The notes below the pieces were generated by a model. That model was not told where the DNA came from and searched no databases. It was given only the letters and a program-made list of their open reading frames with translations. DNA of 64,000 bases from Ornithinibacillus caprae (GTDB lineage: Bacteria; Bacillota; Bacilli; Bacillales; Amphibacillaceae): contig NZ_WOCA01000002.1 of assembly GCF_009728145.1 (NCBI RefSeq), forward strand, positions 124,001 through 188,000. Reading direction: 5' to 3'. Shown piece by piece: positions 1 through 64,000 of the stretch. Position 1 is the first letter of the stretch. Each line of letters starts with the position of its first letter. The position numbers and the translations under genes are program-made.

Positions 1-1
1 T

Positions 2-472
2 TCATTTATTGTAACAACTGGTAACTCCTATTTATTATCGTCTGCCACAAATATTACCTATGACATTTATGGAAGATATATTAATCCTAATGCATCGGAT
101 AAACAAAAATTAGTCTTTACAAGAATGTTGATTCCAGTGCTTGGTTTAATTGCATATCTCTTAACAACATATTTCCCAACTGTTTTAGCTGTACAGATGT
201 ATTCATATACTGTATATGGTGCTGGTATAACACCGGCATTATTAGGAGTATTTTTATGGAAAAGAGTTACAAAACAAGCAGGAATTGCATCGATGCTTGC
301 TGGAGTAATCACTACTTTGATATTGGAGTTGTCAAACAATCCATTCGGTGTTAATAGTTCTTTGATTTCTATTCCCGTAGCTATAGTAGTTCTTATTGTA
401 GTAACTTTATTAACCTCTAAAAAAGAAAATGCTATTGATTTCAGAAAGGATGATTTAGTTGCAAATAAGTAA
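2..472 (+). CDS. sodium:solute symporter (SSS family), C-terminal part
   Basis: The frame is open from the left window edge, so only the last 156 residues are visible. They hold the stretch ITYDIYGRYINP, typical of the cytoplasmic loop of SSS symporters (PutP/PanF relatives), followed by three or four hydrophobic segments with a loop FLWKRVTKQAG, and a charged tail. The family co-transports Na+ with an organic solute across the plasma membrane. The substrate cannot be read from this fragment. The last 14 bases overlap the start of the downstream M24 hydrolase, so the two are probably one transcription unit and the symporter may import that enzyme's substrate (inference). Confidence 0.85.
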   Translation, partial: SFIVTTGNSYLLSSATNITYDIYGRYINPNASDKQKLVFTRMLIPVLGLIAYLLTTYFPTVLAVQMYSYTVYGAGITPALLGVFLWKRVTKQAGIASMLAGVITTLILELSNNPFGVNSSLISIPVAIVVLIVVTLLTSKKENAIDFRKDDLVANK

Positions 473-1589
473 TAGAGTAGAAAAATTACGTGAGTTTATG
501 AGTGAAAACAAAATTGATTTATCCATTATTATGAACTTCGAAAATCAATATTATTTTAGTGGGTTAAAAGCTATTACTTATTCGAGACCAATTGTACTTG
601 CTATTGATTCAATGGAGTTAAATTTAATTATTCCTTCATTGGAAGAAAGTCATGCGAAGGAAAAAACGAAAGCAAATAATTTGTATATTTATCATGAAAC
701 TCATTTACGTGGTAGCGAAGGGAAGTCCCACCTTGAACATTTACAAGCTTTAATTTCTACCTATCCGTCTGGTACACGGGTTGGGGTTGAATTTTCATCC
801 TTGCCTATAAAAATGGGAAATATCTTAAGAGAAGCTGGTTTTGAGCTTGTAAATTTGGATAGCCAAATCTCTGAAATGCGCTATGTGAAAGATGAAGAAG
901 AGATTAAACTTGTTACCGAAGCTGGAAAACTTGTAAGTCTTGCACTTAAACAATCCTTGGAAAGTACCAAACCGGGTATTACTGAAATGGAAATTGATCG
1001 ACATGGTACCCAACTTTTATTCGAAGAGATGGATAATTATCCAAATGCTACGTTAGATTATTTTGCGATGTCACCATCCGGTCTAAAAAGAACCAATATG
1101 CCACATGTGTTTTCTAATACTAGAAAACTAGATGAAAATGATATTGTAGTCCATAGTAGACAAGTGGCTCTAAATGGCTATAGAGCAGAATGTGAGAGAA
1201 CATTCTTTGTGGGGAAACCAACGGATAAACAGGTAGATGCTTTTAATGCTGCTTATGAAGCACAATTAGCAGCATTGGACAAAATTAAAGTAGGTATAAG
1301 TGCGAAAGAGGTTGATGAAGTAGCCCGTAAAGTGTTTCAAAAGGCAGGATATGAAGAATTCAGTATTCATAGAACAGGACACGGAATAGGAATTGGGTTA
1401 CATGAAGAGCCATCCCTTCGTTTTGATAATGATCTTGTATTAAAAGAAGGAATGATTTTTACCATCGAACCAGGAATTTATATTCCAGGAGTTGGAGGTT
1501 TTCGCCATTCAGATACAGTTATTCTAACGAAGGAAGGAACCAAATTAGTCACGGAATATCCTAGAGAATTAGAAAAATTAATTTATTGA
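459..1589 (+). CDS. M24-family (pita-bread fold) hydrolase, creatinase-like
   Basis: 376 residues, the usual length for creatinase / Xaa-Pro peptidase proteins: an N-terminal creatinase domain (about 1-130) and a C-terminal pita-bread domain (about 145-370). The TTG start is preceded by AGAAAGGATG at good distance; the next in-frame ATG at 498 lacks a clear site. In metallopeptidases of this fold the metal is held by D, D, H, E, E. Here the positions read S (in VVHSRQVALNGY), E (in RAECERT), H (in HRTGHGIG), E (in FTIEPGIY) and H (in GFRHSDTV). Three of five ligands are replaced, while the catalytic-type His is kept, as in non-metal relatives such as creatinase and ectoine hydrolase DoeA. It therefore probably hydrolyses a small C-N substrate rather than a peptide. 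It overlaps the symporter gene. Confidence 0.8.
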   Translation: MQISNRVEKLREFMSENKIDLSIIMNFENQYYFSGLKAITYSRPIVLAIDSMELNLIIPSLEESHAKEKTKANNLYIYHETHLRGSEGKSHLEHLQALISTYPSGTRVGVEFSSLPIKMGNILREAGFELVNLDSQISEMRYVKDEEEIKLVTEAGKLVSLALKQSLESTKPGITEMEIDRHGTQLLFEEMDNYPNATLDYFAMSPSGLKRTNMPHVFSNTRKLDENDIVVHSRQVALNGYRAECERTFFVGKPTDKQVDAFNAAYEAQLAALDKIKVGISAKEVDEVARKVFQKAGYEEFSIHRTGHGIGIGLHEEPSLRFDNDLVLKEGMIFTIEPGIYIPGVGGFRHSDTVILTKEGTKLVTEYPRELEKLIY

Positions 1590-1604
1590 GAACATAAAAC
1601 TCAT

Positions 1605-1643
1605 AAAAAACAACCTGGATCCTAAGAACAGAGGTTGTTTTTT
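1605..1643 (+). terminator. rho-independent terminator after the M24 gene
   Basis: AAAAAACAACCT at 1605-1616 pairs with AGGTTGTTTTTT at 1632-1643. The A-run before and T-run after allow it to act in both directions. It closes the symporter-hydrolase unit. Confidence 0.85.
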
Positions 1644-1946
1644 ACTTATCGAGAGTTAAAGGGATGTGGAACGGTATTTGGCAGGACGTTAGTATTTATA
1701 AGGAGTATAAACTTTCCTATCTTTATAAGTACAACAAAGGAATTTACCATAAATGCAAAGTAAATACTAATTTTTCTTAGATTAAATGTCTGAGTTTCCA
1801 AAACGAACTTTGGAGACGTTATGGAATTCAACAAAAAGGTTACGATTAGTCGTGTTACTTCAACGGAGATAAATTGGTGCGATTAAGCCATGTACTTGTG
1901 GTATCCAGGCTCTCCTTAGAAAAAGTTAATCTAGGTACAGAGCTAT
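1644..1946. other. intergenic stretch without a recognised gene
   Basis: About 300 bases between the terminator and the 3' end of the PLD-domain gene. I see no ribosome binding site followed by a credible frame and no repeat. Short open frames here lack codon structure or motifs. Confidence 0.5.
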
Positions 1947-3260
1947 CTAAAAATCAAAATACCGTTCCTTATATTCTTTAATCATTTCTTTGTTTTCTGA
2001 ATACTCGATTCCCTCTCCACGGGTATATTCATCATACTTGCCTTCAAAAGAAAGAAAATTATAACTCCCAATCAAGTAAAAGCGATCATCGCAAATAACT
2101 AACTTAAAATGAGTATTGGTACGCTTCATTTTAAACGTTTCCTGCTTTACATATTTAGCTAGTTTCTTTTTTAATGAATTAGCTAATTCTTCCGTCTTAA
2201 TGGACCGGTTATTTCTTTGATTTTCTTTACTTTGATCATTAATGCCATATAGTATTTTAATCGTAACTCCTCGCTTACAAGCATCCTGTATATTGGAAAG
2301 AAATTGGTTGTTAAAAATCCAACTTCCTAGCCAAGGGCTAATGATACACAGTTCATATTGAGCAGTTTGCAACGCTTCAATAAATTTTCCTCTTATTTCC
2401 GCATCCTTTATGTGCCTGACATTAGCAAAACTAACTCTATCTTGTTTAAACTTTTCGATTACATGATGAATGATCTTTTCGATATTCTGTGTTCCATCTT
2501 CTTTGATATGTTTTATTTCGTTTTCAATCATTGATGTGACAAACTCTTTTTCTGCTAAACTAACCCCACTAATTATATCATTTAGTTGTTCGATTTTTTT
2601 ATTCAATTTATGTAGTTTCTCTTCAACATTAGCTTCTGGATCTGGTGCTAGTTGATGAAGTTCTTCTTTTATAGCACGGAGGATTTTTGCTTCAAAATCA
2701 TTCCAATTATTCCGTTGGATTTCGTATTCATATGAATTACTTTCCAATTTTTTATCCATTGCTTTTAAAGCGTGTAAAATGGCTTCCATCTTTCTATCTA
2801 GTTCATAAGAAAATGATTTTATCATTTCTTGTTCCCGATTTACCGAATATTCTTCAAGTCTATCTTTTATTATAGTTGGTTGAGTGTTTTGTTCTATAAG
2901 ATAAGAGTTCTCTTTAGCAATCTTTTCCTTATCCACATCTATTTCATTTAATGGCTGAGAATTTTCTCTATTAAACATAACAATGGTTGTACGTATCAAT
3001 AAAAAAACACCAAATAATAATAATGGCTTTTGAAGCACTGGGATAATCAACGCAAGTCCTATTAAGAGAACTCCGAAAATTAGTGCTGGATATGGGTTAT
3101 TTTTAAACGGATTTCGTTGGTAATATCGATATAACTCCCAAGTTACAAACACTAAACTAATACCACTTAAACCATAAAAAAGCATCTCGGAGATTAGGAA
3201 AGGAGTAAGAGCTATGATAAATATAACTATAAATAATTTATTCTCAGACACAAAACTCAC
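1947..3260 (-). CDS. membrane protein with cytoplasmic coiled region and PLD-like domain
   Basis: 437 residues with a GTG start three bases after the stop of the upstream OB-fold gene. Residues about 5-95 contain four hydrophobic segments. A long charged, helical stretch (about 105-285) follows. The C-terminal 150 residues resemble a phospholipase D-fold domain: an early ELCIISPWLGSW strand like those seen in PLD nucleases, then HFKLVICDD with GSYNFLS, that is the HxKxxxxD plus GSxN signature, present once. Single-HKD proteins of this fold act as dimers, often as nucleases or phosphodiesterases. The operon partner carries three OB-folds, the fold that commonly binds single-stranded nucleic acid, so a role in handling DNA or RNA at the membrane is possible (inference). 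Substrate unknown. Confidence 0.7.
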   Translation of the reverse strand: MSFVSENKLFIVIFIIALTPFLISEMLFYGLSGISLVFVTWELYRYYQRNPFKNNPYPALIFGVLLIGLALIIPVLQKPLLLFGVFLLIRTTIVMFNRENSQPLNEIDVDKEKIAKENSYLIEQNTQPTIIKDRLEEYSVNREQEMIKSFSYELDRKMEAILHALKAMDKKLESNSYEYEIQRNNWNDFEAKILRAIKEELHQLAPDPEANVEEKLHKLNKKIEQLNDIISGVSLAEKEFVTSMIENEIKHIKEDGTQNIEKIIHHVIEKFKQDRVSFANVRHIKDAEIRGKFIEALQTAQYELCIISPWLGSWIFNNQFLSNIQDACKRGVTIKILYGINDQSKENQRNNRSIKTEELANSLKKKLAKYVKQETFKMKRTNTHFKLVICDDRFYLIGSYNFLSFEGKYDEYTRGEGIEYSENKEMIKEYKERYFDF

Positions 3261-3263
3261 CTA

Positions 3264-4325
3264 CTAATATTGAATAAAAACTTTGTCTACGATTACTTCT
3301 AATTCATTATCATAGAAATCGACCATAGCTAAGATACGAATTGGAAAGTCTTCCTCTTGTGCTTGCATAATCTTTATCTTTCTACCTTCTATCTCGTTTC
3401 CATCAGCCTTAAATAATACAGATTTAATCTCATCACTTCCGTCAACTAAAGTAAAAAACACATGGCCATCGTGTTCAGCAGCATCTTTAACATTACCTCT
3501 TACTTGTACCATTTTTCCTCGAAGTTCGGATGATATGTCAGAAACTTTGATTAAATCTATTTCCTCTTCATTACCTAATTCAATTATTTCTATATCTTCT
3601 TGCTTTTGTGGAATTACTTCTAATTGATCTTTGTACAAATCTATTGTTCCTTTGATCCCGACTTCAGAATTAATTGGAATATCATCTATATCAATCTGGT
3701 TATTTTTAAAAATAGGAACTTCAATCTCCTCTGAATCACTAAGAATAGTCATAAATACGTGACCATCTGGATGGGCATATTTTGATAAAATGGTGCCATA
3801 AATGGTTACTTCCTTTCCAACATTTTCTTCGGTAACCTTATTGGTGGTATTCACCATTCTCATATTCTCTTTACTCTCTATAGAAATTTCCAGTGTATTG
3901 TTGAATTCCTTAACTTTTCCTGTAAATAAATACGTCATACCTTCCTTTATATAATCTTTATCAATCCCTTTATCAGAAAAAATGGGGACCGATATTTCTC
4001 CTGTATCATCAGTAACGTTTAAAAATAAGTGACCGTTTTCATGTTCTTTTATTGTTCGAACTGTACCTTCTATGGTAACTTCTTCCCCAATATTCGAATG
4101 TGTAATTGTATCAATAGAAAGAACACTATCTTTCATTTGATTACTATTACTATTACTATTACTCTCACTTTGATTGGATGATTGAATCTGTCCTTCACTG
4201 GTGTACAAGTCAGTTGTATCTGCGTCCCCTTTGGTAGAGAACAGGCCATGATCATATATCAGGTAACCTATTACAACTACTAGTATGCATCCCATCCATA
4301 GTATTAATTTTTTGTATTCCCCCAT
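3264..4325 (-). CDS. membrane-anchored protein with three OB-fold repeats
   Basis: 353 residues. The ATG at 4325 is chosen because AAAGGGTGG ends seven bases upstream; a TTG two codons earlier sits directly on that site. Residues about 5-25 form one transmembrane anchor. A short Ser/Asn-rich linker (from a trinucleotide-repeat tract at 4137-4168) leads to three homologous modules of about 90 residues, each with a GxxVxxxGTV strand, a GH(L/V)F(L/M/F)x(V/I/L) strand and an I/S-V-P/L-I/L-F strand. This is the OB-fold pattern of secreted nucleic-acid-associated proteins such as the modules in Bacillus YhcR. It is the first gene of a two-gene operon with the PLD-domain protein. Function unknown; ssDNA or RNA binding outside the membrane is an inference. 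Confidence 0.7.
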   Translation of the reverse strand: MGEYKKLILWMGCILVVVIGYLIYDHGLFSTKGDADTTDLYTSEGQIQSSNQSESNSNSNSNQMKDSVLSIDTITHSNIGEEVTIEGTVRTIKEHENGHLFLNVTDDTGEISVPIFSDKGIDKDYIKEGMTYLFTGKVKEFNNTLEISIESKENMRMVNTTNKVTEENVGKEVTIYGTILSKYAHPDGHVFMTILSDSEEIEVPIFKNNQIDIDDIPINSEVGIKGTIDLYKDQLEVIPQKQEDIEIIELGNEEEIDLIKVSDISSELRGKMVQVRGNVKDAAEHDGHVFFTLVDGSDEIKSVLFKADGNEIEGRKIKIMQAQEEDFPIRILAMVDFYDNELEVIVDKVFIQY

Positions 4326-4546
4326 TTTCAACCACCCTTTATATATATCTTTCTTTAATAGAAAAATTATAACATATTTTTAAATTAGATTAATTGTAGT
4401 TTCATAATCCTATAGGGTCTTTAGAATATTTCACTTATGGAATTCGATAATTATATAAAAGATTATAAAGGAAAAAGGAATTTCAAGGTTAAATATCGAA
4501 ATAGTATGAATAAATTTCTTAGCTGTTATAAAAGGGGAGAATTAAC

Positions 4547-5161
4547 TTGAATATTAAAGTATCATTAACTGATTTTGTTGATTTTTCAATTAGAAATGGT
4601 GCATCTAGAATGACTAAAATAAAGGAGATAAGAGGGAGAGACGTATATCATCCAAGTAGAGATTATTGGAAAGATCTAAGAGATGGATTAGTATCTTTTC
4701 ATGAAAAAAACCTTGATAAGAAATATCTTAATAGGATAATTGAACGTGCTCCAGAGAGTAAGAAAACTAATTATAAAACTGTTATTGATAATTATAATTC
4801 ATTTCTAGGAAGAAGAAAGATAGAATGGTTTACTCCGCAATCCAAAGACTGGCATTTTCAAGACGTTATCATTCGAGTTAATCCAGAGTTAGGGTTGTTT
4901 ATCAATGATGTGCCGCATATTATTAAGATTTATTTTAAAGAGGATCCTTCAAAACCTATTACAAGTTTAGATAAAAGGAAACTGGAATCCATTTTTTTTC
5001 TAATGGAGACCTCATTGAATGGTTATCATCCAGGAATTAACTATTCAGTATTTAATGCCAAAAGAGGAAAATTAGTCACAAAAAATAGGTCTGTCGAAAG
5101 TATTAAAGAAATACTTGAATCGGATGCTTTAGCTTTTAAACACTTATGGGAGAACACGTGA
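4547..5161 (+). CDS. uncharacterised 204-residue protein
   Basis: I do not recognise this protein. It starts with TTG, preceded by AAAGGGGAG seven bases upstream, which supports translation. It has no signal peptide or membrane segment and is mixed charged and aromatic, suggesting a soluble globular protein. Notable segments are RRKIEWFTPQ near residue 90 and PHIIKIYFKEDPSKP near 125. It stands alone: the divergent OB/PLD operon lies upstream and a pseudogene downstream. No clear terminator follows, only an AT-rich stretch. Confidence 0.6.
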   Translation: MNIKVSLTDFVDFSIRNGASRMTKIKEIRGRDVYHPSRDYWKDLRDGLVSFHEKNLDKKYLNRIIERAPESKKTNYKTVIDNYNSFLGRRKIEWFTPQSKDWHFQDVIIRVNPELGLFINDVPHIIKIYFKEDPSKPITSLDKRKLESIFFLMETSLNGYHPGINYSVFNAKRGKLVTKNRSVESIKEILESDALAFKHLWENT

Positions 5162-5374
5162 TTATTAGTTATAATTTTTAATTATTGTTAATTTTATATA
5201 TTACTATTGGTACTTTTAGAGTTTATTAATGTTATTTTACTACATTTATATAAAAACTTGACTATATCTTGGTATTTTTAATCAAGGTTATTCAATCATC
5301 GAATTATGATGAGTAGAATTTGTGCTCACTTTATTTAGACACATATAGGCGGTATTCCTTTACTAAAAGAGGGT

Positions 5375-5782
5375 GTGAAAACTCATATTGGTATTAGTGA
5401 TAAAGAAGATAAACTAATAACTAACCAAACTCATTTTCTACCAATAGGACGAATTAAGCGTGTTCAGTATTTACCAGAAGACCTGTTAGTCGATAAACAA
5501 AAATCAGTTATCAAAGGAGTACTTTTTGGAGGATTTTTACTTGGATAGTTACAGCTATTTTCAGTGGAATTTCAGGTGTCGGTACTAAAGAAATTAAGGA
5601 GATTCAACACTTTTTTATCAATAAATTTCACAGACAAAGGTGGGGAAGAATTGACGGCTGTCTTGCTAGTTGGGAAACTTGGAGTGGAAGACATTCAAAA
5701 GTTCCTAAAATTGGTTAATGGGAAAGTAGGATACGTGGAAGAAACAGTTACACCAACAATAAACAAACCATATGAAATATAA
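5375..5782 (+). pseudogene. broken gene for a PH-like domain protein
   Basis: Three successive frames make up one protein. The first (from GTG 5375) reads ..HFLPIGRIKRVQYLPED.. and VIKGVLFGGFLLG, then stops at 5546-5548. The reading continues one frame over as IVTAIFSGISGVGTK, and then in a third frame as INFTDKGGEELTAV and VNGKVGYVEET to the stop at 5782. The pattern (a strand set ending in a regulator-like SKI/GRI.RV motif, a Gly-rich VLFGGFLLG.. segment and a final strand with VxxxNxKVGY) is that of small PH/GRAM-like proteins common in Firmicutes. At least two frameshifts have destroyed it. Confidence 0.65.
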
Positions 5783-5839
5783 AATAAAGAAAAGTGATGT
5801 ATCTCTAGCTTTCTATATATACAGAAAATGCCACATTGA

Positions 5840-6322
5840 TTAATAAAAAGTTCCAAACCTAACCTGCTCAAACCGATGCACACACATAGCAGTACGAAAC
5901 ATTTGTTTCTCCAATACATGGTAAGAAACATCCATCGGTAATTCGAATCCATCTTTGAAATAAACAATTGAATTGGCATGAGGTGTTGGTGGCGGTTTTA
6001 TTTGGTGGATATGGTGGTAGAAGAGCCATACGCAATCGGGGTCATTTGGAGAAAGCGTTGGAAAGGCGTAGATATTTTGAAAAGGGTTAATGGGGATTGG
6101 TACCTTTCGTTTATAACCAATTTGATGCATGACTGCCTCGCGTATTCCAGTATAGGAAGAAAATTGCTGGATACACGTTTCTTTTATAATTTCTAGTGGC
6201 GTTTTCGTAATATGTAACGTTTGATTTCTAGCTAATACATCGGTGAAGTACTCCTGATTCCTAGCAGGTAGGAGAGCGGTGGTTTGATCCGTAATTAAGT
6301 AATGGGATTGTATTTCTTTCAT
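5840..6322 (-). CDS. comK: competence transcription factor ComK
   Basis: 160 residues starting at an ATG with AGGAGTG upstream. It matches ComK along its length: PINPFQNIYAFPTLS (compare the conserved DPSNQIFLFPTLS segment in Bacillus subtilis), then a CVW(L) core, FKDGFELPMDVSYHVLEKQ and the MFRTA region that forms the DNA-binding core. ComK activates the late competence genes for DNA uptake by binding paired AT-rich boxes. The B. subtilis protein has 192 residues; this one ends about 30 residues earlier, so it lacks most of the C-terminal tail that in B. subtilis is needed for full activation and for MecA/ClpCP-driven turnover. It could be a second, ComK2-like paralogue. No terminator is obvious. 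Confidence 0.88.
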   Translation of the reverse strand: MKEIQSHYLITDQTTALLPARNQEYFTDVLARNQTLHITKTPLEIIKETCIQQFSSYTGIREAVMHQIGYKRKVPIPINPFQNIYAFPTLSPNDPDCVWLFYHHIHQIKPPPTPHANSIVYFKDGFELPMDVSYHVLEKQMFRTAMCVHRFEQVRFGTFY

Positions 6323-6392
6323 TAGGGGAACACTCCTTTTGGGTTAATTGTTTTGGGGAATGGATTTAATCGTTGGGAAAAGAAAGGATAGG

Positions 6393-6647
6393 CTAACTAT
6401 CCCTTTGGCTTGATTCTATTTGTTTCATAATTTCCTGGAATATTTCATCAGCGCTGAAGTCTAGTTCACGGTATAGTTTGAAGAAGGTATAAAGTGACGG
6501 GGATTTTTCAGCTCGTTCTAATCGGCCTATGTGTTTATCATCTAACTGTGTGTCTGATGCAACTTGATCTAGTGTTTTATTCAGGTTCTTCCTGCTTTTT
6601 CTGATTGCTTCGCCTATTAATCTATTAAATAACTCCTGATCATCCAC
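6393..6647 (-). CDS. small XRE-type helix-turn-helix regulator
   Basis: About 84 residues. The start is taken as the GTG at 6647, because AAGGAAG stands six bases upstream; longer frames up to 6713 have no ribosome binding site. The DNA-binding domain covers most of the protein: IRKSRKNLNKTLDQVA, then DKHIGRLERAEKSPSLYTF, the typical XRE helix 2-3 layout with the ERxxxSPS pattern. It probably dimerises and represses or activates a nearby promoter; the target is unknown. It sits between comK and a DnaD-type gene, so a phage origin is possible. Confidence 0.75.
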   Translation of the reverse strand: MDDQELFNRLIGEAIRKSRKNLNKTLDQVASDTQLDDKHIGRLERAEKSPSLYTFFKLYRELDFSADEIFQEIMKQIESSQRDS

Positions 6648-6680
6648 AACAATCTTCCTTTTTTTAACTATTATCATGGA

Positions 6681-6770
6681 GTGGTACAAGGTGCTCCACG
6701 CCCTGTAGGACACTTTTGTGATGTTTTGGAAAAAATGGAGGAAGCAGTGGAAATTCTAAAATATACCTAA
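6681..6770 (+). pseudogene. 3' remnant of an unidentified gene
   Basis: A frame of about 29 codons reads VVQGAPRPVGHFCDVLEK and ends EILKYT-stop seven bases before a strong terminator. There is no start signal, and it overlaps the 5' side of the XRE gene on the other strand. The composition and the attached terminator suggest the surviving end of a displaced gene. Family not recognised. Confidence 0.35.
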
Positions 6771-6776
6771 TTTAAT

Positions 6777-6816
6777 AAAAGTCCGTAGAAAATGGAGTTT
6801 TCTACGGACTTTTTAC
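6777..6816 (+). terminator. strong rho-independent terminator
   Basis: AAAAGTCCGTAGAAAA pairs with TTTTCTACGGACTTTT around a 4-base loop and runs into T residues. It closes the remnant frame to its left and can also work toward the XRE gene side. Confidence 0.9.
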
Positions 6817-6958
6817 GATTTTAATGTACATTTTAAAAGGAAAAAGGAAGTTTATTGGAAGAAACGAAACGTTAGGTGTCTGCAAGACTCTATCTTCTTT
6901 TATATGATGTGTTTGAAGTGAATCTTGTTACGCATATAAAAAGAGGGGGAGAGTTGAA

Positions 6959-7844
6959 ATGAACTATATTAAACAGATAAATGCATTTTATGACTGTTTG
7001 GAGAGAAATCCTTTATCAGCATCTGCCGTTACCTTATGGCATGCATTAATGCATATCAATAATAAAGACGGGGTGGTCTGTGGAGTTTACGGTAGCTGCA
7101 CCTGTATTACGATTGAAGACTGGATTAACGGAAAGTTCATTTAAAAGAGCGAGGATTGAACTAAAAGAAAAGGGCTATATTTACTGGAGATCGAGAGGGG
7201 CCAATCAAGCACCAGCTTATCGAATAATTGGATTGGCTTTTGGAGGAGAACAGGGTGGTACGATTGCATTGGACGAGCAGAGGAACCAATCTGTGAACCA
7301 CCATATGGACCAGCAGATGAACCGACATACAAGCTCATTAATTAAACAAAACCATACGAAACAAAACAATAGAAATCATATAACTGACGCGGTCACTTTT
7401 TACCAGGATAACTTCGGTGACATCCGTGAATTTGTTTTAGAAGAATTGTTGAAGTGGATAGAAGCGGTTGGTGAAGAACTCGTTTTAGAAGCGATGAAAC
7501 GAGCGCTAGAGAATAATAAAGGAAATTGGGGTTATGTACAAGCGATACTTAAGGCATGGCTGCAGAAAGGATTACATAGTTTAGATGCAGTGAGGGAGGA
7601 GGAAGTAGCGTTTTGGAATCAAAAGAAGCAAACAGCTAGTAGGAGTGGAAGAAATAGGTTGTCTAATTCAAAAGAGATTGTGCCAGATTGGTTCCGGGAG
7701 AGAAAGGATAAAGAAAGAGAGAAACGACGTATCCAGGATTCGGTAAAATTTGATGAAAATGGGGAGGATGTTGAAGCGTTGCTTGCTAGATTTAAGAAGG
7801 AGGGTTCTGTTGGGGGGGGAAGGAGGGGAAGTTACGAAGGTTAA
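6959..7844 (+). pseudogene. DnaD-domain replication protein with one frameshift
   Basis: Two overlapping frames form one gene. The first starts at ATG 6959 after GGGGGAGAG and reads MNYIKQINAFYDCL..WHALMHINNKDG; the second continues from EFTVAAPVLRLKTGLT to the stop at 7844. Removing one G from the run GGGG at 7070-7073 restores ..NNKDGWSVEFTVAA.., the usual sequence of this family. The repaired protein (about 295 residues) has an N-terminal winged-helix domain (about 1-95, with KTGLTESSFKRARIELKEKGYI), a Gln/Asn-rich linker and a DnaD domain (DAVTFYQDNFGDI..NWGYVQAILKAWLQ). Such proteins load the replicative helicase, mostly in prophages and plasmids. The frameshift may be real or a sequencing error in a homopolymer. 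Confidence 0.8.
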
Positions 7845-7948
7845 GTGAGGATCAACTGCTCCTGCAAATTTGATCATCCCTTCTTCCAACATCTACCTGA
7901 AACCAAATACAACAATCATTCGTATAAAAAGTAAAGGAGTTGCTTTTT

Positions 7949-9658
7949 ATGAAAAAACTAGCAGTCATACTTATTATCTTAGTTACATTTTTTACTTTTG
8001 TAGAAACAGTATTTGCTGATGTTGACTATTCCATTACGGATGTTCAAATAGATGCTAATCTAATGGAAAATGGGGATGTTGTGGTAACGGAAAGGTTCAC
8101 ATATGATTTTGAAGATGATTTTAATGGTATTACCCGTACGATAATCCCAAAGAGTGATACATCGATTGAAGACTTTGTGGCAAGTGAAAATGGAAAGTCA
8201 CTGAAGGTTGAAACCGATGAAAACGAATATAAAATTTATCGTAGTGGTAAGGAGGAAACTATAACTGTAGACTTAAGTTATACCATTCATAATGGGGTAG
8301 AGGTATACTTAGATGTTGCGCAGTTCTACTGGCCATTTTTTGATAGTAGCAATGAATCGGAATACGAAAACATGACGATTTATGTGCATCCACCTAGTGA
8401 TACGAGTAATGTTACTGCTTATGGTTATGATGAAGCACATGATACAGCAGAAGTTACAGAAGAAGGGACTGTCGTTTTTTCATTAGGTCATGTGGAAGAC
8501 GAGAAGAATGGGGATATTCAAGTAGTATACGATGCTACTCTTTTTAGTGCTGCTACATTAACAAGTGAAAAAATGATGTGGGATTCGATTCAGGCAGATA
8601 TAGCTAATCATGAAGCAAAATTAGCTGCATTTCAGGAGAGAAAAGAGTGGTTAGATGGTATTGCGCCCTATGTTATTGGCTTGTTTGGATTATATTTAAT
8701 TATTTTGCTTTTCGTAAGCAGTAGGAAAAAAGTAGAACGAAAGCATTATGTGCAAAGTCGATTAAATCAGAACTTAAGCGTACCAAAGCTGGAAATGAGC
8801 TTGCCCGCAACGATCTATTATACCCATCCATTCACACCGCATAATCAATTACTAACGACAGCTTTATTAGAATTAATTCGAAAAGGTTATGTGCAATCAA
8901 ACAATAATCAAGAAGAGTTCTTGTTAGTAAATCGAAATACTGACCATGAACATGAGAGCTTATTAATAGATTACTTATTTGACAAAATTGGTGATGGCAC
9001 AACATTTCGATTTGACGATTTAAAAACATTTACAGAGGAACAATCCAATCATCATGATTACTACAAATTTATTGAAACATGGGTAAATTCAATTCGTGAG
9101 GAAGTACAATCGAAAGGACTTACCAAAAAGAAAGCAGGCTTTAGATGGTCGGTTGCCATCTCCAGTTTACTGCTTGTTCCATTAAGTATTTTCTTAGGGA
9201 TTCATGAATTATTTATGTGGATGTTTTTCTCTATTTTCCTAATGTTTTGCTTACTCGCTTTCAGTGTTTTATATAATCCGAGAACGTTGGAAGGTGCTAG
9301 CATATGGGAACAATGGAGAAAATTTAAAAAGGAATTCGGTGAAATGCCATCAAATCAGAACTTAAAATGGAGTAAGGATGAACATATCATCGCAGTTAAT
9401 TATGCACATGGTATTGATGATAAAAAAATGATAGAACGTAATAAAACATTTTTTAATCACGATAAATTTGACGAACCATCGAATACGAACATGGATACAA
9501 CGAACATCATGATTTTCTTTCTTATTGCAACATCGGCGAATCAACACTTTAGTGAAGCAGACACGGTTGTTGCTGAAACTACTGGTTCTTCGACCTCGGT
9601 AGGAGCAGGATCAGGTACAGGTGTAGGCGGTGGTGGCGGCGGATCGGGTGCGTTTTAA
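7949..9658 (+). CDS. DUF2207-family membrane protein
   Basis: 569 residues. The ATG at 7949 lies nine bases after AAAGGAG; a TTG three codons earlier overlaps the site. A signal peptide (MKKLAVILIILVTF.., cleavage near FA/D at 23) precedes an extracellular beta-rich domain of about 200 residues with the DUF2207 pattern (YSITDVQIDANL, NGDVVVTERFTYDF, NGITRTI). One transmembrane segment at about 232-252, a cytoplasmic part, two more hydrophobic helices at about 393-430, and a Gly-rich end GVGGGGGGSGAF follow. The family is widespread in Firmicutes and of unknown function. It is probably monocistronic; a GC hairpin lies just downstream. Confidence 0.85.
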   Translation: MKKLAVILIILVTFFTFVETVFADVDYSITDVQIDANLMENGDVVVTERFTYDFEDDFNGITRTIIPKSDTSIEDFVASENGKSLKVETDENEYKIYRSGKEETITVDLSYTIHNGVEVYLDVAQFYWPFFDSSNESEYENMTIYVHPPSDTSNVTAYGYDEAHDTAEVTEEGTVVFSLGHVEDEKNGDIQVVYDATLFSAATLTSEKMMWDSIQADIANHEAKLAAFQERKEWLDGIAPYVIGLFGLYLIILLFVSSRKKVERKHYVQSRLNQNLSVPKLEMSLPATIYYTHPFTPHNQLLTTALLELIRKGYVQSNNNQEEFLLVNRNTDHEHESLLIDYLFDKIGDGTTFRFDDLKTFTEEQSNHHDYYKFIETWVNSIREEVQSKGLTKKKAGFRWSVAISSLLLVPLSIFLGIHELFMWMFFSIFLMFCLLAFSVLYNPRTLEGASIWEQWRKFKKEFGEMPSNQNLKWSKDEHIIAVNYAHGIDDKKMIERNKTFFNHDKFDEPSNTNMDTTNIMIFFLIATSANQHFSEADTVVAETTGSSTSVGAGSGTGVGGGGGGSGAF

Positions 9659-9663
9659 AACAA

Positions 9664-9684
9664 GGGTGGGGGATTCCCCCACTG
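9664..9684 (+). terminator. GC-rich hairpin after the DUF2207 gene
   Basis: GTGGGGG and CCCCCAC are separated by ATT at 9666-9682. There is no T-run after it, so termination is uncertain. Confidence 0.4.
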
Positions 9685-9794
9685 CACACCAACGTGATTA
9701 AGTGAATTCAATAAGTCTATTTGCCTGTCAGCTGTCTATATAGCCAATGCTCAATAAATAATTTGAAATTTTAAAAGGGAAATTTTACAAATCT

Positions 9795-9823
9795 AGTTAG
9801 AAAGTAACAATTTATGCTATAAT
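9795..9823 (+). promoter_or_regulatory. extended -10 promoter of the LCP gene
   Basis: TATAAT at 9818-9823 is preceded by TG one base away (TGCTATAAT), an extended -10 box. The -35 region is weak. The distance to the ATG at 9858 is 35 bases. Confidence 0.6.
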
Positions 9824-9857
9824 TTTCTAAGAGTATAATGTAGAAAGTAGCGATTAA

Positions 9858-10793
9858 ATGTCTAAGGAAACAAAGAAAAAAATGAAGTTATGGAAAAAAA
9901 TAGTGATTTGGGTATTGGCTGTTCTAGTGGTTACAATGATTGGTGGCGGTGTCTACGCTTATTCCATCTATAATAATGCAAAGAAAACTGTCAATGATCA
10001 GATGCACAAAGAAGTGACGAACATAGATCAAAAGGTTACGAAGCAGAAGGTAGATCAACTGGAAACCTTGAATGTTTTACTATTGGGTGTGGATGCACGT
10101 GCTAATGATGCTGGGCGATCGGATACTCTGATGGTTTTAACATTAAATCCGCAGAACGACCAAATGCAAATTCTTAGTATTCCTAGAGATACCCGTACAA
10201 CGATCGTTGGTAAAGGGATAGAAGATAAGATTAACCATGCATATGCGTTTGGTGGGATCGATATGTCCATTGCTACAGTAGAGAATATGCTAGATATTGA
10301 GTTAGACTATTATGTTGAAATGAACATGGAAGGTTTAACGGAATTAATTAATGAATTAGATGGAATTACCGTACAGAACGAGTTAGACTGGGAAGGTGAT
10401 AATGGATTCCATTATAAGAAGGGTGAACTTCATTTAGATGGATTAGAGGCACTCGGATATGTACGGATGCGGAAACAAGATCCTAGTGGTGATTTTGGTC
10501 GTACTGCCCGCCAACGACAAGTGGTTGAAGCGACAATAGATAAAGGTGCAACTATCGCATCTGTTGGTAAGATTAATAATTATATCGATATTCTTGGTGG
10601 TAATATGGAAACCAATATGGATTTTGATGATATGAGAAATTTATTATTGAATTATAAAGATGTTCGACGTAACACCTCTGAATATATGTTACAAGGAACC
10701 GGAATGACCATTGACGGAATCTATTACTATCTAGTTTCTGATGAAGAATTACAGAAAGTAAATGGTATGATGGTAGGGAATAACCAAGAATAA
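9858..10793 (+). CDS. LytR-CpsA-Psr (LCP) family cell-wall glycopolymer ligase
   Basis: 311 residues: a short basic N-terminus, one transmembrane helix (about 13-35) and an extracellular LCP domain. Conserved features include NVLLLGVDAR, GRSDTLMVLTL, ILSIPRDTRT, KINHAYAFGG and the Arg-rich YVRMRKQDPSGDFGRTARQ. LCP enzymes transfer wall teichoic acids or other undecaprenyl-linked polymers onto peptidoglycan at the outer face of the membrane. The Arg residues that bind the pyrophosphate lipid are present. The gene has its own promoter and terminator. A shrunken second copy lies at 13226-13379, beyond xpt-pbuX. Confidence 0.93.
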   Translation: MSKETKKKMKLWKKIVIWVLAVLVVTMIGGGVYAYSIYNNAKKTVNDQMHKEVTNIDQKVTKQKVDQLETLNVLLLGVDARANDAGRSDTLMVLTLNPQNDQMQILSIPRDTRTTIVGKGIEDKINHAYAFGGIDMSIATVENMLDIELDYYVEMNMEGLTELINELDGITVQNELDWEGDNGFHYKKGELHLDGLEALGYVRMRKQDPSGDFGRTARQRQVVEATIDKGATIASVGKINNYIDILGGNMETNMDFDDMRNLLLNYKDVRRNTSEYMLQGTGMTIDGIYYYLVSDEELQKVNGMMVGNNQE

Positions 10794-10819
10794 GGTAGTT
10801 GCATCATCAGATTCAGAGA

Positions 10820-10857
10820 AGGTAGCATCCGTAGTAATATTGATGCTACTTTTTTGC
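10820..10857 (+). terminator. terminator of the LCP gene
   Basis: GGTAGCATC pairs with GATGCTACT around a 12-base loop and is followed by TTTTTT. Confidence 0.85.
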
Positions 10858-11064
10858 TTGGTAGTAAATTCTACTCGCCAGAAATCTTAGTGTAGGTAAG
10901 TGGTATGCTGTGAGGAACAACTGCCCGTAAATGTCCGATTCGTTCAAACGTTATTAGGTCATAACTTTAAGGTGAATCAGTTGGGATGAATAAAATCCCC
11001 CCATTGATAGATTCACTTTACAAACCTACTAATTTTTTGAATATTTCTTTATTTCCTATTGGGG

Positions 11065-11092
11065 TTGAATCTTGGTCAGCACATGCTATACT
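11065..11092 (+). promoter_or_regulatory. sigma-A promoter of xpt-pbuX
   Basis: TTGAAT (11065-11070) and TATACT (11087-11092) are 16 bases apart, and the -10 has the TGC extension. Transcription would start near 11099, shortly before the riboswitch aptamer. Confidence 0.7.
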
Positions 11093-11116
11093 AGTAACAT
11101 TCAAATTTTAATACTA

Positions 11117-13206
<2,090 letters not shown>

Positions 13207-13225
13207 TAGTAGGCGGTGATGAAGT

Positions 13226-13379
13226 TTGGAAAAAATAGTGATTTGGGTATTGGTCGTTCTAGTTGTTGCGGTGATTGGTAGAGGATTTAGTTTCCGATGA
13301 GGAATTGGCTAGGATGACTGGTATGATTGTTAGAGATAATAGCTGGGATAAGGTATTTATAATTGTTATTTCAATATGA
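13226..13379 (+). pseudogene. internally deleted relic of a second LCP gene
   Basis: The first part encodes LEKIVIWVLVVLVVAVIG, nearly the transmembrane helix of the LCP protein at 9858 (KKIVIWVLAVLVVTMIG). The DNA is also close to bases 9893-9950. After a frame change it continues as VSDEELARMTGMIVRDN, matching that protein's C-terminal VSDEELQKVNGMMVGNN. About 250 codons between the two are gone. The intact LCP gene and this relic flank xpt-pbuX. Confidence 0.8.
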
Positions 13380-13597
13380 AACTAGAAGGAGACTTATTGA
13401 TATCAATTTTGCTACGTAGGTATTCAGATTTCCAGTTTATTAGTTATCGTAATAGATTAAGGTGTATTATGATTACTAAAGACATTCATTCTATTTAAAA
13501 GAGTAAGTGTCCTTTTTTGTTATAAAAATATTTTCTTGATCCACTAACTATTATGAGAAATACAATTAAATAGTACTAAGCGCCTATGACATTAGGG

Positions 13598-13756
13598 TTG
13601 GTTCAAGAATTATTATCTTAAATAAATACAACTTATACGTTGGATATAGCAAATTCCATTGCTTATCAGGCCAATCGTCTACTTGGTTAAGGAGAAGAAA
13701 TGGTGGAGGAACTCAGTAGGAAGGTAAATGAGTTAAAAGGGTGGTTGTTCAGATGA
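13598..13756 (+). pseudogene. decayed reading frame upstream of the YwqI-like gene
   Basis: One frame reads VQELLS-stop-INTTYTLDIANSIAYQANRLLG-stop-GEEMVEELSRKVNELKGWLFR. The two internal stops and the lack of a start show decay. It occupies the place held by ywqH in the B. subtilis ywqHIJ locus, overlapping the start of the ywqI-like gene. I cannot confirm its family. Confidence 0.45.
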
Positions 13757-14030
13757 AAATACAATTAAAAGGAAATGGAAGCGGTGGAACAGAAATTAAG
13801 CTGGATTTCCATTTGGTCATGAGGAAACTTGAACATGCAAACGAACGCCTACGGGAGTTAGAATTGCCAAAGCCAAAAAATACGTATGGAAAAAACGACT
13901 TAAAGTTCACCAATGAATGGTTGGAACGAGAAGAAATGATTCATCAATTTTTCAAGCAATATGTGGAGACGGTGAAAAAAATCTTACAGATACGAAAGAA
14001 AATGTTAAGAAGTTGAAAGAACAGGATTAG
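13753..14030 (+). pseudogene. YwqI-like (DUF5344) protein with 3' frameshift
   Basis: Starts at ATG 13753, eight bases after GGGTGG. It encodes GTEIKLDFHLVMRKLEH, then KNDLKFTNEWLEREE and FFKQYVETVKK, the pattern of the YwqI/DUF5344 family encoded beside LXG toxins. In the given frame it ends at 14016. If one A is added to the run of seven A at 13975-13981, the frame continues as NLTDTKENVKKLKEQD to the stop at 14030, the usual family ending. So the gene carries a single-base deletion near its 3' end, or a sequencing error. YwqI-type proteins are small helical partners in export of LXG toxins by the type VII (Ess/Yuk) system. Confidence 0.7.
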
Positions 14031-14068
14031 TGATCGGTAGATAGAGGGACGGGAGGGGAGTAGGAGCG

Positions 14069-14155
14069 ATGAGCTCAACCCAATTATTAGAAACCAAAAC
14101 GTTAATAGAAACAGTTCTTGCACGAAGCAACACTTGGGACAGCTATAGCAATTAA
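14069..14155 (+). pseudogene. N-terminal stub of an LXG-type toxin
   Basis: A 28-codon frame starts at ATG 14069 after GGAG and reads MSSTQLLETKTLIETVLAR before a stop. Its position directly after the YwqI-like gene, and the amphipathic start with a TLIE segment, fit the first residues of an LXG polymorphic toxin. The rest of the toxin is lost. The family call rests mainly on gene order. Confidence 0.45.
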
Positions 14156-14496
14156 ATATAATCCCTCTTCAATATTTTCTTTATAGAGATGCTCTATTCC
14201 ATGTACTAATCCGAACATTATTTCATATTGTTCTGTATCATTATCAAATCTCATACATAATTCTGTATTAACTGATTTATCCCCTAAACCAATGAGCTTA
14301 CCTAATGCTACTGGATGGAAGTTTTACATTACAGAATTTTAAATCTTGAACAAGTAAGAAGAATATACGGTAGTGTACTATCTAAGCTAAATGACAAGTC
14401 AAAAGAGATAATAATAAACTTATTAGAGACATAAAAAGTGAAGACCCAAATATGTTTAGCAATTCTGTAGATGAAGTATTAAAAGCAATATAATTA
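14156..14496. other. scrambled remnants, probably immunity genes
   Basis: On the minus strand, 14156-14325 encodes a clean stretch (HPVALGKLIGLGDKSVNTE, then EQYEIMFGLVHGIEHLY) without start or stop, like an immunity-type protein. On the plus strand, 14340-14492 encodes RRIYGSVLSKLNDKSKE and, in another frame, DIKSEDPNMFSNSVDEVLKAI before a stop. Both look like pieces of deleted genes from a toxin/immunity cassette. Families not identified. Confidence 0.4.
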
Positions 14497-14538
14497 AAAC
14501 CACCTTAATGGGCTAAAGACCTTTTAAGGTGGTTTTAT
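14497..14538 (+). terminator. terminator closing the toxin-locus remnants
   Basis: AAAACCACCTTAA pairs with TTAAGGTGGTTTT around a 14-base loop; usable from both sides. Confidence 0.8.
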
Positions 14539-14809
14539 AATTTACTACTACCTAGTACCGAATAAATTGCTTATCAATATGAAGTTAAATATAACTGATG
14601 TAATACCCATATAACGTATTAACAAATTCTTTAGTACGTACAACACCTTTTAAAAAGGTAACCTATCTATTGAGTTTCATTAATTGTAAAATAGACTAAA
14701 ATCATTAGATACTACCATTCAGACCCTTCAATACGTTCCCTTTGTTTTCCCCTGCTTTTAAAGAAACTCGCAACTTTGGCGTACAATAGAACGGTTACTA
14801 GAGTGAGGG

Positions 14810-14878
14810 CTACTCCACCTCGATTAACTCCTGAATGTCGATGTCTAACACTTTGCATACGATTTCTAATGTTGAGAG
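14810..14878 (-). pseudogene. end of an XRE-type regulator
   Basis: The minus strand encodes LSTLEIVCKVLDIDIQELIEVE followed by a stop, the typical last helices of XRE repressors. The DNA-binding part is missing; the neighbouring DNA belongs to a CBO0543 fragment. Confidence 0.45.
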
Positions 14879-14882
14879 ATAA

Positions 14883-15134
14883 ACATTAGTTCCGATTAGT
14901 TTTATGTTGTTATATCAATGGACGTTAAACAAAAAAAATATCCATCTATATTCTATACTACTATCCGCAGTATTAGCTTTTATATTAAAACCCATTATGG
15001 TCAACCTTCACTTTTTCCATATATTTAAGGGAGTAAGTTTCGTTTATTTATTTCTATTTTATGTGGCATTTTTCATTGTATCTAAACTTTTTACAAACTT
15101 GTTTCTATGGTTGCAACAGAAAGAAACTAAATAA
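14883..15134 (+). pseudogene. C-terminal fragment of a CBO0543-type membrane protein
   Basis: The frame reads TLVPISFMLLYQW.. then LKPIMVNLHFFHIFKG and ends LFLWLQQKETK, three hydrophobic helices. It resembles the last half of CBO0543-family integral membrane proteins of spore formers, which have about 150-180 residues. A stop stands right before TLVPIS and no ribosome binding site precedes the first ATG (14904), so this is a 5'-truncated remnant. The family call is moderate. Confidence 0.5.
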
Positions 15135-15190
15135 TATGTTATTAAATAGGCGGAGCTAAGGTTGAAGAAGAAGCCATAAAGTACAAACAT

Positions 15191-15242
15191 AGAAAAGGAA
15201 CTTGCATACCTAAAAACCTAAGCTCCTTTTCTGCCTTTTTTA
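15191..15242 (+). terminator. terminator-like hairpin
   Basis: AGAAAAGGA pairs with TCCTTTTCT at 15191-15232, followed by GCCTTTTTT. It lies after the CBO0543 fragment. Confidence 0.6.
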
Positions 15243-15697
15243 TTCCAAACAAGCATCTCTTAGACTTAACCCTCCTTGAACTTTAACTCCTACATATGAA
15301 GAAATGGTTTCAGGAATACAGGGATCGTTCTTTGATTCAACCGGCATCCTGCTGTATGTAAAAGAACTTGAAACAAAGCGGGAAGCCGTTCATAACCCAT
15401 GACTGGTCCATTGGTATGGACCAGCTCCTCCTCAAAAACTTACAACTTTGTATGATAAGCCCAATAATCTAATACACAGGCTATCACAACCTAGTAGAAT
15501 GAAAAGCATTATTAAGAGGCTTTTAAAAAAAATTGCTTGCAGTAACTTGTGGTTATTCGAGTTTTTAGGGGTCTATCATAGTATAAGTTAATTAAACTAT
15601 CCCTATTAATAAATAGGTGTTTTATATTAGACAATCACCCTTACTCTTTTTAATTTTTAACATAAGATATTTTAAAACAAGAAGGAGGAATGATGAT
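15243..15697. other. intergenic region ahead of the coat-like genes
   Basis: No intact gene. 15295-15400 has a frame reading MVSGIQGSFFDSTGILLYVK that ends at a stop and has no start signal; it looks like a remnant. The last 120 bases are the promoter region of the next gene: CATAGTATA at 15577-15585 matches the -10 consensus CATAnnnTA of the mother-cell sigma factors E and K, but I cannot place a good -35 box. Confidence 0.4.
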
Positions 15698-16150
15698 ATG
15701 CTAAAAACGAAGCAAAGAGCAAGATATAATAAGAGTATGCCCACGTGGGTAGAAAAAATGTATTGTAAAACTAGTTATGACGATAGGTGTGACGATAAGC
15801 GTCATGATGGGTGTCACGATAAGCGTCATGATAGGTGTCACGATAAGCGTCATGATAGGTGTGACAAATGTCCACAGTCAGAAAAGGGTCACGGTCCGTG
15901 TTGCAAAGAACCCATTCAATGTAATGCATTAGACCCGACAAACTGCCATCCCTTTAATCCCAATATACCTCGTACTCTTAGAGAAGTGTTATTAAGTTTA
16001 ATCAACGAACAAGTCCAAGTCACTACTCCGTTTGGACCGATCACAGGAACATTGCTAGTCGTCAAATGTGATTATATCGTAATTGTTGAAGCTTCTGGAG
16101 CACAGGTACTGGTTCCTATTGATAAAATTGAGCTTGTCAGTGAATTATAA
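15698..16150 (+). CDS. Cys/His-rich spore-coat-like protein with DUF2642-type domain
   Basis: 150 residues from the ATG at 15698, nine bases after AAGGAGG. Residues about 26-55 contain three copies of an 8-residue unit (CHDKRHDR and variants) encoded by a 24-base tandem repeat. Eleven Cys residues lie in the first two thirds. The C-terminal 60 residues (EVLLSLINEQVQVTTPFGPI.. then VVKCDYIVIVE) look like an Sm-like beta barrel of the DUF2642 type, found in spore coat proteins of Bacillaceae. It likely sits in the spore coat, cross-linked through Cys, and the His/Asp repeats could bind metal (inference). The next gene encodes a related small barrel protein 13 bases on. Confidence 0.7.
   Translation: MLKTKQRARYNKSMPTWVEKMYCKTSYDDRCDDKRHDGCHDKRHDRCHDKRHDRCDKCPQSEKGHGPCCKEPIQCNALDPTNCHPFNPNIPRTLREVLLSLINEQVQVTTPFGPITGTLLVVKCDYIVIVEASGAQVLVPIDKIELVSEL
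15787..15858 (+). repeat. three tandem 24-base repeats inside the coat-like gene
   Basis: Units at 15787-15810, 15811-15834 and 15835-15858. The last two are identical; the first differs at a few bases. A further partial unit lies on each side. Each unit encodes eight residues, so copy-number changes keep the frame. Confidence 0.9.
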
Positions 16151-16163
16151 AGGAGGGATATAA

Positions 16164-16376
16164 ATGTTTGAAGAAACATTTGTTGAAGAACTTGCTACGC
16201 GTATTGGATCGAGAGTTGAAATAGCTACAGATAACAATTTTATAGAGGGGATTCTTTCAACTGTTACAGAAGAATTGGTTCTAGTTATTGAAGTTAGCAA
16301 TGGTTATGGATCAAGCACCATAATGTACATTGCGGTAGATGCTATTAACTTTGTTCGTTTTCCTGTAGCAGCATAA
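16164..16376 (+). CDS. small DUF2642-like coat-associated protein
   Basis: 70 residues, ATG after AAAGGAGGG. It reads FVEELATRIGSRVEIATDNN, then ELVLVIEV and YIAVDAINFVRFP: the same strand pattern (length-limited Sm-like barrel) as the C-terminal domain of the preceding protein, with no Cys. It is probably co-transcribed with that gene and made in the mother cell during sporulation (inference). A strong terminator follows at once. Confidence 0.7.
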   Translation: MFEETFVEELATRIGSRVEIATDNNFIEGILSTVTEELVLVIEVSNGYGSSTIMYIAVDAINFVRFPVAA

Positions 16377-16378
16377 AA

Positions 16379-16405
16379 TATTTTGCCCTAACAGTAGGGC
16401 AAAAT
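16379..16405 (+). terminator. terminator after the coat-like pair
   Basis: ATTTTGCCCTA and TAGGGCAAAAT are separated by ACAG. Confidence 0.9.
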
Positions 16406-16580
16406 AGATTTAATTGAACTTTAAAGGTAAATTGGAACGAGACAATCAAATCGAACATCATTGAGCCGGCAATGCCATTTTCGGAACCATCTTTAACACG
16501 AAACTGAGTCAAGGGTGGTTCCAACTTTTGTATTTTTCCAATATGTTAATGTAAGAAATTAATATTCAGGGGGTTCTTGT

Positions 16581-17732
16581 ATGGTCAATCAACCATATGG
16601 TGGAAGATTAATTAATCGTGAATTAACCGGAATTGAAAGGGATGAGGCGGTTAGGAATGCTGAAAACCTTAAGTCAATAACCATAAATTCCTGGGTGATT
16701 TCTGATATGGAAATGATAGGGACAGGTGGATACAGTCCTCTGACAGGATTTATGGGACAGGTTGATTATGAAAATGTCCTTAAGAATACACGTCTAGCGG
16801 ACGGTATGATTTGGAGCATTCCTATTACACTCCCGTCGACTGAAGAAGAGGCTAAAAATCTTAACATCGGTGAACAAATTGCCCTAAAAGGAAAAGATGG
16901 CATTATCTATGGAACAATTAACCTGGCCGAGAAATATGAATATGATAAAAAGAAGGAAGCGCAATGTATCTATGGGACGACTAGTGTGGCACATCCAGGT
17001 GTGAAGAAAGTCTATGATAAAGGAAATATATATCTTGGTGGGTCGATTACACTTCTTAATCGTCCGGATCACAGTCAGTTTGCTTCGTATTATATGGCTC
17101 CAGTTGAAACACGGCGGGTGTTTGAGGACCTGGAATGGAAAACAATCGTTGGCTTCCAGACACGTAATCCGATTCACCGTGCGCATGAACATATTCAAAA
17201 GACAGCGCTTGAGTCTGTAGATGGCTTGCTATTGAACCCGCTTGTCGGTGAAACGAAATCTGATGATATTCCGGCAGTTGTCCGAATGGAAAGCTATCAA
17301 ATGATTTTAGATAACTATTATGTGAAAGATCGAGTACGCCTTGTTATCTATCCGGCGGCCATGCGATATGCAGGACCGAAAGAGGCGATTCTGCATGCAA
17401 TTGCTCGAAAAAACTATGGCTGCACACATTTTATTGTTGGACGTGATCATGCAGGTGTAGGTGATTACTATGGCACATATGAAGCTCAAAAGCTGATAGC
17501 TCAATATGAAAAAGAACTCGGCATTCAGATTTTCAAATTTGAACATTCGTTTTACTGCAATGTCTGTGAAAATATGGCATCCATAAAAACATGTCCACAC
17601 AAAAAGAAAAATCATGTCCACTTGAGTGGTACAAAGGTGCGTGAACTGGTCCGTAATGGCATACGTCCGCCAAAGGAATTCTCACGTCCGGAAGTTGCAG
17701 ATGTGCTGATCAGAGGAATGCAGAAAGATTAA
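16581..17732 (+). CDS. sat: sulfate adenylyltransferase (ATP sulfurylase)
   Basis: 383 residues, close to the 382 of B. subtilis Sat; ATG seven bases after GGGGG. Key motifs: [15 protein letters not shown] near residue 195 with the HxxH of the nucleotide site, [12 protein letters not shown] near 287, and the [10 protein letters not shown] phosphate loop near 350. A CxxC..C..H set ([17 protein letters not shown]) near 325-340 is a zinc-like knuckle found in the bacterial and archaeal short form. It makes adenosine phosphosulfate (APS) from ATP and sulfate. The next genes are a sulfate-type permease and APS kinase, so the product is carried on to PAPS. The three genes are visibly richer in G+C than the flanks. 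Confidence 0.96.
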
Positions 17733-17800
17733 GGTAGGCTGTTCAGAAAGGCCAATATTCTTTCTTATTGAATACGAATTAAAAAGGGATTTGATATCCT

Positions 17801-19579
17801 ATGACGTTAGAGATGATGTTTGTTCTGACTTTACTGATGACTATGTTTGCCATGCTGTTCTTTGAAGTTGCCCGGCCTGACATGGTTATTTTTTCTGTAT
17901 TGGTTATATTATTGTTGTCTGGCATCTTAACGGTTAATGAGGCATTAAGTGGTTTTTCCAATGAAGGGATGCTGACGGTCGCATTATTGTTCATCATTGC
18001 AGGAGCTATACAGAAGAGCGGGTTGATAGATAAATTGATAAAAAAATGGCTTCAGAATAGCCATACTCACACAGGGTCGCTGATGCGCATTCTTGTACCG
18101 ACATCTTTGTTTTCGGCTTTTCTAAACAATACGCCGATTGTTGTGACATTAACACCAATAATTAAGAAATGGTGCGAAGATCGAGGAATTGCTCCTTCCA
18201 AGTTTTTGATCCCATTATCATATGCCGCGATTTTGGGCGGGATGATAACAATCATGGGAACGTCTACAAACCTTGTCGTTCATGGCTTAATGCTTGAATT
18301 CGGAATGGAAGGTTTTTCATTATTCACATTTACTGTCGTTGGTATTCCGGTTGCACTCATCGGACTCATTTATTTATTTACAATCGGATATAAATTGCTA
18401 CCGGATAACAAAGGTTTTGACCAGCGGATTAAGGAAGATTCCAAAGAATATATTGCTGAAATAGTGGTGAAAAAAGATTTTGGTCATCTCGGCAGGCGTG
18501 TCGAGCAAGCCGGCCTGCGTGATTTGAGGGGTCTTTACCTGATTGAAATAATCCGCGGCGATGAACGGATTTCGCCGGTTAGGTCAACAACTGTTATCCA
18601 AAGTGGTGACCGACTTATTTTTGCTGGCTTGATTTCAACCATTGCTGACTTGCAGAAAATAAAAGGTCTGGAGCTGGAAACAGGAACGAACATAGAGCTT
18701 GATGATCTTAAGGATGGATCGATCAATTTAGTGGATGCAGTTGTTTCAGATCAATCTTCACTTTTATTTAAGTCAATTAAAAAGTCGAAGTTCCGCTCAC
18801 GGTATGATGCAGGTGTCATTGCAGTACATCGGAATAATGAGCGGATCAGGAGCAAGATCGGTGACATCGTTTTAAGGCCCGGGGATTCCTTGCTGCTTGT
18901 AGCGGGCGCTGACTTTGTCGCCAGATATCAGCAATCGAATGACTTTTTTGTTGTGTCGCCATTGGATACACCGGCTGCTTTGTATCAGAGTACTAAGAAA
19001 GGCTGGTTTTCTATTATCATACTACTCGTGATGATTGTAACGGTGACATTGGGGTGGCTCAACATGTTTAAAGCGATGGCACTGGCAGTTTTGTTATTGT
19101 TGACATCGAAAAGCATCACACCTCAGGAAGCTAAGGAATATGTTCATTTTAATGTATTGTTATTGATTGCCAGTTCGCTTGGAATTGGTACTGCCATGAG
19201 GAAAACGGGTCTTGCAGAGTGGATAGCTGCCGTCCTGTTGGATTTTGGCAAGCCATTAGGATTATTTGTCATTCTATTTATAATCTACATCTTAACAAAT
19301 CTGTTTACTGAGATTGTCACCAACAGTGGAGCAGCCGTCATAATGCTACCGATCGGGATTGAAATGGCGAATTCCCTTGCTGTCGAGCCGATGGGGATGG
19401 CTGTTCTAATTGCGATAGCTGCTTCGGCAAGTTTCACCACACCAATCGGTTACCAGACGAATATGATTGTGTATGGTCCCGGTGGCTACAAGTTTACGGA
19501 TTACGTGAAAGTTGGGCTTACGCTTAGCCTCTTAGTAATGTTGACATCAGTTTTTATTATTTATTATGTATGGTTTTAG
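17801..19579 (+). CDS. SLC13/SAC1-type permease with two TrkA-C domains, probable sulfate transporter
   Basis: 592 residues; ATG preceded by AAAAAGGGA. Two blocks of hydrophobic helices (about 1-205 and 395-592) bracket two soluble TrkA-C (RCK_C) domains at about 215-385, the architecture of SLC13-related anion permeases such as SAC1/SLT of algae and CysP-like bacterial proteins. The conserved loops FLNNTPIVVTLTPI and TNSGAAVIMLPI are present. The place between sat and cysC points to sulfate as substrate (inference from context). It ends 12 bases before cysC, so it is in the same operon. Confidence 0.88.
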   Translation: MTLEMMFVLTLLMTMFAMLFFEVARPDMVIFSVLVILLLSGILTVNEALSGFSNEGMLTVALLFIIAGAIQKSGLIDKLIKKWLQNSHTHTGSLMRILVPTSLFSAFLNNTPIVVTLTPIIKKWCEDRGIAPSKFLIPLSYAAILGGMITIMGTSTNLVVHGLMLEFGMEGFSLFTFTVVGIPVALIGLIYLFTIGYKLLPDNKGFDQRIKEDSKEYIAEIVVKKDFGHLGRRVEQAGLRDLRGLYLIEIIRGDERISPVRSTTVIQSGDRLIFAGLISTIADLQKIKGLELETGTNIELDDLKDGSINLVDAVVSDQSSLLFKSIKKSKFRSRYDAGVIAVHRNNERIRSKIGDIVLRPGDSLLLVAGADFVARYQQSNDFFVVSPLDTPAALYQSTKKGWFSIIILLVMIVTVTLGWLNMFKAMALAVLLLLTSKSITPQEAKEYVHFNVLLLIASSLGIGTAMRKTGLAEWIAAVLLDFGKPLGLFVILFIIYILTNLFTEIVTNSGAAVIMLPIGIEMANSLAVEPMGMAVLIAIAASASFTTPIGYQTNMIVYGPGGYKFTDYVKVGLTLSLLVMLTSVFIIYYVWF

Positions 19580-19591
19580 GGGGACACGTTT

Positions 19592-20200
19592 ATGGATAAA
19601 TCAGCAAATATTGAATGGCACCGTTCGAAAGTAACGAAAGAAGATCGAAGGCATTTGAATCATCATAATAGTTTCGTGGTGTGGTTCACTGGCCTGTCCG
19701 GTTCCGGCAAGTCGACTATTTCGGTGGAGGTGGAAAAGGAACTGCATAATATGGGTGTCCGGACGTATCGTTTGGATGGCGACAATATCCGCCACGGTCT
19801 GAATAAAGATCTTGGTTTCAGCCCGGAAAACAGGAAAGAAAATATCCGTCGTATCGGGGAAATATCCAAGTTGATGGTTGAGGCAGGATTGGTTACATTG
19901 TGCGCTTTCATTTCACCGTATCGAGAAGATCGTGATGAAATACGTAAATTGCTGAATGCTGGTGAATTTATCGAGGTGTTTGTAGATGCGAGCATAGGAA
20001 CGTGTGAATTACGGGATCCAAAAGGACTTTATAAAAAAGTACGCGACGGCGAGATTAAAGGGTTTACAGGGATTGATTCACCATATGAAGCACCGGTGGC
20101 CCCGGAAATCACGTTGGATACTGATATACAGAGCATTGAGGAATCGGTACAGACAATCGTGTCATATTTGAAAACGAAAGGATACCTGCAATATGAGTGA
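19592..20200 (+). CDS. cysC: adenylyl-sulfate kinase
   Basis: 202 residues, the usual length. The P-loop GLSGSGKST is near residue 34, followed by [18 protein letters not shown] (the APS-binding DGDN motif), ENIRRIGE and the lid segment [11 protein letters not shown]. It phosphorylates APS to PAPS in the cytoplasm. PAPS can feed assimilation or sulfotransferases; no PAPS reductase is visible in this window, whereas a sulfotransferase lies 4 kb on. An ATG for a broken downstream gene overlaps the cysC stop. Confidence 0.96.
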
Positions 20201-20551
20201 TGTGAGCTTAAAGACAATGCTGGATACATCATTGGATGTCAGCCGGGAGATTTTGTACGTCTATGATTGGGGATTTTCGGTTGAGAAGAAAGAAGGCGAC
20301 TCACCTCTGACAGAATCTAACATGCGCTAGAAGCGTATTACTTCAGGCAGTTCAGTCTGGGAGCGTTTAGATTGGAAGATGCGTCACGTGTGAATTTGGC
20401 TGATGATAGGGCGCTGACTGTGCAAAATGTACGCCTACCGGTTACGGACCCGGGTGTCGCTGTCAATGTGGTTGTGAGTCGCACCCACATGTCGGGAGAA
20501 ACCGATGTATTTATTGAAGAATGGTTGATTTTTAGTCAAGCGGTGAATTAA
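20194..20551 (+). pseudogene. broken gene coupled to cysC, family unknown
   Basis: The ATG at 20194 overlaps the cysC stop. The frame reads [19 protein letters not shown] and DWGFSVEKKEGDS, then stops at 20328. Another frame carries FRQFSLGAFRLEDASRVN, then NVRLPVTDPGVAVNVVV and ends EEWLIFSQAVN-stop at 20551. Codon use is like cysC, so this was one gene of the operon, broken by at least one frameshift. I do not recognise the family. Confidence 0.55.
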
Positions 20552-20628
20552 TAGCTATATTTACAGGGCAGGTGATTTGTCCTTTTTAACCAGAAAGTAT
20601 ATAATTTTGGCTCTATAAAGCTCTTTGC

Positions 20629-20860
20629 CAGCAAGAGCTACGTCCAGCTACAGCGCCCATCACCTAGCGCCCTTCCGGACTCTTCTTACGATAAAGAAGA
20701 CTTGCCGATTGGTGAAACCAGAGGCTTAGTCGCACTTATACCCTTGTGGTGAAAGTCAACATCAATTCGCTTTGCTCATTGTGTTTTCTTTATCTCATAT
20801 GACTCCGTCCGGGTCATACGGTGGTAAGCAGGGCGCTTGCGCTTTTGTTTTGGTAGGTGC
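20629..20860. repeat. dispersed intergenic repeat of the Bacillaceae type
   Basis: A 230-base non-coding block, clearly richer in G+C than its surroundings, with complementary ends (AGCGCCC near 20653 and GGGCGCTTGCGC near 20840) and an inner hairpin TGACTCCGTCCGGGTCA. I recall closely similar blocks between genes in many Bacillaceae genomes; that it is repeated in this genome is inferred, since only one copy lies in the window. Confidence 0.5.
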
Positions 20861-21386
20861 CCCCTAAATAAACCACTCCACCTTTAAGCACCGACTATCA
20901 AGTAAATATTATATAGTCCATAACTATAAAAAGAAACCTGGATAATATAGGACAGGTTAAACTTTGTATAGAAAAAGTTGATCCTTTTCGGCATCATTAC
21001 AATGGAGATTCAATGTAAATGACGGCAAATTCTCGTTCCGGCTGGTCGTCCATTAATATCGATACTCCCTCGGATATTTTACGACGATACGGGTGCACAT
21101 TATGATTAAAGGATTATATTCTCTTATAAGACGGTTTCCTTATGACATTTTGGACTCACAGCAAATGCCTCTTTTGCCTTTACTTAAACGTGTATCATGT
21201 ACAATCTATTATTTTTTTCATAAATTGAGGTATAACCAATTCGAACTTATTAAAAACGGTTATCTAACAGGTATAAACGAACCAATTTTAGTAGAATTCC
21301 TGAACTACAAGTCATCAACCGTGTTCGAATGCGTCTATTAATGATTATAAAGAATGGGCATTAACACTAGAGGGAGTTGTTTAAAT
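20861..21386. other. intergenic region with small remnants
   Basis: On the minus strand 21098-20997 reads KISEGVSILMDDQPERE and ends YIESPL-stop, a plausible C-terminal remnant of a lost gene. On the plus strand a frame of 82 codons (21093-21341) has no ribosome binding site and no motif; I do not annotate it as a gene. The promoter of the following dehydratase gene should lie in the last 150 bases but I cannot assign boxes. Confidence 0.4.
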
Positions 21387-22394
21387 GTGTTTAAAAATAC
21401 CACAATATTGATTACTGGAGGGACAGGGTCCTGGGGACATGAACTCGTCAAAAAGCTGCTTTTATCTCAACCAAAGGAAATTAGAATCTTTTCACGCAAT
21501 GAATTTGCTCAGGTGAAGATGAAAAGAAAGTTTTCAGATAATCCTTGTTTAAAATTTCTGATTGGTGACGTAAGAGATTTTGAAGCAGTGAACGAAGCTG
21601 CAAAAAATGTCGATTATATATTTCACCTTTCGGCACTCAAACACGTACCAATATGTGAAGACCAGCCTTTAGAAGCGTTAAAAACCAATGTACATGGTAC
21701 GGAGAATGTTATCAAAGCAAGTTTAAATCAAATGGTTAAAAAAGTCATTGATGTTTCAACAGATAAAGCTGTTGAACCAATCAATTTCTATGGACTTACG
21801 AAAGCGATTGGTGAAAAGCTAATCATTCAGGCTAATCAATTAAGCAATCATACACGTTTTCTCTGTATCCGCGGTGGAAATGTGATAGGAACAAATGGAA
21901 GTGTGATCCCTTTTTTTAAAGAACAGATTGCATGCAATCATACAGTTCCCCTTACATCCAGGGAAATGACACGCTTCTTTCTGACTGTTTCTCAAGCCAT
22001 TGATTTACTGCTACACGCATCCGAACAAGCAATTGGCGGCGAAACATTTGTTATGAAAATGAAAGCATGCGAGATTGTCGATTTGATTGGTGTTCTAGAA
22101 AGACATTTTGCAGCAAAAGATATTGTTATAAATGAGACTGGGATACGTCCAGGTGAGAAACTCCACGAGGTTTTAATATCAAATGCCGAATCGCGGAACA
22201 CTTATAAATTTGATGAAAATTATTATGTCATTTTACCTGACAATGCTTCAGAGGATTTGAAGAAAAAATATACAAATTTACCAAAGGTCTCCTTCACCCG
22301 ATATCAATCCAATGATGAATTAATGTCTTCAGGAGAAATTGAAGACATTCTAATGAAAGCAAATATCCTCACGTCAAGCTCTTTTTCAACGTAA
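21387..22394 (+). CDS. UDP-N-acetylglucosamine 4,6-dehydratase-like enzyme (CapE/PseB/FlaA1 type)
   Basis: 335 residues from a GTG at 21387, ten bases after AGAGGGAG; this gives the family's normal beginning MFKNTTILITGGTGSWG. The NAD(P)-binding loop is GGTGSWG, STDKA and YGLTK give the catalytic D-K and Y-K pairs of the extended SDR dehydratases, and IRGGNVIGTNGSVIPFF is the typical core. These enzymes remove water from UDP-GlcNAc to make 4-keto-6-deoxy sugars for surface glycans. A CapF homologue, the next enzyme of the UDP-FucNAc route, lies at 25025. No CapG-type epimerase is in the window. The gene stands alone on the plus strand. Confidence 0.85.
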   Translation: MFKNTTILITGGTGSWGHELVKKLLLSQPKEIRIFSRNEFAQVKMKRKFSDNPCLKFLIGDVRDFEAVNEAAKNVDYIFHLSALKHVPICEDQPLEALKTNVHGTENVIKASLNQMVKKVIDVSTDKAVEPINFYGLTKAIGEKLIIQANQLSNHTRFLCIRGGNVIGTNGSVIPFFKEQIACNHTVPLTSREMTRFFLTVSQAIDLLLHASEQAIGGETFVMKMKACEIVDLIGVLERHFAAKDIVINETGIRPGEKLHEVLISNAESRNTYKFDENYYVILPDNASEDLKKKYTNLPKVSFTRYQSNDELMSSGEIEDILMKANILTSSSFST

Positions 22395-22548
22395 CAATAG
22401 AGGTGTGACTCAAAAGGTAGTCAAAATATCTCCAAATAGTCCTTATCATTATAATTGTGGTAAGGGATTTTAAAAAGATAAGAAGTATAAAAATTTAACT
22501 CTACCATGGGACTTGTGCCTGTGGTGTTTTTATTATAAGGAGAAAAAT

Positions 22549-22944
22549 ATCCTCAAACGAATCTTTTTTAATGAACATGAACATTGGCCAGCATTTAAAA
22601 GAAAATATGGAGATCGAATCCGTCCCATTGTCATCAAAGAGGTTGAGAAATTTCTTGATTGTGGAAATACCCAAAATGGATTCAAGCTCTTTGAATGTGA
22701 ATGTTGCTGTGATGTCCGGAACGTTCTTTTGTAAGGGGGGTTTTTGTACCACCTGTTCTGGTGGTGAAAGTGAAGAATGAAGCCTTATTCTCACGGAGGA
22801 TGTATTGCAGGTAAACCGTCGTCATGATCCACTTGTGTGTCCACATTGCGACAATTATTATGAGTACAAGGGAGAAGTCTGTCTTGAGGATGGTAAATTG
22901 AAAATCAAAATAGCTTTATCAAAGGAAGCAAGAAGGAGAGGGTG
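22549..22944 (+). pseudogene. relic of an IS91-family transposase
   Basis: The first part reads ILKRIFFNEHEHWPAFKRKY, then VIKEVEKFLDCGNTQNGFKL and a Cys-rich zinc segment, with a frame change near 22731 leading to FCKGGFCTTCSGG. This is the N-terminal zinc-binding domain of IS91-type transposases. It jumps straight to a C-terminal piece (HDPLVCPHCDNYYEYKGE.. ending ALSKEARRRG-stop), so the catalytic Y-rich core is deleted. Confidence 0.75.
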
Positions 22945-23008
22945 ATTTACTATCACGCGGAGCAACAAACGAGGCAAAAAAGGAAAGAAAAAGAAAGGAA
23001 CCGAGCAC

Positions 23009-23224
23009 TTGCGTTCTAAGAAGACGAATGTCATTTTGCATTGTTTAACGTGTCATAAGGAAGAGAAAATTCCTTATAACGTAGTTAAAGATTTCGATCT
23101 GATGGATGGAGGAAATCCTAGTACCCCACCAAGATCCACGGGTGAACAATGTGGAGGAGAGATGTATCCACAGTACTATAAAGGAATACATGGCCACGAA
23201 CATAAACTATCGGATATTCTCTAG
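23009..23224 (+). CDS. small Cys-containing ORF associated with the IS91 relic
   Basis: About 71 codons from TTG 23009; the frame is open back to 22945 with a very Lys-rich start and no clear ribosome binding site. It contains LHCLTCHKEEKIPY and later GEQCGGEMYPQYYKG, so a C-x2-C pair and one further Cys, perhaps a zinc ribbon that has lost a ligand. It follows the IS91 transposase relic closely and ends before a terminator, so it probably belongs to the element. Function unknown; may be dead. Confidence 0.45.
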   Translation: MRSKKTNVILHCLTCHKEEKIPYNVVKDFDLMDGGNPSTPPRSTGEQCGGEMYPQYYKGIHGHEHKLSDIL

Positions 23225-23239
23225 ACTCAATAGACAGAA

Positions 23240-23270
23240 AAGGACCGGGCAGTTTTTGCCCGGTTTTTCT
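23240..23270. terminator. bidirectional terminator between convergent genes
   Basis: ACCGGGCA and TGCCCGGT with a 5-base loop, followed by TTTTTCTT on the plus strand. It separates the IS91 relic from the CgeB-like gene. Confidence 0.8.
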
Positions 23271-23281
23271 TATATCCCCTT

Positions 23282-24208
23282 CTATAAAACGCTTTTTATC
23301 TGCCGGACTAATTGTCTTGCCCGATGAGCGGTTGAATGATGATTATGAACTAAGCGGTGCCCCTTTTCAGTGATTCTTTCCCGCTCTTGAGTATTGTTTA
23401 AATAGTATTCAGCCCTTTCTGAAAAGTTTTCCTCGTTTATATCTACAAAATGCTCGCCTGGTATTAAGCCAACCTCCTTAAGTTCCGGTAAATCAGGAGC
23501 CATTAGTAATGTGCGACATGCAGGGACTTCAAAATATTTGAATGTCACAACTTGACGAACAGAACCGCATGCAAAAAAAAGTTTTGCCTTATTAATAGTC
23601 CTGGCATAGTTTTCACCGATCAATGACTTTTCTGCCTGTTTCGTTGTAAAATCCCGCCATCCCGGATGAGGACGATTATAAAACCCGGGGGTATCTTTAT
23701 AATGCTGTAATATTTTTTCTCTTAATGGATAGATTTGCGGAAGCGAGACCTCTCCCAGCATCATCAAATTGATCGTTTTCTCATCACCGTAATCTTTAAA
23801 GATGGAGGTATTGGCAAATTGAGGAAGGAAGAAAACCTGATTATGCCTCTGACCGGGATAATAGTTGTAAAAATTATGCCGACATATTACAAAGAATATT
23901 CTAATATTGTTATTCAAAATATACCTTCTTCGCTGTTCCACAAACCGGTGTGCGTCGTTTACCATCAGTCCCACAGGTATGTCGATATCGGCTAAGCCGG
24001 TAACGATAGGTGCAAATGTTTTCTTTATATCATTTACTAGTAAGATGAAATCGGGCTTATAGGGAAACTTCCTTAATATCTTGCTAATATGGCCCGATTT
24101 TCGATAAACCATCAGGTGCGTTATTTCCGCTAATTCCTTCTCCAATACATCATAGTTATTATTTGTAAAAGTAGATGTATCTGCTGCAATAAGCAGTAAC
24201 TTCAGAAT
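23282..24208 (-). CDS. CgeB-like glycosyltransferase, probable spore maturation protein
   Basis: About 308 residues. The protein pattern requires a start at 24208 (LKLLLIAADTSTF.. is the normal first strand), but the codon there is ATT, not ATG. GGAAGGAG lies ten bases upstream, so initiation at ATT or at the following CTG is likely; the first TTG at 24145 has no site. The C-terminal half (PGFYNRPHPGWRDF, then GSVRQVVTFKYFEVPACRTL and LIPGEHFVDIN) is the Glyco_trans_1_2 / CgeB domain. In B. subtilis CgeB is made late in the mother cell and affects the spore surface. It follows the sulfotransferase in the same direction, behind a hairpin at 24234-24263. Confidence 0.78.
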   Translation of the reverse strand: MLKLLLIAADTSTFTNNNYDVLEKELAEITHLMVYRKSGHISKILRKFPYKPDFILLVNDIKKTFAPIVTGLADIDIPVGLMVNDAHRFVEQRRRYILNNNIRIFFVICRHNFYNYYPGQRHNQVFFLPQFANTSIFKDYGDEKTINLMMLGEVSLPQIYPLREKILQHYKDTPGFYNRPHPGWRDFTTKQAEKSLIGENYARTINKAKLFFACGSVRQVVTFKYFEVPACRTLLMAPDLPELKEVGLIPGEHFVDINEENFSERAEYYLNNTQERERITEKGHRLVHNHHSTAHRARQLVRQIKSVL

Positions 24209-24233
24209 TGCTTATTCACTCCTTCCAGGAAGT

Positions 24234-24263
24234 TAAAAACGCCTTCTGATATTGAAAGGCGCT
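24234..24263 (-). terminator. hairpin between sulfotransferase and cgeB-like gene
   Basis: On the minus strand GCGCCTTTC pairs with GAAGGCGT and runs into TTTTTAAC. There is no room for a promoter before the next ribosome binding site, so it would act as a partial terminator inside the operon. Confidence 0.6.
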
Positions 24264-24270
24264 TACTTTA

Positions 24271-25020
24271 CTAAGTTGAAATTTCGTATCCTAATCTTGT
24301 TAATGCTGTGTGAAACTTTTGGTTGATCTGCTTCTGCTGATTTTGATTTAAAACAGATTTCCATTTATTCGCCTTGCCTTCTCTCACAAAAGGCATTTTA
24401 GGATTAACAAACGGTGAGTTGCCGTTAAGATGGATACTTTGTTTCTTCTCCAATGCTTTCATATTATCAAAAGATGCCCAATCAACGGCTTCGTTGATTT
24501 CCTCTTCGGTTCTGTCCAAGTTTAAGAATTTTATAATCCTGTGCGCATTTTTAGAAGTGTTTACAAGAAGATCCTCATATTTAATAAGCAGAAAACCCTT
24601 TTTAACCTTATCTCGATTGTCAAGCCAGCTTTCCACATTCTTATCCCATGGACCAGCAGGACCGATAGATCCTTCCATAAATGCATCGAAGAAATCATCA
24701 AAATTCCGTGGATCAGCGTAATACTTCCGATTATGATGATGATAAGAAATAACGATATCTCTGGGATCTCTTACCAGATAAATAACCTTTGGATATGTTG
24801 GATCATAGCCTTCATGGCTCCATACAAGATGTGGAGAGGGTAGGCCTTTTATCGGCTCGGTGGCAACGTTTTGAATCATTTTCCCTTTTGTCGACCAATC
24901 TATTTTAGTCTTATACAATAGGGTGGCAACAAGAAATAACAGGAAATTATTTCCTGATTTAGGGTAGGAAACCAAACAAATATCATCTTCCTGAACTATA
25001 TAATTCTGATTCTCTGACAT
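24271..25020 (-). CDS. PAPS-dependent sulfotransferase
   Basis: 249 residues from the ATG at 25020, after AAAGGATGA; four bases separate it from the capF stop. The 5'-phosphosulfate loop reads SYPKSGNNFLL (Lys near 21), and the 3'-phosphate motif YLVRDPRDIVISYHHH (Arg near 84, Ser near 92). The C-terminal FVREGKANKWKSVLN gives the RKGxxGDWK-like element. This is the full set of the Sulfotransfer_1 family; there is no signal peptide, so it is cytosolic. It moves sulfate from PAPS to an acceptor hydroxyl or amine. Such enzymes are uncommon in Bacillaceae. Neighbours (capF, cgeB-like, GT61, GT2) suggest a glycan or sugar-nucleotide acceptor, and the sat-cysC unit would supply PAPS. Confidence 0.9.
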   Translation of the reverse strand: MSENQNYIVQEDDICLVSYPKSGNNFLLFLVATLLYKTKIDWSTKGKMIQNVATEPIKGLPSPHLVWSHEGYDPTYPKVIYLVRDPRDIVISYHHHNRKYYADPRNFDDFFDAFMEGSIGPAGPWDKNVESWLDNRDKVKKGFLLIKYEDLLVNTSKNAHRIIKFLNLDRTEEEINEAVDWASFDNMKALEKKQSIHLNGNSPFVNPKMPFVREGKANKWKSVLNQNQQKQINQKFHTALTRLGYEIST

Positions 25021-25024
25021 AAAA

Positions 25025-26167
25025 TCATCCTTTCTTTTGATCATTTTCCCTATTATGGACCTCCAAGTAATAGGTATCTGGATTATCCGGATTAAAAAGC
25101 TCATTAGCCCAGAACAGAACAATTATTTCATCATATGTTATATTTTCAATCGAATGAGTATACCCTGGGGGAATATCCACAACTTGAATGTTTTGGTCTG
25201 AAACAATGTAAGTGATTACATCATCTGAATCGATGTTTCTTAATTTAATGCTTGCTTTTCCTTTAATAACACAAAACTTTTCCACCTTTGTATGGTGATA
25301 ATGATTTCCCCTTATGACTCCTTTTCGTGATGTTGACATAAATATTTGACCAGCTTGGTGCGATTTGATTAATTCAACCAGACTACCCCTTTCATCTTCA
25401 TACGCAGGCAAATTATATGAGAAGTTGTTCGTGTCTAAATAGGATAAATAGGTGGTGTATAAATACTTAGTAAGCTTTTCGGACAAGTCTGGTATAATCA
25501 ACGACTCTCTCATATCCCTTATTTTATAAAGGGTATGAGCTAGTTCACCTACCGTAATATGAAAAGTTTGTTTGGTATGATAATAAAATGTTTCTTCTGA
25601 TTTTTCTTGGTGCAGACATTCCAAAAAGCTATCCACTACATCGTCTATATATACAAGCTCAAGCACTTTGTCGGGATCATGGATATCTATATCGTTGCCA
25701 TGCGTAATTTCATGACAAAACGTAGCAACAACTGAATTATAATGAGGCTTACACCACTTGCCAAAGACACCCGGAAGCCGGTAGATTTTTACATCTGCAC
25801 CAGTGTCTTTACCAAAATTTTTCAATACTTCTTCAGCGTCCTTTTTACTTAAACCATAAGGTGTATTTAACTCTGCTTGCGCTGAAGATGAAAAAACGAT
25901 TGTTGGAGTCTTTTGCTGGTCACTTAAATAGTTGACAATAGACTGAGTAAGCCCTTTATTAACTCTTGCAAATTCTTCGTTATGCTTAGGTCGGTTTACC
26001 CCCGCCAGATGATAGACTACATCCGCATTACTTAAATGCTGATAGAGCTGTGACAGGTCATCTCCGCGATAATATTGATTGACGATAATACCCTTTTTTC
26101 TATGCAATCTATCAACTAGATTTTTACCAATAAATCCCCCTGCACCGGTTACCAATACATTAATCAT
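25025..26167 (-). CDS. capF: CapF-type UDP-sugar 4-reductase with C-terminal cupin
   Basis: 380 residues; ATG after AAAGGAGTG. The N-terminal short-chain dehydrogenase domain (1-250) has GAGGFIGK at residue 8 and Y104-x3-K108 (YGLSK). The C-terminal cupin domain (about 260-370) has RGNHYHHTKVEKFCVIKG, giving the metal-binding His/Glu set. This two-domain build is specific to CapF/WbjC, which in Staphylococcus aureus epimerises (cupin) and reduces (SDR) the CapE product on the way to UDP-L-FucNAc. It is the first gene of the operon capF - sulfotransferase - cgeB-like. A CapE-like gene lies at 21387 on the other strand. Confidence 0.92.
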   Translation of the reverse strand: MINVLVTGAGGFIGKNLVDRLHRKKGIIVNQYYRGDDLSQLYQHLSNADVVYHLAGVNRPKHNEEFARVNKGLTQSIVNYLSDQQKTPTIVFSSSAQAELNTPYGLSKKDAEEVLKNFGKDTGADVKIYRLPGVFGKWCKPHYNSVVATFCHEITHGNDIDIHDPDKVLELVYIDDVVDSFLECLHQEKSEETFYYHTKQTFHITVGELAHTLYKIRDMRESLIIPDLSEKLTKYLYTTYLSYLDTNNFSYNLPAYEDERGSLVELIKSHQAGQIFMSTSRKGVIRGNHYHHTKVEKFCVIKGKASIKLRNIDSDDVITYIVSDQNIQVVDIPPGYTHSIENITYDEIIVLFWANELFNPDNPDTYYLEVHNRENDQKKG

Positions 26168-26223
26168 TTCATGTCACTCCTTTCCGTTTACAGTTAAAAT
26201 CCTAACACTATTGAGGATTCTTC

Positions 26224-26236
26224 TACATATTATGTA
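26224..26236. promoter_or_regulatory. palindromic divergent promoter element, mother-cell sigma type
   Basis: TACATATTATGTA is a perfect 13-base palindrome midway between capF and the GT61 gene. Each strand contains CATAnnnT (CATATTAT and CATAATAT), the -10 consensus of sigma E/K promoters. The -35 boxes are not convincing. A shared sporulation promoter is an inference. Confidence 0.4.
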
Positions 26237-26293
26237 ATACTCCAAAAGATGTGTAAAAATAGGGCAGGTTAACCATAGGAAAGGAGATTAGGT

Positions 26294-27394
26294 ATGTCAG
26301 ATTTATATATCCGCACAAAGGATTGGATTGAAAAAAATACCCCGGAGTCAGATATACAAAATGTTTATAAGGAGTTTTATACAAATGAAACTATAAAATA
26401 TACTCAACCAAAAGGGGATCCACCACAATGGGTTGATTGGGTAAATCCACTATTGTTCGAAAAAAATTATAAGTTTAGTGAATCTTATGTTTCTAAGATA
26501 GAAAATGGAAGTGTATGGATGTGTAATAATGGGGAAGGTATAGTTTATGCATTGACACCTGATCGCAAGTGTTTGCAAGATATGGTTTTTCATTTATATT
26601 GGCCATTTTTTAAAAAGCAGGCAGTTAAGAAAATCCCTTCTGCATTATACTATAATGGAAATTTAGGGGTTCTAGCCTGGGCAGGGCATACCAATTATTG
26701 GCATTGGTTACATGATACGTTGGGACGTTTTCATTTACTTCAACTCAGCGGTTTTAGGATCGATAAATATGTTCTTCCGCCTTTGACATTGCCTTTCCAG
26801 CGGGAAACGGTTAAAATGCTTGGCATCCCTGAAGAAAAAATTTTGCAACTTACTCCAGGAAAGCACCTACAGGCTAAAAATTTGATATTGCCTTCCGTTC
26901 CGTTTAACACTGGGACATGTGTGAAGTGGACAGTTGAATTTCTTAGGGACTCATTTCTTAAATCAAAATCCCATACAAGCTCATTAAATTTTGAACGTAT
27001 CTATATCAGCCGGGAAGATGCCTCGTGGAGAAAGGTTTCCAATGAACCTAAACTCATGACAGTTTTAAACAAAAAAGGATTCAGAAAAGTTACTTTGAGC
27101 TCCTTAACCGTACAGGAACAAATTGATATTTTTTCTTCAGCCAAAGTTATCATAAGTTCGAATGGTGCCGGTCTTGCAAATATTATGTTCTGTCAGCCGG
27201 GAACGAAAATCATTCAGTTATTTACTTCAACATCAGACGAATTCATAAAAATTGGGCAGTATTTAGGTTTGGATTATCGTTTTTTGAAGTGCAGGATTGC
27301 GAATCCCGCATCCAAAGCACATGAAGTCCTACAAAACATTGTGGTTGATGTGAAAAAATTATCAAGGATTCTGGAAGATGAGGGGATAAATTAG
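26294..27394 (+). CDS. GT61-family (DUF563) glycosyltransferase
   Basis: 366 residues; ATG after GGAAAGGAG. The conserved GT61 parts are clear: NYWHWLHDTLGRFHLL (the HW..D/E segment), RIYISREDASWRKVSNE (the R..SR.. segment), and the C-terminal SSNGAGLANIMFCQPG. The family transfers sugars such as xylose or GlcNAc in eukaryotes; bacterial members occur in capsule and spore-surface loci. No signal peptide; cytosolic. It is divergent from capF and probably shares its control. Confidence 0.88.
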   Translation: MSDLYIRTKDWIEKNTPESDIQNVYKEFYTNETIKYTQPKGDPPQWVDWVNPLLFEKNYKFSESYVSKIENGSVWMCNNGEGIVYALTPDRKCLQDMVFHLYWPFFKKQAVKKIPSALYYNGNLGVLAWAGHTNYWHWLHDTLGRFHLLQLSGFRIDKYVLPPLTLPFQRETVKMLGIPEEKILQLTPGKHLQAKNLILPSVPFNTGTCVKWTVEFLRDSFLKSKSHTSSLNFERIYISREDASWRKVSNEPKLMTVLNKKGFRKVTLSSLTVQEQIDIFSSAKVIISSNGAGLANIMFCQPGTKIIQLFTSTSDEFIKIGQYLGLDYRFLKCRIANPASKAHEVLQNIVVDVKKLSRILEDEGIN

Positions 27395-27749
27395 TTATTA
27401 GAAGTCTACTTTTGCATGAACAATTAAGTAGTCCCTGATAAAATTAGGTAAGGAGTCAAATTAAAGCTACAGTTGACTTTTGATTAATTTATCGAGGAAG
27501 GGATTTAGGTACACTGCATGTGCTGATGAAACCCCATAGGCTCTTTTTACCGCTTATGATGAAGCGCCTCCATTAATAGGACACGAGCAAGGTCAAAGTT
27601 AGACATGGAGGAGGGTTTATTGATTACTTTTATTAAAGAGTAGGGGCATTACTATTTCCCCTTCGTTATTTGTTCCAAAACAAGTCAACATTATATCAAC
27701 AGTAAAAAAACCTTAGCAATCAATGGATGAAAAACATCCATTGTGCTAT
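27395..27749. other. intergenic region between GT61 and GT2 genes
   Basis: Convergent gap of 355 bases. It contains the GT2 terminator at 27703-27743 and no credible reading frame. A 12-codon frame MEEGLLITFIKE near 27606 has no start signal. Confidence 0.5.
27703..27743 (-). terminator. terminator of the GT2 gene
   Basis: CAATGGATG and CATCCATTG form a hairpin with a 5-base loop; on the minus strand a GGTTTTTTTA run follows about 13 bases later. Confidence 0.55.
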
Positions 27750-29033
27750 TTAATTTGAATTGAATGTTTTTATAAAATCATTCCACTTCGAGTCGTTATA
27801 TTTCGTGATGCTTTCCATATGTTCCCGGACATTATAAACAGTAAAGTCATGATAACGAAACTGAGAGGTCTTTATTAACCTGAATAACACACTTACGTCT
27901 TCATAAAGCCTTCCATTTTCAAACTCGATTACCGGAAATCCCCCTTCTTCCTTTAAAGTTGAGGTTCGGTATACTCTTGGTCCAAGTGGAAAACGATAAG
28001 TTAGTAATTGAGTCACCCCATTGATGGGGATTCCTTTGGCAACCCCTTTAAAGAGCACATCCCCATCTAATTGCTTCCACTTTCTGAGATTTCCATACAA
28101 AACGGAAAAATCCTTAGGAAGGTATGCCAAGTAATTTTTAATAATGGAAACAGCATCAGGATCAAGCCAATCATCAGCATCAAGCTCCAGAATAAAGTCA
28201 GACTTCACATGTAATAATAATTCGTTTAAAGCTCTTGCTTTTCCCCCATTCTTTTTTTTAAATACTTTAACCTGTTTCCCGTCATCCCATTGTTGTAGTT
28301 GTGAAAAGGAATTGTCCGTAGATCCATCATCAATGATTAGTACCTGTTCAAATTGTTCACTTTGTAAAAGACAAGAGACAATGGCAGTTTCTACATACTT
28401 CCCCATATTAAAATGTGAGATCATAACAGATACCGTTGGGTATTCCTTTTTGACTTTTTGTAGTTGGTACTTCTGTATAAATTTTTCCTTTTCGATGGTA
28501 TTGGTAAAACTATTTTTCCTTGCTTGCCTTACTAAGTTATCTTTAATTAGTTGACGGGAGTCTCCTACATTTGAAAGCCAAGCTGGAAAAAGGGCCTCTT
28601 TGAAGGGTAGTTGGTGGTTTGACAAGAACTTTTTTCTTTTAAGAAAAGAGGTACAGACTAATAATGGGAAATGGATAACACTGTTCCGATTATGATGCAA
28701 GGTTACTAAAACTATTTTTTTATGGGAAAGCTGTAGGGAATCGGTATTTATAGTTGGAGAAAGGTAGTCCGTACTCTGAAGAAATAATACGTAAGGTGAG
28801 GATAAACAATAAATGGTATCATTCAGTATTTGCCCTGGGCCATTAACCCCACTATCTAAAAATTCAATTTGATCAAACCAATCATAGCCGTGTATCATAT
28901 CTATAGACATTCCTTGTTCCAGGATAACAATAATAGATTTCAACCTAGATTTAATTTTTTTTAAAGAGTTTAAAGCCTTTTGTAGCACGCCCAGATCAGT
29001 ATAGTGAACAAGGATGGCGGTTACATCTTTCAA
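27750..29033 (-). CDS. GT2-family glycosyltransferase with extra N-terminal domain
   Basis: 427 residues from TTG 29033, eight bases after GGAGGG. Residues about 1-200 resemble a degenerate GT2 fold (VTAILVHYTDLGVLQKAL..FLDSGVNGPGQILND) lacking a DxD. Residues about 205-427 are a full GT2 domain: VSVMISHFNMGKYVETAI, IIDDGSTDNSF, NGGKARALNELL and ELDADDWLDPDAV, the last being the metal-binding DxD. It transfers an activated sugar, probably for the same surface glycan as its neighbours. Double-domain GT2 proteins of this sort occur in spore polysaccharide loci (inference). Confidence 0.85.
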   Translation of the reverse strand: MKDVTAILVHYTDLGVLQKALNSLKKIKSRLKSIIVILEQGMSIDMIHGYDWFDQIEFLDSGVNGPGQILNDTIYCLSSPYVLFLQSTDYLSPTINTDSLQLSHKKIVLVTLHHNRNSVIHFPLLVCTSFLKRKKFLSNHQLPFKEALFPAWLSNVGDSRQLIKDNLVRQARKNSFTNTIEKEKFIQKYQLQKVKKEYPTVSVMISHFNMGKYVETAIVSCLLQSEQFEQVLIIDDGSTDNSFSQLQQWDDGKQVKVFKKKNGGKARALNELLLHVKSDFILELDADDWLDPDAVSIIKNYLAYLPKDFSVLYGNLRKWKQLDGDVLFKGVAKGIPINGVTQLLTYRFPLGPRVYRTSTLKEEGGFPVIEFENGRLYEDVSVLFRLIKTSQFRYHDFTVYNVREHMESITKYNDSKWNDFIKTFNSN

Positions 29034-29224
29034 TATTTAGCCCTCCGTTCTTTTAAATACTACCCATATTAATTGGTACAGGGTTTAATAATACATAATT
29101 ATGATTTTGAAAATGATTATATACCTGTCAATTTGCATATTGAAGTAAGGTTATTTAATTTTGACTCTCCACAAAACAAATAACTCAAAGAAAGAGCAAG
29201 ATAAAGATATTCCTTTTACTTAAA

Positions 29225-29264
29225 AAACAAAAGAGAACCCTGCCTTCTAAAATCAGGGTTCTCT
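29225..29264 (-). terminator. terminator of the truncated gene
   Basis: AGAGAACCCTG and CAGGGTTCTCT pair; on the minus strand TTTTGTTTTTTAA follows. Confidence 0.85.
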
Positions 29265-29276
29265 ATTTAATTGGCT

Positions 29277-29507
29277 TCATCCTTCTGTGATGTTCTTATT
29301 AGTTGTATTATTGTTTAAAGTTGTTAAGACTCCAACTAGTGGTGTTAATATTGTAGTGGCATTTGGCATGTTAATGGTTGCTGGTGTACCAACTGGATCA
29401 CAATCTTCAGGATCAAAATCGTAGAATTTGCCGTTTCTCTCAATTCCTTGACGAGGTGAGTGCGCAGAATGGCTTTGAACAGATGGAAGTTTATAAGTAT
29501 TGATCCC
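29277..29507 (-). pseudogene. 3' part of a gene cut off by an IS3-type element
   Basis: The minus-strand frame reads INTYKLPSVQSHSAHSPRQG, then GKFYDFDPEDCDPVGTPA and INMPNATTILTPLVGVL, ending NNNTTNKNITEG-stop. It is followed by a proper terminator but has no start: the upstream side runs into the IS3-type element. The Asn/Thr-rich end and the neighbourhood suggest a spore surface protein (inference). Family not recognised. Confidence 0.5.
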
Positions 29508-29617
29508 ACACCTGTAGCAACCCCTCAGGAGTAAGAACCTTAGAATCTGGCGGACCCACCTTTGGAAACAACCTCCGAAAGTTAGAGCTAATAAATCTAA
29601 CTTTCGGGATGTTTTTT

Positions 29618-29788
29618 ATGGCAAAATATAGTGAAGAGTTTAAAATGAAGTTTGTCGCCGAGTATTTAGGTGGAAACATGGCAAAAAATTTAATATGGGT
29701 AGCCAAACACCTATACGTGATTGGGTAAAATCGTATGAGTCTCAAGGAATGAATGGGTTAAAACGAAGAAAAAGGAAGAAAAGAAGTT
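29618..29788 (+). pseudogene. IS3-type orfA remnant
   Basis: Starts MAKYSEEFKMKFVAEYLGG, then a deletion and frame change give KKFNMGSQTPIRDWVKSYES and QGMNGLKRRKRKKRS-stop. The helix-turn-helix is shortened by roughly ten residues. Confidence 0.7.
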
Positions 29789-29789
29789 A

Positions 29790-30731
29790 ACTCGTGAAGA
29801 AGAGTTGGAACGCGAGAATGAACTACTAAGGCTAGAAAATGCATACCTAAAAAAGCTGAAAGCTTATCCGAATGCGTTCCACGGAAAGCACAAGCAAATG
29901 TGGCATTCGAACTCAAAGAAGAAGGATCCGATTAATAGATATTCTCGTTGTAGTATGCATTCCTGAAGCAACCTATCACTATCATGTGAAAAACTTTGAA
30001 ATAGAAGATCCGAACACAGAACTAAAAGCACTCATTACACACTTATTTAAGAAGTTTCATGAACGTTACGGTTATAAACGTATCACGAAAGAATTAAAGA
30101 AATTAGGACATCTTATCCATCATAAAAAAGTGTACCGAATCATGCGAGAACTAGGGTTAAAATGTGTGAAATTTATGAGGAAATCTCGCAAATACAATTT
30201 TTATAAGGGGAACGTTGGAAAAGTAGCGAAAAACCGATTATCCTGCCGTTTTAACACACCTATTCCTCTTCAAAAGCTAGTTACTGACAATACAGAATTC
30301 AAGTGTCTAGGTGAAGAGAAGTTATATTTAAATCAGATTCTTGACCTTTATAATGGAGAAATTGTTTCTTATGGTATCAAGAAAACGTTAGATCTTGTCA
30401 TGGAACCTTTAAAAGAAGCGATAGAGTTGATAGAGAATCGTGCAATCTATCGCACTACCACCCATTCCAATGGGTGAGGACATTAAAAGAAAATAAAATA
30501 TTCCAAAACATGTCACGAAAAGCAACCTGCGCAGACAATGCTTCGATGGAGAATTTCTTTGGTATTTTAAAGCAAGAAATGTATTATGGGGAAGAATTAG
30601 TAATCTATGAAGAATTAAAAAGACGGATTGAAGAATATGTCTACTGGTACAACCATGAACGATCAAAAGAAAAATTGGCTAGATTAAGTCCAGTAGAATA
30701 TAGAACTCAACCCAACCAATCAGCTGCATAA
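29790..30731 (+). pseudogene. IS3-type orfB transposase, inactivated
   Basis: The integrase-core transposase is readable: FHERYGYKRITKELKKLG, then LVTDNTEFKC with the first catalytic Asp, and after 30474 RKATCADNASMENFFGILK with the catalytic Glu. Between them the segment that normally reads HSDQGWQYQ is shortened to HSNG with a frame change at about 30470, so the second catalytic Asp is lost. The start region also has a frame change. Confidence 0.75.
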
Positions 30732-30852
30732 TAAAACTCTAACTTTTAGGGGTAACCTCCTTTCCCCCCCCTATTATATCAACCTATTTTTCTAGATTAA
30801 TTATTCATATTCAAAAAAATAGACTAATGAACAGGCTTAAATTATAAACTTA

Positions 30853-30861
30853 CATATCATA
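30853..30861 (+). promoter_or_regulatory. sigma-K/E type -10 box of the cotZ-like gene
   Basis: CATATCATA matches CATAnnnTA exactly and lies 36 bases before the start codon. An ACA-containing -35 candidate (AACA at 30829-30832) is about 20 bases upstream, longer than usual. Confidence 0.45.
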
Positions 30862-30896
30862 ATAGGGAAAATAATTTCTCAGAAAGGAGATGTACA

Positions 30897-31487
30897 ATGG
30901 CTAAATGTAGAAATAACGGAAAGCTAAATAACGTAAAACTAAATAACGCAAAAGAGAGTACCATTGAAGATGACTGTGTATGTGGGGTAGTGAGAAGTAT
31001 TATTGAAGCACAAGATGCTATTATGGATGACGACTGCACAACCAGCTGTAACACGTCAATTCGGCAACTTTTGGCTCAAGGTTCAGGTAATGGACCAACT
31101 AACACCACCATACCAATTGTGCTTTATTGTGAAGGAACATGTAAGCCGTTTTTCGGCAGTGGTATCTTTCAGGGTATTACAGGAGACGGGGATAACTTCT
31201 TCGGGTGCGTCCAATCTCCGATTTTCAGGGCTAAAAACTTTGTAAAAGATAGCAAGTGCTGTGTAAAACTAGAACTATTATTACCAGTTGACGAGGAGGG
31301 AGATATCCAAGTCTGCGACGACCATGATGTTTGTTCTTATTTTCCATCGGATTGTGTGATTACAGATTTCCAGGCAACTGGTATCTGTATAACTGTGGAC
31401 TTGAAGCACTTTATGGGAGTAACTTGTTTGGATCCTGTTACTCCTATCCCTGCACACGAAGCTCTTTCGCCTACCGGGTATAGATAA
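30897..31487 (+). CDS. cotZ: spore coat protein of the CotZ/CotY family
   Basis: 196 residues; ATG after AGAAAGGAG. It has 15 Cys, spread as in CotY/CotZ: DDCVCGVVRSIIEAQDA near residue 26, CTTSCNTSIRQLL near 47, FFGCVQSPIFRAKNF, and the end SKCCVKLELLLPV.. FQATGICITVDLKHFMGVTC. CotY/CotZ self-assemble through disulfides into the crust (outermost coat) or exosporium base layer. Produced in the mother cell. It stands just after the IS3 relic, with its own promoter and two hairpins after it. Confidence 0.93.
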   Translation: MAKCRNNGKLNNVKLNNAKESTIEDDCVCGVVRSIIEAQDAIMDDDCTTSCNTSIRQLLAQGSGNGPTNTTIPIVLYCEGTCKPFFGSGIFQGITGDGDNFFGCVQSPIFRAKNFVKDSKCCVKLELLLPVDEEGDIQVCDDHDVCSYFPSDCVITDFQATGICITVDLKHFMGVTCLDPVTPIPAHEALSPTGYR

Positions 31488-31630
31488 TAGAACCAAACTT
31501 TTAGGAAGAAGTTGCTAATAATATGTGCTAATATATTAGGGTAGATAAACAAGAATAAATAATAAGTTAGCATATTTTAGTAGTGTAGGGGAAAGAGATT
31601 CCACAACTCATATTCTCCCTTTTTATATAA

Positions 31631-31696
31631 GGAGCCATTTTGTTGGCTCCTCAGCTTGTAGAGAAAGTAGGTGTTTTTTCTCTACAAGCTTTTTTA
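31631..31696 (+). terminator. double terminator after cotZ
   Basis: GGAGCCA/TGGCTCC hairpin at 31631-31650, then AGCTTGTAGAGAAA pairing with TTTCTCTACAAGCT (31653-31690) followed by a T-run. Confidence 0.8.
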
Positions 31697-31755
31697 ATTC
31701 TGTCATAACTATTTCATTAAGTAAGAAATTTTATTGAAAATAAACTCCCACACAC

Positions 31756-32226
31756 CTAGCCTAGCTTTGCTAGGTGTGTGGCAATCTTCTTCATGTTCTG
31801 GCACGCTGCTGTGAGTAGTACTTACTCACTCGCATTGTGCAATCCCCTTAACCTGCAGTAGCGAAGCCCATGTAGTTCTTTCGAATCTGCGAAGCTCCGC
31901 TCAACTTTCTCTTTTCTATATTTATAAAGCATTTTTCCAGATTGTGATAACCTATTCAATCTAACTTTTTCCTTGAATTCTTCCCAAAGATGCCAAGTTA
32001 TTACTTTTTGATGATTCTTCGATCTTGTACATGGGTCTAATAATGGGCAACTTGCACACAATTTGGGATCTGATTTATATTCCCTGTATCCATCTCTACT
32101 GGTAGTAGAATAGGTTAAATTTTGTCCATTCGGACAAATGTAAATGTCTTTTTCCTTATCATATTTAAACTTCCACTTTGGAAATAGACCTTTTGTTGGA
32201 TGGTATCTACGATGGGCAATTACTCC
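31756..32226 (-). pseudogene. C-terminal relic of an IS1182-family transposase
   Basis: The frame from about 32226 reads GVIAHRRYHPTKGLFPKWKF, then DPKLCASCPLLDPCTRSKNH (the IS1182 Cys motif), KEKVRLNRLSQSGK and RSFADSKELHGLRYCRLRGL, the typical C-terminus. A TAA stop replaces a codon after LHNASE, and the sense frame continues as VLLTAACQNMKKIATHLAKLG. The catalytic N-terminal half is missing. A strong palindrome at 31748-31782 overlaps the 3' end. Confidence 0.8.
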
Positions 32227-32235
32227 AAAATAATT

Positions 32236-32933
32236 ATTAGTACCACTTTAAACTATTAGGATAATAAAGAACAGGCTGTCGAAAAAACCTACTTTCATGA
32301 AAGCTATGTTAAACAACTCTAAGCTATTTGAAAAATACGAATATATGCTCTTGGGTAAAGTGTCTTAGTTGAGGGTTAACAAGTAAATACAAAAATGTGT
32401 TCAATAAAAGTAGAGGTTTATAATGAATCAAACTAAAAGTGAAGTGAAAAATAATACTCTTTAATACAGGTGGTGTATTTTTGATACTGTAAAAGGAGTG
32501 ACAAAATTAGATGTTTATTGACGAAAAGAGGATATGCTCCCTTCATCCTACTAACCTCACTTATATTTACTTCCTTAGTCTGATTCCACTCGATCTATCA
32601 TGCAGAAGTCCTTATTTCTTTTAGTCCTTTTGACGAATATCTTAAGGTTCAAATCCATGTTATTCTATCCATAGACAACTAGATTCGTATAATTCTAACT
32701 ATTCAGTTATAGGGGGGTGGCATTTAAAGTAAAATCTCATTTCCAGCGCTTCTGTTTGAAATGAATGCACTAGATTTTAATATTAATAAAATTATAGTTA
32801 ATAGAAAATATTGCAGTATTTATTTGTACGGTATCTAACAGGACAAGCGTTGGAGAAATAAAGAAAAGGGAGTTTTGTATTAATTAGTCTTCCAGAGTGT
32901 AACAACAAATCTTAAATTTAGGAGGTTTGTAAG
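32236..32933. other. gene-poor region with decayed frames
   Basis: No intact gene. A frame at 32301-32369 reads MLNNSKLFEKYEYMLLG and stops after about 23 codons. At 32512-32682 a frame LTKRGYAPFILLTSLIFTSLV-stop-FHSIYHAEVLISFSPF.. looks like a small secreted or pilin-like protein broken by one TGA; AAGGAG precedes it. The last 40 bases hold the site for the next gene. Confidence 0.35.
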
Positions 32934-33662
32934 TTGAAAAAGACTATTAAAAAGTTGATTACTATTGTTGGTTTTACTTTACTATTTACATTTGCCCTGT
33001 CCATTATAAGTACAGATGAAGCATCTGCCTATAATTGGACTCGTACTTTACAAGAAGGTTCTAGTGGTTCGGATGTTCAAGAATTACAAATAAGAGTAGC
33101 TGGTTGGGCTGCTGATTCCCCTTCGCAAACGTATGTTGCTGTTGATGGTCAGTTTGGGCCTGGGACAAGAGCGGCGGTAATGCGTTTTCAAAGAGCATAT
33201 GGATTAGCGGTTGATGGAATTGTTGGCCCTGTAACACAAGCAAAATTAAATGAGTTAGAACGTTCAAATGGAACGAAGCATTTTAGTTATACAGAATTTT
33301 ATTCAAAGGATGGTAGTGGCTTTAGTGGTGGAAATGTTTCATCAACGACGGTTAGAGAAAATGTTCGGAGAATGATGTATAAGCTAGAAGCAGTTCGCGT
33401 GAAAATAGGAAACAAACCAATTACAATCAACTCTGGCTTCCGAAGTGTTTCCCACAATAATAGTATCCCTGATGCTTCACCGAATAGCCAACACACATAC
33501 GGAATTGCAGCAGACATTAAGTCTTCTGGTGCTTCCATAACAACTATCAGAACTGCTGCCAAATCCTCAGGTTTTAGTGGTGTTTATAATGGAAGTTCTT
33601 ATACCCACGTAGATAGTAGAATAGAATATCCATACGGGGCTCAATATTGGTATTGGCCGTAA
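32934..33662 (+). CDS. secreted D-Ala-D-Ala carboxypeptidase-like enzyme (M15) with peptidoglycan-binding domain
   Basis: 242 residues from TTG 32934, eight bases after GGAGG. Signal peptide about 1-32 (KKLITIVGFTLLFTFALS.., ASA/Y). A peptidoglycan-binding domain (about 36-105: SSGSDVQELQIRV, FGPGTRAAVMRFQ, VDGIVGPVTQAKL) is followed by an M15A domain: SGFRSVSHNN, SQHTYGIAADIK (zinc His and Asp) and YTHVDSR (zinc His). It resembles the zinc DD-carboxypeptidase of Streptomyces albus G. It should cut D-Ala-D-Ala or cross-links in the wall. Monocistronic, with a terminator at 33776. Confidence 0.9.
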   Translation: MKKTIKKLITIVGFTLLFTFALSIISTDEASAYNWTRTLQEGSSGSDVQELQIRVAGWAADSPSQTYVAVDGQFGPGTRAAVMRFQRAYGLAVDGIVGPVTQAKLNELERSNGTKHFSYTEFYSKDGSGFSGGNVSSTTVRENVRRMMYKLEAVRVKIGNKPITINSGFRSVSHNNSIPDASPNSQHTYGIAADIKSSGASITTIRTAAKSSGFSGVYNGSSYTHVDSRIEYPYGAQYWYWP

Positions 33663-33775
33663 TCAAACTAGATTTTTTGTGGTGTTTGGTAGAGCCTGAA
33701 CAAAAACATAGTTAATTGGGAAAGGCATCATTTTCTTAATGGGTTTGGATTTGGAGAAAGTATATATAAAGTAAT

Positions 33776-33805
33776 AAAAGGGGTGCAATCGCATCCCTTT
33801 TCGTT
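33776..33805 (+). terminator. terminator of the M15 peptidase gene
   Basis: AAAAGGGGTGC and GCATCCCTTTT with loop AATC, then TCGTT. Confidence 0.75.
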
Positions 33806-33973
33806 ATGGAAAATAACAATATAATTGCACACTATAGGGTTTTTGTGGAAGCTTTGGATCAGACCTTCTTGCTAGAGAAATCTTATTCTATGTATGTGTA
33901 TGCTGCGCTGTACAGTAGGTCTGTATTACCACAAATCACACCCCTTCTCTTGTATGATGAATATCTACCAAAC

Positions 33974-34026
33974 AAAAAAATCTAAACTGGCTAGTAGGGC
34001 TCGTACCTTGCTTGCACAGTTTAGAT
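33974..34026 (-). terminator. terminator of the DUF5667 gene
   Basis: On the minus strand ATCTAAACTG and CAGTTTAGAT pair at a distance of about 30 bases and are followed by TTTTTTTG. Confidence 0.75.
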
Positions 34027-34052
34027 CTCTATTATTTTAAAGACTATACGGT

Positions 34053-35333
34053 TTATTGTTCGTCATCATCTTCGTCCTGATCATCATCATCGTCATCTTC
34101 GTCTTCATCATCATCGTCGTCATCGTCATCATCATCGTCTTCATCATCTTTATTTTTACGCTCTTTTTCAGCCTTTTTCTTTTCGGCTTTAGCAGCTTTT
34201 TCTGATGCTTTCTTTTGTGCTTCTTCTTGCTTTTTAGCTGCTTCGCGTTTCTTTTCTTCCTGTTTCTTTTGCTGCTCTTCTTGTTTTTTTAACGCTTTAC
34301 TTGCTTTTTCTTCTTGCTTTTTCAGTGCTTCACGTTGCTTCTCTGCAGACTTATTATCAGCTTTGGCTTGCTTTTCTACTACTTTAGCAGAAGAAGCAAG
34401 TGATTTTACTTCGTCATCTTTATCTTCGTCTTTATCTTCATCTTCATTGTTCTCATCTGTAATATCTTCATCTGTTTCTTCATTGATTTCTTCTATTTCT
34501 TCGTCTAGTTCAGCTTCTAGTTCCTCTAGTTCTTCTTGATATTCTTCTTCATCTAAATTTCCAGAAGCAAGTTTTTCTTCTAGTTTAGCAAGCTTTTTAT
34601 TGAGTTTCTTCTCAAGCTTTGCTTGGGACTTAGCAATATTTTTTTGCAGAGCATCTTTTGCTTTAGGATTTGAAATCTTTTCTATAGCTGCAGTTAACGC
34701 AAGGATATTTGCTGAGAGCTTCTCCTCTAATGCAGCACGGATCGGATCAACAGAAGTAGTATCTTCCTCTACCAAATCCTCCGTTTGTTCTTCACTTTCT
34801 GTTGGAACGGTCTCGGTATCTTCTTCTTGTTCAGAGATTTCTTCATTATCAATAGATGCTTCTTCGTCTACAGATTCATATTTAGCAAGCGCTTCTTCTT
34901 GTTGTTGTAGTGCTGTTTCTAGGGTTTCTTGCGCAAGTTCTTCTTCCCCTTGGGCAAGTAAGGCTTCAGCCTCTTTAATACGTAGTTCTGCAAATTCAGC
35001 CAGTAGTTCAGCTTCTTTTACGTCATCAAATGTTAATGCAAGCTGTACGTTTTCCTTTATTTTTTGAACAAAGTAAAAGAAATCTCCTGGTAGTAAGGAA
35101 GGGATATTTTCTTCTACATCTTCTTCATCTACTTCTTCATCCGTAGATTCTTCAGGTACTTCTTCTACTTCCGATTCCTCGTCAGAAGTTACTTCCTCTG
35201 AAGTTTCAACAACTTCAGTTTGACTATCATCTATATCCTCGTTTTCTTCCGCAAAAACAAAGCTTGTCCCAACGGTTAATGTAAGGATAATAGATAAGAT
35301 ACCAGTAATAAATAGTTTACTAGCTTTTAACAT
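34053..35333 (-). CDS. secreted, very acidic DUF5667-type protein with poly-Asp tail
   Basis: 426 residues from ATG 35333, seven bases after AGGAGG; the longer frame has no site. Signal peptide about 1-28 (ending FVFA/E). An acidic Glu/Ser linker is followed by the DUF5667-like helical part (LPGDFFYFVQKIKENVQLAL, then FAELRIKEAEALLAQGEEEL), a Glu-rich coiled region, a Lys/Glu/Ala-rich helix with repeated KKQEE units, and a tail that is almost only Asp and Glu (about the last 32 residues). No LPXTG motif or second membrane segment, so it is exported and free or held by charge. Cation binding is an inference. Function unknown. Confidence 0.78.
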   Translation of the reverse strand: MLKASKLFITGILSIILTLTVGTSFVFAEENEDIDDSQTEVVETSEEVTSDEESEVEEVPEESTDEEVDEEDVEENIPSLLPGDFFYFVQKIKENVQLALTFDDVKEAELLAEFAELRIKEAEALLAQGEEELAQETLETALQQQEEALAKYESVDEEASIDNEEISEQEEDTETVPTESEEQTEDLVEEDTTSVDPIRAALEEKLSANILALTAAIEKISNPKAKDALQKNIAKSQAKLEKKLNKKLAKLEEKLASGNLDEEEYQEELEELEAELDEEIEEINEETDEDITDENNEDEDKDEDKDDEVKSLASSAKVVEKQAKADNKSAEKQREALKKQEEKASKALKKQEEQQKKQEEKKREAAKKQEEAQKKASEKAAKAEKKKAEKERKNKDDEDDDDDDDDDDDEDEDDDDDDQDEDDDEQ

Positions 35334-35711
35334 AAAAAAACCTCCTAAATCAAATAGATTATTTGAATCAGAAGAATTTTGAATTAACTCTATGAAGTTT
35401 GAGTCATTCTCCATCCTTCAGCGGTTCAGCCACCATAGTAATTTGTTTACCGTAGGCCTGTAACTTTGCGTCTCCGTTTTTCAACTGGATTTGCCTTTTT
35501 CAAATGAGAAACGACTTTATTGTTCAACCGTCTATCATTTAACTACATAATAATACAAACTTTTAAAATTGTATATAGATAAAACTTTCCAAATGGGGTC
35601 GGTGTCACTTGTTGGGGGAAGTAGGGGGGGTATACAGGAAAAACAAAATCGGACTATAAACTAAAATGTGATCGAACGATTTAGTCCAGGTGAGCAGAAT
35701 GGCATTATTTC
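35334..35711. other. intergenic region between the DUF5667 gene and a Doc relic
   Basis: Contains the ribosome binding site and presumed promoter of the DUF5667 gene (minus strand) and one copy of the GTCGGTG..TGTCACTTGT dispersed repeat at 35598-35612. Nothing else is recognised. Confidence 0.4.
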
Positions 35712-35810
35712 ATGTTTGAATTATTAGATTCTGCTATTCAGCGTCCCCAGCAGTCTGCCTTTGGTAAAGATGCCTATCAAACAGTTTTTGAAAAGCTGGA
35801 GACTATTTGA
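35712..35810 (+). pseudogene. relic of a Doc (Fic-family) toxin
   Basis: The frame FELLDSAIQRPQQSAFGKDA followed by YQTVFEKLETI-stop matches the segment of Doc (death-on-curing) toxins that reads LL(D/E)SA..RPQQSxFGxDAYPTxFEKAA. The Fic catalytic motif HPFxxGNKR, which should follow, is absent. The preceding SPGEQNGII may belong to it in another frame. Confidence 0.6.
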
Positions 35811-35960
35811 ATCGATTGCCAAAAATTAATTTGGGACAAAGGGTCTGACCCTAAATCTTTTCAGTTGCTCCAATAATAGTTTTATGCTTCTAATGTATAC
35901 ACTGTGGTAAAAATACAAATATGGGTTTTAAATTGGATAATTTATTCATCACAACAAAAA

Positions 35961-35974
35961 TGTAAGCGGTTAAA
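35961..35974 (+). promoter_or_regulatory. cre-like CcpA site ahead of the PTS locus
   Basis: TGTAAGCGGTTAAA fits the catabolite-response consensus TGWAANCGNTNWCA at 13 of 14 positions. It is 75 bases before the regulator gene, where it could repress the sugar operon in glucose. Confidence 0.6.
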
Positions 35975-36048
35975 TAAATTGTGATGAAGTACTGAGTATT
36001 CGATATATTCCGGTGATATACTAATATTGTAAGTGGGAGGGCTTCTAT

Positions 36049-38061
36049 ATGAGTATTACTGCTAGGGATAATCTTATAAAGTATCTGATTCGTAAGAAAA
36101 AGGTTAGCTTAAATGACCTTATGTTGAAATTTGGCATGTCTAAGGTTGTTACAATTGACTTGATTAATGAAATAAATAAATCCTTTAAAAGCGATATAAT
36201 TTTTTCAAATCAACAAGGGATTTATATGACGGAGCAATCTAAAATGATTTGTTACAATCAGATATTTCGTGGAAAGGCGCCTTTATTTGATTGCTTTGAA
36301 AGTGATGAACGTTATGTACTAATCATTATTAAATTGCTGGTAGATCAAGAGTTTTCTTCCTTACAAAAACTTGCTGATTTTTGTCTTGTTAGCAGAAATA
36401 CTATTCTAAATGACATGAAAGTTATAAAAAAAATTCTTGGACTGAAAGGGCTATCTGTATCCTATTCAAGAAAAGAAGGCTATTTGATTTCAGGTTCGGA
36501 ATTCAACATTCGCAATAAGCTTGTGACCATGGTTAAGCAATTGTTGAATATGCCGGCGGGGAAAATAATCCTTAATGAAAAACAAATGGTTAATGGAGAA
36601 GAGATTTTTAGATTACGAAAGAGGTTAGAAAAGGTAGAGAGTAGGATTGGTATCACATTAACGGATGAACAATTGGAAGATTTACCTTATATTTTGCAAT
36701 TTATTATTAAGCGGGCAAGTCATTTTCAACAAAACTGGACCTTTCAAATTGCAAAATATGATATTCAAAATACGATAGAGTTTCCGGAAATAAAAGGGAT
36801 GTTTTGGGATTATAATTCGTTAAAAGAAAGCGATTTACTGTATTTATCTTTACAAATTCTATCCTCCAACATGGTTGAGTCAGCTTTTAGAATCTCTGAA
36901 GGGGATGAAATCTCACTTGCTACAGATCAATTTATGGATCATATAGAAGCCTATTTAGCAATTCAGTTTACTCAAAAGAACGATTTGAAAGAGAAGTTAA
37001 TTTTACATGTAGGTCCTGCCATTTACCGAAGTCTAATTGGTTTTAAAATTAATAATCCATTAGTGGATGAATTCATTGAACAATACGAAGATATTTATAA
37101 TATCGTGCTCAAGGCTGTGGAACCATACGAAAAAATTATTCAAAGTAAACTTTCTCAAGAAGAAGTAGTCTATTTATCTATGATTGTCTTGAGTTGGGTT
37201 TTAAAGACAGAAGAAGCAGAGAGTTTGTTTAAGGCAGTCGTTCTCTGTCAAAGCGGTACGTCGGTTTCGAAACTGCTACTTTCATCTTTAAAGCAAATGT
37301 TTAAAGAGATAGATTTTGTTGGCGCATTTGCTGTAAGGCAATATTGTGAATTCGAAGAAGTGGATTTTGTTTTCACAACAGTACCGATTGAGACACAAAA
37401 GCCAACTTTTCTAGTACCTTCTTTGCTGGATAAAGATAGTAGGAAAACATTAATACAACAAGTTTATCAAGAGATTCAAGGAAATAATAAGCGAATTACT
37501 CAAAAACTTCTTTCATCCATCGAGGAATTTATTCCAAGGGAGAATTTAAAGAAAGTTAGTGACCGAATTACCGATATTTTTCAGCATCAGTTTCGTAAAC
37601 CAAGTATAAGTGATTTAGAAAAGGAAACTGATCAATTTATATTTACCCACGAACATATTAGTATATTTACCCGCTTGATTGAGTGGGATGATTTAGTAGA
37701 TTACGCTTTGGAGCCACTCTTAAGAAGAGGGAGTATAACAGAACAATATGTGAAAGTTGTCAAAGATATTTTTTATTCAAAGTATGACAACATGTTGATT
37801 GCGCGAGATGTATACCTACCGCATGCAAGTCCTGAATATGGTGTGAATCAGATGGATTTTCAAATTATAATTTTAAAGCAACCAATTCATATGCCAAATG
37901 GAGATGATTTGAAAGTGGTAGTAACACTAGCACCTGATGTAGATAACAAACATGTATCTACATTAATAAAGTTAAACACTTTATTTAATGATGATAATGT
38001 GTTTGCGCAGATATACCAAGAAAAAGATATTGGTGCAATCCAGGCTGTATTGAACAACTAG
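36049..38061 (+). CDS. PRD-containing transcriptional activator of the PTS operon (MtlR/ManR type)
   Basis: 670 residues; ATG after GGGAGGG. Order: N-terminal HTH (about 1-65) and a second HTH-like Mga domain (about 80-165, LADFCLVSRNTILNDMK), PRD1 (about 200-300), PRD2 (about 305-400, ending EVVYLSMIVLSW), an EIIB-like domain (about 400-490, VVLCQSGTSVSKLL with the Cys) and an EIIA-like domain (about 530-668, DVYLPHASPEYG with the His). The PTS phosphorylates such regulators on His and Cys to report substrate supply. It is the first gene of the locus; the EIIA gene follows after 14 bases. Confidence 0.92.
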   Translation: MSITARDNLIKYLIRKKKVSLNDLMLKFGMSKVVTIDLINEINKSFKSDIIFSNQQGIYMTEQSKMICYNQIFRGKAPLFDCFESDERYVLIIIKLLVDQEFSSLQKLADFCLVSRNTILNDMKVIKKILGLKGLSVSYSRKEGYLISGSEFNIRNKLVTMVKQLLNMPAGKIILNEKQMVNGEEIFRLRKRLEKVESRIGITLTDEQLEDLPYILQFIIKRASHFQQNWTFQIAKYDIQNTIEFPEIKGMFWDYNSLKESDLLYLSLQILSSNMVESAFRISEGDEISLATDQFMDHIEAYLAIQFTQKNDLKEKLILHVGPAIYRSLIGFKINNPLVDEFIEQYEDIYNIVLKAVEPYEKIIQSKLSQEEVVYLSMIVLSWVLKTEEAESLFKAVVLCQSGTSVSKLLLSSLKQMFKEIDFVGAFAVRQYCEFEEVDFVFTTVPIETQKPTFLVPSLLDKDSRKTLIQQVYQEIQGNNKRITQKLLSSIEEFIPRENLKKVSDRITDIFQHQFRKPSISDLEKETDQFIFTHEHISIFTRLIEWDDLVDYALEPLLRRGSITEQYVKVVKDIFYSKYDNMLIARDVYLPHASPEYGVNQMDFQIIILKQPIHMPNGDDLKVVVTLAPDVDNKHVSTLIKLNTLFNDDNVFAQIYQEKDIGAIQAVLNN

Positions 38062-38075
38062 GGGGATCTTTAGTC

Positions 38076-38549
38076 ATGAATTATGCAGACTTATTTGATG
38101 AAGAATTAATCTGTATCAATAAAGAATTTTCATCAAGAGAAGAGTTATTTGAAGAGTTAAGCAACATTTTGTATAGCAAAGGATATATAGAAAAAACTTT
38201 TAAATATGCAATTAAGAAGAGAGAATCGGAATATCCAACAGGTTTAGCAACGGATGTTATGAATCTTGCTATTCCACATACTGATGTAGAGCATGTTAAA
38301 AAACCGTTTATTTTTGTTGCTAAATTGAAAAAAACGTTACCATTCATTCAAATGGGGACGAATGAGGATGTAATCAATGTGGATAACATTTTTATATTAG
38401 GTATTAAAGATCCTTCTAAGCAAGTTAATTTACTATCGAAAATAATGGAAAAGTTACAAGATGGAATCTTTAAAGGAAACTATACATCTATCTCGGATGA
38501 AAAAGAAATGGCAACATATTTAAAACAAACGTTTGGGAGTGAAAAATAA
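38076..38549 (+). CDS. PTS EIIA subunit, galactitol/fructose type
   Basis: 157 residues, the length of GatA-like EIIA proteins. The active His lies in NLAIPHTDVEHV near residue 68, preceded by RESEYPTGLATDV. It receives phosphate from HPr-His-P and passes it to the separate EIIB. Its stop overlaps the EIIB start by one base, so they are coupled. Confidence 0.92.
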   Translation: MNYADLFDEELICINKEFSSREELFEELSNILYSKGYIEKTFKYAIKKRESEYPTGLATDVMNLAIPHTDVEHVKKPFIFVAKLKKTLPFIQMGTNEDVINVDNIFILGIKDPSKQVNLLSKIMEKLQDGIFKGNYTSISDEKEMATYLKQTFGSEK

Positions 38550-38824
38550 TGAAGAAGGTTATTGTAGCGTGTGGGAGTGGTGTGGCTACAAGTCAAACAG
38601 TAGCTTCAAAAGTAAAGAAGATTTTGGAGGAAAATAAAATAAAAGCCGACGTAAGTGCTGTAGATATTAAATCTTTAGATAAATATGTAAAAACTAGTGA
38701 TGTATATATTTCGATTACTAAAAATACTAAAGAATTTAATATTCCAACGTTAAATGGTATTGCGTTTTTAACAGGTATGGGAATTGAGGAAGAAACAAAA
38801 AAATTATTAGATTTATTAAAGTAA
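38549..38824 (+). CDS. PTS EIIB subunit, galactitol type
   Basis: 91 residues. The phosphocysteine loop reads VIVACGSGVATSQTVASKV with Cys near residue 8. Small free-standing EIIB of the GatB group. Encoded between EIIA and EIIC. Confidence 0.92.
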   Translation: MKKVIVACGSGVATSQTVASKVKKILEENKIKADVSAVDIKSLDKYVKTSDVYISITKNTKEFNIPTLNGIAFLTGMGIEEETKKLLDLLK

Positions 38825-38866
38825 TGAAAAAAGATATGTAATCCAGGTAAAGAGGGGGAGTTATTC

Positions 38867-40225
38867 ATGGGTTTTATTGAATCTATTTTCGATTATATAT
38901 TAGGACTTGGTGCAGAAGTATTTGTTCCTGGACTAATGATTGCAATTGGTTTAATAGTTGGAATGAAATTCCGAGAAGCCTTTAACGCTGGTATTATTCT
39001 TGGTGTTGCATTCATTGGTATGAACCTTGTAATTGGTTTTATGCTAGATGCCTTAACACCGGCAGCACAAGATTTGGCTGAAATGACTGGAATTGATTTA
39101 ACTGCTGTTGATGGTGGCTGGACTACTGCTGCGACGCTATCCTGGGCATGGCCATATGCATTTCTAATGTTTCCTATTCAGTTGATTATTAACGGTATTA
39201 TGTTGTTCTTTAACTGGACAAAAACATTGAACGTAGACCTTTGGAATGTTTGGGGAAAGATTTTTACCGCTGTGGCTATTACAGGCGTAACAGGAAATCT
39301 CTATATTGCCTTAGTTGGTGCTTCTGTTATCGTTGTAGTCGAACTATTACTATCTGATTTAAACCAACCTTCTATTGAAAAGGTAACTGGTATTCCAGGT
39401 GTAACGGTATCTCACGGGATGAACATTTTAACAGTTACATTAATGCCTATTGACTGGGTATTAAGGAGATTTAAGTTCTTTAACAAGAAGATGGATGCGA
39501 ACGCCTTACGTGAAAAAATAGGTGTATTTGCAGAGAATAATGTAATGGGCTTTATCATTGGTATTTTATTAGGTTTTGCAGCAGGTTACTCGATAGCAGA
39601 TGCGTTAATTCTTGCAATGCAAGCAGCCGCAGCATTAACTTTATTCCCAATGATTGCAAAACTATTCATGGAAGCGTTGTCTCCACTTTCTGAAGCAATC
39701 AATGAATTTATGAAAAAGCGATTTAAGGGTCGTGAAATGTATATTGGACTTGATTGGCCAATTCTTGCAGGATCTAGTGAAGTATGGGTTGCAATTATTT
39801 TAACTGTGCCATTCACATTATTACTAGCATTTATTCTTCCAGGGAATGCAGTTCTACCATTTGCTGGTATTCTAAACATCGGATTGGCTGTACCGGCATT
39901 AATTGTAACAAGTGGTAACTTACTAAGGATGATGGTACTAAGTATTTCTGCTACACCAGTATTCTTATATGTTTCCACATACTTTACGGATATTATTACA
40001 GATCTTGCAAGAACAACAAATGCTGTTGCGCTCGAAGAAGGTCAACGGTTAACGTGGAGTACTGTTGAGTACCCTGTATTTCGCTTCATTTTAACGGAAT
40101 TGGGTAGTTTTACATTAATTGGAATAGGAATGGTTGTTGCTTGGATCTTATTATTCTTATTCTACCGTCAACAAATGACCAAACGTAACGAAGAATTTAA
40201 AGCAGAAGTAGAGGAAGTTGCTTAA
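38867..40225 (+). CDS. PTS EIIC subunit, galactitol (GatC) family
   Basis: 452 residues; ATG after GAGGGGG. About ten to twelve membrane segments with the GatC pattern: FVPGLMIAIGLIVGMKFREA, DGGWTTAATLSWAWPYAFLM, and IGLDWPILAGSSEVWVAI. It forms the sugar channel in the membrane and delivers a phosphorylated polyol or sugar into the cell. The true substrate is not fixed by sequence; no galactitol-phosphate dehydrogenase is encoded nearby. Confidence 0.9.
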   Translation: MGFIESIFDYILGLGAEVFVPGLMIAIGLIVGMKFREAFNAGIILGVAFIGMNLVIGFMLDALTPAAQDLAEMTGIDLTAVDGGWTTAATLSWAWPYAFLMFPIQLIINGIMLFFNWTKTLNVDLWNVWGKIFTAVAITGVTGNLYIALVGASVIVVVELLLSDLNQPSIEKVTGIPGVTVSHGMNILTVTLMPIDWVLRRFKFFNKKMDANALREKIGVFAENNVMGFIIGILLGFAAGYSIADALILAMQAAAALTLFPMIAKLFMEALSPLSEAINEFMKKRFKGREMYIGLDWPILAGSSEVWVAIILTVPFTLLLAFILPGNAVLPFAGILNIGLAVPALIVTSGNLLRMMVLSISATPVFLYVSTYFTDIITDLARTTNAVALEEGQRLTWSTVEYPVFRFILTELGSFTLIGIGMVVAWILLFLFYRQQMTKRNEEFKAEVEEVA

Positions 40226-40226
40226 G

Positions 40227-41147
40227 ATGAATTACACAATTACACTTAACCCGGCAATTGACCGATTGATATTCCTTGATGAAAAAATGGAAAACAGAAA
40301 AACCAATCGCATCACAGATGTAGCTTATGATATTGGTGGAAAAGGTACACATGGTTCTTATGCGATGACGAAATTAAATGTGAAGAATAAAGCCCTTGGT
40401 TTCATGGGTGGGTTAAATTCGGATAAATTTCAACGAATCTTAGAAACGAAAGGAATATCGAACGGTTTTACAACAGTAAAAGGACAAGCGACTAGAGAAT
40501 GTTATGTTGTAATTGATCGTGATTCTACTGGCACTACGATGTTAACCGAGAAAGGTCTGAAGGTGTCGAGAAATGATGTTGACACCTTCCAGACTAATTT
40601 AAAAAAGATAGTAAATTACGGAGATTTTGTATTAATAGCAGGTTCATTACCTGTGGGATTTTTCTTGGAAGATTTAAAAAAAATGATTAAAATCTTGAAA
40701 GAAACTGGTTGTTTTGTTGCATGTGATTTATCAGGGGACGCATTAAAGTTAGCTACAGAAGTTGGAGTAGATTTTATTAAACCAAATGAGTTTGAGATCA
40801 GAGAGTTAAATGATAAAGAAGAGGAATTAATACCTTTTCTTAAAAAGTTAAATAAAAAAATATCGTACATTGTTGTATCCCTAGGGCAAGAAGGTAGTTA
40901 TTGTATTCACGATGGTGAAGTTTACCGTGTGAAATCTCCATTTGTAAAAGAAGTAAATGATACTGGAGCTGGAGATTGCTTTGTAGGTGCATTTTTGGCA
41001 GGGATAATTATGAAACAAACTATTGAAGAAACTCTACGTTTAGCTAGTGCGTGTGCTGCTAGTAAAGTGATGCACAATGATAGTTCAACTTTTAACTTGA
41101 ATGAAGTCGAAAGGTTAATACATCAAGTGGAAATTTCTAAATATTAG
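40227..41147 (+). CDS. PfkB-family sugar-phosphate kinase (LacC/FruK type)
   Basis: 306 residues from ATG 40227, nine bases after AGAGGAAG; a TTG three codons earlier overlaps the site. Motifs: GGKGTHGSYAMTKL near the N-terminus (the substrate-side GGKG), DTGAGDCFVGAFLAG (anion hole and catalytic Asp) near residue 245. The LacC/FruK branch phosphorylates sugar monophosphates to bisphosphates. Here it would add a phosphate to the PTS product before the aldolase step. Coding ends of EIIC and this gene touch. Confidence 0.88.
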   Translation: MNYTITLNPAIDRLIFLDEKMENRKTNRITDVAYDIGGKGTHGSYAMTKLNVKNKALGFMGGLNSDKFQRILETKGISNGFTTVKGQATRECYVVIDRDSTGTTMLTEKGLKVSRNDVDTFQTNLKKIVNYGDFVLIAGSLPVGFFLEDLKKMIKILKETGCFVACDLSGDALKLATEVGVDFIKPNEFEIRELNDKEEELIPFLKKLNKKISYIVVSLGQEGSYCIHDGEVYRVKSPFVKEVNDTGAGDCFVGAFLAGIIMKQTIEETLRLASACAASKVMHNDSSTFNLNEVERLIHQVEISKY

Positions 41148-41160
41148 GAGGGAGAATTAT

Positions 41161-41808
41161 ATGTTATATCAAAAGGAACGTGAACAATTAGCTGATATTG
41201 TAAAAAAGATGTTCGATCGTTACGAAACAAATACAGCCGGAGGTAATGTTAGTGCACGAGTTAGTAATGAACATATCATTATGTCCCCAACATTAATGTC
41301 ACAAAAACATCACTGTGATATCTCTCCATATCAAGTTCTCGTAGTAGACATGGATGAAAACATTGTAGAAGGTGATGGTCGGATTACTCGCGAAATTAAT
41401 ATGCATATGGCTTGCTACAGACATAATAACAACATTGGAGCAGTTGTACACGGTCATTCCTTATATTCTATGGTGTTTGCTACCATGGGGATGGATATGC
41501 CTAATCTAACAGAAGCAACTCAAAAGTTCGGAAAAATTAAATGTTTGGATTTTGCTCCTGCTACGTCTTCAGAGTTGGCTGGTAAGGTACGTGATTACCT
41601 TGAAAAAAAAGGTCATGATTCAGTTATGAATACAATCTTATTAAATCGACATGGTGTCTTAGTGACGGATAAAACATTAGAAAAAGCTTATGATGATTTA
41701 GGCCGCCTTGAATATAATGCGTATATTGCAGAAAAATCCCTTGTCTTTGAAAAACTGGGTATAGCTAAACTTAACCAAAAAGAATACGACTTTAATCTCG
41801 TTGAATAA
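41161..41808 (+). CDS. class II aldolase / epimerase family protein (first copy)
   Basis: 215 residues; ATG after AGGAGGG. The AraD/FucA fold features are NTAGGNVSARVSN, the catalytic Glu in TREINMH, the zinc His pair in VVHGHSLYSM and the third His in LNRHGVLV. It splits a ketose (bis)phosphate by retro-aldol cleavage, or epimerises a pentulose phosphate. It differs clearly from the second copy at 42069, so the two are not recent duplicates and may act on different intermediates. Confidence 0.87.
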   Translation: MLYQKEREQLADIVKKMFDRYETNTAGGNVSARVSNEHIIMSPTLMSQKHHCDISPYQVLVVDMDENIVEGDGRITREINMHMACYRHNNNIGAVVHGHSLYSMVFATMGMDMPNLTEATQKFGKIKCLDFAPATSSELAGKVRDYLEKKGHDSVMNTILLNRHGVLVTDKTLEKAYDDLGRLEYNAYIAEKSLVFEKLGIAKLNQKEYDFNLVE

Positions 41809-42022
41809 ACAAAAAATAATCTTTAATCTGCTAGTTTTTTCTGCTTCACTATGCCTAGTTATTTCATTTTTCAAACGGGATCTTTTCTTAACAATATTAG
41901 CGTTAGGGTTCGCATTAGGAGCTCAGGTTATTTTTCGAAAATGGCATCCACGCAAGATTTATTCATATAAAGAGGTAATGGAGGAACGAAAGAGAAAGTC
42001 AGAAGAGGAATGTAAATCATAG
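41801..42022 (+). CDS. small membrane protein between the two aldolase genes
   Basis: 73 residues from a TTG that overlaps the aldolase stop by eight bases; no separate ribosome binding site, so translation would be coupled. Two hydrophobic helices (about 5-22 and 27-45) and a basic C-terminus KEVMEERKRKSEEECKS. I do not recognise it. Its place inside the operon supports that it is real, but the evidence is modest. Confidence 0.55.
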   Translation: MNKQKIIFNLLVFSASLCLVISFFKRDLFLTILALGFALGAQVIFRKWHPRKIYSYKEVMEERKRKSEEECKS

Positions 42023-42068
42023 CGTTCTAGATATACAGATTTTGGGTAGAGAGAGGAGTAGATTATTG

Positions 42069-42710
42069 ATGTTATTAGTGAATGAACGTAAGAAGATTAT
42101 TGAATATGGAAAAAAACTGTTGGATACAGGTTTGACGGTAGGAACGGGTGGCAACATTAGTATTTTTGATAAAGAGAGTGGCTATATGGCGATAACTCCT
42201 AGTGGAATTGAATATCATAAGTTGAAGGATGAAGATATTGTCATCATGGACCTATACGGAAATGTGGTGGAAGGAACATTGAAGCCTTCAAGTGAACATC
42301 AGATGCATTCAATAGTTTATCAAAACCGATTTGAAGCAAATGCAATGATACACACCCATGCACTATATGCTACGACTGTATCTTGCTTAAATAAAGACTT
42401 ACCTGCAGTTGATTATTTAGTTGCGCATGCAGGGGGACCGAATGTTCGTTGTGCAAAATATGCTACTTACGGTACGAAGGAGCTAGCAGAAAATGCCTTA
42501 GCAGCTATGAAGGAAAGGAAGGCTGTCTTGTTAGCAAACCATGGGATAAATGTAATTGGAAATAATTTAGATGAAGCATTTGCCATTACGGAACAACTTG
42601 AATTCTGTGCTCGTTTATATTGGCAGGCAAGTGCAATTGGCTTACCTGTCATTTTACCGAAAGAGGAAATGGAAATGATGGTTGGAAGGTTTCAAAATTA
42701 CGGACAATAA
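42069..42710 (+). CDS. class II aldolase (L-fuculose-phosphate aldolase type, second copy)
   Basis: 213 residues from ATG 42069 (a TTG directly before it is possible); GAGAGGAG upstream. TVGTGGNISIFDKESGYMAI, ITPSGIEY, the catalytic Glu in PSSEHQMH, the zinc pair in MIHTHALYATTVS and NHGINVIG are the classical FucA/RhaD-like set. It cleaves a ketose 1-phosphate to dihydroxyacetone phosphate and an aldehyde. Last gene of the PTS operon. Weak RNA hairpins only after its stop. Confidence 0.9.
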   Translation: MLLVNERKKIIEYGKKLLDTGLTVGTGGNISIFDKESGYMAITPSGIEYHKLKDEDIVIMDLYGNVVEGTLKPSSEHQMHSIVYQNRFEANAMIHTHALYATTVSCLNKDLPAVDYLVAHAGGPNVRCAKYATYGTKELAENALAAMKERKAVLLANHGINVIGNNLDEAFAITEQLEFCARLYWQASAIGLPVILPKEEMEMMVGRFQNYGQ

Positions 42711-43026
42711 AATTGACTAGAAAAGAAGAAACAATCTAAGAATTCATATCTGGTTAAGCCACTCTAATGTTACTAGAGGTGTATTGCTGCTTTAATAGAT
42801 AGACTTTTAAGTTTTCCCAGGATGTAACTACTTCTTCTTTAACAATAAAAGGCTAGCTGTTCTTAAATAATACTGTACTTCAAGTTAATGCACATACTTT
42901 TGAAGTGAACATAAAGCAAGGATATGGAGATAAAGACTAGTAAACGCTCCCTCCCTTTCTATCTATGAAAGGGAGGGGTTTGGTTATGCCACTAAGGCAC
43001 CAGCACCCAAGTGTCGCGCATCGCTA
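42711..43026. other. intergenic region with a GC-rich hairpin
   Basis: The only structure is CCCTCCCTTTC pairing with GAAAGGGAGGG at 42950-42977, a possible terminator for both convergent genes though the T-runs are weak. No reading frame is supported. Confidence 0.5.
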
Positions 43027-43683
43027 TCATTCTTGAATTTCTGGCTCTGGATAGTCTATCCCTTTTGTATCTACTTCTACCTTTTCCATTCGTTTATTGT
43101 TACCATCACGGTCGCTAGTTACGATCTCATCAACTACATCCATTCCTTCTAATACCTTTCCAAATGCAGCATAATCCCCGTCAAGATGTGGAGAATTTTC
43201 TACCATGATGAAAAACTGTGAACCAGCTGAGTCCGGATGATTGGAGCGTGCCATAGAAATGACGCCACGATCGTGTTTTAGATTGTTTTCAAATCCGTTA
43301 GAACTGAATTCACCTTTGATCGAATAACCCGGTCCTCCGGTTCCATTGCCCTCAGGATCTCCACCTTGAATCATAAATCCAGGAATAACGCGATGGAATA
43401 TAAGCCCATCGTAATATCCTTGTTCGATTAAAGATACAAAGTTATGAACCGTATTCGGAGCAATATCAGGGTACAATTCCACTAAAATTTTTCCGCCATT
43501 TTCCATTGTGATGGTAACAATTGGGTTTTCTTGGTCAGATGCAGAAGTATCTGCTTCTGTTTGCTTATCAGAATTCGTATGTTCTTGTTCATTTTCGTTT
43601 TCAGATGCTGTTCCACACCCTACCAGTATCAATATCAAAGAAAGGGCAGCTATGCTTGTGAGATATTTTAAATTCTGTTTCAT
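43027..43683 (-). CDS. lipoprotein peptidyl-prolyl cis-trans isomerase (cyclophilin type)
   Basis: 218 residues from ATG 43683, six bases after AGGAGG. The lipobox LILVGC gives a lipid-anchored Cys near 23. A Ser/Glu/Asn-rich linker leads to a cyclophilin domain (about 60-205): DGLIFHRVIPGFMIQGGDPEG, GVISMARSNHPDSAGSQFF, and FGKVLEGMDVVDEI. It speeds proline isomerisation of exported proteins at the outer face of the membrane. Monocistronic. Confidence 0.92.
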   Translation of the reverse strand: MKQNLKYLTSIAALSLILILVGCGTASENENEQEHTNSDKQTEADTSASDQENPIVTITMENGGKILVELYPDIAPNTVHNFVSLIEQGYYDGLIFHRVIPGFMIQGGDPEGNGTGGPGYSIKGEFSSNGFENNLKHDRGVISMARSNHPDSAGSQFFIMVENSPHLDGDYAAFGKVLEGMDVVDEIVTSDRDGNNKRMEKVEVDTKGIDYPEPEIQE

Positions 43684-43828
43684 GGTTAACCTCCTATAAT
43701 TGTTCCAATGCATACCATTAGTCTATCGAATTATGGAGGGGCTGTCACTATTAGCGTACATGGGAAAGTAGCCCCTCATACTATAAGAGGGGACTACTTT
43801 ATGAAATCATCAAAACTGTCTCTGTGCC

Positions 43829-44698
43829 TCACTCTTCTTGCATTACCTTATTTGTGCTCTTCCGATGATCGTAACGTTCTGAAATCTGAATTTTATATTC
43901 TAGATTTTGTTGATATTCCTTCGAGAAAACACAGGAATAAAGAACATCTAATAAGAAACTAATCGAGTTATTGGTGCTAAAGCTGCCTATTTTGGAATAT
44001 AATTTTTCCCTTGTTGTAATATGAAATACACAATCGGCATGTTTACTTAATGTATTATCCCCAATGCTTGTTAGCGCGATAATGGGGGTTTTTCTTCTTT
44101 GGAGTAAAGGAAGAATATTTTTCGAGACAAGACTTTCACCACTATAGGAAATCAAAATAGCAACCGTCTGAGAATTAGAGCTTGCTGCTTCAAATTCCGA
44201 ATCAACGGAGCAGATGCTAACTCGTTTTCCAATCCGATTCATATGTGCTTTAAAATCATGGCAGAGGATCAGATTGTTATTAATGCCAAAGATTTTAATT
44301 TCTTCTGCTTGATCTAAAAGGCTGGTTGCTTTTTGTAAATCATCATAATTCAAAAGGGATAATGTGTCTTTGATGGTGGTTTGATGTAATATTGCCATTT
44401 TGTTCGCGATGTTCAATAGATGATCATGCTCGTGAAATGGGAAATTTGCATCCACATCCGTAAAATGTCTATTGAGGTACTCCACTTCTTTAAGAAAATG
44501 ATCTTTTAGTTCAATCCAACCATTATATCCGAGCTTTTTAGCAATTCGAATAACTGTCGAAGGATGTGTAAATGTATCTTCTGCTATCTGTTTGGTAGTC
44601 TTATCTTGCATTAATTCTTGTTGCTCTAGCATATAGTTGATAATTGCCTTTTCAGATGGGGAAAAAATGTCTTCTTTCATTTTTTCAGTTAGTAACAT
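43829..44698 (-). CDS. RpiR-family transcriptional regulator
   Basis: 289 residues; ATG after AGGTGATG. N-terminal HTH_6 domain (about 1-75: PSEKAIINYMLEQQEL, TKQIAEDTFTHPSTVIRIAK) and a C-terminal SIS sugar-phosphate-binding domain (about 110-240: ATSLLDQAEEIKIFGINNN, VAILISYSGESLVSKNILPL). It probably controls the divergent GH4 glucosidase gene in response to a phosphorylated sugar. The shared intergenic region has clear TGTAAA-type boxes. Confidence 0.92.
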   Translation of the reverse strand: MLLTEKMKEDIFSPSEKAIINYMLEQQELMQDKTTKQIAEDTFTHPSTVIRIAKKLGYNGWIELKDHFLKEVEYLNRHFTDVDANFPFHEHDHLLNIANKMAILHQTTIKDTLSLLNYDDLQKATSLLDQAEEIKIFGINNNLILCHDFKAHMNRIGKRVSICSVDSEFEAASSNSQTVAILISYSGESLVSKNILPLLQRRKTPIIALTSIGDNTLSKHADCVFHITTREKLYSKIGSFSTNNSISFLLDVLYSCVFSKEYQQNLEYKIQISERYDHRKSTNKVMQEE

Positions 44699-44710
44699 AT
44701 CGCATCACCT

Positions 44711-44786
44711 ATGTTTACTATACCAATTTGTAAATGATATTTACAAAAATATACGATTTTTGTAAACGAATCTGTAAACATCACAT
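44711..44786. promoter_or_regulatory. operator cluster between rpiR-type regulator and GH4 gene
   Basis: A perfect inverted repeat TTGTAAAT-GAT-ATTTACAA lies at 44728-44746. Half-sites TGTTTAC (44713) and TGTAAAC (44761 and 44773) flank it. This fits a binding region of the adjacent RpiR-type regulator (inference). Confidence 0.6.
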
Positions 44787-44896
44787 GATTATCGCCGAAG
44801 TCGCTTGTTTCTCATTTTCTCCAATTTATAATAAGGGTGTAATTGTGAAAACAGTAACAATAATTATTGTGATATAAGACGAAGGAGGAATAATGA

Positions 44897-46279
44897 ATGA
44901 CTAAAGGTGTTAAAATTGTAACCATTGGTGGAGGAAGTAGTTATACCCCTGAACTTATGGAAGGTTTTATTAAACGATATGATGAACTTCCTATCAGAGA
45001 AATTTGGCTAGTCGATATAGAAGATGGAAAAGAAAAACTCGAAACAGTAGGTGCCATGGCGCAAAGAATGTGGGATGCTTCCCCTTATGATGTAAAAGTG
45101 CATCTAACATTAGATCGTCGTGAGGCGTTAAAAGATGCGGATTTCGTTACAACCCAATTCCGTGTTGGATTATTAAATGCACGTGTAAAAGACGAACGTA
45201 TTCCACTATCATATGGAATGGTTGGTCAAGAAACAAATGGTCCTGGTGGTATTTTCAAAGCGTTCCGAACCATTCCGGTAATCTTAGATATTGTAGAAGA
45301 TATGAAGGAACTATGTCCGGATGCTTGGTTGATTAACTTTACAAATCCTGCTGGTATGGTAACAGATGCAATTATGCGTTACGGTAAGTGGGAAAAAGTG
45401 ATTGGATTATGTAATGTTCCAGTTGGTGCTATGATGGCCGAGCCTGAATTAATTGGAAAATCACTAGATGAGCTTGTATATGCTTTTGCAGGCATCAACC
45501 ATTTCCACTGGCATCGAGTGAAGGATTTACAAGGTAATGATGTAACAGGTGAAATCATTGAGAAAATGTACGGTAATGATTCGGGTATTCCAGCCAATAT
45601 CCATGATACCCCATTTTTTATTGAACAAGTAAAACAAATGAATATGATCCCATGTGGCTATCATCGTTATTACTACCGTTTTGAAGAAATGTTGAACCAC
45701 ATGCTAGAAGAGTACCATGATCCAGAGGTCGGTACTCGTGCTCAACAAGTGAAGCAAACGGAAGCTGAATTATTTGAGCTTTATAAAGAGACTAACCTAG
45801 ATCACAAACCAGAGCAATTATCTAAACGTGGTGGTGCCCACTATTCTGATGCAGCATGTGAAACGATTGCATCCATCTATGCTAACAAAAATACTCATAT
45901 TGTGGTATCCACGAAAAATAATGGTGCAGTTCCAGATCTTCCAGCAGATACAGTAGTAGAGGTTTCTGCTTACATCGGTGCAGCTGGTGCTAGACCAATT
46001 GCATTTGGTTCACTTCCAGCGGCAGAAAGAGGCTGGTTACAAGTCATGAAAAATATGGAACTAGTTGTAGAAGAAGCAGCTGTAACAGGGGACTATGGTT
46101 TAGCTCTTCAAGCATTTACCATCAACCCATTAATTTCAAGTGGTGAAACAGCAAAACGCGTTTTAGATGAACTACTCATCGCCCACAAAAAATATTTACC
46201 ACAATTTGCTGAAAAAATTGCTGAATTGGAAGCAGCTGGTGTAACAGTGAAGGATGAGATTGCTAGAGATTTAGTTTAA
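44897..46279 (+). CDS. 6-phospho-beta-glucosidase (glycoside hydrolase family 4)
   Basis: 460 residues; ATG after GGAGG. The N-terminal NAD-binding loop VTIGGGSSYTPELMEGF, QTTQFRVG-like segment (TTQFRVGLLNARVKDE), INFTNPAGMVTDA, the metal Cys in GLCNVPVGAM and GINHFHWHRV (metal His) define GH4 of the LicH/BglT kind. These enzymes use NAD+ and Mn2+ to hydrolyse 6-phospho-beta-glucosides made by a PTS. No PTS for beta-glucosides is adjacent. A bidirectional terminator follows. Confidence 0.93.
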   Translation: MTKGVKIVTIGGGSSYTPELMEGFIKRYDELPIREIWLVDIEDGKEKLETVGAMAQRMWDASPYDVKVHLTLDRREALKDADFVTTQFRVGLLNARVKDERIPLSYGMVGQETNGPGGIFKAFRTIPVILDIVEDMKELCPDAWLINFTNPAGMVTDAIMRYGKWEKVIGLCNVPVGAMMAEPELIGKSLDELVYAFAGINHFHWHRVKDLQGNDVTGEIIEKMYGNDSGIPANIHDTPFFIEQVKQMNMIPCGYHRYYYRFEEMLNHMLEEYHDPEVGTRAQQVKQTEAELFELYKETNLDHKPEQLSKRGGAHYSDAACETIASIYANKNTHIVVSTKNNGAVPDLPADTVVEVSAYIGAAGARPIAFGSLPAAERGWLQVMKNMELVVEEAAVTGDYGLALQAFTINPLISSGETAKRVLDELLIAHKKYLPQFAEKIAELEAAGVTVKDEIARDLV

Positions 46280-46337
46280 TGGAGGTATTTTCATAGTTTG
46301 ATAGATGGAGGGGAAAAATGTAGAGGATTCAATAGAA

Positions 46338-46376
46338 GAGCCGGTTCTCGTAACTGTGAGAACCGGCTCATTTTAT
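46338..46376. terminator. bidirectional terminator between GH4 and HAD genes
   Basis: GAGCCGGTTCTC and GAGAACCGGCTC are perfectly complementary with an 8-base loop; ATTTTATT follows on the plus strand. Confidence 0.9.
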
Positions 46377-47206
46377 TATTTACTCTTAACTTTTAATGGA
46401 TCTAAAACAAGTGTATCTATTGCATATGCAACGCCACTTTCATTATTCGTTCGAGTCTGAAAATCGGCTGCTGCCTTCACTTCTGAAATAGCATTCCCCA
46501 TGGCCACACTACATCCTGCGTACTCAATCATAGGTAAATCATTTCCATTATCACCGATGCACATTACTTCTTCTTGCTTAATTCCAAGCTCTTCTGCTAA
46601 CTTTTTCACAGCGTTTCCTTTATTTGCACTTGGGTGAATAAATTCAAGAAAATATGGTGAACTTTGTACGATTGTATATTGATCATACAGTTCTTTCGGA
46701 AGGGCTTGAATGGTTTGAGTTAGCTTTTCAGGATGATTAATAAACATGACTTTTGGAATGGATATTATTGCTGGCACATCACTCACCTGCTGATAATGTA
46801 GAGGGATTTTATTTAAATAGGACTCTAACACAGTGTATTCACTAATATTAGCATTGGGTGTGTAAAGTCCTTCTGCATCAAAGAAATGAATTGGTGAGTC
46901 TAATTCCATACTGACGTCATATAGCTTAACTAAATCATTACGTTCCAGTGATAGTTCAGCAACAATTTCATTTGTATCTGTAGCTTGAACTAACGCACCG
47001 TTATAGGCAATCGCATAATCACCATCTTCATCTAGGCTAAGTTTTTCAATATAGCTGTGCATACCTCCAATTGGTCGCCCGGAACAAAGCACGATCTTTA
47101 TTCCATGTCTCTTTGCTTCATCTAGTGTACGTTTTACGTCTTCGGGTACTTCGTGATGGTCATTTAAAAGTGTTCCATCCATATCTATAGCTATTAATCT
47201 ATACAT
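46376..47206 (-). CDS. Cof-type HAD hydrolase (sugar phosphatase)
   Basis: 276 residues; ATG after GGAG. HAD motifs: IAIDMDGTLLNDHHEV (nucleophile Asp), VLCSGRPIGGM, the Lys in NKGNAVKKLAEELG and CIGDNGNDLPMIEYAG (Mg-binding Asp pair). The C2-type cap between them marks the Cof/YidA group, which removes phosphate from sugar phosphates or flavin precursors. Specific substrate unknown. Confidence 0.92.
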   Translation of the reverse strand: MYRLIAIDMDGTLLNDHHEVPEDVKRTLDEAKRHGIKIVLCSGRPIGGMHSYIEKLSLDEDGDYAIAYNGALVQATDTNEIVAELSLERNDLVKLYDVSMELDSPIHFFDAEGLYTPNANISEYTVLESYLNKIPLHYQQVSDVPAIISIPKVMFINHPEKLTQTIQALPKELYDQYTIVQSSPYFLEFIHPSANKGNAVKKLAEELGIKQEEVMCIGDNGNDLPMIEYAGCSVAMGNAISEVKAAADFQTRTNNESGVAYAIDTLVLDPLKVKSK

Positions 47207-47580
47207 GATTATGCTCCTATCTTTAGTTGATAGGTCTATTATAACAGGAATAGAGTTGCGGATCAGGTTTACCGTTTAGCAGATTGGAGTCGACACGCAA
47301 TATGAATGTCGGTGCCTGTCACTTGTCGGTTTTTGTCGGATTATGTCGGGTTTTGGGTTTTGTGCCATGCTTCCTACCTATGATTAAAATCGTTCAATTA
47401 TCCTATAAAAATTTATATCCATTTAATACTCCTTTGCTAGGATAAAAGATAGAAATTGCTGAAAAGGAGGGGAATAAGCTTTCTAACTGGTCTATTTTTG
47501 CGATTTTTCACATAAGTGCAGGTAAGGCATTCTTTAAAGATTTTATGATAGCCTAGCTTTTTGTAAAAAAGGGAGGGAGT
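47207..47580. other. intergenic region with a dispersed repeat copy
   Basis: 47308-47329 carries GTCGGTGCCTGTCACTTGTC, followed by three spaced TGTCGG steps. The rest is the promoter region of the following large gene; an AAAAGGAGGGG-like stretch at 47461 is not followed by a usable frame. Confidence 0.5.
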
Positions 47581-50500
47581 ATGTTGAATCGAAAATGGTT
47601 AAGTAGTTTCTTAGTTGGTTTGCTTATCGTTTCATCTTTTTTTCCAGTGGTACAAGCTGAGGGGAACCCTATAAGTAATTCTCGTTCTGCTTCGTCCAAC
47701 AAATCGGAACCGATTGTAACAGTTGGTCCTGCTGGGGAGACATTGTTAGCAAATGAAGAAACCACACAGATTGGTCCAGGAATTGAATTAACAGGATTTG
47801 AGCGATTTGATGCTCGTGGCTGGTTAAATGGGGAAGTGATGACAGTAGACTTGGCAAATGATGCAGTTTCTACTGATCTGCTGTTTCCAGGTGTGATTAC
47901 AGATGCTAAGCCTGTATCCGAGATGGCAAAACAATCTGGTGCAGTTGCTGGTGTGAATGGGGACTTCTTTGATATCAATAACACAAAAGCACCATCCGGT
48001 ACGATGATTCAAAGTGGCCGTCTATTAAAAGGGCCACAGGGATCGCATACATTAACAGCTGGTGTGGATGAACAAGGAATAGGCAAAATTATGAACATAT
48101 TTTTGCAAGGTACGGTTCAGCTACCAACAGGTGAACATGAGCTAGCAGCACTCAATCAATCTAGTGTTCCAGCAGGTGGAATAGGACTCTATACGTCTGT
48201 TTGGGGACAAGCTCAAAGACCGAATAGTGGGGAATCAGTATATGAAGTAGTTGTCCAAGATGGGGTAGTGGTTGCTGTATCCAATCAGGTTGGTGATGGA
48301 GTCATTGAAGAAGACACCTTCATTCTCGTTGGACGAGATGCTGGAGCAGAGGTTTTAAGAGAGCTTTCTGTAGGGGATGAAGTTAGTGTGTCCTATGCTC
48401 CACATGTTGATGGGGATTATTTAATGAATTTTGCAGTTGGTGGGAATGTAAAGCTAGTTGAAAATGGAACGGTTCCTGCAAATTTAGATGACAGTACGAC
48501 AGCACCACGTTCAGCGGTTGGTTTTTCGGAGGATGGACAGACGATGATTTTAGCAGTGGTCGATGGTCGTCAAACAGATAGTCGTGGGATGACCTTTAAG
48601 GAATTAGGAGAATTAATGAAAGAATATGGTGCTTATCAAGCATTGAATATTGATGGTGGTGGATCGTCTACGATGGTCGCACGTATGCCTGGTGAAGCTG
48701 ATGCAGAGGTTGTCAATAATCCATCTGACGGTAGTGAGCGGCATGTGCCGAATGGCATTGGCATTTTTGCGGAAGCAGGCAGTGGGGAATTAACGAGCTT
48801 TGCTGTTGAAACCGTACTAGAGGATGAGTATAGTACTCGTGTTTTCCCAGGTTTAAGTAGGAGTTTTGTTGGTAAAGGGCATGACGAAAATTATGCACCG
48901 GTCGATGTGGAAGGGGTATCCTGGCGGGCACTTCCAGCAGATGTGGGATCATTTGATGAGAATGGCATATTTTATGCAAAAAAATCTGGTTCAGCCGTAG
49001 CACAAGCACAGATTCAATCTGCTAAAGGAACACTGGATATTACCGTACTAGGTGAACTCGACAGGATCGAAGCCTCACAATCCTATATTGGTCTTGAAAT
49101 GGGAAGTACCACTAGTTTTTCTGTAAATGGCTATGATAAAGATGGGTATACCGCACGAATTGAAGCACGTGATATGGAATTAGAATATGATCGAACCGTT
49201 ATTTCAGTAGAGGATAATCAAGATGGAAGTTTTACGGTTGTACCAGAGCAGGATGGAGGATCGACAACAATTAAGGTAACCGTTCAAGACGAAGTGATCC
49301 ATCTTCCAGTTACGGTTGGACTTACTACGGTGGAAATTTCCGATTTCGAAAATACCGATGGATGGTCTTTTACAAAATATCCATCAGAGGTAGGAGCTTC
49401 CATGGAAGTGGTAGATGGTAGAAATGGAAATGGAATCCAATTAAACTATGATTTTTCGACAACGACTGCTACTCGTGCTGCCTACTTACAAGCGTCACCA
49501 CTAATGGATCTTCCTGGTGATGTACAAAAGCTAGGTTTATGGGTACATGGTGACGGAAATGGTGCATGGCTTCGGACAGTTATTGAAGATGCTACAGGCA
49601 CAAGATATACATTAACACTTGCCAACCAGGTCAATTGGACAGGCTGGAAATACGTGGAGACAACTATACCAGATGGAATACAATATCCAGCAAAATTATG
49701 GCGTATCTACCCAGTAGAAACGAACCGTAATAATCAATATACTGGTCAGCTGATTTTTGATGATTTGACAGTGAAAGTTCCACCAGAAATTGAAGATTCG
49801 GAGGCTAAGGCATCAACACCAGATCCAATTATTGCTCAAAATGCTGTAATTGAGGAGGGACGCTGGAAATTTGCTGTGTTGAATGACACGCAATTTGTTG
49901 CACTCTCACCAAATAGTCAGCAGGTGCAAATGGCTAGAGAAGCGTTACAGCAAATTGTTGCAGAGGAACCAGAGTTTCTTGTAATAAATGGAGACCTTGT
50001 AGATACTGCCTGGGAAGAGGACTTTGAATTTGCCAAACAGGTTTTGGAGGAAGAAGTTGGAGATGCGTTTCCAATTTATTATACTCCAGGGAATCATGAA
50101 ATCGTCGGAAGTGGTTCGTTAGATAACTTTTTAGACGTATTTGGCGAGAATCGTTATAGCTTTGATCATAAAGGAACTCGGTTTGTTTTATTAGATTCAT
50201 CAACCGGGAGCTTCCGGACGAGTGATTTTGACCAGTTAATCGAGCTAAAGGAATCATTGAATGATGCAGCAACAGATCCATTGATCAAAAATGTCGTTGT
50301 TTTCGGTCATCATCCAACACGTGATCCACTACCAACGAATAATAGTCAATTGTCAGATCGTAAGGAAGCGAAGCTACTAGAAAATTGGCTTACAGAGTTT
50401 CGTGAAGCCTCAAATGGAAAAGGTGCCATCTATATTAGTGGTCATGCGCATAACATTGGTCTAGAGAGAGTAGAAGGTGTGCCATATATGGTAACGGGTT

Positions 50501-50979
50501 CTGCAGGAAAAGCTCCGTACGGTTCCCCTGGTAATGGTGGTTTTTATGCATGGACAATGTTTGGGGTAGATCCGACACCAATTCCTGAGCACGCATTTGG
50601 TCCGGATCAAGCGGCTGCACCAAGTAATGCGAGAGGAAAAGAATGGATTCAAGCTGAGGTGAAACCCATTTTAGAATCAATTACAATTGATGCTCCAGAA
50701 CATCTTACAGTTGGGGAAACAGTGGAGGTTTCTGCTGTGGGACATCAAGCTGGAAATTTAGATTTCCCACTAAGCTACCCAGCATCTGTCATTTGGCAAG
50801 GTAGTGACGATGTATTTGTCGGTGCTGGTGATGCGTTGGAGCGTGCTAAAAAATCGAATAAATATAGAGCAGTTTATAACTTCTTAACTGGGGAACTTAC
50901 AGCACTAAGAAGTGGTGGGATTTCTTTAAAAGTAATAGCTAATAATGAAGAGGTTGAACAGGAAATAATTATTGATTGA
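47581..50979 (+). CDS. large secreted protein: phosphodiester glycosidase (NAGPA) plus metallophosphoesterase
   Basis: 1132 residues; ATG after GGGAGGG. Signal peptide about 1-27 (ending VQA/E). Domain order: NAGPA/DUF2233 domain (about 75-400, GVNGDFFDINNTKAPSG, RSAVGFSEDG, NIDGGGSSTMVARMPG); an Ig-like Big domain (about 410-500); a second beta domain; a carbohydrate-binding-like jelly roll (about 585-735, DFENTDGWSFTKYP..); a calcineurin-like phosphoesterase (about 760-990, NDTQF, INGDLVD, TPGNHE, VVFGHHPT, YISGHAHNIG) and a last beta domain. It is secreted and has no wall anchor motif. The NAGPA part uncovers or cleaves phosphodiester-linked sugars; together with the phosphoesterase it could take apart phosphate-containing wall or capsule polymers (inference). 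Confidence 0.9.
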   Translation: MLNRKWLSSFLVGLLIVSSFFPVVQAEGNPISNSRSASSNKSEPIVTVGPAGETLLANEETTQIGPGIELTGFERFDARGWLNGEVMTVDLANDAVSTDLLFPGVITDAKPVSEMAKQSGAVAGVNGDFFDINNTKAPSGTMIQSGRLLKGPQGSHTLTAGVDEQGIGKIMNIFLQGTVQLPTGEHELAALNQSSVPAGGIGLYTSVWGQAQRPNSGESVYEVVVQDGVVVAVSNQVGDGVIEEDTFILVGRDAGAEVLRELSVGDEVSVSYAPHVDGDYLMNFAVGGNVKLVENGTVPANLDDSTTAPRSAVGFSEDGQTMILAVVDGRQTDSRGMTFKELGELMKEYGAYQALNIDGGGSSTMVARMPGEADAEVVNNPSDGSERHVPNGIGIFAEAGSGELTSFAVETVLEDEYSTRVFPGLSRSFVGKGHDENYAPVDVEGVSWRALPADVGSFDENGIFYAKKSGSAVAQAQIQSAKGTLDITVLGELDRIEASQSYIGLEMGSTTSFSVNGYDKDGYTARIEARDMELEYDRTVISVEDNQDGSFTVVPEQDGGSTTIKVTVQDEVIHLPVTVGLTTVEISDFENTDGWSFTKYPSEVGASMEVVDGRNGNGIQLNYDFSTTTATRAAYLQASPLMDLPGDVQKLGLWVHGDGNGAWLRTVIEDATGTRYTLTLANQVNWTGWKYVETTIPDGIQYPAKLWRIYPVETNRNNQYTGQLIFDDLTVKVPPEIEDSEAKASTPDPIIAQNAVIEEGRWKFAVLNDTQFVALSPNSQQVQMAREALQQIVAEEPEFLVINGDLVDTAWEEDFEFAKQVLEEEVGDAFPIYYTPGNHEIVGSGSLDNFLDVFGENRYSFDHKGTRFVLLDSSTGSFRTSDFDQLIELKESLNDAATDPLIKNVVVFGHHPTRDPLPTNNSQLSDRKEAKLLENWLTEFREASNGKGAIYISGHAHNIGLERVEGVPYMVTGSAGKAPYGSPGNGGFYAWTMFGVDPTPIPEHAFGPDQAAAPSNARGKEWIQAEVKPILESITIDAPEHLTVGETVEVSAVGHQAGNLDFPLSYPASVIWQGSDDVFVGAGDALERAKKSNKYRAVYNFLTGELTALRSGGISLKVIANNEEVEQEIIID

Positions 50980-51284
50980 AGTAATTGCCACGAAAAGGTT
51001 TTATTCCGCATGTAACGGGTAGGTAGACCAAAACGCAGGAGTCCTGGGAGTGTACCTGCGCAAGGATCGGTGCAAGGGAAAGTGGTAGATCAACGGATCA
51101 AACAAACTGCCCACTGATTAAAGAAGGCTGTTAGGATATTAATAAGATATTCTAGCAGCCTTTCTATATGACAGGTGCCTGTCACTCCTCGGGTTTTGTC
51201 GAATTATGTCGTTTGGCAATTTAAAAAGACATAGAGACTGGTTATCTCTATGTCTGGTTATTATATGAAATGTGTTCATAAATA
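50980..51284. other. intergenic region with terminator and dispersed repeat
   Basis: Apart from the terminator at 51122-51167, bases 51171-51211 carry ACAGGTGCCTGTCACTCC and TGTCG steps, the repeat also seen at 47308. No gene. Confidence 0.5.
51122..51167 (+). terminator. terminator of the large secreted protein gene
   Basis: AAGGCTGTTAGGATATT pairs with ATATTCTAGCAGCCTT with one mismatch, followed by TCTAT. Confidence 0.7.
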
Positions 51285-51824
51285 TTACATCTTTGGTATT
51301 CTAATATTACTAACCATTAGTATTGAGAGTATGGCTGTAATCATACCGAAGAATAGTACAGATAGTATTGGTACGAAAAATGAGAAAAAGGTTAAGATGA
51401 TTCCTGCAGCCGTGATTGGAATACCATAAAAAGCCCCGTCGAATTCCTTCACATTAAAACGTGCTAAACGTATTGCACCACATAAGATATACACTGTGAT
51501 GAACACTAAACCTATATCTGGTATATTGTGAAAAGCGGTTTGATAGATTAAGATAGCTGGTGCAATACCAAATGATACAAGATCGCACAGTGAATCTAGC
51601 TGTTTGCCGAAATCAGATTCGGTATTTAATTTTCGGGCTAGCATTCCATCAAAGCGATCAGAAAAAGCTGCAAGAAAAATAAACAACTGACTCGTATGTG
51701 TATAACCTCTTACGACTAGTATAATAGCTATAATTCCAAAAGAAATATTCAATAATGTAAGACTATTGGCAGCATGTGTCCTCATTTTTACTTTTGTATG
51801 CTCCATACTTCTAATAAGAAACAT
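51285..51824 (-). CDS. pssA: CDP-diacylglycerol--serine O-phosphatidyltransferase
   Basis: 179 residues, short like B. subtilis PssA (177). Six membrane segments and the CDP-alcohol phosphatidyltransferase motif DGMLARKLNTESDFGKQLDS (DGxxAR-x8-G-x3-D) completed by CD. It makes phosphatidylserine, which Psd turns into phosphatidylethanolamine. Last gene of the dedA-psd-pssA operon. A start at MEHTKVK (51806) is also possible; the longer form has AAGTAGGT upstream. Confidence 0.95.
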   Translation of the reverse strand: MFLIRSMEHTKVKMRTHAANSLTLLNISFGIIAIILVVRGYTHTSQLFIFLAAFSDRFDGMLARKLNTESDFGKQLDSLCDLVSFGIAPAILIYQTAFHNIPDIGLVFITVYILCGAIRLARFNVKEFDGAFYGIPITAAGIILTFFSFFVPILSVLFFGMITAILSILMVSNIRIPKM

Positions 51825-51878
51825 GTTATACCTACTTTATAGTATGTACTTTCTTTTACAGTTAAATAGGAAGGATGT

Positions 51879-52655
51879 CTATGGCCATTCCCCAATAGGC
51901 TGACCTACTCTAACCGATGATTCTGTTTTTACCATAGGAGCAAAGGATCGGTGCTTCTCTAGAAAAAGAATAACTGTTGAACCAAATGAAAAATAACCTA
52001 GCTCTTCTCCTTTTTTACATGTCGGGGAAGAATGGTGAATTTGAATACTATTAATATTTAATGCTCCAACCTTAACAATAGCAACTTTCCCAAATTCAGT
52101 TGATAGTTCCGAAATCAACCGGTAATTGCTAGATAAGGGACGGTTTCCATACTTCATCCCCAAACGATTAACAGGATATGACTTTTCTCCAAGTGCATAA
52201 CGTGATAGAAGAGCACCATCAACAGGATAATGAATTCGGTGGTAATTACTTGGTGATAGATACAAAATAAAAAAATATCCATCTTTATATTGGTCTGCTT
52301 TTTTGTTATCACCAAATATATCTTTAATACTGTACAAGTGATTTTTAATGTAAAAAGAATAGTCAGATGCAACGATCCCATGATCACTTACCATCCCATC
52401 AACAGGTGAAATTAAATAATTGGGTGTTTGATCAATTGGTCTAGCATCATCCTGTAAGCCACGTGTGAAAAATGAATGTAAGGTTTTATAATGGGATATT
52501 GGATATTCCATTTCTTTTGTATTAATCTCATAAGCTTTTGAAAATGGGCCAATAAGTGGCTTGCTAATTCGAGATCGTGTAAAGGTTTTTAATATAGAAG
52601 AACTAATCGGATTTCCAGTTAGTTCGACGAATGATTTTAATAGCGTTTTTTTCAA
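51879..52655 (-). CDS. psd: phosphatidylserine decarboxylase
   Basis: 258 residues from TTG 52655, whose bases overlap the stop of the dedA gene (ATTGA). AAGGACTGG lies six bases upstream. The self-cleavage site is FSFGSTVILF (GST; Ser becomes the pyruvoyl group) about 33 residues from the end. ISPVDGMVSDHG and YHRIHYPVDG are family hallmarks. It makes phosphatidylethanolamine at the membrane and acts after PssA. Confidence 0.95.
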   Translation of the reverse strand: MKKTLLKSFVELTGNPISSSILKTFTRSRISKPLIGPFSKAYEINTKEMEYPISHYKTLHSFFTRGLQDDARPIDQTPNYLISPVDGMVSDHGIVASDYSFYIKNHLYSIKDIFGDNKKADQYKDGYFFILYLSPSNYHRIHYPVDGALLSRYALGEKSYPVNRLGMKYGNRPLSSNYRLISELSTEFGKVAIVKVGALNINSIQIHHSSPTCKKGEELGYFSFGSTVILFLEKHRSFAPMVKTESSVRVGQPIGEWP

Positions 52656-53284
52656 TGTTTCCAGTCCTTTATGTTATTACTAGATATGAGTTTTTCTTTT
52701 CTTCTATAATAAAACACGATAATTCCTAGGAGAAGGATGATTATCATTAACGTTGGCAGTATTATCCAAATATAGTGATGCAGCATTACAAAGAGCTGAT
52801 CCCAATTATTACCTAGTTGATTACCTAACACAATAAATGTAGATACCCAAATAATCGCACCAATATAAGCAAACATAGCAAACCGCTTAAAAGGGAATTT
52901 GGATATTCCTCCTAGGTATGCAGCCACATGTCTTACACCTGGGATAAAATAACAAATTACCAGTACAAACGATCCAAATCGATTAAATAAGTGATTAGTA
53001 CGTTGAATCATTCGTTCACTAATAAATAATCTTTTTCCAAATTTCCTTATAAATGGTTCCCCTAATTTGATTCCAAGAAAATAACTAATCGTAATTCCGC
53101 AAATAGCACCAAGAAGTGCTGAGGTATATGTAAAAAGAAAATTCATATTCCCTAAAGAGATGACGTATCCCAAATAGGTTAATAGAACCTCATCTGGAAC
53201 AGGTAATCCTACAATACCTAACGTTAATAGAACAAAAATGGCAATATAGCCATATTGGGCTATTAAATCATACCATGTTTCCAT
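52652..53284 (-). CDS. DedA-family membrane protein
   Basis: 210 residues from ATG 53284, seven bases after AAGGA. Five or six hydrophobic segments and the DedA patterns VLLTLGIVGLPVPDEVLLTY, GAICGITISYFLGIKLGEPF and FIPGVRHVAAYLGG (Arg in the re-entrant loop). DedA proteins flip phospholipids or undecaprenyl phosphate; linkage to psd/pssA suggests PE distribution across the membrane, as proposed for B. subtilis PetA (YbfM). First gene of the operon. Confidence 0.92.
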   Translation of the reverse strand: METWYDLIAQYGYIAIFVLLTLGIVGLPVPDEVLLTYLGYVISLGNMNFLFTYTSALLGAICGITISYFLGIKLGEPFIRKFGKRLFISERMIQRTNHLFNRFGSFVLVICYFIPGVRHVAAYLGGISKFPFKRFAMFAYIGAIIWVSTFIVLGNQLGNNWDQLFVMLHHYIWIILPTLMIIILLLGIIVFYYRRKEKLISSNNIKDWKH

Positions 53285-53465
53285 ACGGTGTCCTTCTTTC
53301 TGAGGAAGTTTGTACAATATTACTATTATACTAGATTATGTAAATAATGATAGAAAAAATAAAGACTAATTTATGAATTGATGGGAGGGAAGTTCGTTTT
53401 GAAAGAGTTTGAAAGGAATCTGTAGCTTGTTGGAGATTCAATGATAGTTTAGTTTGAAAAATATT

Positions 53466-53490
53466 GTAACTATTTTGTGTTATATTCGTG
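53466..53490 (+). promoter_or_regulatory. ECF-type promoter of the sigma/anti-sigma pair
   Basis: GTAAC (53466-53470) and CGTG (53487-53490) are 16 bases apart, close to the ECF pattern AAC-N16-CGT. This suggests that the sigma factor drives its own operon. Confidence 0.55.
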
Positions 53491-53515
53491 TTATGTAAGA
53501 AGGGGGGAGAGAGAT

Positions 53516-54022
53516 GTGCGAGATGATATTGATGGGTTGTATCTTTTATATTTTAAGGATATTTATCGCTTTCTTCTTTCTCTGACCAATGATCATTATA
53601 CTGCAGAGGATCTAGTACAAGAAACTTTTTTTCGTGCCTATTTATATTTGGAAAAATTCCATGCTGGGAATGTAAAAACATGGCTTTTTACGGTTGCTCA
53701 TCGTGCCTTTGTTGATTATTACAGAAAGCATAAACGAATCGATGTGAAAGAGGAGGATTTTTTTCGGACTCGATTTGAACAGAAACAAACAACAGAAGCT
53801 ATCGTAGTTCTACAGGAGGATATTTTAGAAATTAGGAAGTTATTAAAAGATTTGCCGGAGAAGCATAAGTTTGCTGTGCTACTTCATGATTTTCATGAAC
53901 TTACATATGACGAAGCTGCACAGGTAATGAATGTAAAGAAATCTCATTTCAAAGTTTTATTGTTTCGTGGTAGGCAAGCAATTAGAAACAGAAAGGTGGG
54001 GGAATATGAGCGAAGATTTTAA
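53516..54022 (+). CDS. ECF RNA polymerase sigma factor
   Basis: 168 residues from GTG 53516, preceded by AAGGGGGGAG. Region 2 includes YTAEDLVQETFFRAY, KTWLFTVAHRAFVDYYRKHK; region 4 is KFAVLLHDFHELTYDEAAQ and SHFKVLLFRGRQAIR. It resembles B. subtilis SigM/SigX-like factors that react to wall stress. The last 17 bases overlap the anti-sigma gene, a common pairing. Exact orthology is open. Confidence 0.92.
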   Translation: MRDDIDGLYLLYFKDIYRFLLSLTNDHYTAEDLVQETFFRAYLYLEKFHAGNVKTWLFTVAHRAFVDYYRKHKRIDVKEEDFFRTRFEQKQTTEAIVVLQEDILEIRKLLKDLPEKHKFAVLLHDFHELTYDEAAQVMNVKKSHFKVLLFRGRQAIRNRKVGEYERRF

Positions 54023-55148
54023 GAAAAAACTATTAGCCTATGAGAAGGGTGAACTACAAGGAGAAGAGCTAGAAGCATTTGAAAAGGAAATGGAAAAACT
54101 AGAATATTATCAAGAGATGCTAGAAGGTAAAGAAGATCAGCAGCCACTTCCTACAATAAATGAGAAGAAACAAAAGCGTATTATAACGAAAGGGAAATGG
54201 AAAGCACGTTTTCAAACGGCATTAACTGTATTTGGATTGTTTATTTTATTTACGATCGTTTCTACGGCTCTTACTTTGGTTTATTATTCATGGGGCAAAC
54301 CTGATCGGGTCGATGTGTATCGAGGAATATTAGACTATACACTTACGATTACAGAACCGTATGGGTATCTTGGCGGTACCAGTACAAATTCGACAGCCTT
54401 TTTTGGGTTAGAAGCTAGTAGAGATATTAGAAAGCGGGTCGGTAATGAAACGATCAAAGTTGGGGAGTTAACAGTGGATTTCCGCTTTTCTTTGATGGGA
54501 TTTCCAGAAAGGGAATACATAGGACAGGAGTCAGAGGATCGACCAGCCTTTTCATATCCTAATATTGGTCATCGTAACATGTCTGATTGGGAACAGTTAG
54601 AAAACTTACCAGAGGGAACGGTTGTGTCTGCATATGTGTCATTTAATGATCTGATGGAAACGAGGGAGGTAGAATCTTTATTCTCTAATCGTGAGATGTT
54701 TCTCGAATGGCTGGCAGTTGATACCGGAATTGAGGAAACGGATGAGAAGTATGGAGGGATTATATTTGATCCTATTGGTTTTCCAAGTACGCCTATCTGG
54801 CATGATGATGACATGATTTTGACATCTAGTGAAGAGGATAAACGTTGGTTTGGTGGGACGAAATCAGAATCATATCAATCTCCTGTATACAATGAAGGGG
54901 ATCAAGATATGCTACATGAACAATTTATGAAAACATTGTACTTTTTAAAAGATCATGAGAAAAAAGCAAATCGATTAGTCTTTTTAGATTTGCAATTGGA
55001 GGACCGAATTACTTACCTAGAGGAAAACGGGATTAAACATTACGGTGCGGTTATTACTGGTCCAACGAAGGAAGTTCTTAACTTACAAGACGAATCATGG
55101 GTAGCGGAATTAGAAGTCGATGAAGTTGCTTTTTGGAATTGGGAATAG
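54006..55148 (+). CDS. membrane anti-sigma factor (Sigma_reg_N/C type)
   Basis: 380 residues from ATG 54006, after AGGTGGGGG. Cytoplasmic N-terminus (about 1-70) with a helical LLAYEKGELQGEELEAFEKE segment that should bind the sigma factor, one transmembrane helix (about 78-100) and an extracellular domain with the Sigma_reg_C features (ASRDIRKRVGNET.. and VVSAYVSFNDLMET). It holds the sigma factor until a surface signal releases it. It overlaps the sigma gene by 17 bases. Confidence 0.88.
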   Translation: MSEDFKKKLLAYEKGELQGEELEAFEKEMEKLEYYQEMLEGKEDQQPLPTINEKKQKRIITKGKWKARFQTALTVFGLFILFTIVSTALTLVYYSWGKPDRVDVYRGILDYTLTITEPYGYLGGTSTNSTAFFGLEASRDIRKRVGNETIKVGELTVDFRFSLMGFPEREYIGQESEDRPAFSYPNIGHRNMSDWEQLENLPEGTVVSAYVSFNDLMETREVESLFSNREMFLEWLAVDTGIEETDEKYGGIIFDPIGFPSTPIWHDDDMILTSSEEDKRWFGGTKSESYQSPVYNEGDQDMLHEQFMKTLYFLKDHEKKANRLVFLDLQLEDRITYLEENGIKHYGAVITGPTKEVLNLQDESWVAELEVDEVAFWNWE

Positions 55149-55558
55149 CTTCAATCCCTATTTTTCGCTGTATTAGATAGAACGTTCAAACATTGTATCG
55201 ACTTAGACTATGAATAATCAAGAAATTGGAAGACGAATTTCTTGGTGTTGGAAATGTACTAGGGATTGCAGCTAAGTCCCTCATTAAGGTAAAGAATATT
55301 TAGCGGAGCGATGAATCACATCACTAGTTTGATGGTTCCTCATTCCGCTATTTTTAAATTTGTATTTTATGTTGGTAAAATGACTCCATATTAGGAGGAT
55401 AGCTGCATTGGTTCCCAAAATAAATGTGTTAAGGAAATCATTCGCAACAGTGGCAACCATACAATCTTTCCTACTCTATTTAATGACAAATGTAACTACT
55501 AATCATTAATGAAAGTTGTAATACATAATTTAATCAAAGTAAAGAAAGGGTGTTAAAT
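55149..55558. other. intergenic region
   Basis: Contains a probable terminator of the anti-sigma gene: AGCGGA at about 55302 pairs with TCCGCT at 55346, followed by ATTTTT. Otherwise no supported gene. Confidence 0.45.
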
Positions 55559-55735
55559 ATGTCCATTGCTTCTATGGAAGGTGTTGTTAAACGATATGGA
55601 AATCATGTGGTACTGGAGTATCATAGAAAATATAGGGAAACCTTCTGGTGATTACTTATATCGTGTAATAGATATACTTGAATTAGATGATCATCGGCCT
55701 GATGATAGTGATAGGAGCCAGTTAAGTTTGTTTTA
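55559..55735 (+). pseudogene. fused relic: ABC ATPase start joined to another gene's end
   Basis: ATG 55559 follows AAAGGGTG and encodes MSIASMEGVVKRYGNHVVLE, typical of the first 20 residues of an ABC transporter ATPase. It then breaks into SIIENIGKPSGDYLYRVIDI and ELDDHRPDDSDRSQLSLF-stop, in another frame, which is not ABC-like. A deletion seems to have joined two unrelated genes. Confidence 0.5.
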
Positions 55736-55789
55736 ATTCGATTCATGAAGGTGCCAATAATCATCGGGAGTTCATAGCCTCCCAGATGA

Positions 55790-56887
55790 TTAAAGACTCA
55801 CGTGATAACCATGATATTTCAGCAATCCTTGAGCCTTTGTGCGATCCTTATCCTTTTCAAAGCTAATTCGTAACACACCGATCAGGCCTTCTCTGTTTTC
55901 AATAATGTTTAGGTTGGTCAGACTTATACCTTGTTTAGCAAGTAACGTGGTGATCCCAGCAATGGTTCCAGGGACATCCATTACGTCCACATACAAATCA
56001 TAATAGGAAGGGATAGCCCCTTTCGAATGAATAGGTAAGGAATCGCGGTATTCTTTGGCAACTTCAAAGTAGTGGGAAACCGCTGGGTCATCTCCTTTTT
56101 CTAAAATATGCCGGAAGTTCTGCATTTCTCCCATCCAATCGTCAAGTAATGCTAATAAATTGACTTGATTTTGTTTCACGATATCTTTCCACATCTCTGG
56201 ATTCCCCGAAGCAATCCGTGTGATGTCTCGAAACCCTCCAGCAGCTAATAAACTAATCAGGGGATTACGTTCTGCATGTTTTTTCGCTTGATTAACCAAT
56301 CCTGCTGCCATTACATGTGGCAAATGGCTAATGACACCAGTAACATAATCATGTTCTTCTGTTTCTAGAACAAGAAAATGGGAATTCGTACCTTCCAGCC
56401 ATTGTTTTAACTCTTCGATTCTATCAGCTGACATACTAGAAGGAGTTAGGATGTAATAGGCATTTTCGAATAAGTGAGACTTCGCGCTTGCCACACCAGA
56501 CTTATGAGAGCCAGCCATCGGGTGCCCACCAATGAACGTAACTGATTCCTCAGGCCATAGCTCATTAGCTAGCTTCATGATCTCCATTTTAGTGCTACCC
56601 GTATCGGTGATTAAGACGTTCTCTTTTAGATTAAAATTTGCTAATTCTATCAATAGATTTTCCAACTGGAGTACTGGTGCAGAAAGAATAATGACATCTG
56701 CCAATTCAGCTCCTTGACGAAGGGAATTCGCTACTTCATCAATGACCTGCAAAGCTTTAGCGGTTTCTATTTCGCTTTTTTGAATATCATATCCGTAAAT
56801 TCGCGCTTCTGAATGTTGCTTTTTAATGGCGAGGGCTAAAGAGCCTCCTATTAATCCAAGTCCTACGATCATTACATTTCCTTGCAT
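55790..56887 (-). CDS. tyrA: prephenate dehydrogenase
   Basis: 365 residues (B. subtilis TyrA 371); ATG after AGGAGGATG. N-terminal NAD loop MIVGLGLIGGSLALAI, then VIILSAPVLQLE, TDTGSTKMEIM, FIGGHPMAGSHKSG (catalytic His), HLPHVMAAGLVNQ, and a C-terminal ACT domain (about 295-365, DVMDVPGTIAGITTLLAKQG) that senses tyrosine. It turns prephenate to 4-hydroxyphenylpyruvate. Last of the operon aroA-hisC-tyrA. Confidence 0.95.
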   Translation of the reverse strand: MQGNVMIVGLGLIGGSLALAIKKQHSEARIYGYDIQKSEIETAKALQVIDEVANSLRQGAELADVIILSAPVLQLENLLIELANFNLKENVLITDTGSTKMEIMKLANELWPEESVTFIGGHPMAGSHKSGVASAKSHLFENAYYILTPSSMSADRIEELKQWLEGTNSHFLVLETEEHDYVTGVISHLPHVMAAGLVNQAKKHAERNPLISLLAAGGFRDITRIASGNPEMWKDIVKQNQVNLLALLDDWMGEMQNFRHILEKGDDPAVSHYFEVAKEYRDSLPIHSKGAIPSYYDLYVDVMDVPGTIAGITTLLAKQGISLTNLNIIENREGLIGVLRISFEKDKDRTKAQGLLKYHGYHVSL

Positions 56888-56911
56888 GCCTCATCCTCCT
56901 GTCGGTGTTTA

Positions 56912-58069
56912 TTATCTTTTCGTGGTAATCCATTCCGCCAATGCATTTCTAACAAGTTTGTTTTCATGCTTCTGACCAACAGTAATGCGGACTGACGTTG
57001 GGAATCCTAATGCTTTTCCTGAACGAACAATGATCCCTTTTGATAATAAAAACTCAGCAACTTCGTCTCCGTCCCACTCAACATTAATTAATATAAAGTT
57101 TCCTTGGGATGGAAAATAATGAAAGTTGTTTTCCTCGCAAAATGCATAGTATTTTTCCAGTTCAACTCTGTTTCTCATCCGGCAATCCTCAACAAACTCT
57201 TGATCTGAAATGGCAGCAGTTGCCGCTAGTTGTCCAAGCACATTTGTGTTAAATGGAAGGCGAATAGGTTCCAATTTTTTAATGGTTGTTTGTGATGAAA
57301 TTCCGTAACCGATCCTAAAGCTGGCAAGACCATATATTTTGGAGAAGGTTCTCATGATCATGATGTTTGGAAATTCTTCCATAAACGAAAGAGAGTCATA
57401 TGGCTCCGTCACATACTCGTAATAAGCTTCATCAAGAACCACCAATACATCGTTTGGAACGCTCGCTAAGAAATGGCGGATTTCCGTTTCTGGAATATAA
57501 CTCCCTGTTGGATTATTGGGGTTGCAAATCCATACAACTGCGGTGTTTTCATCCATTTTAGTGAGCATGTTTTCCAAAGCATGATTTCCATTTTTCAATT
57601 TTACTTCGCGTACTTCTGCTCCTTCAATAATGGCCGAATGCTTATATTGTGGGAAAGTCGGTGTAGCCATTACGGTATTTTTATCAGGTGTCAGTAATGC
57701 TCTTGAAATAATTTGGATCAGTTCATCCGTGCCATTTGTAAACATTAATTGATCATCGTTTACATCTAAATGGGAGGCAGTAGCTGCTCTTATTTTTGTA
57801 GCATTTCCATCTGGATAAAGCATGTAGGACGAATCCATATGATGTAATGCGTGAACAACATTTGGTGAAAAGCCATATGGGTTTTCATTGGAAGCCAATT
57901 TGATAATGGATTCCAGTTGATATTGCTTTTTTACTTCCTCTGTGGCTTTCCCTGGTTGGTATGGTCGTAGGTTATGAATTTGCTCTTTCCATTTCATGCT
58001 GGTTTCTCTGCTGTTTTTTATGGTTGGATGCTGTTGGTTACGTGATTCACTTGTTTTTAAGGCTTTCAT
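56912..58069 (-). CDS. hisC: histidinol-phosphate / aromatic aminotransferase
   Basis: 385 residues from ATG 58069, seven bases after AAAGGAGG. The PLP fold type I motifs are LASNENPYGFSP, TPTFPQYKHS, WICNPNNPTGSYI, VLDEAYYEY, and the PLP Lys in TFSKIYGLASFRIGYG. About 24 extra residues precede the usual start (MKWKEQIHNLRPYQPGK). No other his gene is nearby; set between aroA and tyrA it would make tyrosine and phenylalanine from their keto acids, the dual role HisC has in B. subtilis. Confidence 0.93.
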   Translation of the reverse strand: MKALKTSESRNQQHPTIKNSRETSMKWKEQIHNLRPYQPGKATEEVKKQYQLESIIKLASNENPYGFSPNVVHALHHMDSSYMLYPDGNATKIRAATASHLDVNDDQLMFTNGTDELIQIISRALLTPDKNTVMATPTFPQYKHSAIIEGAEVREVKLKNGNHALENMLTKMDENTAVVWICNPNNPTGSYIPETEIRHFLASVPNDVLVVLDEAYYEYVTEPYDSLSFMEEFPNIMIMRTFSKIYGLASFRIGYGISSQTTIKKLEPIRLPFNTNVLGQLAATAAISDQEFVEDCRMRNRVELEKYYAFCEENNFHYFPSQGNFILINVEWDGDEVAEFLLSKGIIVRSGKALGFPTSVRITVGQKHENKLVRNALAEWITTKR

Positions 58070-58095
58070 AACGTTTCCTCCTTTTTTCTTGAGCA

Positions 58096-59172
58096 TTATG
58101 TTAGCTTTTCTTTAAATTCCTTTAATTCGTTCATAAATTGATGGAATTCCGGTATATTCATTTGCTGAGCGGAGTCAGATAAAGCAACTGCAGGGTCTGG
58201 ATGAACTTCTGCCATAACGGCATCCGCGCCTATTGCAAGTGCTGCTTTTGCGGCTGGAAGAAGTAAATCTTTTCTTCCTGTTGAGTGGGTTACATCAACT
58301 AGTACAGGTAAATGTGTTTCTTTCTTTAAGATTGGAACTGCTGAGATATCTAGCGTGTTTCGTGTAGCCTTCTCATATGTCCGAATACCACGTTCACAGA
58401 GAATGATTTGATCGTTTCCCTGTGCCATGATGTATTCTGCGGCATTGATAAATTCTTCAATTGTTGCAGCCAAACCTCGTTTTAACAGGATCGGTTTTTG
58501 CACTCTTCCGACCGTTTTAAGCAGTTCGAAATTCTGCATGTTACGAGCTCCGATTTGTATGACATCTGTGTACTCTAAGGCGATTTCTACATCATGAGGA
58601 GTTAGGATTTCACTGACAACAGACATTCCTTCTTCGTCTGCAACCTGTTTTAGAATTTGTAGTCCATCTATTCCAAGCCCCTGGAAGTCATAAGGAGAGG
58701 TACGTGGTTTGAAAGCCCCACCGCGCATAAGGGTTAGACCTTGTGCTTTCATTGCCACAGCTACATCCTTTACCTGTTCGTAACTTTCAACTGCGCATGG
58801 TCCCATAATGAAATTCTGCTCTCCATTACCGATCTTTGTACCGTTCACATGGACAATTGTATTTTCAGGTCGAGCTTTTCTTGATACTAATAACGCTTTT
58901 TTATGATCATCTTCTTGAAGTTCAAGACTTGCTTTGAAGATCTCTTTGAAAATATGTTGGATTGTTGAGGCTTCAAAGGGTCCTTCGTGATTTTCCATAA
59001 TCAAATCAAGTGCTTGACGTTCACGAACTGGATCGAACCGAACTACTCCTTGCTTCTCTTTGTGCTCGCCAATTTTTTGAACAATTTTACCTCTTTTATT
59101 TAACAAAGCTAAAATGTCTAAATTAACCTCATCGATTTGGTCGCGTAACTCTCTTAATTCATTTGCAATCAT
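58096..59172 (-). CDS. aroA: bifunctional chorismate mutase / DAHP synthase
   Basis: 358 residues, exactly the length of B. subtilis AroA(G). An AroQ-type chorismate mutase domain (about 1-85: [20 protein letters not shown]) is fused to a KDPG-aldolase-like DAHP synthase (about 105-358: [71 protein letters not shown]). It opens the shikimate path; the mutase part serves as feedback sensor for prephenate/chorismate. First gene of the operon behind two T-box leaders. Confidence 0.96.
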
Positions 59173-59322
59173 TTCTCATTCCTCCTGAACGTTTTGGTTA
59201 AGGTAAAACTTATATGATGTGTTGACTCGAAAATAAGCATGCCCACCTATAGTGGTATTGGTGCTTTGGATGATGCGAAATTTCCTAGGTGGAAAGGGGA
59301 ATTTTTCTATCTTTTCCTTCCA

Positions 59323-59600
59323 ACAAAAAATCGTCCCTGTCGTAATTGTATAAACGACAGGGACGATTTCATCGCGGTACCACCCTTATTGTGAACTGAA
59401 AAACGTGTTCACCTCTCCATTATTGTTAACGATCAATGACCGTCTTTCTCATCGTAAAGATTCCTCCTTACTTCGAAAAAGAAGCTCCAGGATTGTAATT
59501 CATGCTTATCTATGACTGATTTACACCACCATCAGCTCTCTGCACAGGGAGATAAGGCACTACTTCGATCCATTCGTTGCTTTTGGAATTATTGAATTTT
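59323..59600 (-). promoter_or_regulatory. T-box leader, proximal copy (tyrosine type)
   Basis: The T-box AAGGGTGGTACCGCG is at 59373-59387 (minus strand) and the terminator hairpin (ATCGTCCCTGTCG with its complement, then TTTTTTG) at 59323-59370. Stem I on the 5' side carries GAAGTAGTGCC and the specifier region ATGAATTACAATCC; UAC (Tyr) is the best-placed codon. Uncharged tRNA-Tyr would favour the antiterminator. Confidence 0.9.
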
Positions 59601-59654
59601 TTGGTGACTGTCTTAAAAGATGGTAACTTACCTTGGGTGGTTAATGTTCCAACG

Positions 59655-59920
59655 AATAAAAAAGTCCCTACTGATTGATTAATCAGTAGGGACGATTGTG
59701 TTCGCGGTACCACCCTAGTTGTGAATATGATCATTCACCACTTCGATTTGTTAACGATCATATGACCGTCTTTTTCTTTAAAAAGCTACTGCTTTATGAA
59801 GAAAAAGAAGCTCCGGGATTGTAATTCATGCTTATCTATGACTGATTCACACCACCACCAGTTCTCTGAACAGGGAGATAAGACACTACTTCGATCCTTT
59901 CGTTGCCGATTATATAAATT
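59655..59920 (-). promoter_or_regulatory. T-box leader, distal copy (tyrosine type)
   Basis: A second full T-box just upstream of the first: T-box core GGGTGGTACCGCG at 59703-59715, terminator with GTCCCTACTGATT arms at 59660-59690 followed by TTTTTT, and the same specifier segment ATGAATTACAATCC. The two copies share long blocks in stem I but differ in the terminator stems, so they are an old duplication. Confidence 0.9.
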
Positions 59921-59954
59921 GATTTATTTCACTGTTTCGATGTTATTGTTTCAC

Positions 59955-59983
59955 ATTATATGCAACTCGGAATAATCTGTCAA
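59955..59983 (-). promoter_or_regulatory. sigma-A promoter of the aroA operon
   Basis: On the minus strand TTGACA (59983-59978) and TATAAT (59960-59955) are 17 bases apart, both perfect. It precedes the distal T-box. Confidence 0.9.
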
Positions 59984-60124
59984 TAGTTTTTTTGTGGGAC
60001 TTAGTAGAAGTAGTAATTTTGTTTGGAGGCATGTGTAATAATTTTTAGGCGTGTAGTTTTAAGGAGTTTCTCTAAAAGAAGCAGGAATATTTTATAGCGA
60101 CAATATTATAAATTGAATCAAAAA

Positions 60125-60147
60125 AAGACCTCGATATGAGGTCAATT
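60125..60147 (-). terminator. terminator of the small regulator operon
   Basis: GACCTC and GAGGTC with a 5-base loop; TTTTTTTG follows on the minus strand. Confidence 0.8.
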
Positions 60148-60149
60148 TA

Positions 60150-60353
60150 TTACTTTCTTATAGCATCACTGATGAAAAGTTCATCTACTGTGGTATCCAA
60201 TACAGAGGCTATATCAAACGCTAATTGTAAAGTAGGGTCGTATTTATCATTCTCAATTGCATTTATTGTTTGTCTGGATACCTTACAGAGTTTAGCCAGT
60301 TCGTCTTGGGATAATTTAGCTGATTTTCTTAATTTCTTAATGTGATTTTTCAT
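60150..60353 (-). CDS. small XRE-family regulator (YgzD/YvaO-like)
   Basis: 67 residues, just one HTH domain: LRKSAKLSQDELAKLCKVSR, QTINAIENDKYDPTLQLA. This short form is usually cotranscribed with a small membrane protein, as here: its ATG directly follows the stop of the upstream membrane gene. It probably represses its own operon. Confidence 0.9.
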   Translation of the reverse strand: MKNHIKKLRKSAKLSQDELAKLCKVSRQTINAIENDKYDPTLQLAFDIASVLDTTVDELFISDAIRK

Positions 60354-60656
60354 TTAATCACCATATTTTTTTCTGTAAATTAGTAATGTTACCAGATATA
60401 TAACTGAAATCACCGTCAGAAAAACTATCGGAGAAATCCCATTGCCATTATAAGATATATTCCCTTGGATAGTTAGATAAATCGACTGTGCAACCTCTAA
60501 AATTAGCATACCAAAAACTACCATAAATGCATATGATTGAGCTTTCTTATTGATAAACTTCCTTCTTTCATCACCTTTTTGAGAAAATGTTGCAACAAAA
60601 ATAAAAATTCCACAAATTAACAATATGACTGAATACACAATTTTAACCAAGTCCAT
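60354..60656 (-). CDS. small membrane protein paired with the XRE regulator
   Basis: 100 residues with three hydrophobic helices (about 5-23, 43-62, 75-93) and a basic loop GDERRKFINKKAQSY between the first two, like DUF2178/YvaO-partner proteins. Located directly upstream of the regulator gene; the pair is common in Firmicutes with unknown role. ATG with GGAGG upstream. Confidence 0.8.
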   Translation of the reverse strand: MDLVKIVYSVILLICGIFIFVATFSQKGDERRKFINKKAQSYAFMVVFGMLILEVAQSIYLTIQGNISYNGNGISPIVFLTVISVIYLVTLLIYRKKYGD

Positions 60657-60776
60657 TTTTTGTTTCCTCCCATATTAAATTATTAACTCATAGGCAGAGA
60701 ATTTTCGTGGAAGGAATGGGAATCCTTCGACAAGAGTCGGAAACCTTACCAAACGAGGTGGGGAGGAAAATTCTAT

Positions 60777-60914
60777 GAATGGGGGAACTCTCGTAAAGGG
60801 TATTGGCGAGTAGTCAAAAGTCCAATCCTACACAAAAAAATCGTTTTCGCCTATTGGCGAAAACGAGGGCTAAAGAGTTTAACTTCGAGATATGAAATTC
60901 TAAGTTCGACATAA
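60777..60914 (+). pseudogene. C-terminus of a group II intron reverse transcriptase
   Basis: The frame reads EWGNSRKGYWRVVKSPILHK, then KIVFAYWRKRGLKSLTSRYE and ILSST-stop. This is the conserved end of class C group II intron-encoded proteins (NxRKGYWR..SPILHxxL..). The RT domains are missing. Confidence 0.75.
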
Positions 60915-60970
60915 TCTGGTGGAACCACCGTATATAGTGGTGTGAGGGAGGTTAATTACCTCTCCTATTT
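60915..60970 (+). mobile_element. 3' end of a group II intron (domain V/VI relic)
   Basis: Bases from GGTGGAACCACCGTATA to TAGTGGTGTGAG resemble domain V of the Oceanobacillus iheyensis class C intron, but the inner part of the stem is missing; GAGGGAGGTTAATTACCTC after it resembles domain VI. With the RT remnant before it, this is the tail of a dead intron. Confidence 0.6.
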
Positions 60971-60999
60971 CAATGGTGATTATCTAACTATGATCGCAA

Positions 61000-61293
61000 C
61001 TAAGAGATTTCTTTTATCAGTTTATCTTTGTAGGAGCCATAATACTCTGGTGTTCTCTTTAATGTCTCTACAATTATTCTCGTTATTGCCCCTCTTAGAA
61101 AGAACAATACCTGTTCTTTCGTTTCACATTTCTCCAAAGCATACAAGATCCACTTTTTCTTATCCCTCGTACTAACCACTAATAAATATTCCTTTACTTC
61201 CAAGCTATGATTCTGGTAGGTATATTTATGTTGAACATCAATTCCGTGTTTCTGAAATACGACATGACATAATTCTTCGTAATAACTGTTCAT
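61000..61293 (-). CDS. uncharacterised 97-residue protein
   Basis: ATG at 61293 follows AAAGGAG at good distance. The protein is soluble and charged with no motif I recognise (YEELCHVVFQKHGIDVQ, KEYLLVVSTRDKKKWILY). Its second half looks helical. It stands alone next to the intron relic. Probably real because of the site and codon use, but function is unknown. Confidence 0.6.
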   Translation of the reverse strand: MNSYYEELCHVVFQKHGIDVQHKYTYQNHSLEVKEYLLVVSTRDKKKWILYALEKCETKEQVLFFLRGAITRIIVETLKRTPEYYGSYKDKLIKEIS

Positions 61294-61359
61294 ACCATTA
61301 CTCCTTTAATCTGATAGGAACAGTCTTTACTATTTTCTTATCATGTATACCTTATGGAA

Positions 61360-61437
61360 TGGGACAAGGGGTCGGGTCCCAAAGTCAACAAAATTCGATG
61401 GGACAAGGGGTCGGGTCCCAAAGTCAATAAAATTCGA
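61360..61437. repeat. two tandem 39-base repeats
   Basis: 61360-61398 and 61399-61437 differ at one base. Each has a GGGACAAGGGGTCGGGTCCC segment that is nearly self-complementary. A related GGGACAAAGGGTCTGACCCT occurs at 35833. Confidence 0.9.
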
Positions 61438-61457
61438 CAAGTGACAGGCACCGACAC
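61435..61457. repeat. dispersed short repeat, copy in reverse
   Basis: CGACAAGTGACAGGCACCGA at 61435-61454 is the reverse complement of the sequence at 47308-47329. Weaker copies lie at 35598-35612 and 51171-51190. All are in intergenic DNA near gene ends. Confidence 0.75.
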
Positions 61458-61463
61458 AACAAA

Positions 61464-62339
61464 TTATGCTAATGAGCCAAATATTTTTTCTTTTAATAGT
61501 CGTCCTGTTGGTGTGTCAGCTAGTCCGCCTTCACCTGTTTCTCTTAATGTGGATGGCATGGATTGGCCAATGCGGTACATCGCACCGATTACTTCATCGC
61601 ACGGGATCCGGCTTGATACACCTGCTAATGCCATGTCAGCTGAAACGATTGCAAGTGAGGAGCCTGCAGCATTCCGTTTGACACATGGTACTTCAACAAG
61701 ACCTGCGACAGGATCACAAACAAGTCCAAGCATGTTTTTTAGTGTGATCGCAAATGCTTCTGCAGATTGTTGAGGAGTTCCTCCCGCCATTTCCACTATT
61801 GCGGCTGAAGCCATCGCTCCTGCTGAGCCAACCTCAGCTTGACATCCTCCTGCGGCACCAGATATGAATGCATTGTTGGCCACTACAAATCCAAATGCAC
61901 CTGCAGTAAACAAATAGCGAATCATCTGTTCACGTGTTGGATTGAGTTGATTTTTCACTGCAAATAATGTACCTGGAACAACACCTGCGCTACCGGCTGT
62001 TGGGGTTGCGCAAATTGTTCCCATAGCTGCGTTTACTTCATTTGTTCCCATTGCTTTACTTACTGCATCTAACAGTAATTTACCGGATAAAGGTGTTTTG
62101 TTTTTCATATATTCTTGAATTAAAACAGCGTCTCCACCAGTTAATCCTGTGACAGATTGGACCCCTTTTAGGCTATCTTCAATTGCTTTCTCCATTACTT
62201 CAAGGTTTCTTTCCATATCAGAAAAAATAGCTTCACGCGTTTTATCTTTAACATCCATTTCTTGACGGATCATCACTTCTGAAATCAATATGTTTTCTTT
62301 TTCTGCTATTTCCACTAACTCTGCTGCTGTACGAAACAT
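61464..62339 (-). CDS. sdaAA: L-serine dehydratase, alpha subunit
   Basis: 291 residues. It contains the iron-sulfur cluster Cys residues in GTICATPTAGSAGVVPG, SGAAGGCQAEVGSAGAM and GLVCDPVAGLVEVPCVKRN. With SdaAB it deaminates L-serine to pyruvate and ammonia using a [4Fe-4S] cluster. It follows sdaAB by 27 bases. Its 3' end abuts the dispersed repeat. Confidence 0.96.
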   Translation of the reverse strand: MFRTAAELVEIAEKENILISEVMIRQEMDVKDKTREAIFSDMERNLEVMEKAIEDSLKGVQSVTGLTGGDAVLIQEYMKNKTPLSGKLLLDAVSKAMGTNEVNAAMGTICATPTAGSAGVVPGTLFAVKNQLNPTREQMIRYLFTAGAFGFVVANNAFISGAAGGCQAEVGSAGAMASAAIVEMAGGTPQQSAEAFAITLKNMLGLVCDPVAGLVEVPCVKRNAAGSSLAIVSADMALAGVSSRIPCDEVIGAMYRIGQSMPSTLRETGEGGLADTPTGRLLKEKIFGSLA

Positions 62340-62366
62340 ATGATATCTCCTCTCTTTTAAAACTAT

Positions 62367-63029
62367 CTATCGATCAATAGTAGATACACGTGTAATATGC
62401 TCTGCTTCCGCTAGTTCGTTCCTTACATGCTCCTCTATATTTTGATCTGTTTCAATGACCATGATTGCTTCCTTGGTCGTGTCGTTTCGGTTCACTTCCA
62501 TATGACCGATATTTATTTCATATTTTGCTAATATAGATGTGACAGAAGCTATAGCTCCAAATCTATCATTATGCATGACCAGAATAGCTGGATGATTTCC
62601 AGATAAACGTAGTTCAAACCTATTTAATTCCGTGATTTCTATCGTTCCACCACCAATAGATATTCCAACTAATTCAATTTGTTCTTTGTCATTGCCAATA
62701 ATCAATCGAGCTGTGTTTGGATGGCTAACCGCACTTGTGTCTTCAATGAACTCAATACTTAGCCCGCATTCTTCCGCTAGTTTCAGCGCCTGACTCATTC
62801 TAGGATCATCCGCTTCAAAGCCTAGTAACCCTCCAGCGAGAGCAAAGTCTGTTCCATGACCTTTGTATGTTTTGGCAAAGGATTCATATAAATGGATTTT
62901 TGCCCAACGAGGTTGTTCTCGAAATAAATTTCTTGCTGCTTTTCCAATTCTTGCTGCTCCTGCAGTATGTGAACTGGATGGCCCAATCATAACCGGACCG
63001 ATAATTTCAAATACTGAATTATATTTCAT
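62367..63029 (-). CDS. sdaAB: L-serine dehydratase, beta subunit
   Basis: 220 residues from ATG 63029, matching B. subtilis SdaAB; AAGGCGGTGAG lies upstream. The N-terminal FEIIGPVMIGPSSSHTAGA is the family mark, and the C-terminal ACT domain (HPAILVMHNDRFGAIASVTS) may sense serine. It lies between a PTS IIC-like permease gene and sdaAA, all in one direction. Confidence 0.96.
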   Translation of the reverse strand: MKYNSVFEIIGPVMIGPSSSHTAGAARIGKAARNLFREQPRWAKIHLYESFAKTYKGHGTDFALAGGLLGFEADDPRMSQALKLAEECGLSIEFIEDTSAVSHPNTARLIIGNDKEQIELVGISIGGGTIEITELNRFELRLSGNHPAILVMHNDRFGAIASVTSILAKYEINIGHMEVNRNDTTKEAIMVIETDQNIEEHVRNELAEAEHITRVSTIDR

Positions 63030-63055
63030 CAATCTCACCGCCTTGAGAGTATATC

Positions 63056-64000
63056 TTATGCTGCTTTATTTCCTATTTTAGAAAGCTCGTCCACTCGACG
63101 AATTTTAAAGTTTTTAAAGATAATGGAGCCAACAAATCCCCAAAATGCACTAACCAATGCACATAAAAGCGCAACAATGGTTACTTTTACAGGGTCATTA
63201 AAACCATACATAACAGCAAAACCAGCAATTGGAGTGGCTGTTCCTGTTGCACCATTGACTAATCCAGATAGGGCGATGATCACTCCTGCTGATGCTCCGC
63301 CAAGGAAGTTTGTAACATATACTGGTATCGGGTTAGCAGAAATAATATCGACTTGAGATAAAGGTTCAATCGCAACCGAAATCGTTGTTTTTCGATCACC
63401 AAATTTCATCCGATGGAAGAAGATAAAGTTCATGAATGATGATCCAAATACGGCCAAAGCCCCGATTGCCATTGGTACTCCTGTTAAACCTAACATAGCC
63501 GTTAAAGCCATAGAACTTAATGGTGCAGTGGCTACAACCGTAACAACTCCTCCTAAAATAATACCCATGATAATTGGGCTTGCATCTGTGGTTTGGGTAA
63601 TAATTCCACCAATGTTAAGCAATGTTGCATCAACCAGTGGGTCTGCATAAAATGCTAACAGACGTACAAGTGGAGCTGCAACAACGATTGTAACAATTAA
63701 GTCAAGACCATCTGGTACTTTTGCTTCGATTTTCTTCACTACAAATGCCATTAGATAACCAGCGATAAAACCAGGTAAAAGTCCTAATCCTGCACAAGAA
63801 ACCCCTAACATTAAGGCATAAACAGGTGAGACTCCAACTGCTAATGCAACAAGAGCCGCAGCTGCAACCCCGCCCATACTTCCAGCTGCATCACCAACTT
63901 CGCCTAGAAATTCGATGTTTAATAAGTCTCCACCTACAAAGCGTTGAAATGCCTCTACTAAGAATGTTGCAATGGCAGCACTTGCTAACGCTCCCATTGC
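63056..64000 (-). CDS. PTS EIIC-like permease (PTS_EIIC_2 family), partial
   Basis: At least 313 residues; the frame runs to the right window edge, so the true start may be outside. About nine hydrophobic, Gly/Ala-rich helices. GGASAGVIIALSGLVNGATG and the FGSSFMNFIFFHRMKFGDRK loop fit the PTS_EIIC_2 family. No EIIA/EIIB domain is attached. It is upstream of sdaAB-sdaAA, so it might import serine or a related compound rather than a sugar (inference). Confidence 0.75.
   Translation of the reverse strand, partial: AMGALASAAIATFLVEAFQRFVGGDLLNIEFLGEVGDAAGSMGGVAAAALVALAVGVSPVYALMLGVSCAGLGLLPGFIAGYLMAFVVKKIEAKVPDGLDLIVTIVVAAPLVRLLAFYADPLVDATLLNIGGIITQTTDASPIIMGIILGGVVTVVATAPLSSMALTAMLGLTGVPMAIGALAVFGSSFMNFIFFHRMKFGDRKTTISVAIEPLSQVDIISANPIPVYVTNFLGGASAGVIIALSGLVNGATGTATPIAGFAVMYGFNDPVKVTIVALLCALVSAFWGFVGSIIFKNFKIRRVDELSKIGNKAA

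Follow-up and report, generated by a model that had tools for sequence, protein, structure and literature searches.

A probable cassette for sulfation of a spore-surface glycan in salt-loving Bacillaceae

Introduction

The occurrence of PAPS genes together with sulfotransferases within a polysaccharide cluster has been described as a hallmark of pathways that make sulfated polysaccharides (PMC11641403). The capsular cluster of the marine Vibrio sp. KMM 8419 contains second copies of cysC, cysN and cysD (PMC11641403), and that of Cobetia marina KMM 1449 contains cysN/cysC, cysD, cysQ and a sulfate permease (PMC11766843). In Synechocystis, a sulfated exopolysaccharide, synechan, is made by the xss cluster, in which sulfotransferases lie among glycosyltransferases; the sulfotransferase families named are PF00685, PF03567 and PF13469, and the polymer has been linked to saline habitats (PMC8205485). 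Among spore formers, the closest described system is the crust of B. subtilis, which contains the proteins CotXYZ and CgeA; a polysaccharide of the spore influences its adhesion and dispersal, and the polysaccharide gene spsM is under the control of sigma-K (PMC4191935). No published report of a sulfated spore-surface sugar, and no literature on DUF2642, was found in the open-licence papers searched. The cgeAB genes and the other sps genes of B. subtilis likewise belong to the comparison with the spore crust and its polysaccharide.

Here we describe a locus of Ornithinibacillus caprae, lying in a window of 64,000 nucleotides (the whole stretch of DNA that was analysed), which is probably a cassette for the sulfation of a spore-surface glycan. 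Its conserved block predicts that the salt-loving spore formers that carry it make spores with a sulfated sugar coat. The hallmark arrangement, in which genes for making PAPS and for sulfotransferases share a polysaccharide cluster, is found in the window and in 12 of 14 related loci (decayed in one of the 12). As in the Vibrio and Cobetia clusters, PAPS genes, sulfotransferases and glycosyltransferases occur together, and the Cobetia set agrees with the PAPS set of one relative (G085, see below) in all four functions. In contrast, however, those two clusters are capsule loci of Gram-negative bacteria with kps export genes, whereas the present cassette occurs in spore formers, with spore-coat neighbours, sigma-K-like promoters and no exporter noticed. 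Synechan resembles the cassette in having sulfotransferases among glycosyltransferases and differs from it in its Wzx/Wzy export and STAND regulator and in not concerning spores; the account of the xss cluster drawn on here mentions no PAPS genes (PMC8205485). The likeness to the B. subtilis crust extends to crust proteins and, putatively, to a spore polysaccharide and a sigma-K link, suggested here by sigma-K-like promoters recognised from sequence, although the portion of the B. subtilis account used for comparison names rhamnose and galactose as the sugars and mentions no sulfotransferase (PMC4191935).

Gene content of the locus

Gene calls in the window were checked by ORFs and profile searches (Table 1), and the sulfation and glycan genes of the original prediction were all found where it had placed them. 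Its sulfate-type permease was upheld as an anion permease; the CitMHS/TrkA_C match is generic, and sulfate is the presumed cargo. Spore coat genes had been claimed on both sides of the locus, and this held for CotZ, while on the other side DUF2642-like protein a lies only at the Pfam cut-off and protein b, which has no significant Pfam match, can be aligned to a. The query sequences for protein a in the Pfam search and the locus comparison began at 15689. The intact relative used to trace the cysQ remnant is CysQ by TIGR01331; the cysQ of the window is broken, and therefore another enzyme must clear PAP. At the site of the ATG of five compared relatives, the cgeB-like gene has ATT. The window also contains fragments of IS91-like and IS3-like transposases.

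Table 1. Features of the locus, with positions in the window and supporting matches
Feature	Position	Strand	Evidence
DUF2642-like protein a, probable spore crust/coat protein	15698..16150	+	in-frame ATG at 15698; PF10842 22.7 bits, at cut-off
DUF2642-like protein b, diverged tandem relative of a	16164..16376	+	aligns with protein a
sat, sulfate adenylyltransferase	16581..17732	+	NF003166 566 bits (cut-off 387)
CitMHS/DASS-like anion permease with TrkA_C domains, presumed sulfate importer	17801..19579	+	PF03600 (CitMHS) 246, PF02080 61.1, PF00939 55.5 bits
cysC, APS kinase (PAPS-making)	19592..20200	+	TIGR00455 274.9 bits (cut-off 138.7)
cysQ remnant (PAP phosphatase)	20193..20521	+	residues 1-45 and 123-187 of 266, in different frames; tblastn with intact relative
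sigma-K-like element AC-N16-CATANNNT, upstream of PseB-like gene	21201..21226	+	position computed from offset -153
PseB/CapE-like UDP-GlcNAc 4,6-dehydratase	21354..22394	+	PF02719 319 bits; best PseB TIGR03589 324 bits, below cut-off 407.75
cgeB-like glycosyltransferase	23282..24208	-	PF13524 62.7 bits
PAPS-dependent sulfotransferase, 249 aa	24271..25020 (likely start 25020)	-	PF00685 127.6 bits
capF-like UDP-2-acetamido-2,6-dideoxy-hexos-4-ulose reductase	25025..26167	-	NF047837 416.9 bits, below cut-off 500; PF14667 160.6 bits
shared divergent promoter region, capF/GT61	26207..26252	both	sigma-K-like elements on each strand over one CATAATATG; positions computed from offsets
GT61 glycosyltransferase	26294..27394	+	PF04577 107.5 bits
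GT2 glycosyltransferase	27750..29033	-	PF00535 79.9 bits
CotZ-family spore crust protein	30897..31487	+	PF10612 127.4 bits

Sulfotransferase and sugar enzymes

The match of the sulfotransferase to PF00685 lies above the cut-off of 22 bits, and the family had no match in the B. subtilis control genome. The motifs YPKSGNN, WSH and RDPRD are invariant in all 14 aligned sequences, a VREGK/VRSGK-type motif with WKS is present as well, and the enzyme was aligned with structure 4ifb. We take these motifs to be the 5'-PAPS loop, the catalytic His and the 3'-phosphate site. The profile match and the conserved motifs thus bear out the PAPS-binding sulfotransferase that had been proposed; its active-site motifs are intact and enzyme activity is predicted. 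Its nearest relatives with solved structures bear the names of bile-salt, alcohol and steroid sulfotransferases, and a predicted structure of the enzyme (mean pLDDT 62.4) was left unused.

The dehydratase scored 251 of 730 bits against FnlA and 324 of 408 against PseB, and so is nearer to PseB with both scores below the curated cut-offs; the capF-like gene was likewise under its cut-off (417 of 500, NF047837). No CapG-type 2-epimerase was detected among the profiled cassette ORFs, and a WecB-type epimerase is present in three loci (L144, L207 and L209). UDP-FucNAc, the precursor originally assigned to these enzymes, is unsupported as the product because the CapG-type 2-epimerase is absent from the cassette and the CapE-like gene is nearer to PseB. 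By eye, no Wzx/Wzy, ABC or kps-type export genes were noticed among the cassette ORFs, and a product of the mother cell may have no need of them.

Conservation of the cassette

Fourteen other genomes also carry the sulfotransferase, with named carriers in Oceanobacillus, Lentibacillus, Virgibacillus and Fictibacillus, giving 15 loci with the window; a further match in G253 (20.3 bits, 30% over about 107 residues) was not counted as a carrier, and surroundings were examined for part of the 78 PF00685-positive genomes. Adjacent to the sulfotransferase in all 15 loci is capF, and in 13 of the 15 the order capF-sulfotransferase-cgeB-like is kept on one strand with the sulfotransferase in the middle. 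PAPS-making genes lie within the fetched stretch in 13 of the 15 (decayed in one of the 13), L027 and L035 having a sulfotransferase without adjacent PAPS genes. The synteny search suggested with the original prediction thus recovered the sulfotransferase-capF block, mostly with PAPS genes, in other genera, and since the block is the same there, the gene grouping is more than chance.

The composition of related loci varies around this block. L144, from another genus, has the same PAPS set, capF and DUF2642-like and CotX genes together with sulfotransferases of PF03567 and PF06990, the latter being the galactose-3-O-sulfotransferase family. The G085 locus carries an unrelated PAPS set, CysD-CysNC-permease-CysQ, in place of Sat-permease-CysC. 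G054 has a glycan locus (DUF2642-like, CotZ, pseB and capF) in which neither a sulfotransferase nor PAPS genes were recognised, and its genome gave no match for APS kinase; G118 has capF, pseB and the PAPS set and lacks both CysH and a sulfotransferase of the PF00685 cassette type. The cassette is absent from all ten other genomes of the window's genus. The sat-permease-cysC-cysQ set is not diagnostic alone, because elsewhere it is also found in assimilation-type or other polysaccharide loci.

Separation from sulfate assimilation

As had been predicted, no PAPS reductase lies in the window; the single PF01507 match of the genome is on another contig (C13), in a complete cysH-cysP-sat-cysC operon. 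A PAPS reductase elsewhere forming the true partner of the cassette cysC had been named as a refutation, and CysH is indeed present, with a sat and cysC of its own. Of 13 genomes whose cassette locus includes an APS kinase, six lack CysH (Oceanobacillus sojae and O. luteolus are carriers of this kind), and in each of the six the cassette kinase is the sole APS kinase match of the genome, whereas all seven genomes with CysH have a second one. PF01507 matches in three of the genomes counted as lacking CysH were rejected as QueC (G036), DndC (G085) and TilS (G041), and a second match in G036 (20.6 bits) is below the cut-off. The 13-genome comparison was drawn up without G099, whose cassette sat and cysC have decayed, and without G135 and G145, whose cassettes have no PAPS genes (CysH is present in all three), without G112, G118 and G054 (no PF00685 cassette-type sulfotransferase), and without other sat-permease-cysC genomes that have no cassette sulfotransferase (e.g. 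G047 and G129). The cassette sat set was also considered as the assimilation operon of the window genome and rejected, given the sat and cysC that accompany CysH and the six carriers of the set in which CysH is missing.

Spore-coat neighbours and promoters

CotX or CotZ genes are found near the sulfotransferase in 4 of the 15 loci (the window, L023, L024 and L027); CotX is present in the last three and in L144, and one or other of the two also in L209. Six more of the 15 have DUF2642-like genes as their only spore-linked neighbours, and no crust gene was found in the fetched stretch of the remaining five (L026, L028, L029, L035 and L036). DUF2642-like a adjoins CotX genes in L024, L027 and L144, and b is kept in L024, L025, L027, L030-L034 and L144; from such neighbours, a spore role for DUF2642 appears probable.

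A SigK gene is present, and sigma-K-like promoters precede capF (13/13), GT61 (13/13) and the PseB-like gene (12/13), compared with 9 of 297 control ORFs; the divergent capF/GT61 region is supported by alignment as well. The element is rare before GT2 (2/9) and DUF2642a (1/9), the consensus is not matched before DUF2642b, and none was found before sat (0/11), the permease or cysC (0/12 each), which leaves sporulation control of these three genes unsupported. The claim that the cell dedicates a PAPS supply to a sulfated spore-surface glycan thus draws support from the separate CysH operon, the six CysH-less genomes, the sigma-K-like promoters and the CotX, CotZ and DUF2642-like neighbours.

Proposed pathway and alternatives

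Late in sporulation, the mother cell would make a UDP-activated 2-acetamido-2,6-dideoxy sugar via the PseB/CapE-like and CapF-like enzymes, from which the GT61, GT2 and CgeB-like transferases would build a glycan. The PF00685 enzyme would then sulfate this 6-deoxy-amino-sugar glycan of the spore crust, using PAPS supplied locally by sulfate uptake through the permease, APS formation by Sat and PAPS formation by CysC, with PAP cleared by CysQ in some relatives. The sulfated product would be displayed on the crust with the DUF2642-like, CotX and CotZ proteins. We infer in this scheme that the acceptor of the sulfate is a glycan, along with its structure and its location on the spore, sulfate transport by the permease and mother-cell expression of the PAPS genes. 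G054, where the glycan locus, the sulfotransferase and the PAPS genes part company, counts in favour of the scheme. Weighing against it are the missing sigma-K-like element before sat, the permease and cysC, the presence of the PAPS set in other kinds of locus, the loci in which PAPS genes or crust genes are missing, the gene content of G118, the absence of the cassette from the rest of the genus, and the kinship of the enzyme to bile-salt, alcohol and steroid sulfotransferases.

Growing cells could instead use these genes to make a sulfated exopolysaccharide or capsule, the spore genes being mere neighbours. Loci judged by eye to be of polysaccharide type, in which sulfotransferases accompany this PAPS set, do occur in relatives (L147, L155 and L157), the PAPS operon has no sigma-K-like promoter, and the loci with no crust gene, or with DUF2642-like genes only, would fit as well. 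We nevertheless regard this as unlikely, in view of the sigma-K-like promoters on capF, GT61 and pseB, the CotX or CotZ genes of the window and five other loci, and the lack of any exporter noticed in the cassette. The target might also be a soluble small molecule or nucleotide sugar rather than a displayed glycan, as the structurally characterised proteins most similar to the enzyme are of the SULT kind and act on small molecules. However, the position of the sulfotransferase between capF and a cgeB-like glycosyltransferase, together with the PF06990/PF03567 enzymes that stand in its place in L144, makes such a target improbable. Finally, the window genome has CysH, and similar sets cluster with cysH (L151-L153) or, by eye, with cysJI-like genes (L139), as would be expected if sat-permease-cysC were a spare assimilation operon lying beside the sulfotransferase by accident. 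The separate sat and cysC of CysH, the six genomes with the cassette set and no CysH, and the non-orthologous replacement of the PAPS set in G085 render this very improbable.

It seems reasonably likely that halophilic and marine Bacillaceae make a sulfated spore-surface polysaccharide from a patchily spread cassette with its own sulfate import and PAPS supply, that in some species sulfate activation is kept only for such sulfation, without PAPS reductase, and that spore-glycan sulfation had at least two origins, involving sulfotransferases of different families. If so, bacterial endospores would rank with capsules and algal walls among the structures that bear sulfated polysaccharide. Views of how spores are charged, bind metals and disperse in saline habitats would change, and sulfated glycans and sulfotransferases could be drawn from a new source. 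It would also explain the APS kinases of genomes without PAPS reductase, which would otherwise be annotated as sulfate assimilation.

Signals upstream of sat

Two candidate signals before sat were ruled out. None of the 11 cassette-type sat genes (from ten sulfotransferase loci and L144) has a sigma-K-like promoter, and no riboswitch was matched in Rfam at the gathering threshold in the window, L026 or L029. A sigma-A pattern was found in 0/11 cassette-type and 0/18 other sat genes and was too strict to serve as a control, since several of the 18 have TATACT-like boxes that can be picked out by eye. A looser box, [CA]ATATRT[TA]A, precedes 8 of the 11 cassette-type genes versus 2 of the 18 others, and as a cassette-linked signal it is suggestive only.

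Gene content of the cassette

ORF calls and profile searches bore out the gene identities of the original prediction in the window, positions 124001-188000 of contig C22 in an assembly of 40 contigs and 4.16 Mb. The forward strand carried two DUF2642-like genes, sat, a permease (CitMHS/DASS type with TrkA_C domains), cysC and a PseB/CapE-like dehydratase, and the opposite strand carried the capF-like, sulfotransferase and cgeB-like genes; beyond these lay GT61, GT2 and CotZ. The cgeB-like gene had ATT, preceded by AGGAG, where five compared relatives had ATG, which would mean an uncommon initiation codon or an impaired gene. A cysQ remnant lay between cysC and the dehydratase, and its intact relative at locus L026 scored as CysQ, a PAP phosphatase (TIGR01331 285.6 bits, cut-off 228.8).

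Features of the window with their coordinates
Feature	Position	Strand	Remark
cysQ remnant	20193-20521		residues 1-45 and 123-187 of 266, different frames
IS91-type zinc domain piece	22474-22734		inside or beside cassette
cgeB-like gene	24208	-	ATT in place of ATG
sulfotransferase (PF00685)	24271-25020	-	ATG at 25020, four bases past capF stop
capF-like gene	25025-26167	-	
IS3-like transposase piece (HTH_21, rve)	~29590-30730		inside or beside cassette
long acidic ORF	34053-35414		
c-di-GMP-I riboswitch	35417-35505	-	directly upstream of the acidic ORF
two tandem T-box leaders	59356-59912	-	upstream of aroA-like, hisC-like and tyrA-like genes (named by eye)

Conservation of the cassette

Of 295 relatives searched, 16 had a match to the sulfotransferase, a count that takes in the window's own genome. 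With G253 left out (20 bits), the carriers were the window's genome and 14 others, whose loci were all taken as 20-kb stretches. They included Oceanobacillus luteolus, O. oncorhynchi, O. neutriphilus, O. sojae (two), O. jeddahense, O. rekensis and Oceanobacillus sp. CFH 90083, together with Lentibacillus halodurans, Lentibacillus jeotgali, Virgibacillus ndiopensis and Fictibacillus phosphorivorans. The synteny search called for by the original prediction, run on these stretches by tblastn, found PAPS-making genes near the sulfotransferase in other genera as well, at 13/15 loci counting L028, where sat was interrupted and cysC truncated; none were found in the stretches of L027 and L035. By the same search capF adjoined the sulfotransferase at all 15 loci, GT61 and the PseB-like gene were likewise found at all 15 (the latter just 41% identical in L035), the cgeB-like gene was present at 14, and capF-sulfotransferase-cgeB lay on one strand at 13.

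CotX or CotZ was recognised at four of the 15 loci (window, L023, L024 and L027) and DUF2642-like genes without either at six (L025, L030-L034), with no crust genes found in the stretches of L026, L028, L029, L035 and L036. We infer a spore role for DUF2642 from its position beside CotX. CysQ was intact at seven loci, following cysC in L026 and L029-L033 and the permease in L024, and was not found at the seven loci other than these and the window. Since the cassette was missing from all ten congeners of the window's genome in the sulfotransferase search of the 295 relatives, and fragments of IS elements occur in and beside it, it looks to have been acquired by the window's genome and to be decaying there at cysQ.

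Candidate sporulation promoters

SigK was encoded in the window's genome (383 bits, cut-off 298.65). Using a consensus taken from two papers (PMC517825, PMC3789822), we searched the window and L023-L034 for a sigma-K-like pattern, AC-N16/17-CATANNNT, at most 250 bases upstream of each gene. The element preceded capF and GT61 at 13/13 loci each and the PseB-like gene at 12/13, counts that come from related loci and hence are not independent, as against 9 of 297 control ORFs outside the cassette. capF and GT61 had one common CATAATATG, read both ways with different spacers. An element also lay on the capF side of L144, a locus of genome G041, and was lacking before capF in L035 and L036. Within the same 250 bases none was found before sat (0/11), the permease (0/12), cysC (0/12), DUF2642b (0/9) or CotZ (0/1), and it was rare before DUF2642a (1/9) and GT2 (2/9); the sulfotransferase and cgeB, 0/13 each, both lie within the capF run. 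This distribution suggests that the glycan and sulfotransferase genes would be under sporulation control, with the supply genes not so indicated.

Sulfotransferase and sugar

The 14 aligned sulfotransferases retained YPKSGNN, WSH and RDPRD, together with WKS in a motif of the VREGK/VRSGK type. Aligned to the bile salt sulfotransferase 4ifb, these motifs fell on its PAPS sites and His, and we take them to have those roles; the acceptor cannot be read from the sequence. The PseB/CapE-like and CapF-like enzymes would presumably yield a UDP-2-acetamido-2,6-dideoxy-L-hexose. As the cassette has no CapG-type epimerase, the L-talo isomer is as likely as L-FucNAc.

Replacement of the sulfation genes

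In G085 (O. luteolus) CysD, CysNC, permease and CysQ stood in place of Sat-permease-CysC (CysD 510.8 bits, cut-off 413; CysNC 834.1, 715; CysQ 273.9, 228.8), adjoining capF-sulfotransferase-cgeB-like genes, two CotX and two DUF2642-like genes. Conversely, G041 brought together capF, a Sat-permease-CysC set of the same kind, two DUF2642-like and two CotX genes with two PF03567/PF06990 sulfotransferases, the window's enzyme being unmatched there in the search of 295 relatives. These are two independent replacements, opposite in kind. In the L209 stretch of G054 we recognised DUF2642-like, GT2, CotZ, PseB-like and capF genes and a gene for a WecB-type epimerase, but neither a sulfotransferase nor any PAPS gene; G054 had no CysH match and fell outside the 219 genomes in which an APS kinase was matched. 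The glycan locus thus occurs with and without sulfation genes, and PAPS genes tend to accompany a sulfotransferase. Against the sulfation reading count G118, with a Sat-permease-CysC set, capF and a PseB-like gene but no CysH and no sulfotransferase of the window's type, the one type that the search covered, the finding of the Sat-permease-CysC-CysQ set in other loci too, and the absence of the cassette from the ten congeners of the window's genome.

Three polysaccharide-type loci of relatives (L147, L155, L157) paired sulfotransferase-like genes with sat-permease-cysC-cysQ, possibly for sulfated exopolysaccharides of growing Bacillales. In other Bacillales families, L170, L172, L173, L175 and L178 had sulfotransferases of the PF00685 kind next to pseB-like and WecB-like genes. 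Four of these five loci also contained a cgeB-like gene, and L178 contained DUF2642-like genes; spore glycan sulfation may extend beyond the cassette carriers.

PAPS genes and sulfotransferases are combined in capsule clusters of marine Vibrio and Cobetia, and the Vibrio paper (PMC11641403) treats this combination as a hallmark of sulfated polysaccharide synthesis. We found no sulfated spore glycan in the open-licence literature; the kind of system is known, and its location on spores would be new.

PAPS for reduction or sulfation

A PAPS reductase elsewhere might have been the true partner of cysC, and the window's genome does encode one CysH; however, this lies in its own cysH-cysP-sat-cysC operon on contig C13, so that the genome has two APS kinases. 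We compared the 13 genomes with an intact cassette APS kinase; 12 of them carried the window's sulfotransferase, and the remaining one was G041. CysH was absent from six (G036, G041, G085, G147, G152, G154), each with exactly one APS kinase match, and present in seven (the window's genome G000, G016, G063, G134, G153, G158, G269), which had two or three, the extra kinase situated near cysH (Fisher p = 0.0006, uncorrected for relatedness, four of the six CysH-less genomes being Oceanobacillus). Among these six, CotX lay near the cassette in G085 and G041 and DUF2642-like genes only in G147, G152 and G154; no crust genes were found in the G036 stretch.

Other PF01507 matches were rejected as CysH, being QueC (G036), DndC and the cassette CysD (G085) and TilS (G041); a further G036 match, at 20.6 bits, was under cut-off. 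The DndC-type DNA phosphorothioation gene of G085 (L224, 604 bits) was a weak match in the PAPS reductase searches.

In a joined Sat, permease and CysC tree of 27 loci, the cassette sets found with either type of sulfotransferase formed one clade (support 0.58), which with the G118 set had support 1.0. The cassette clade was nested among sets from the genus of Lentibacillus, one of which lay beside cysJI-like genes (by eye).
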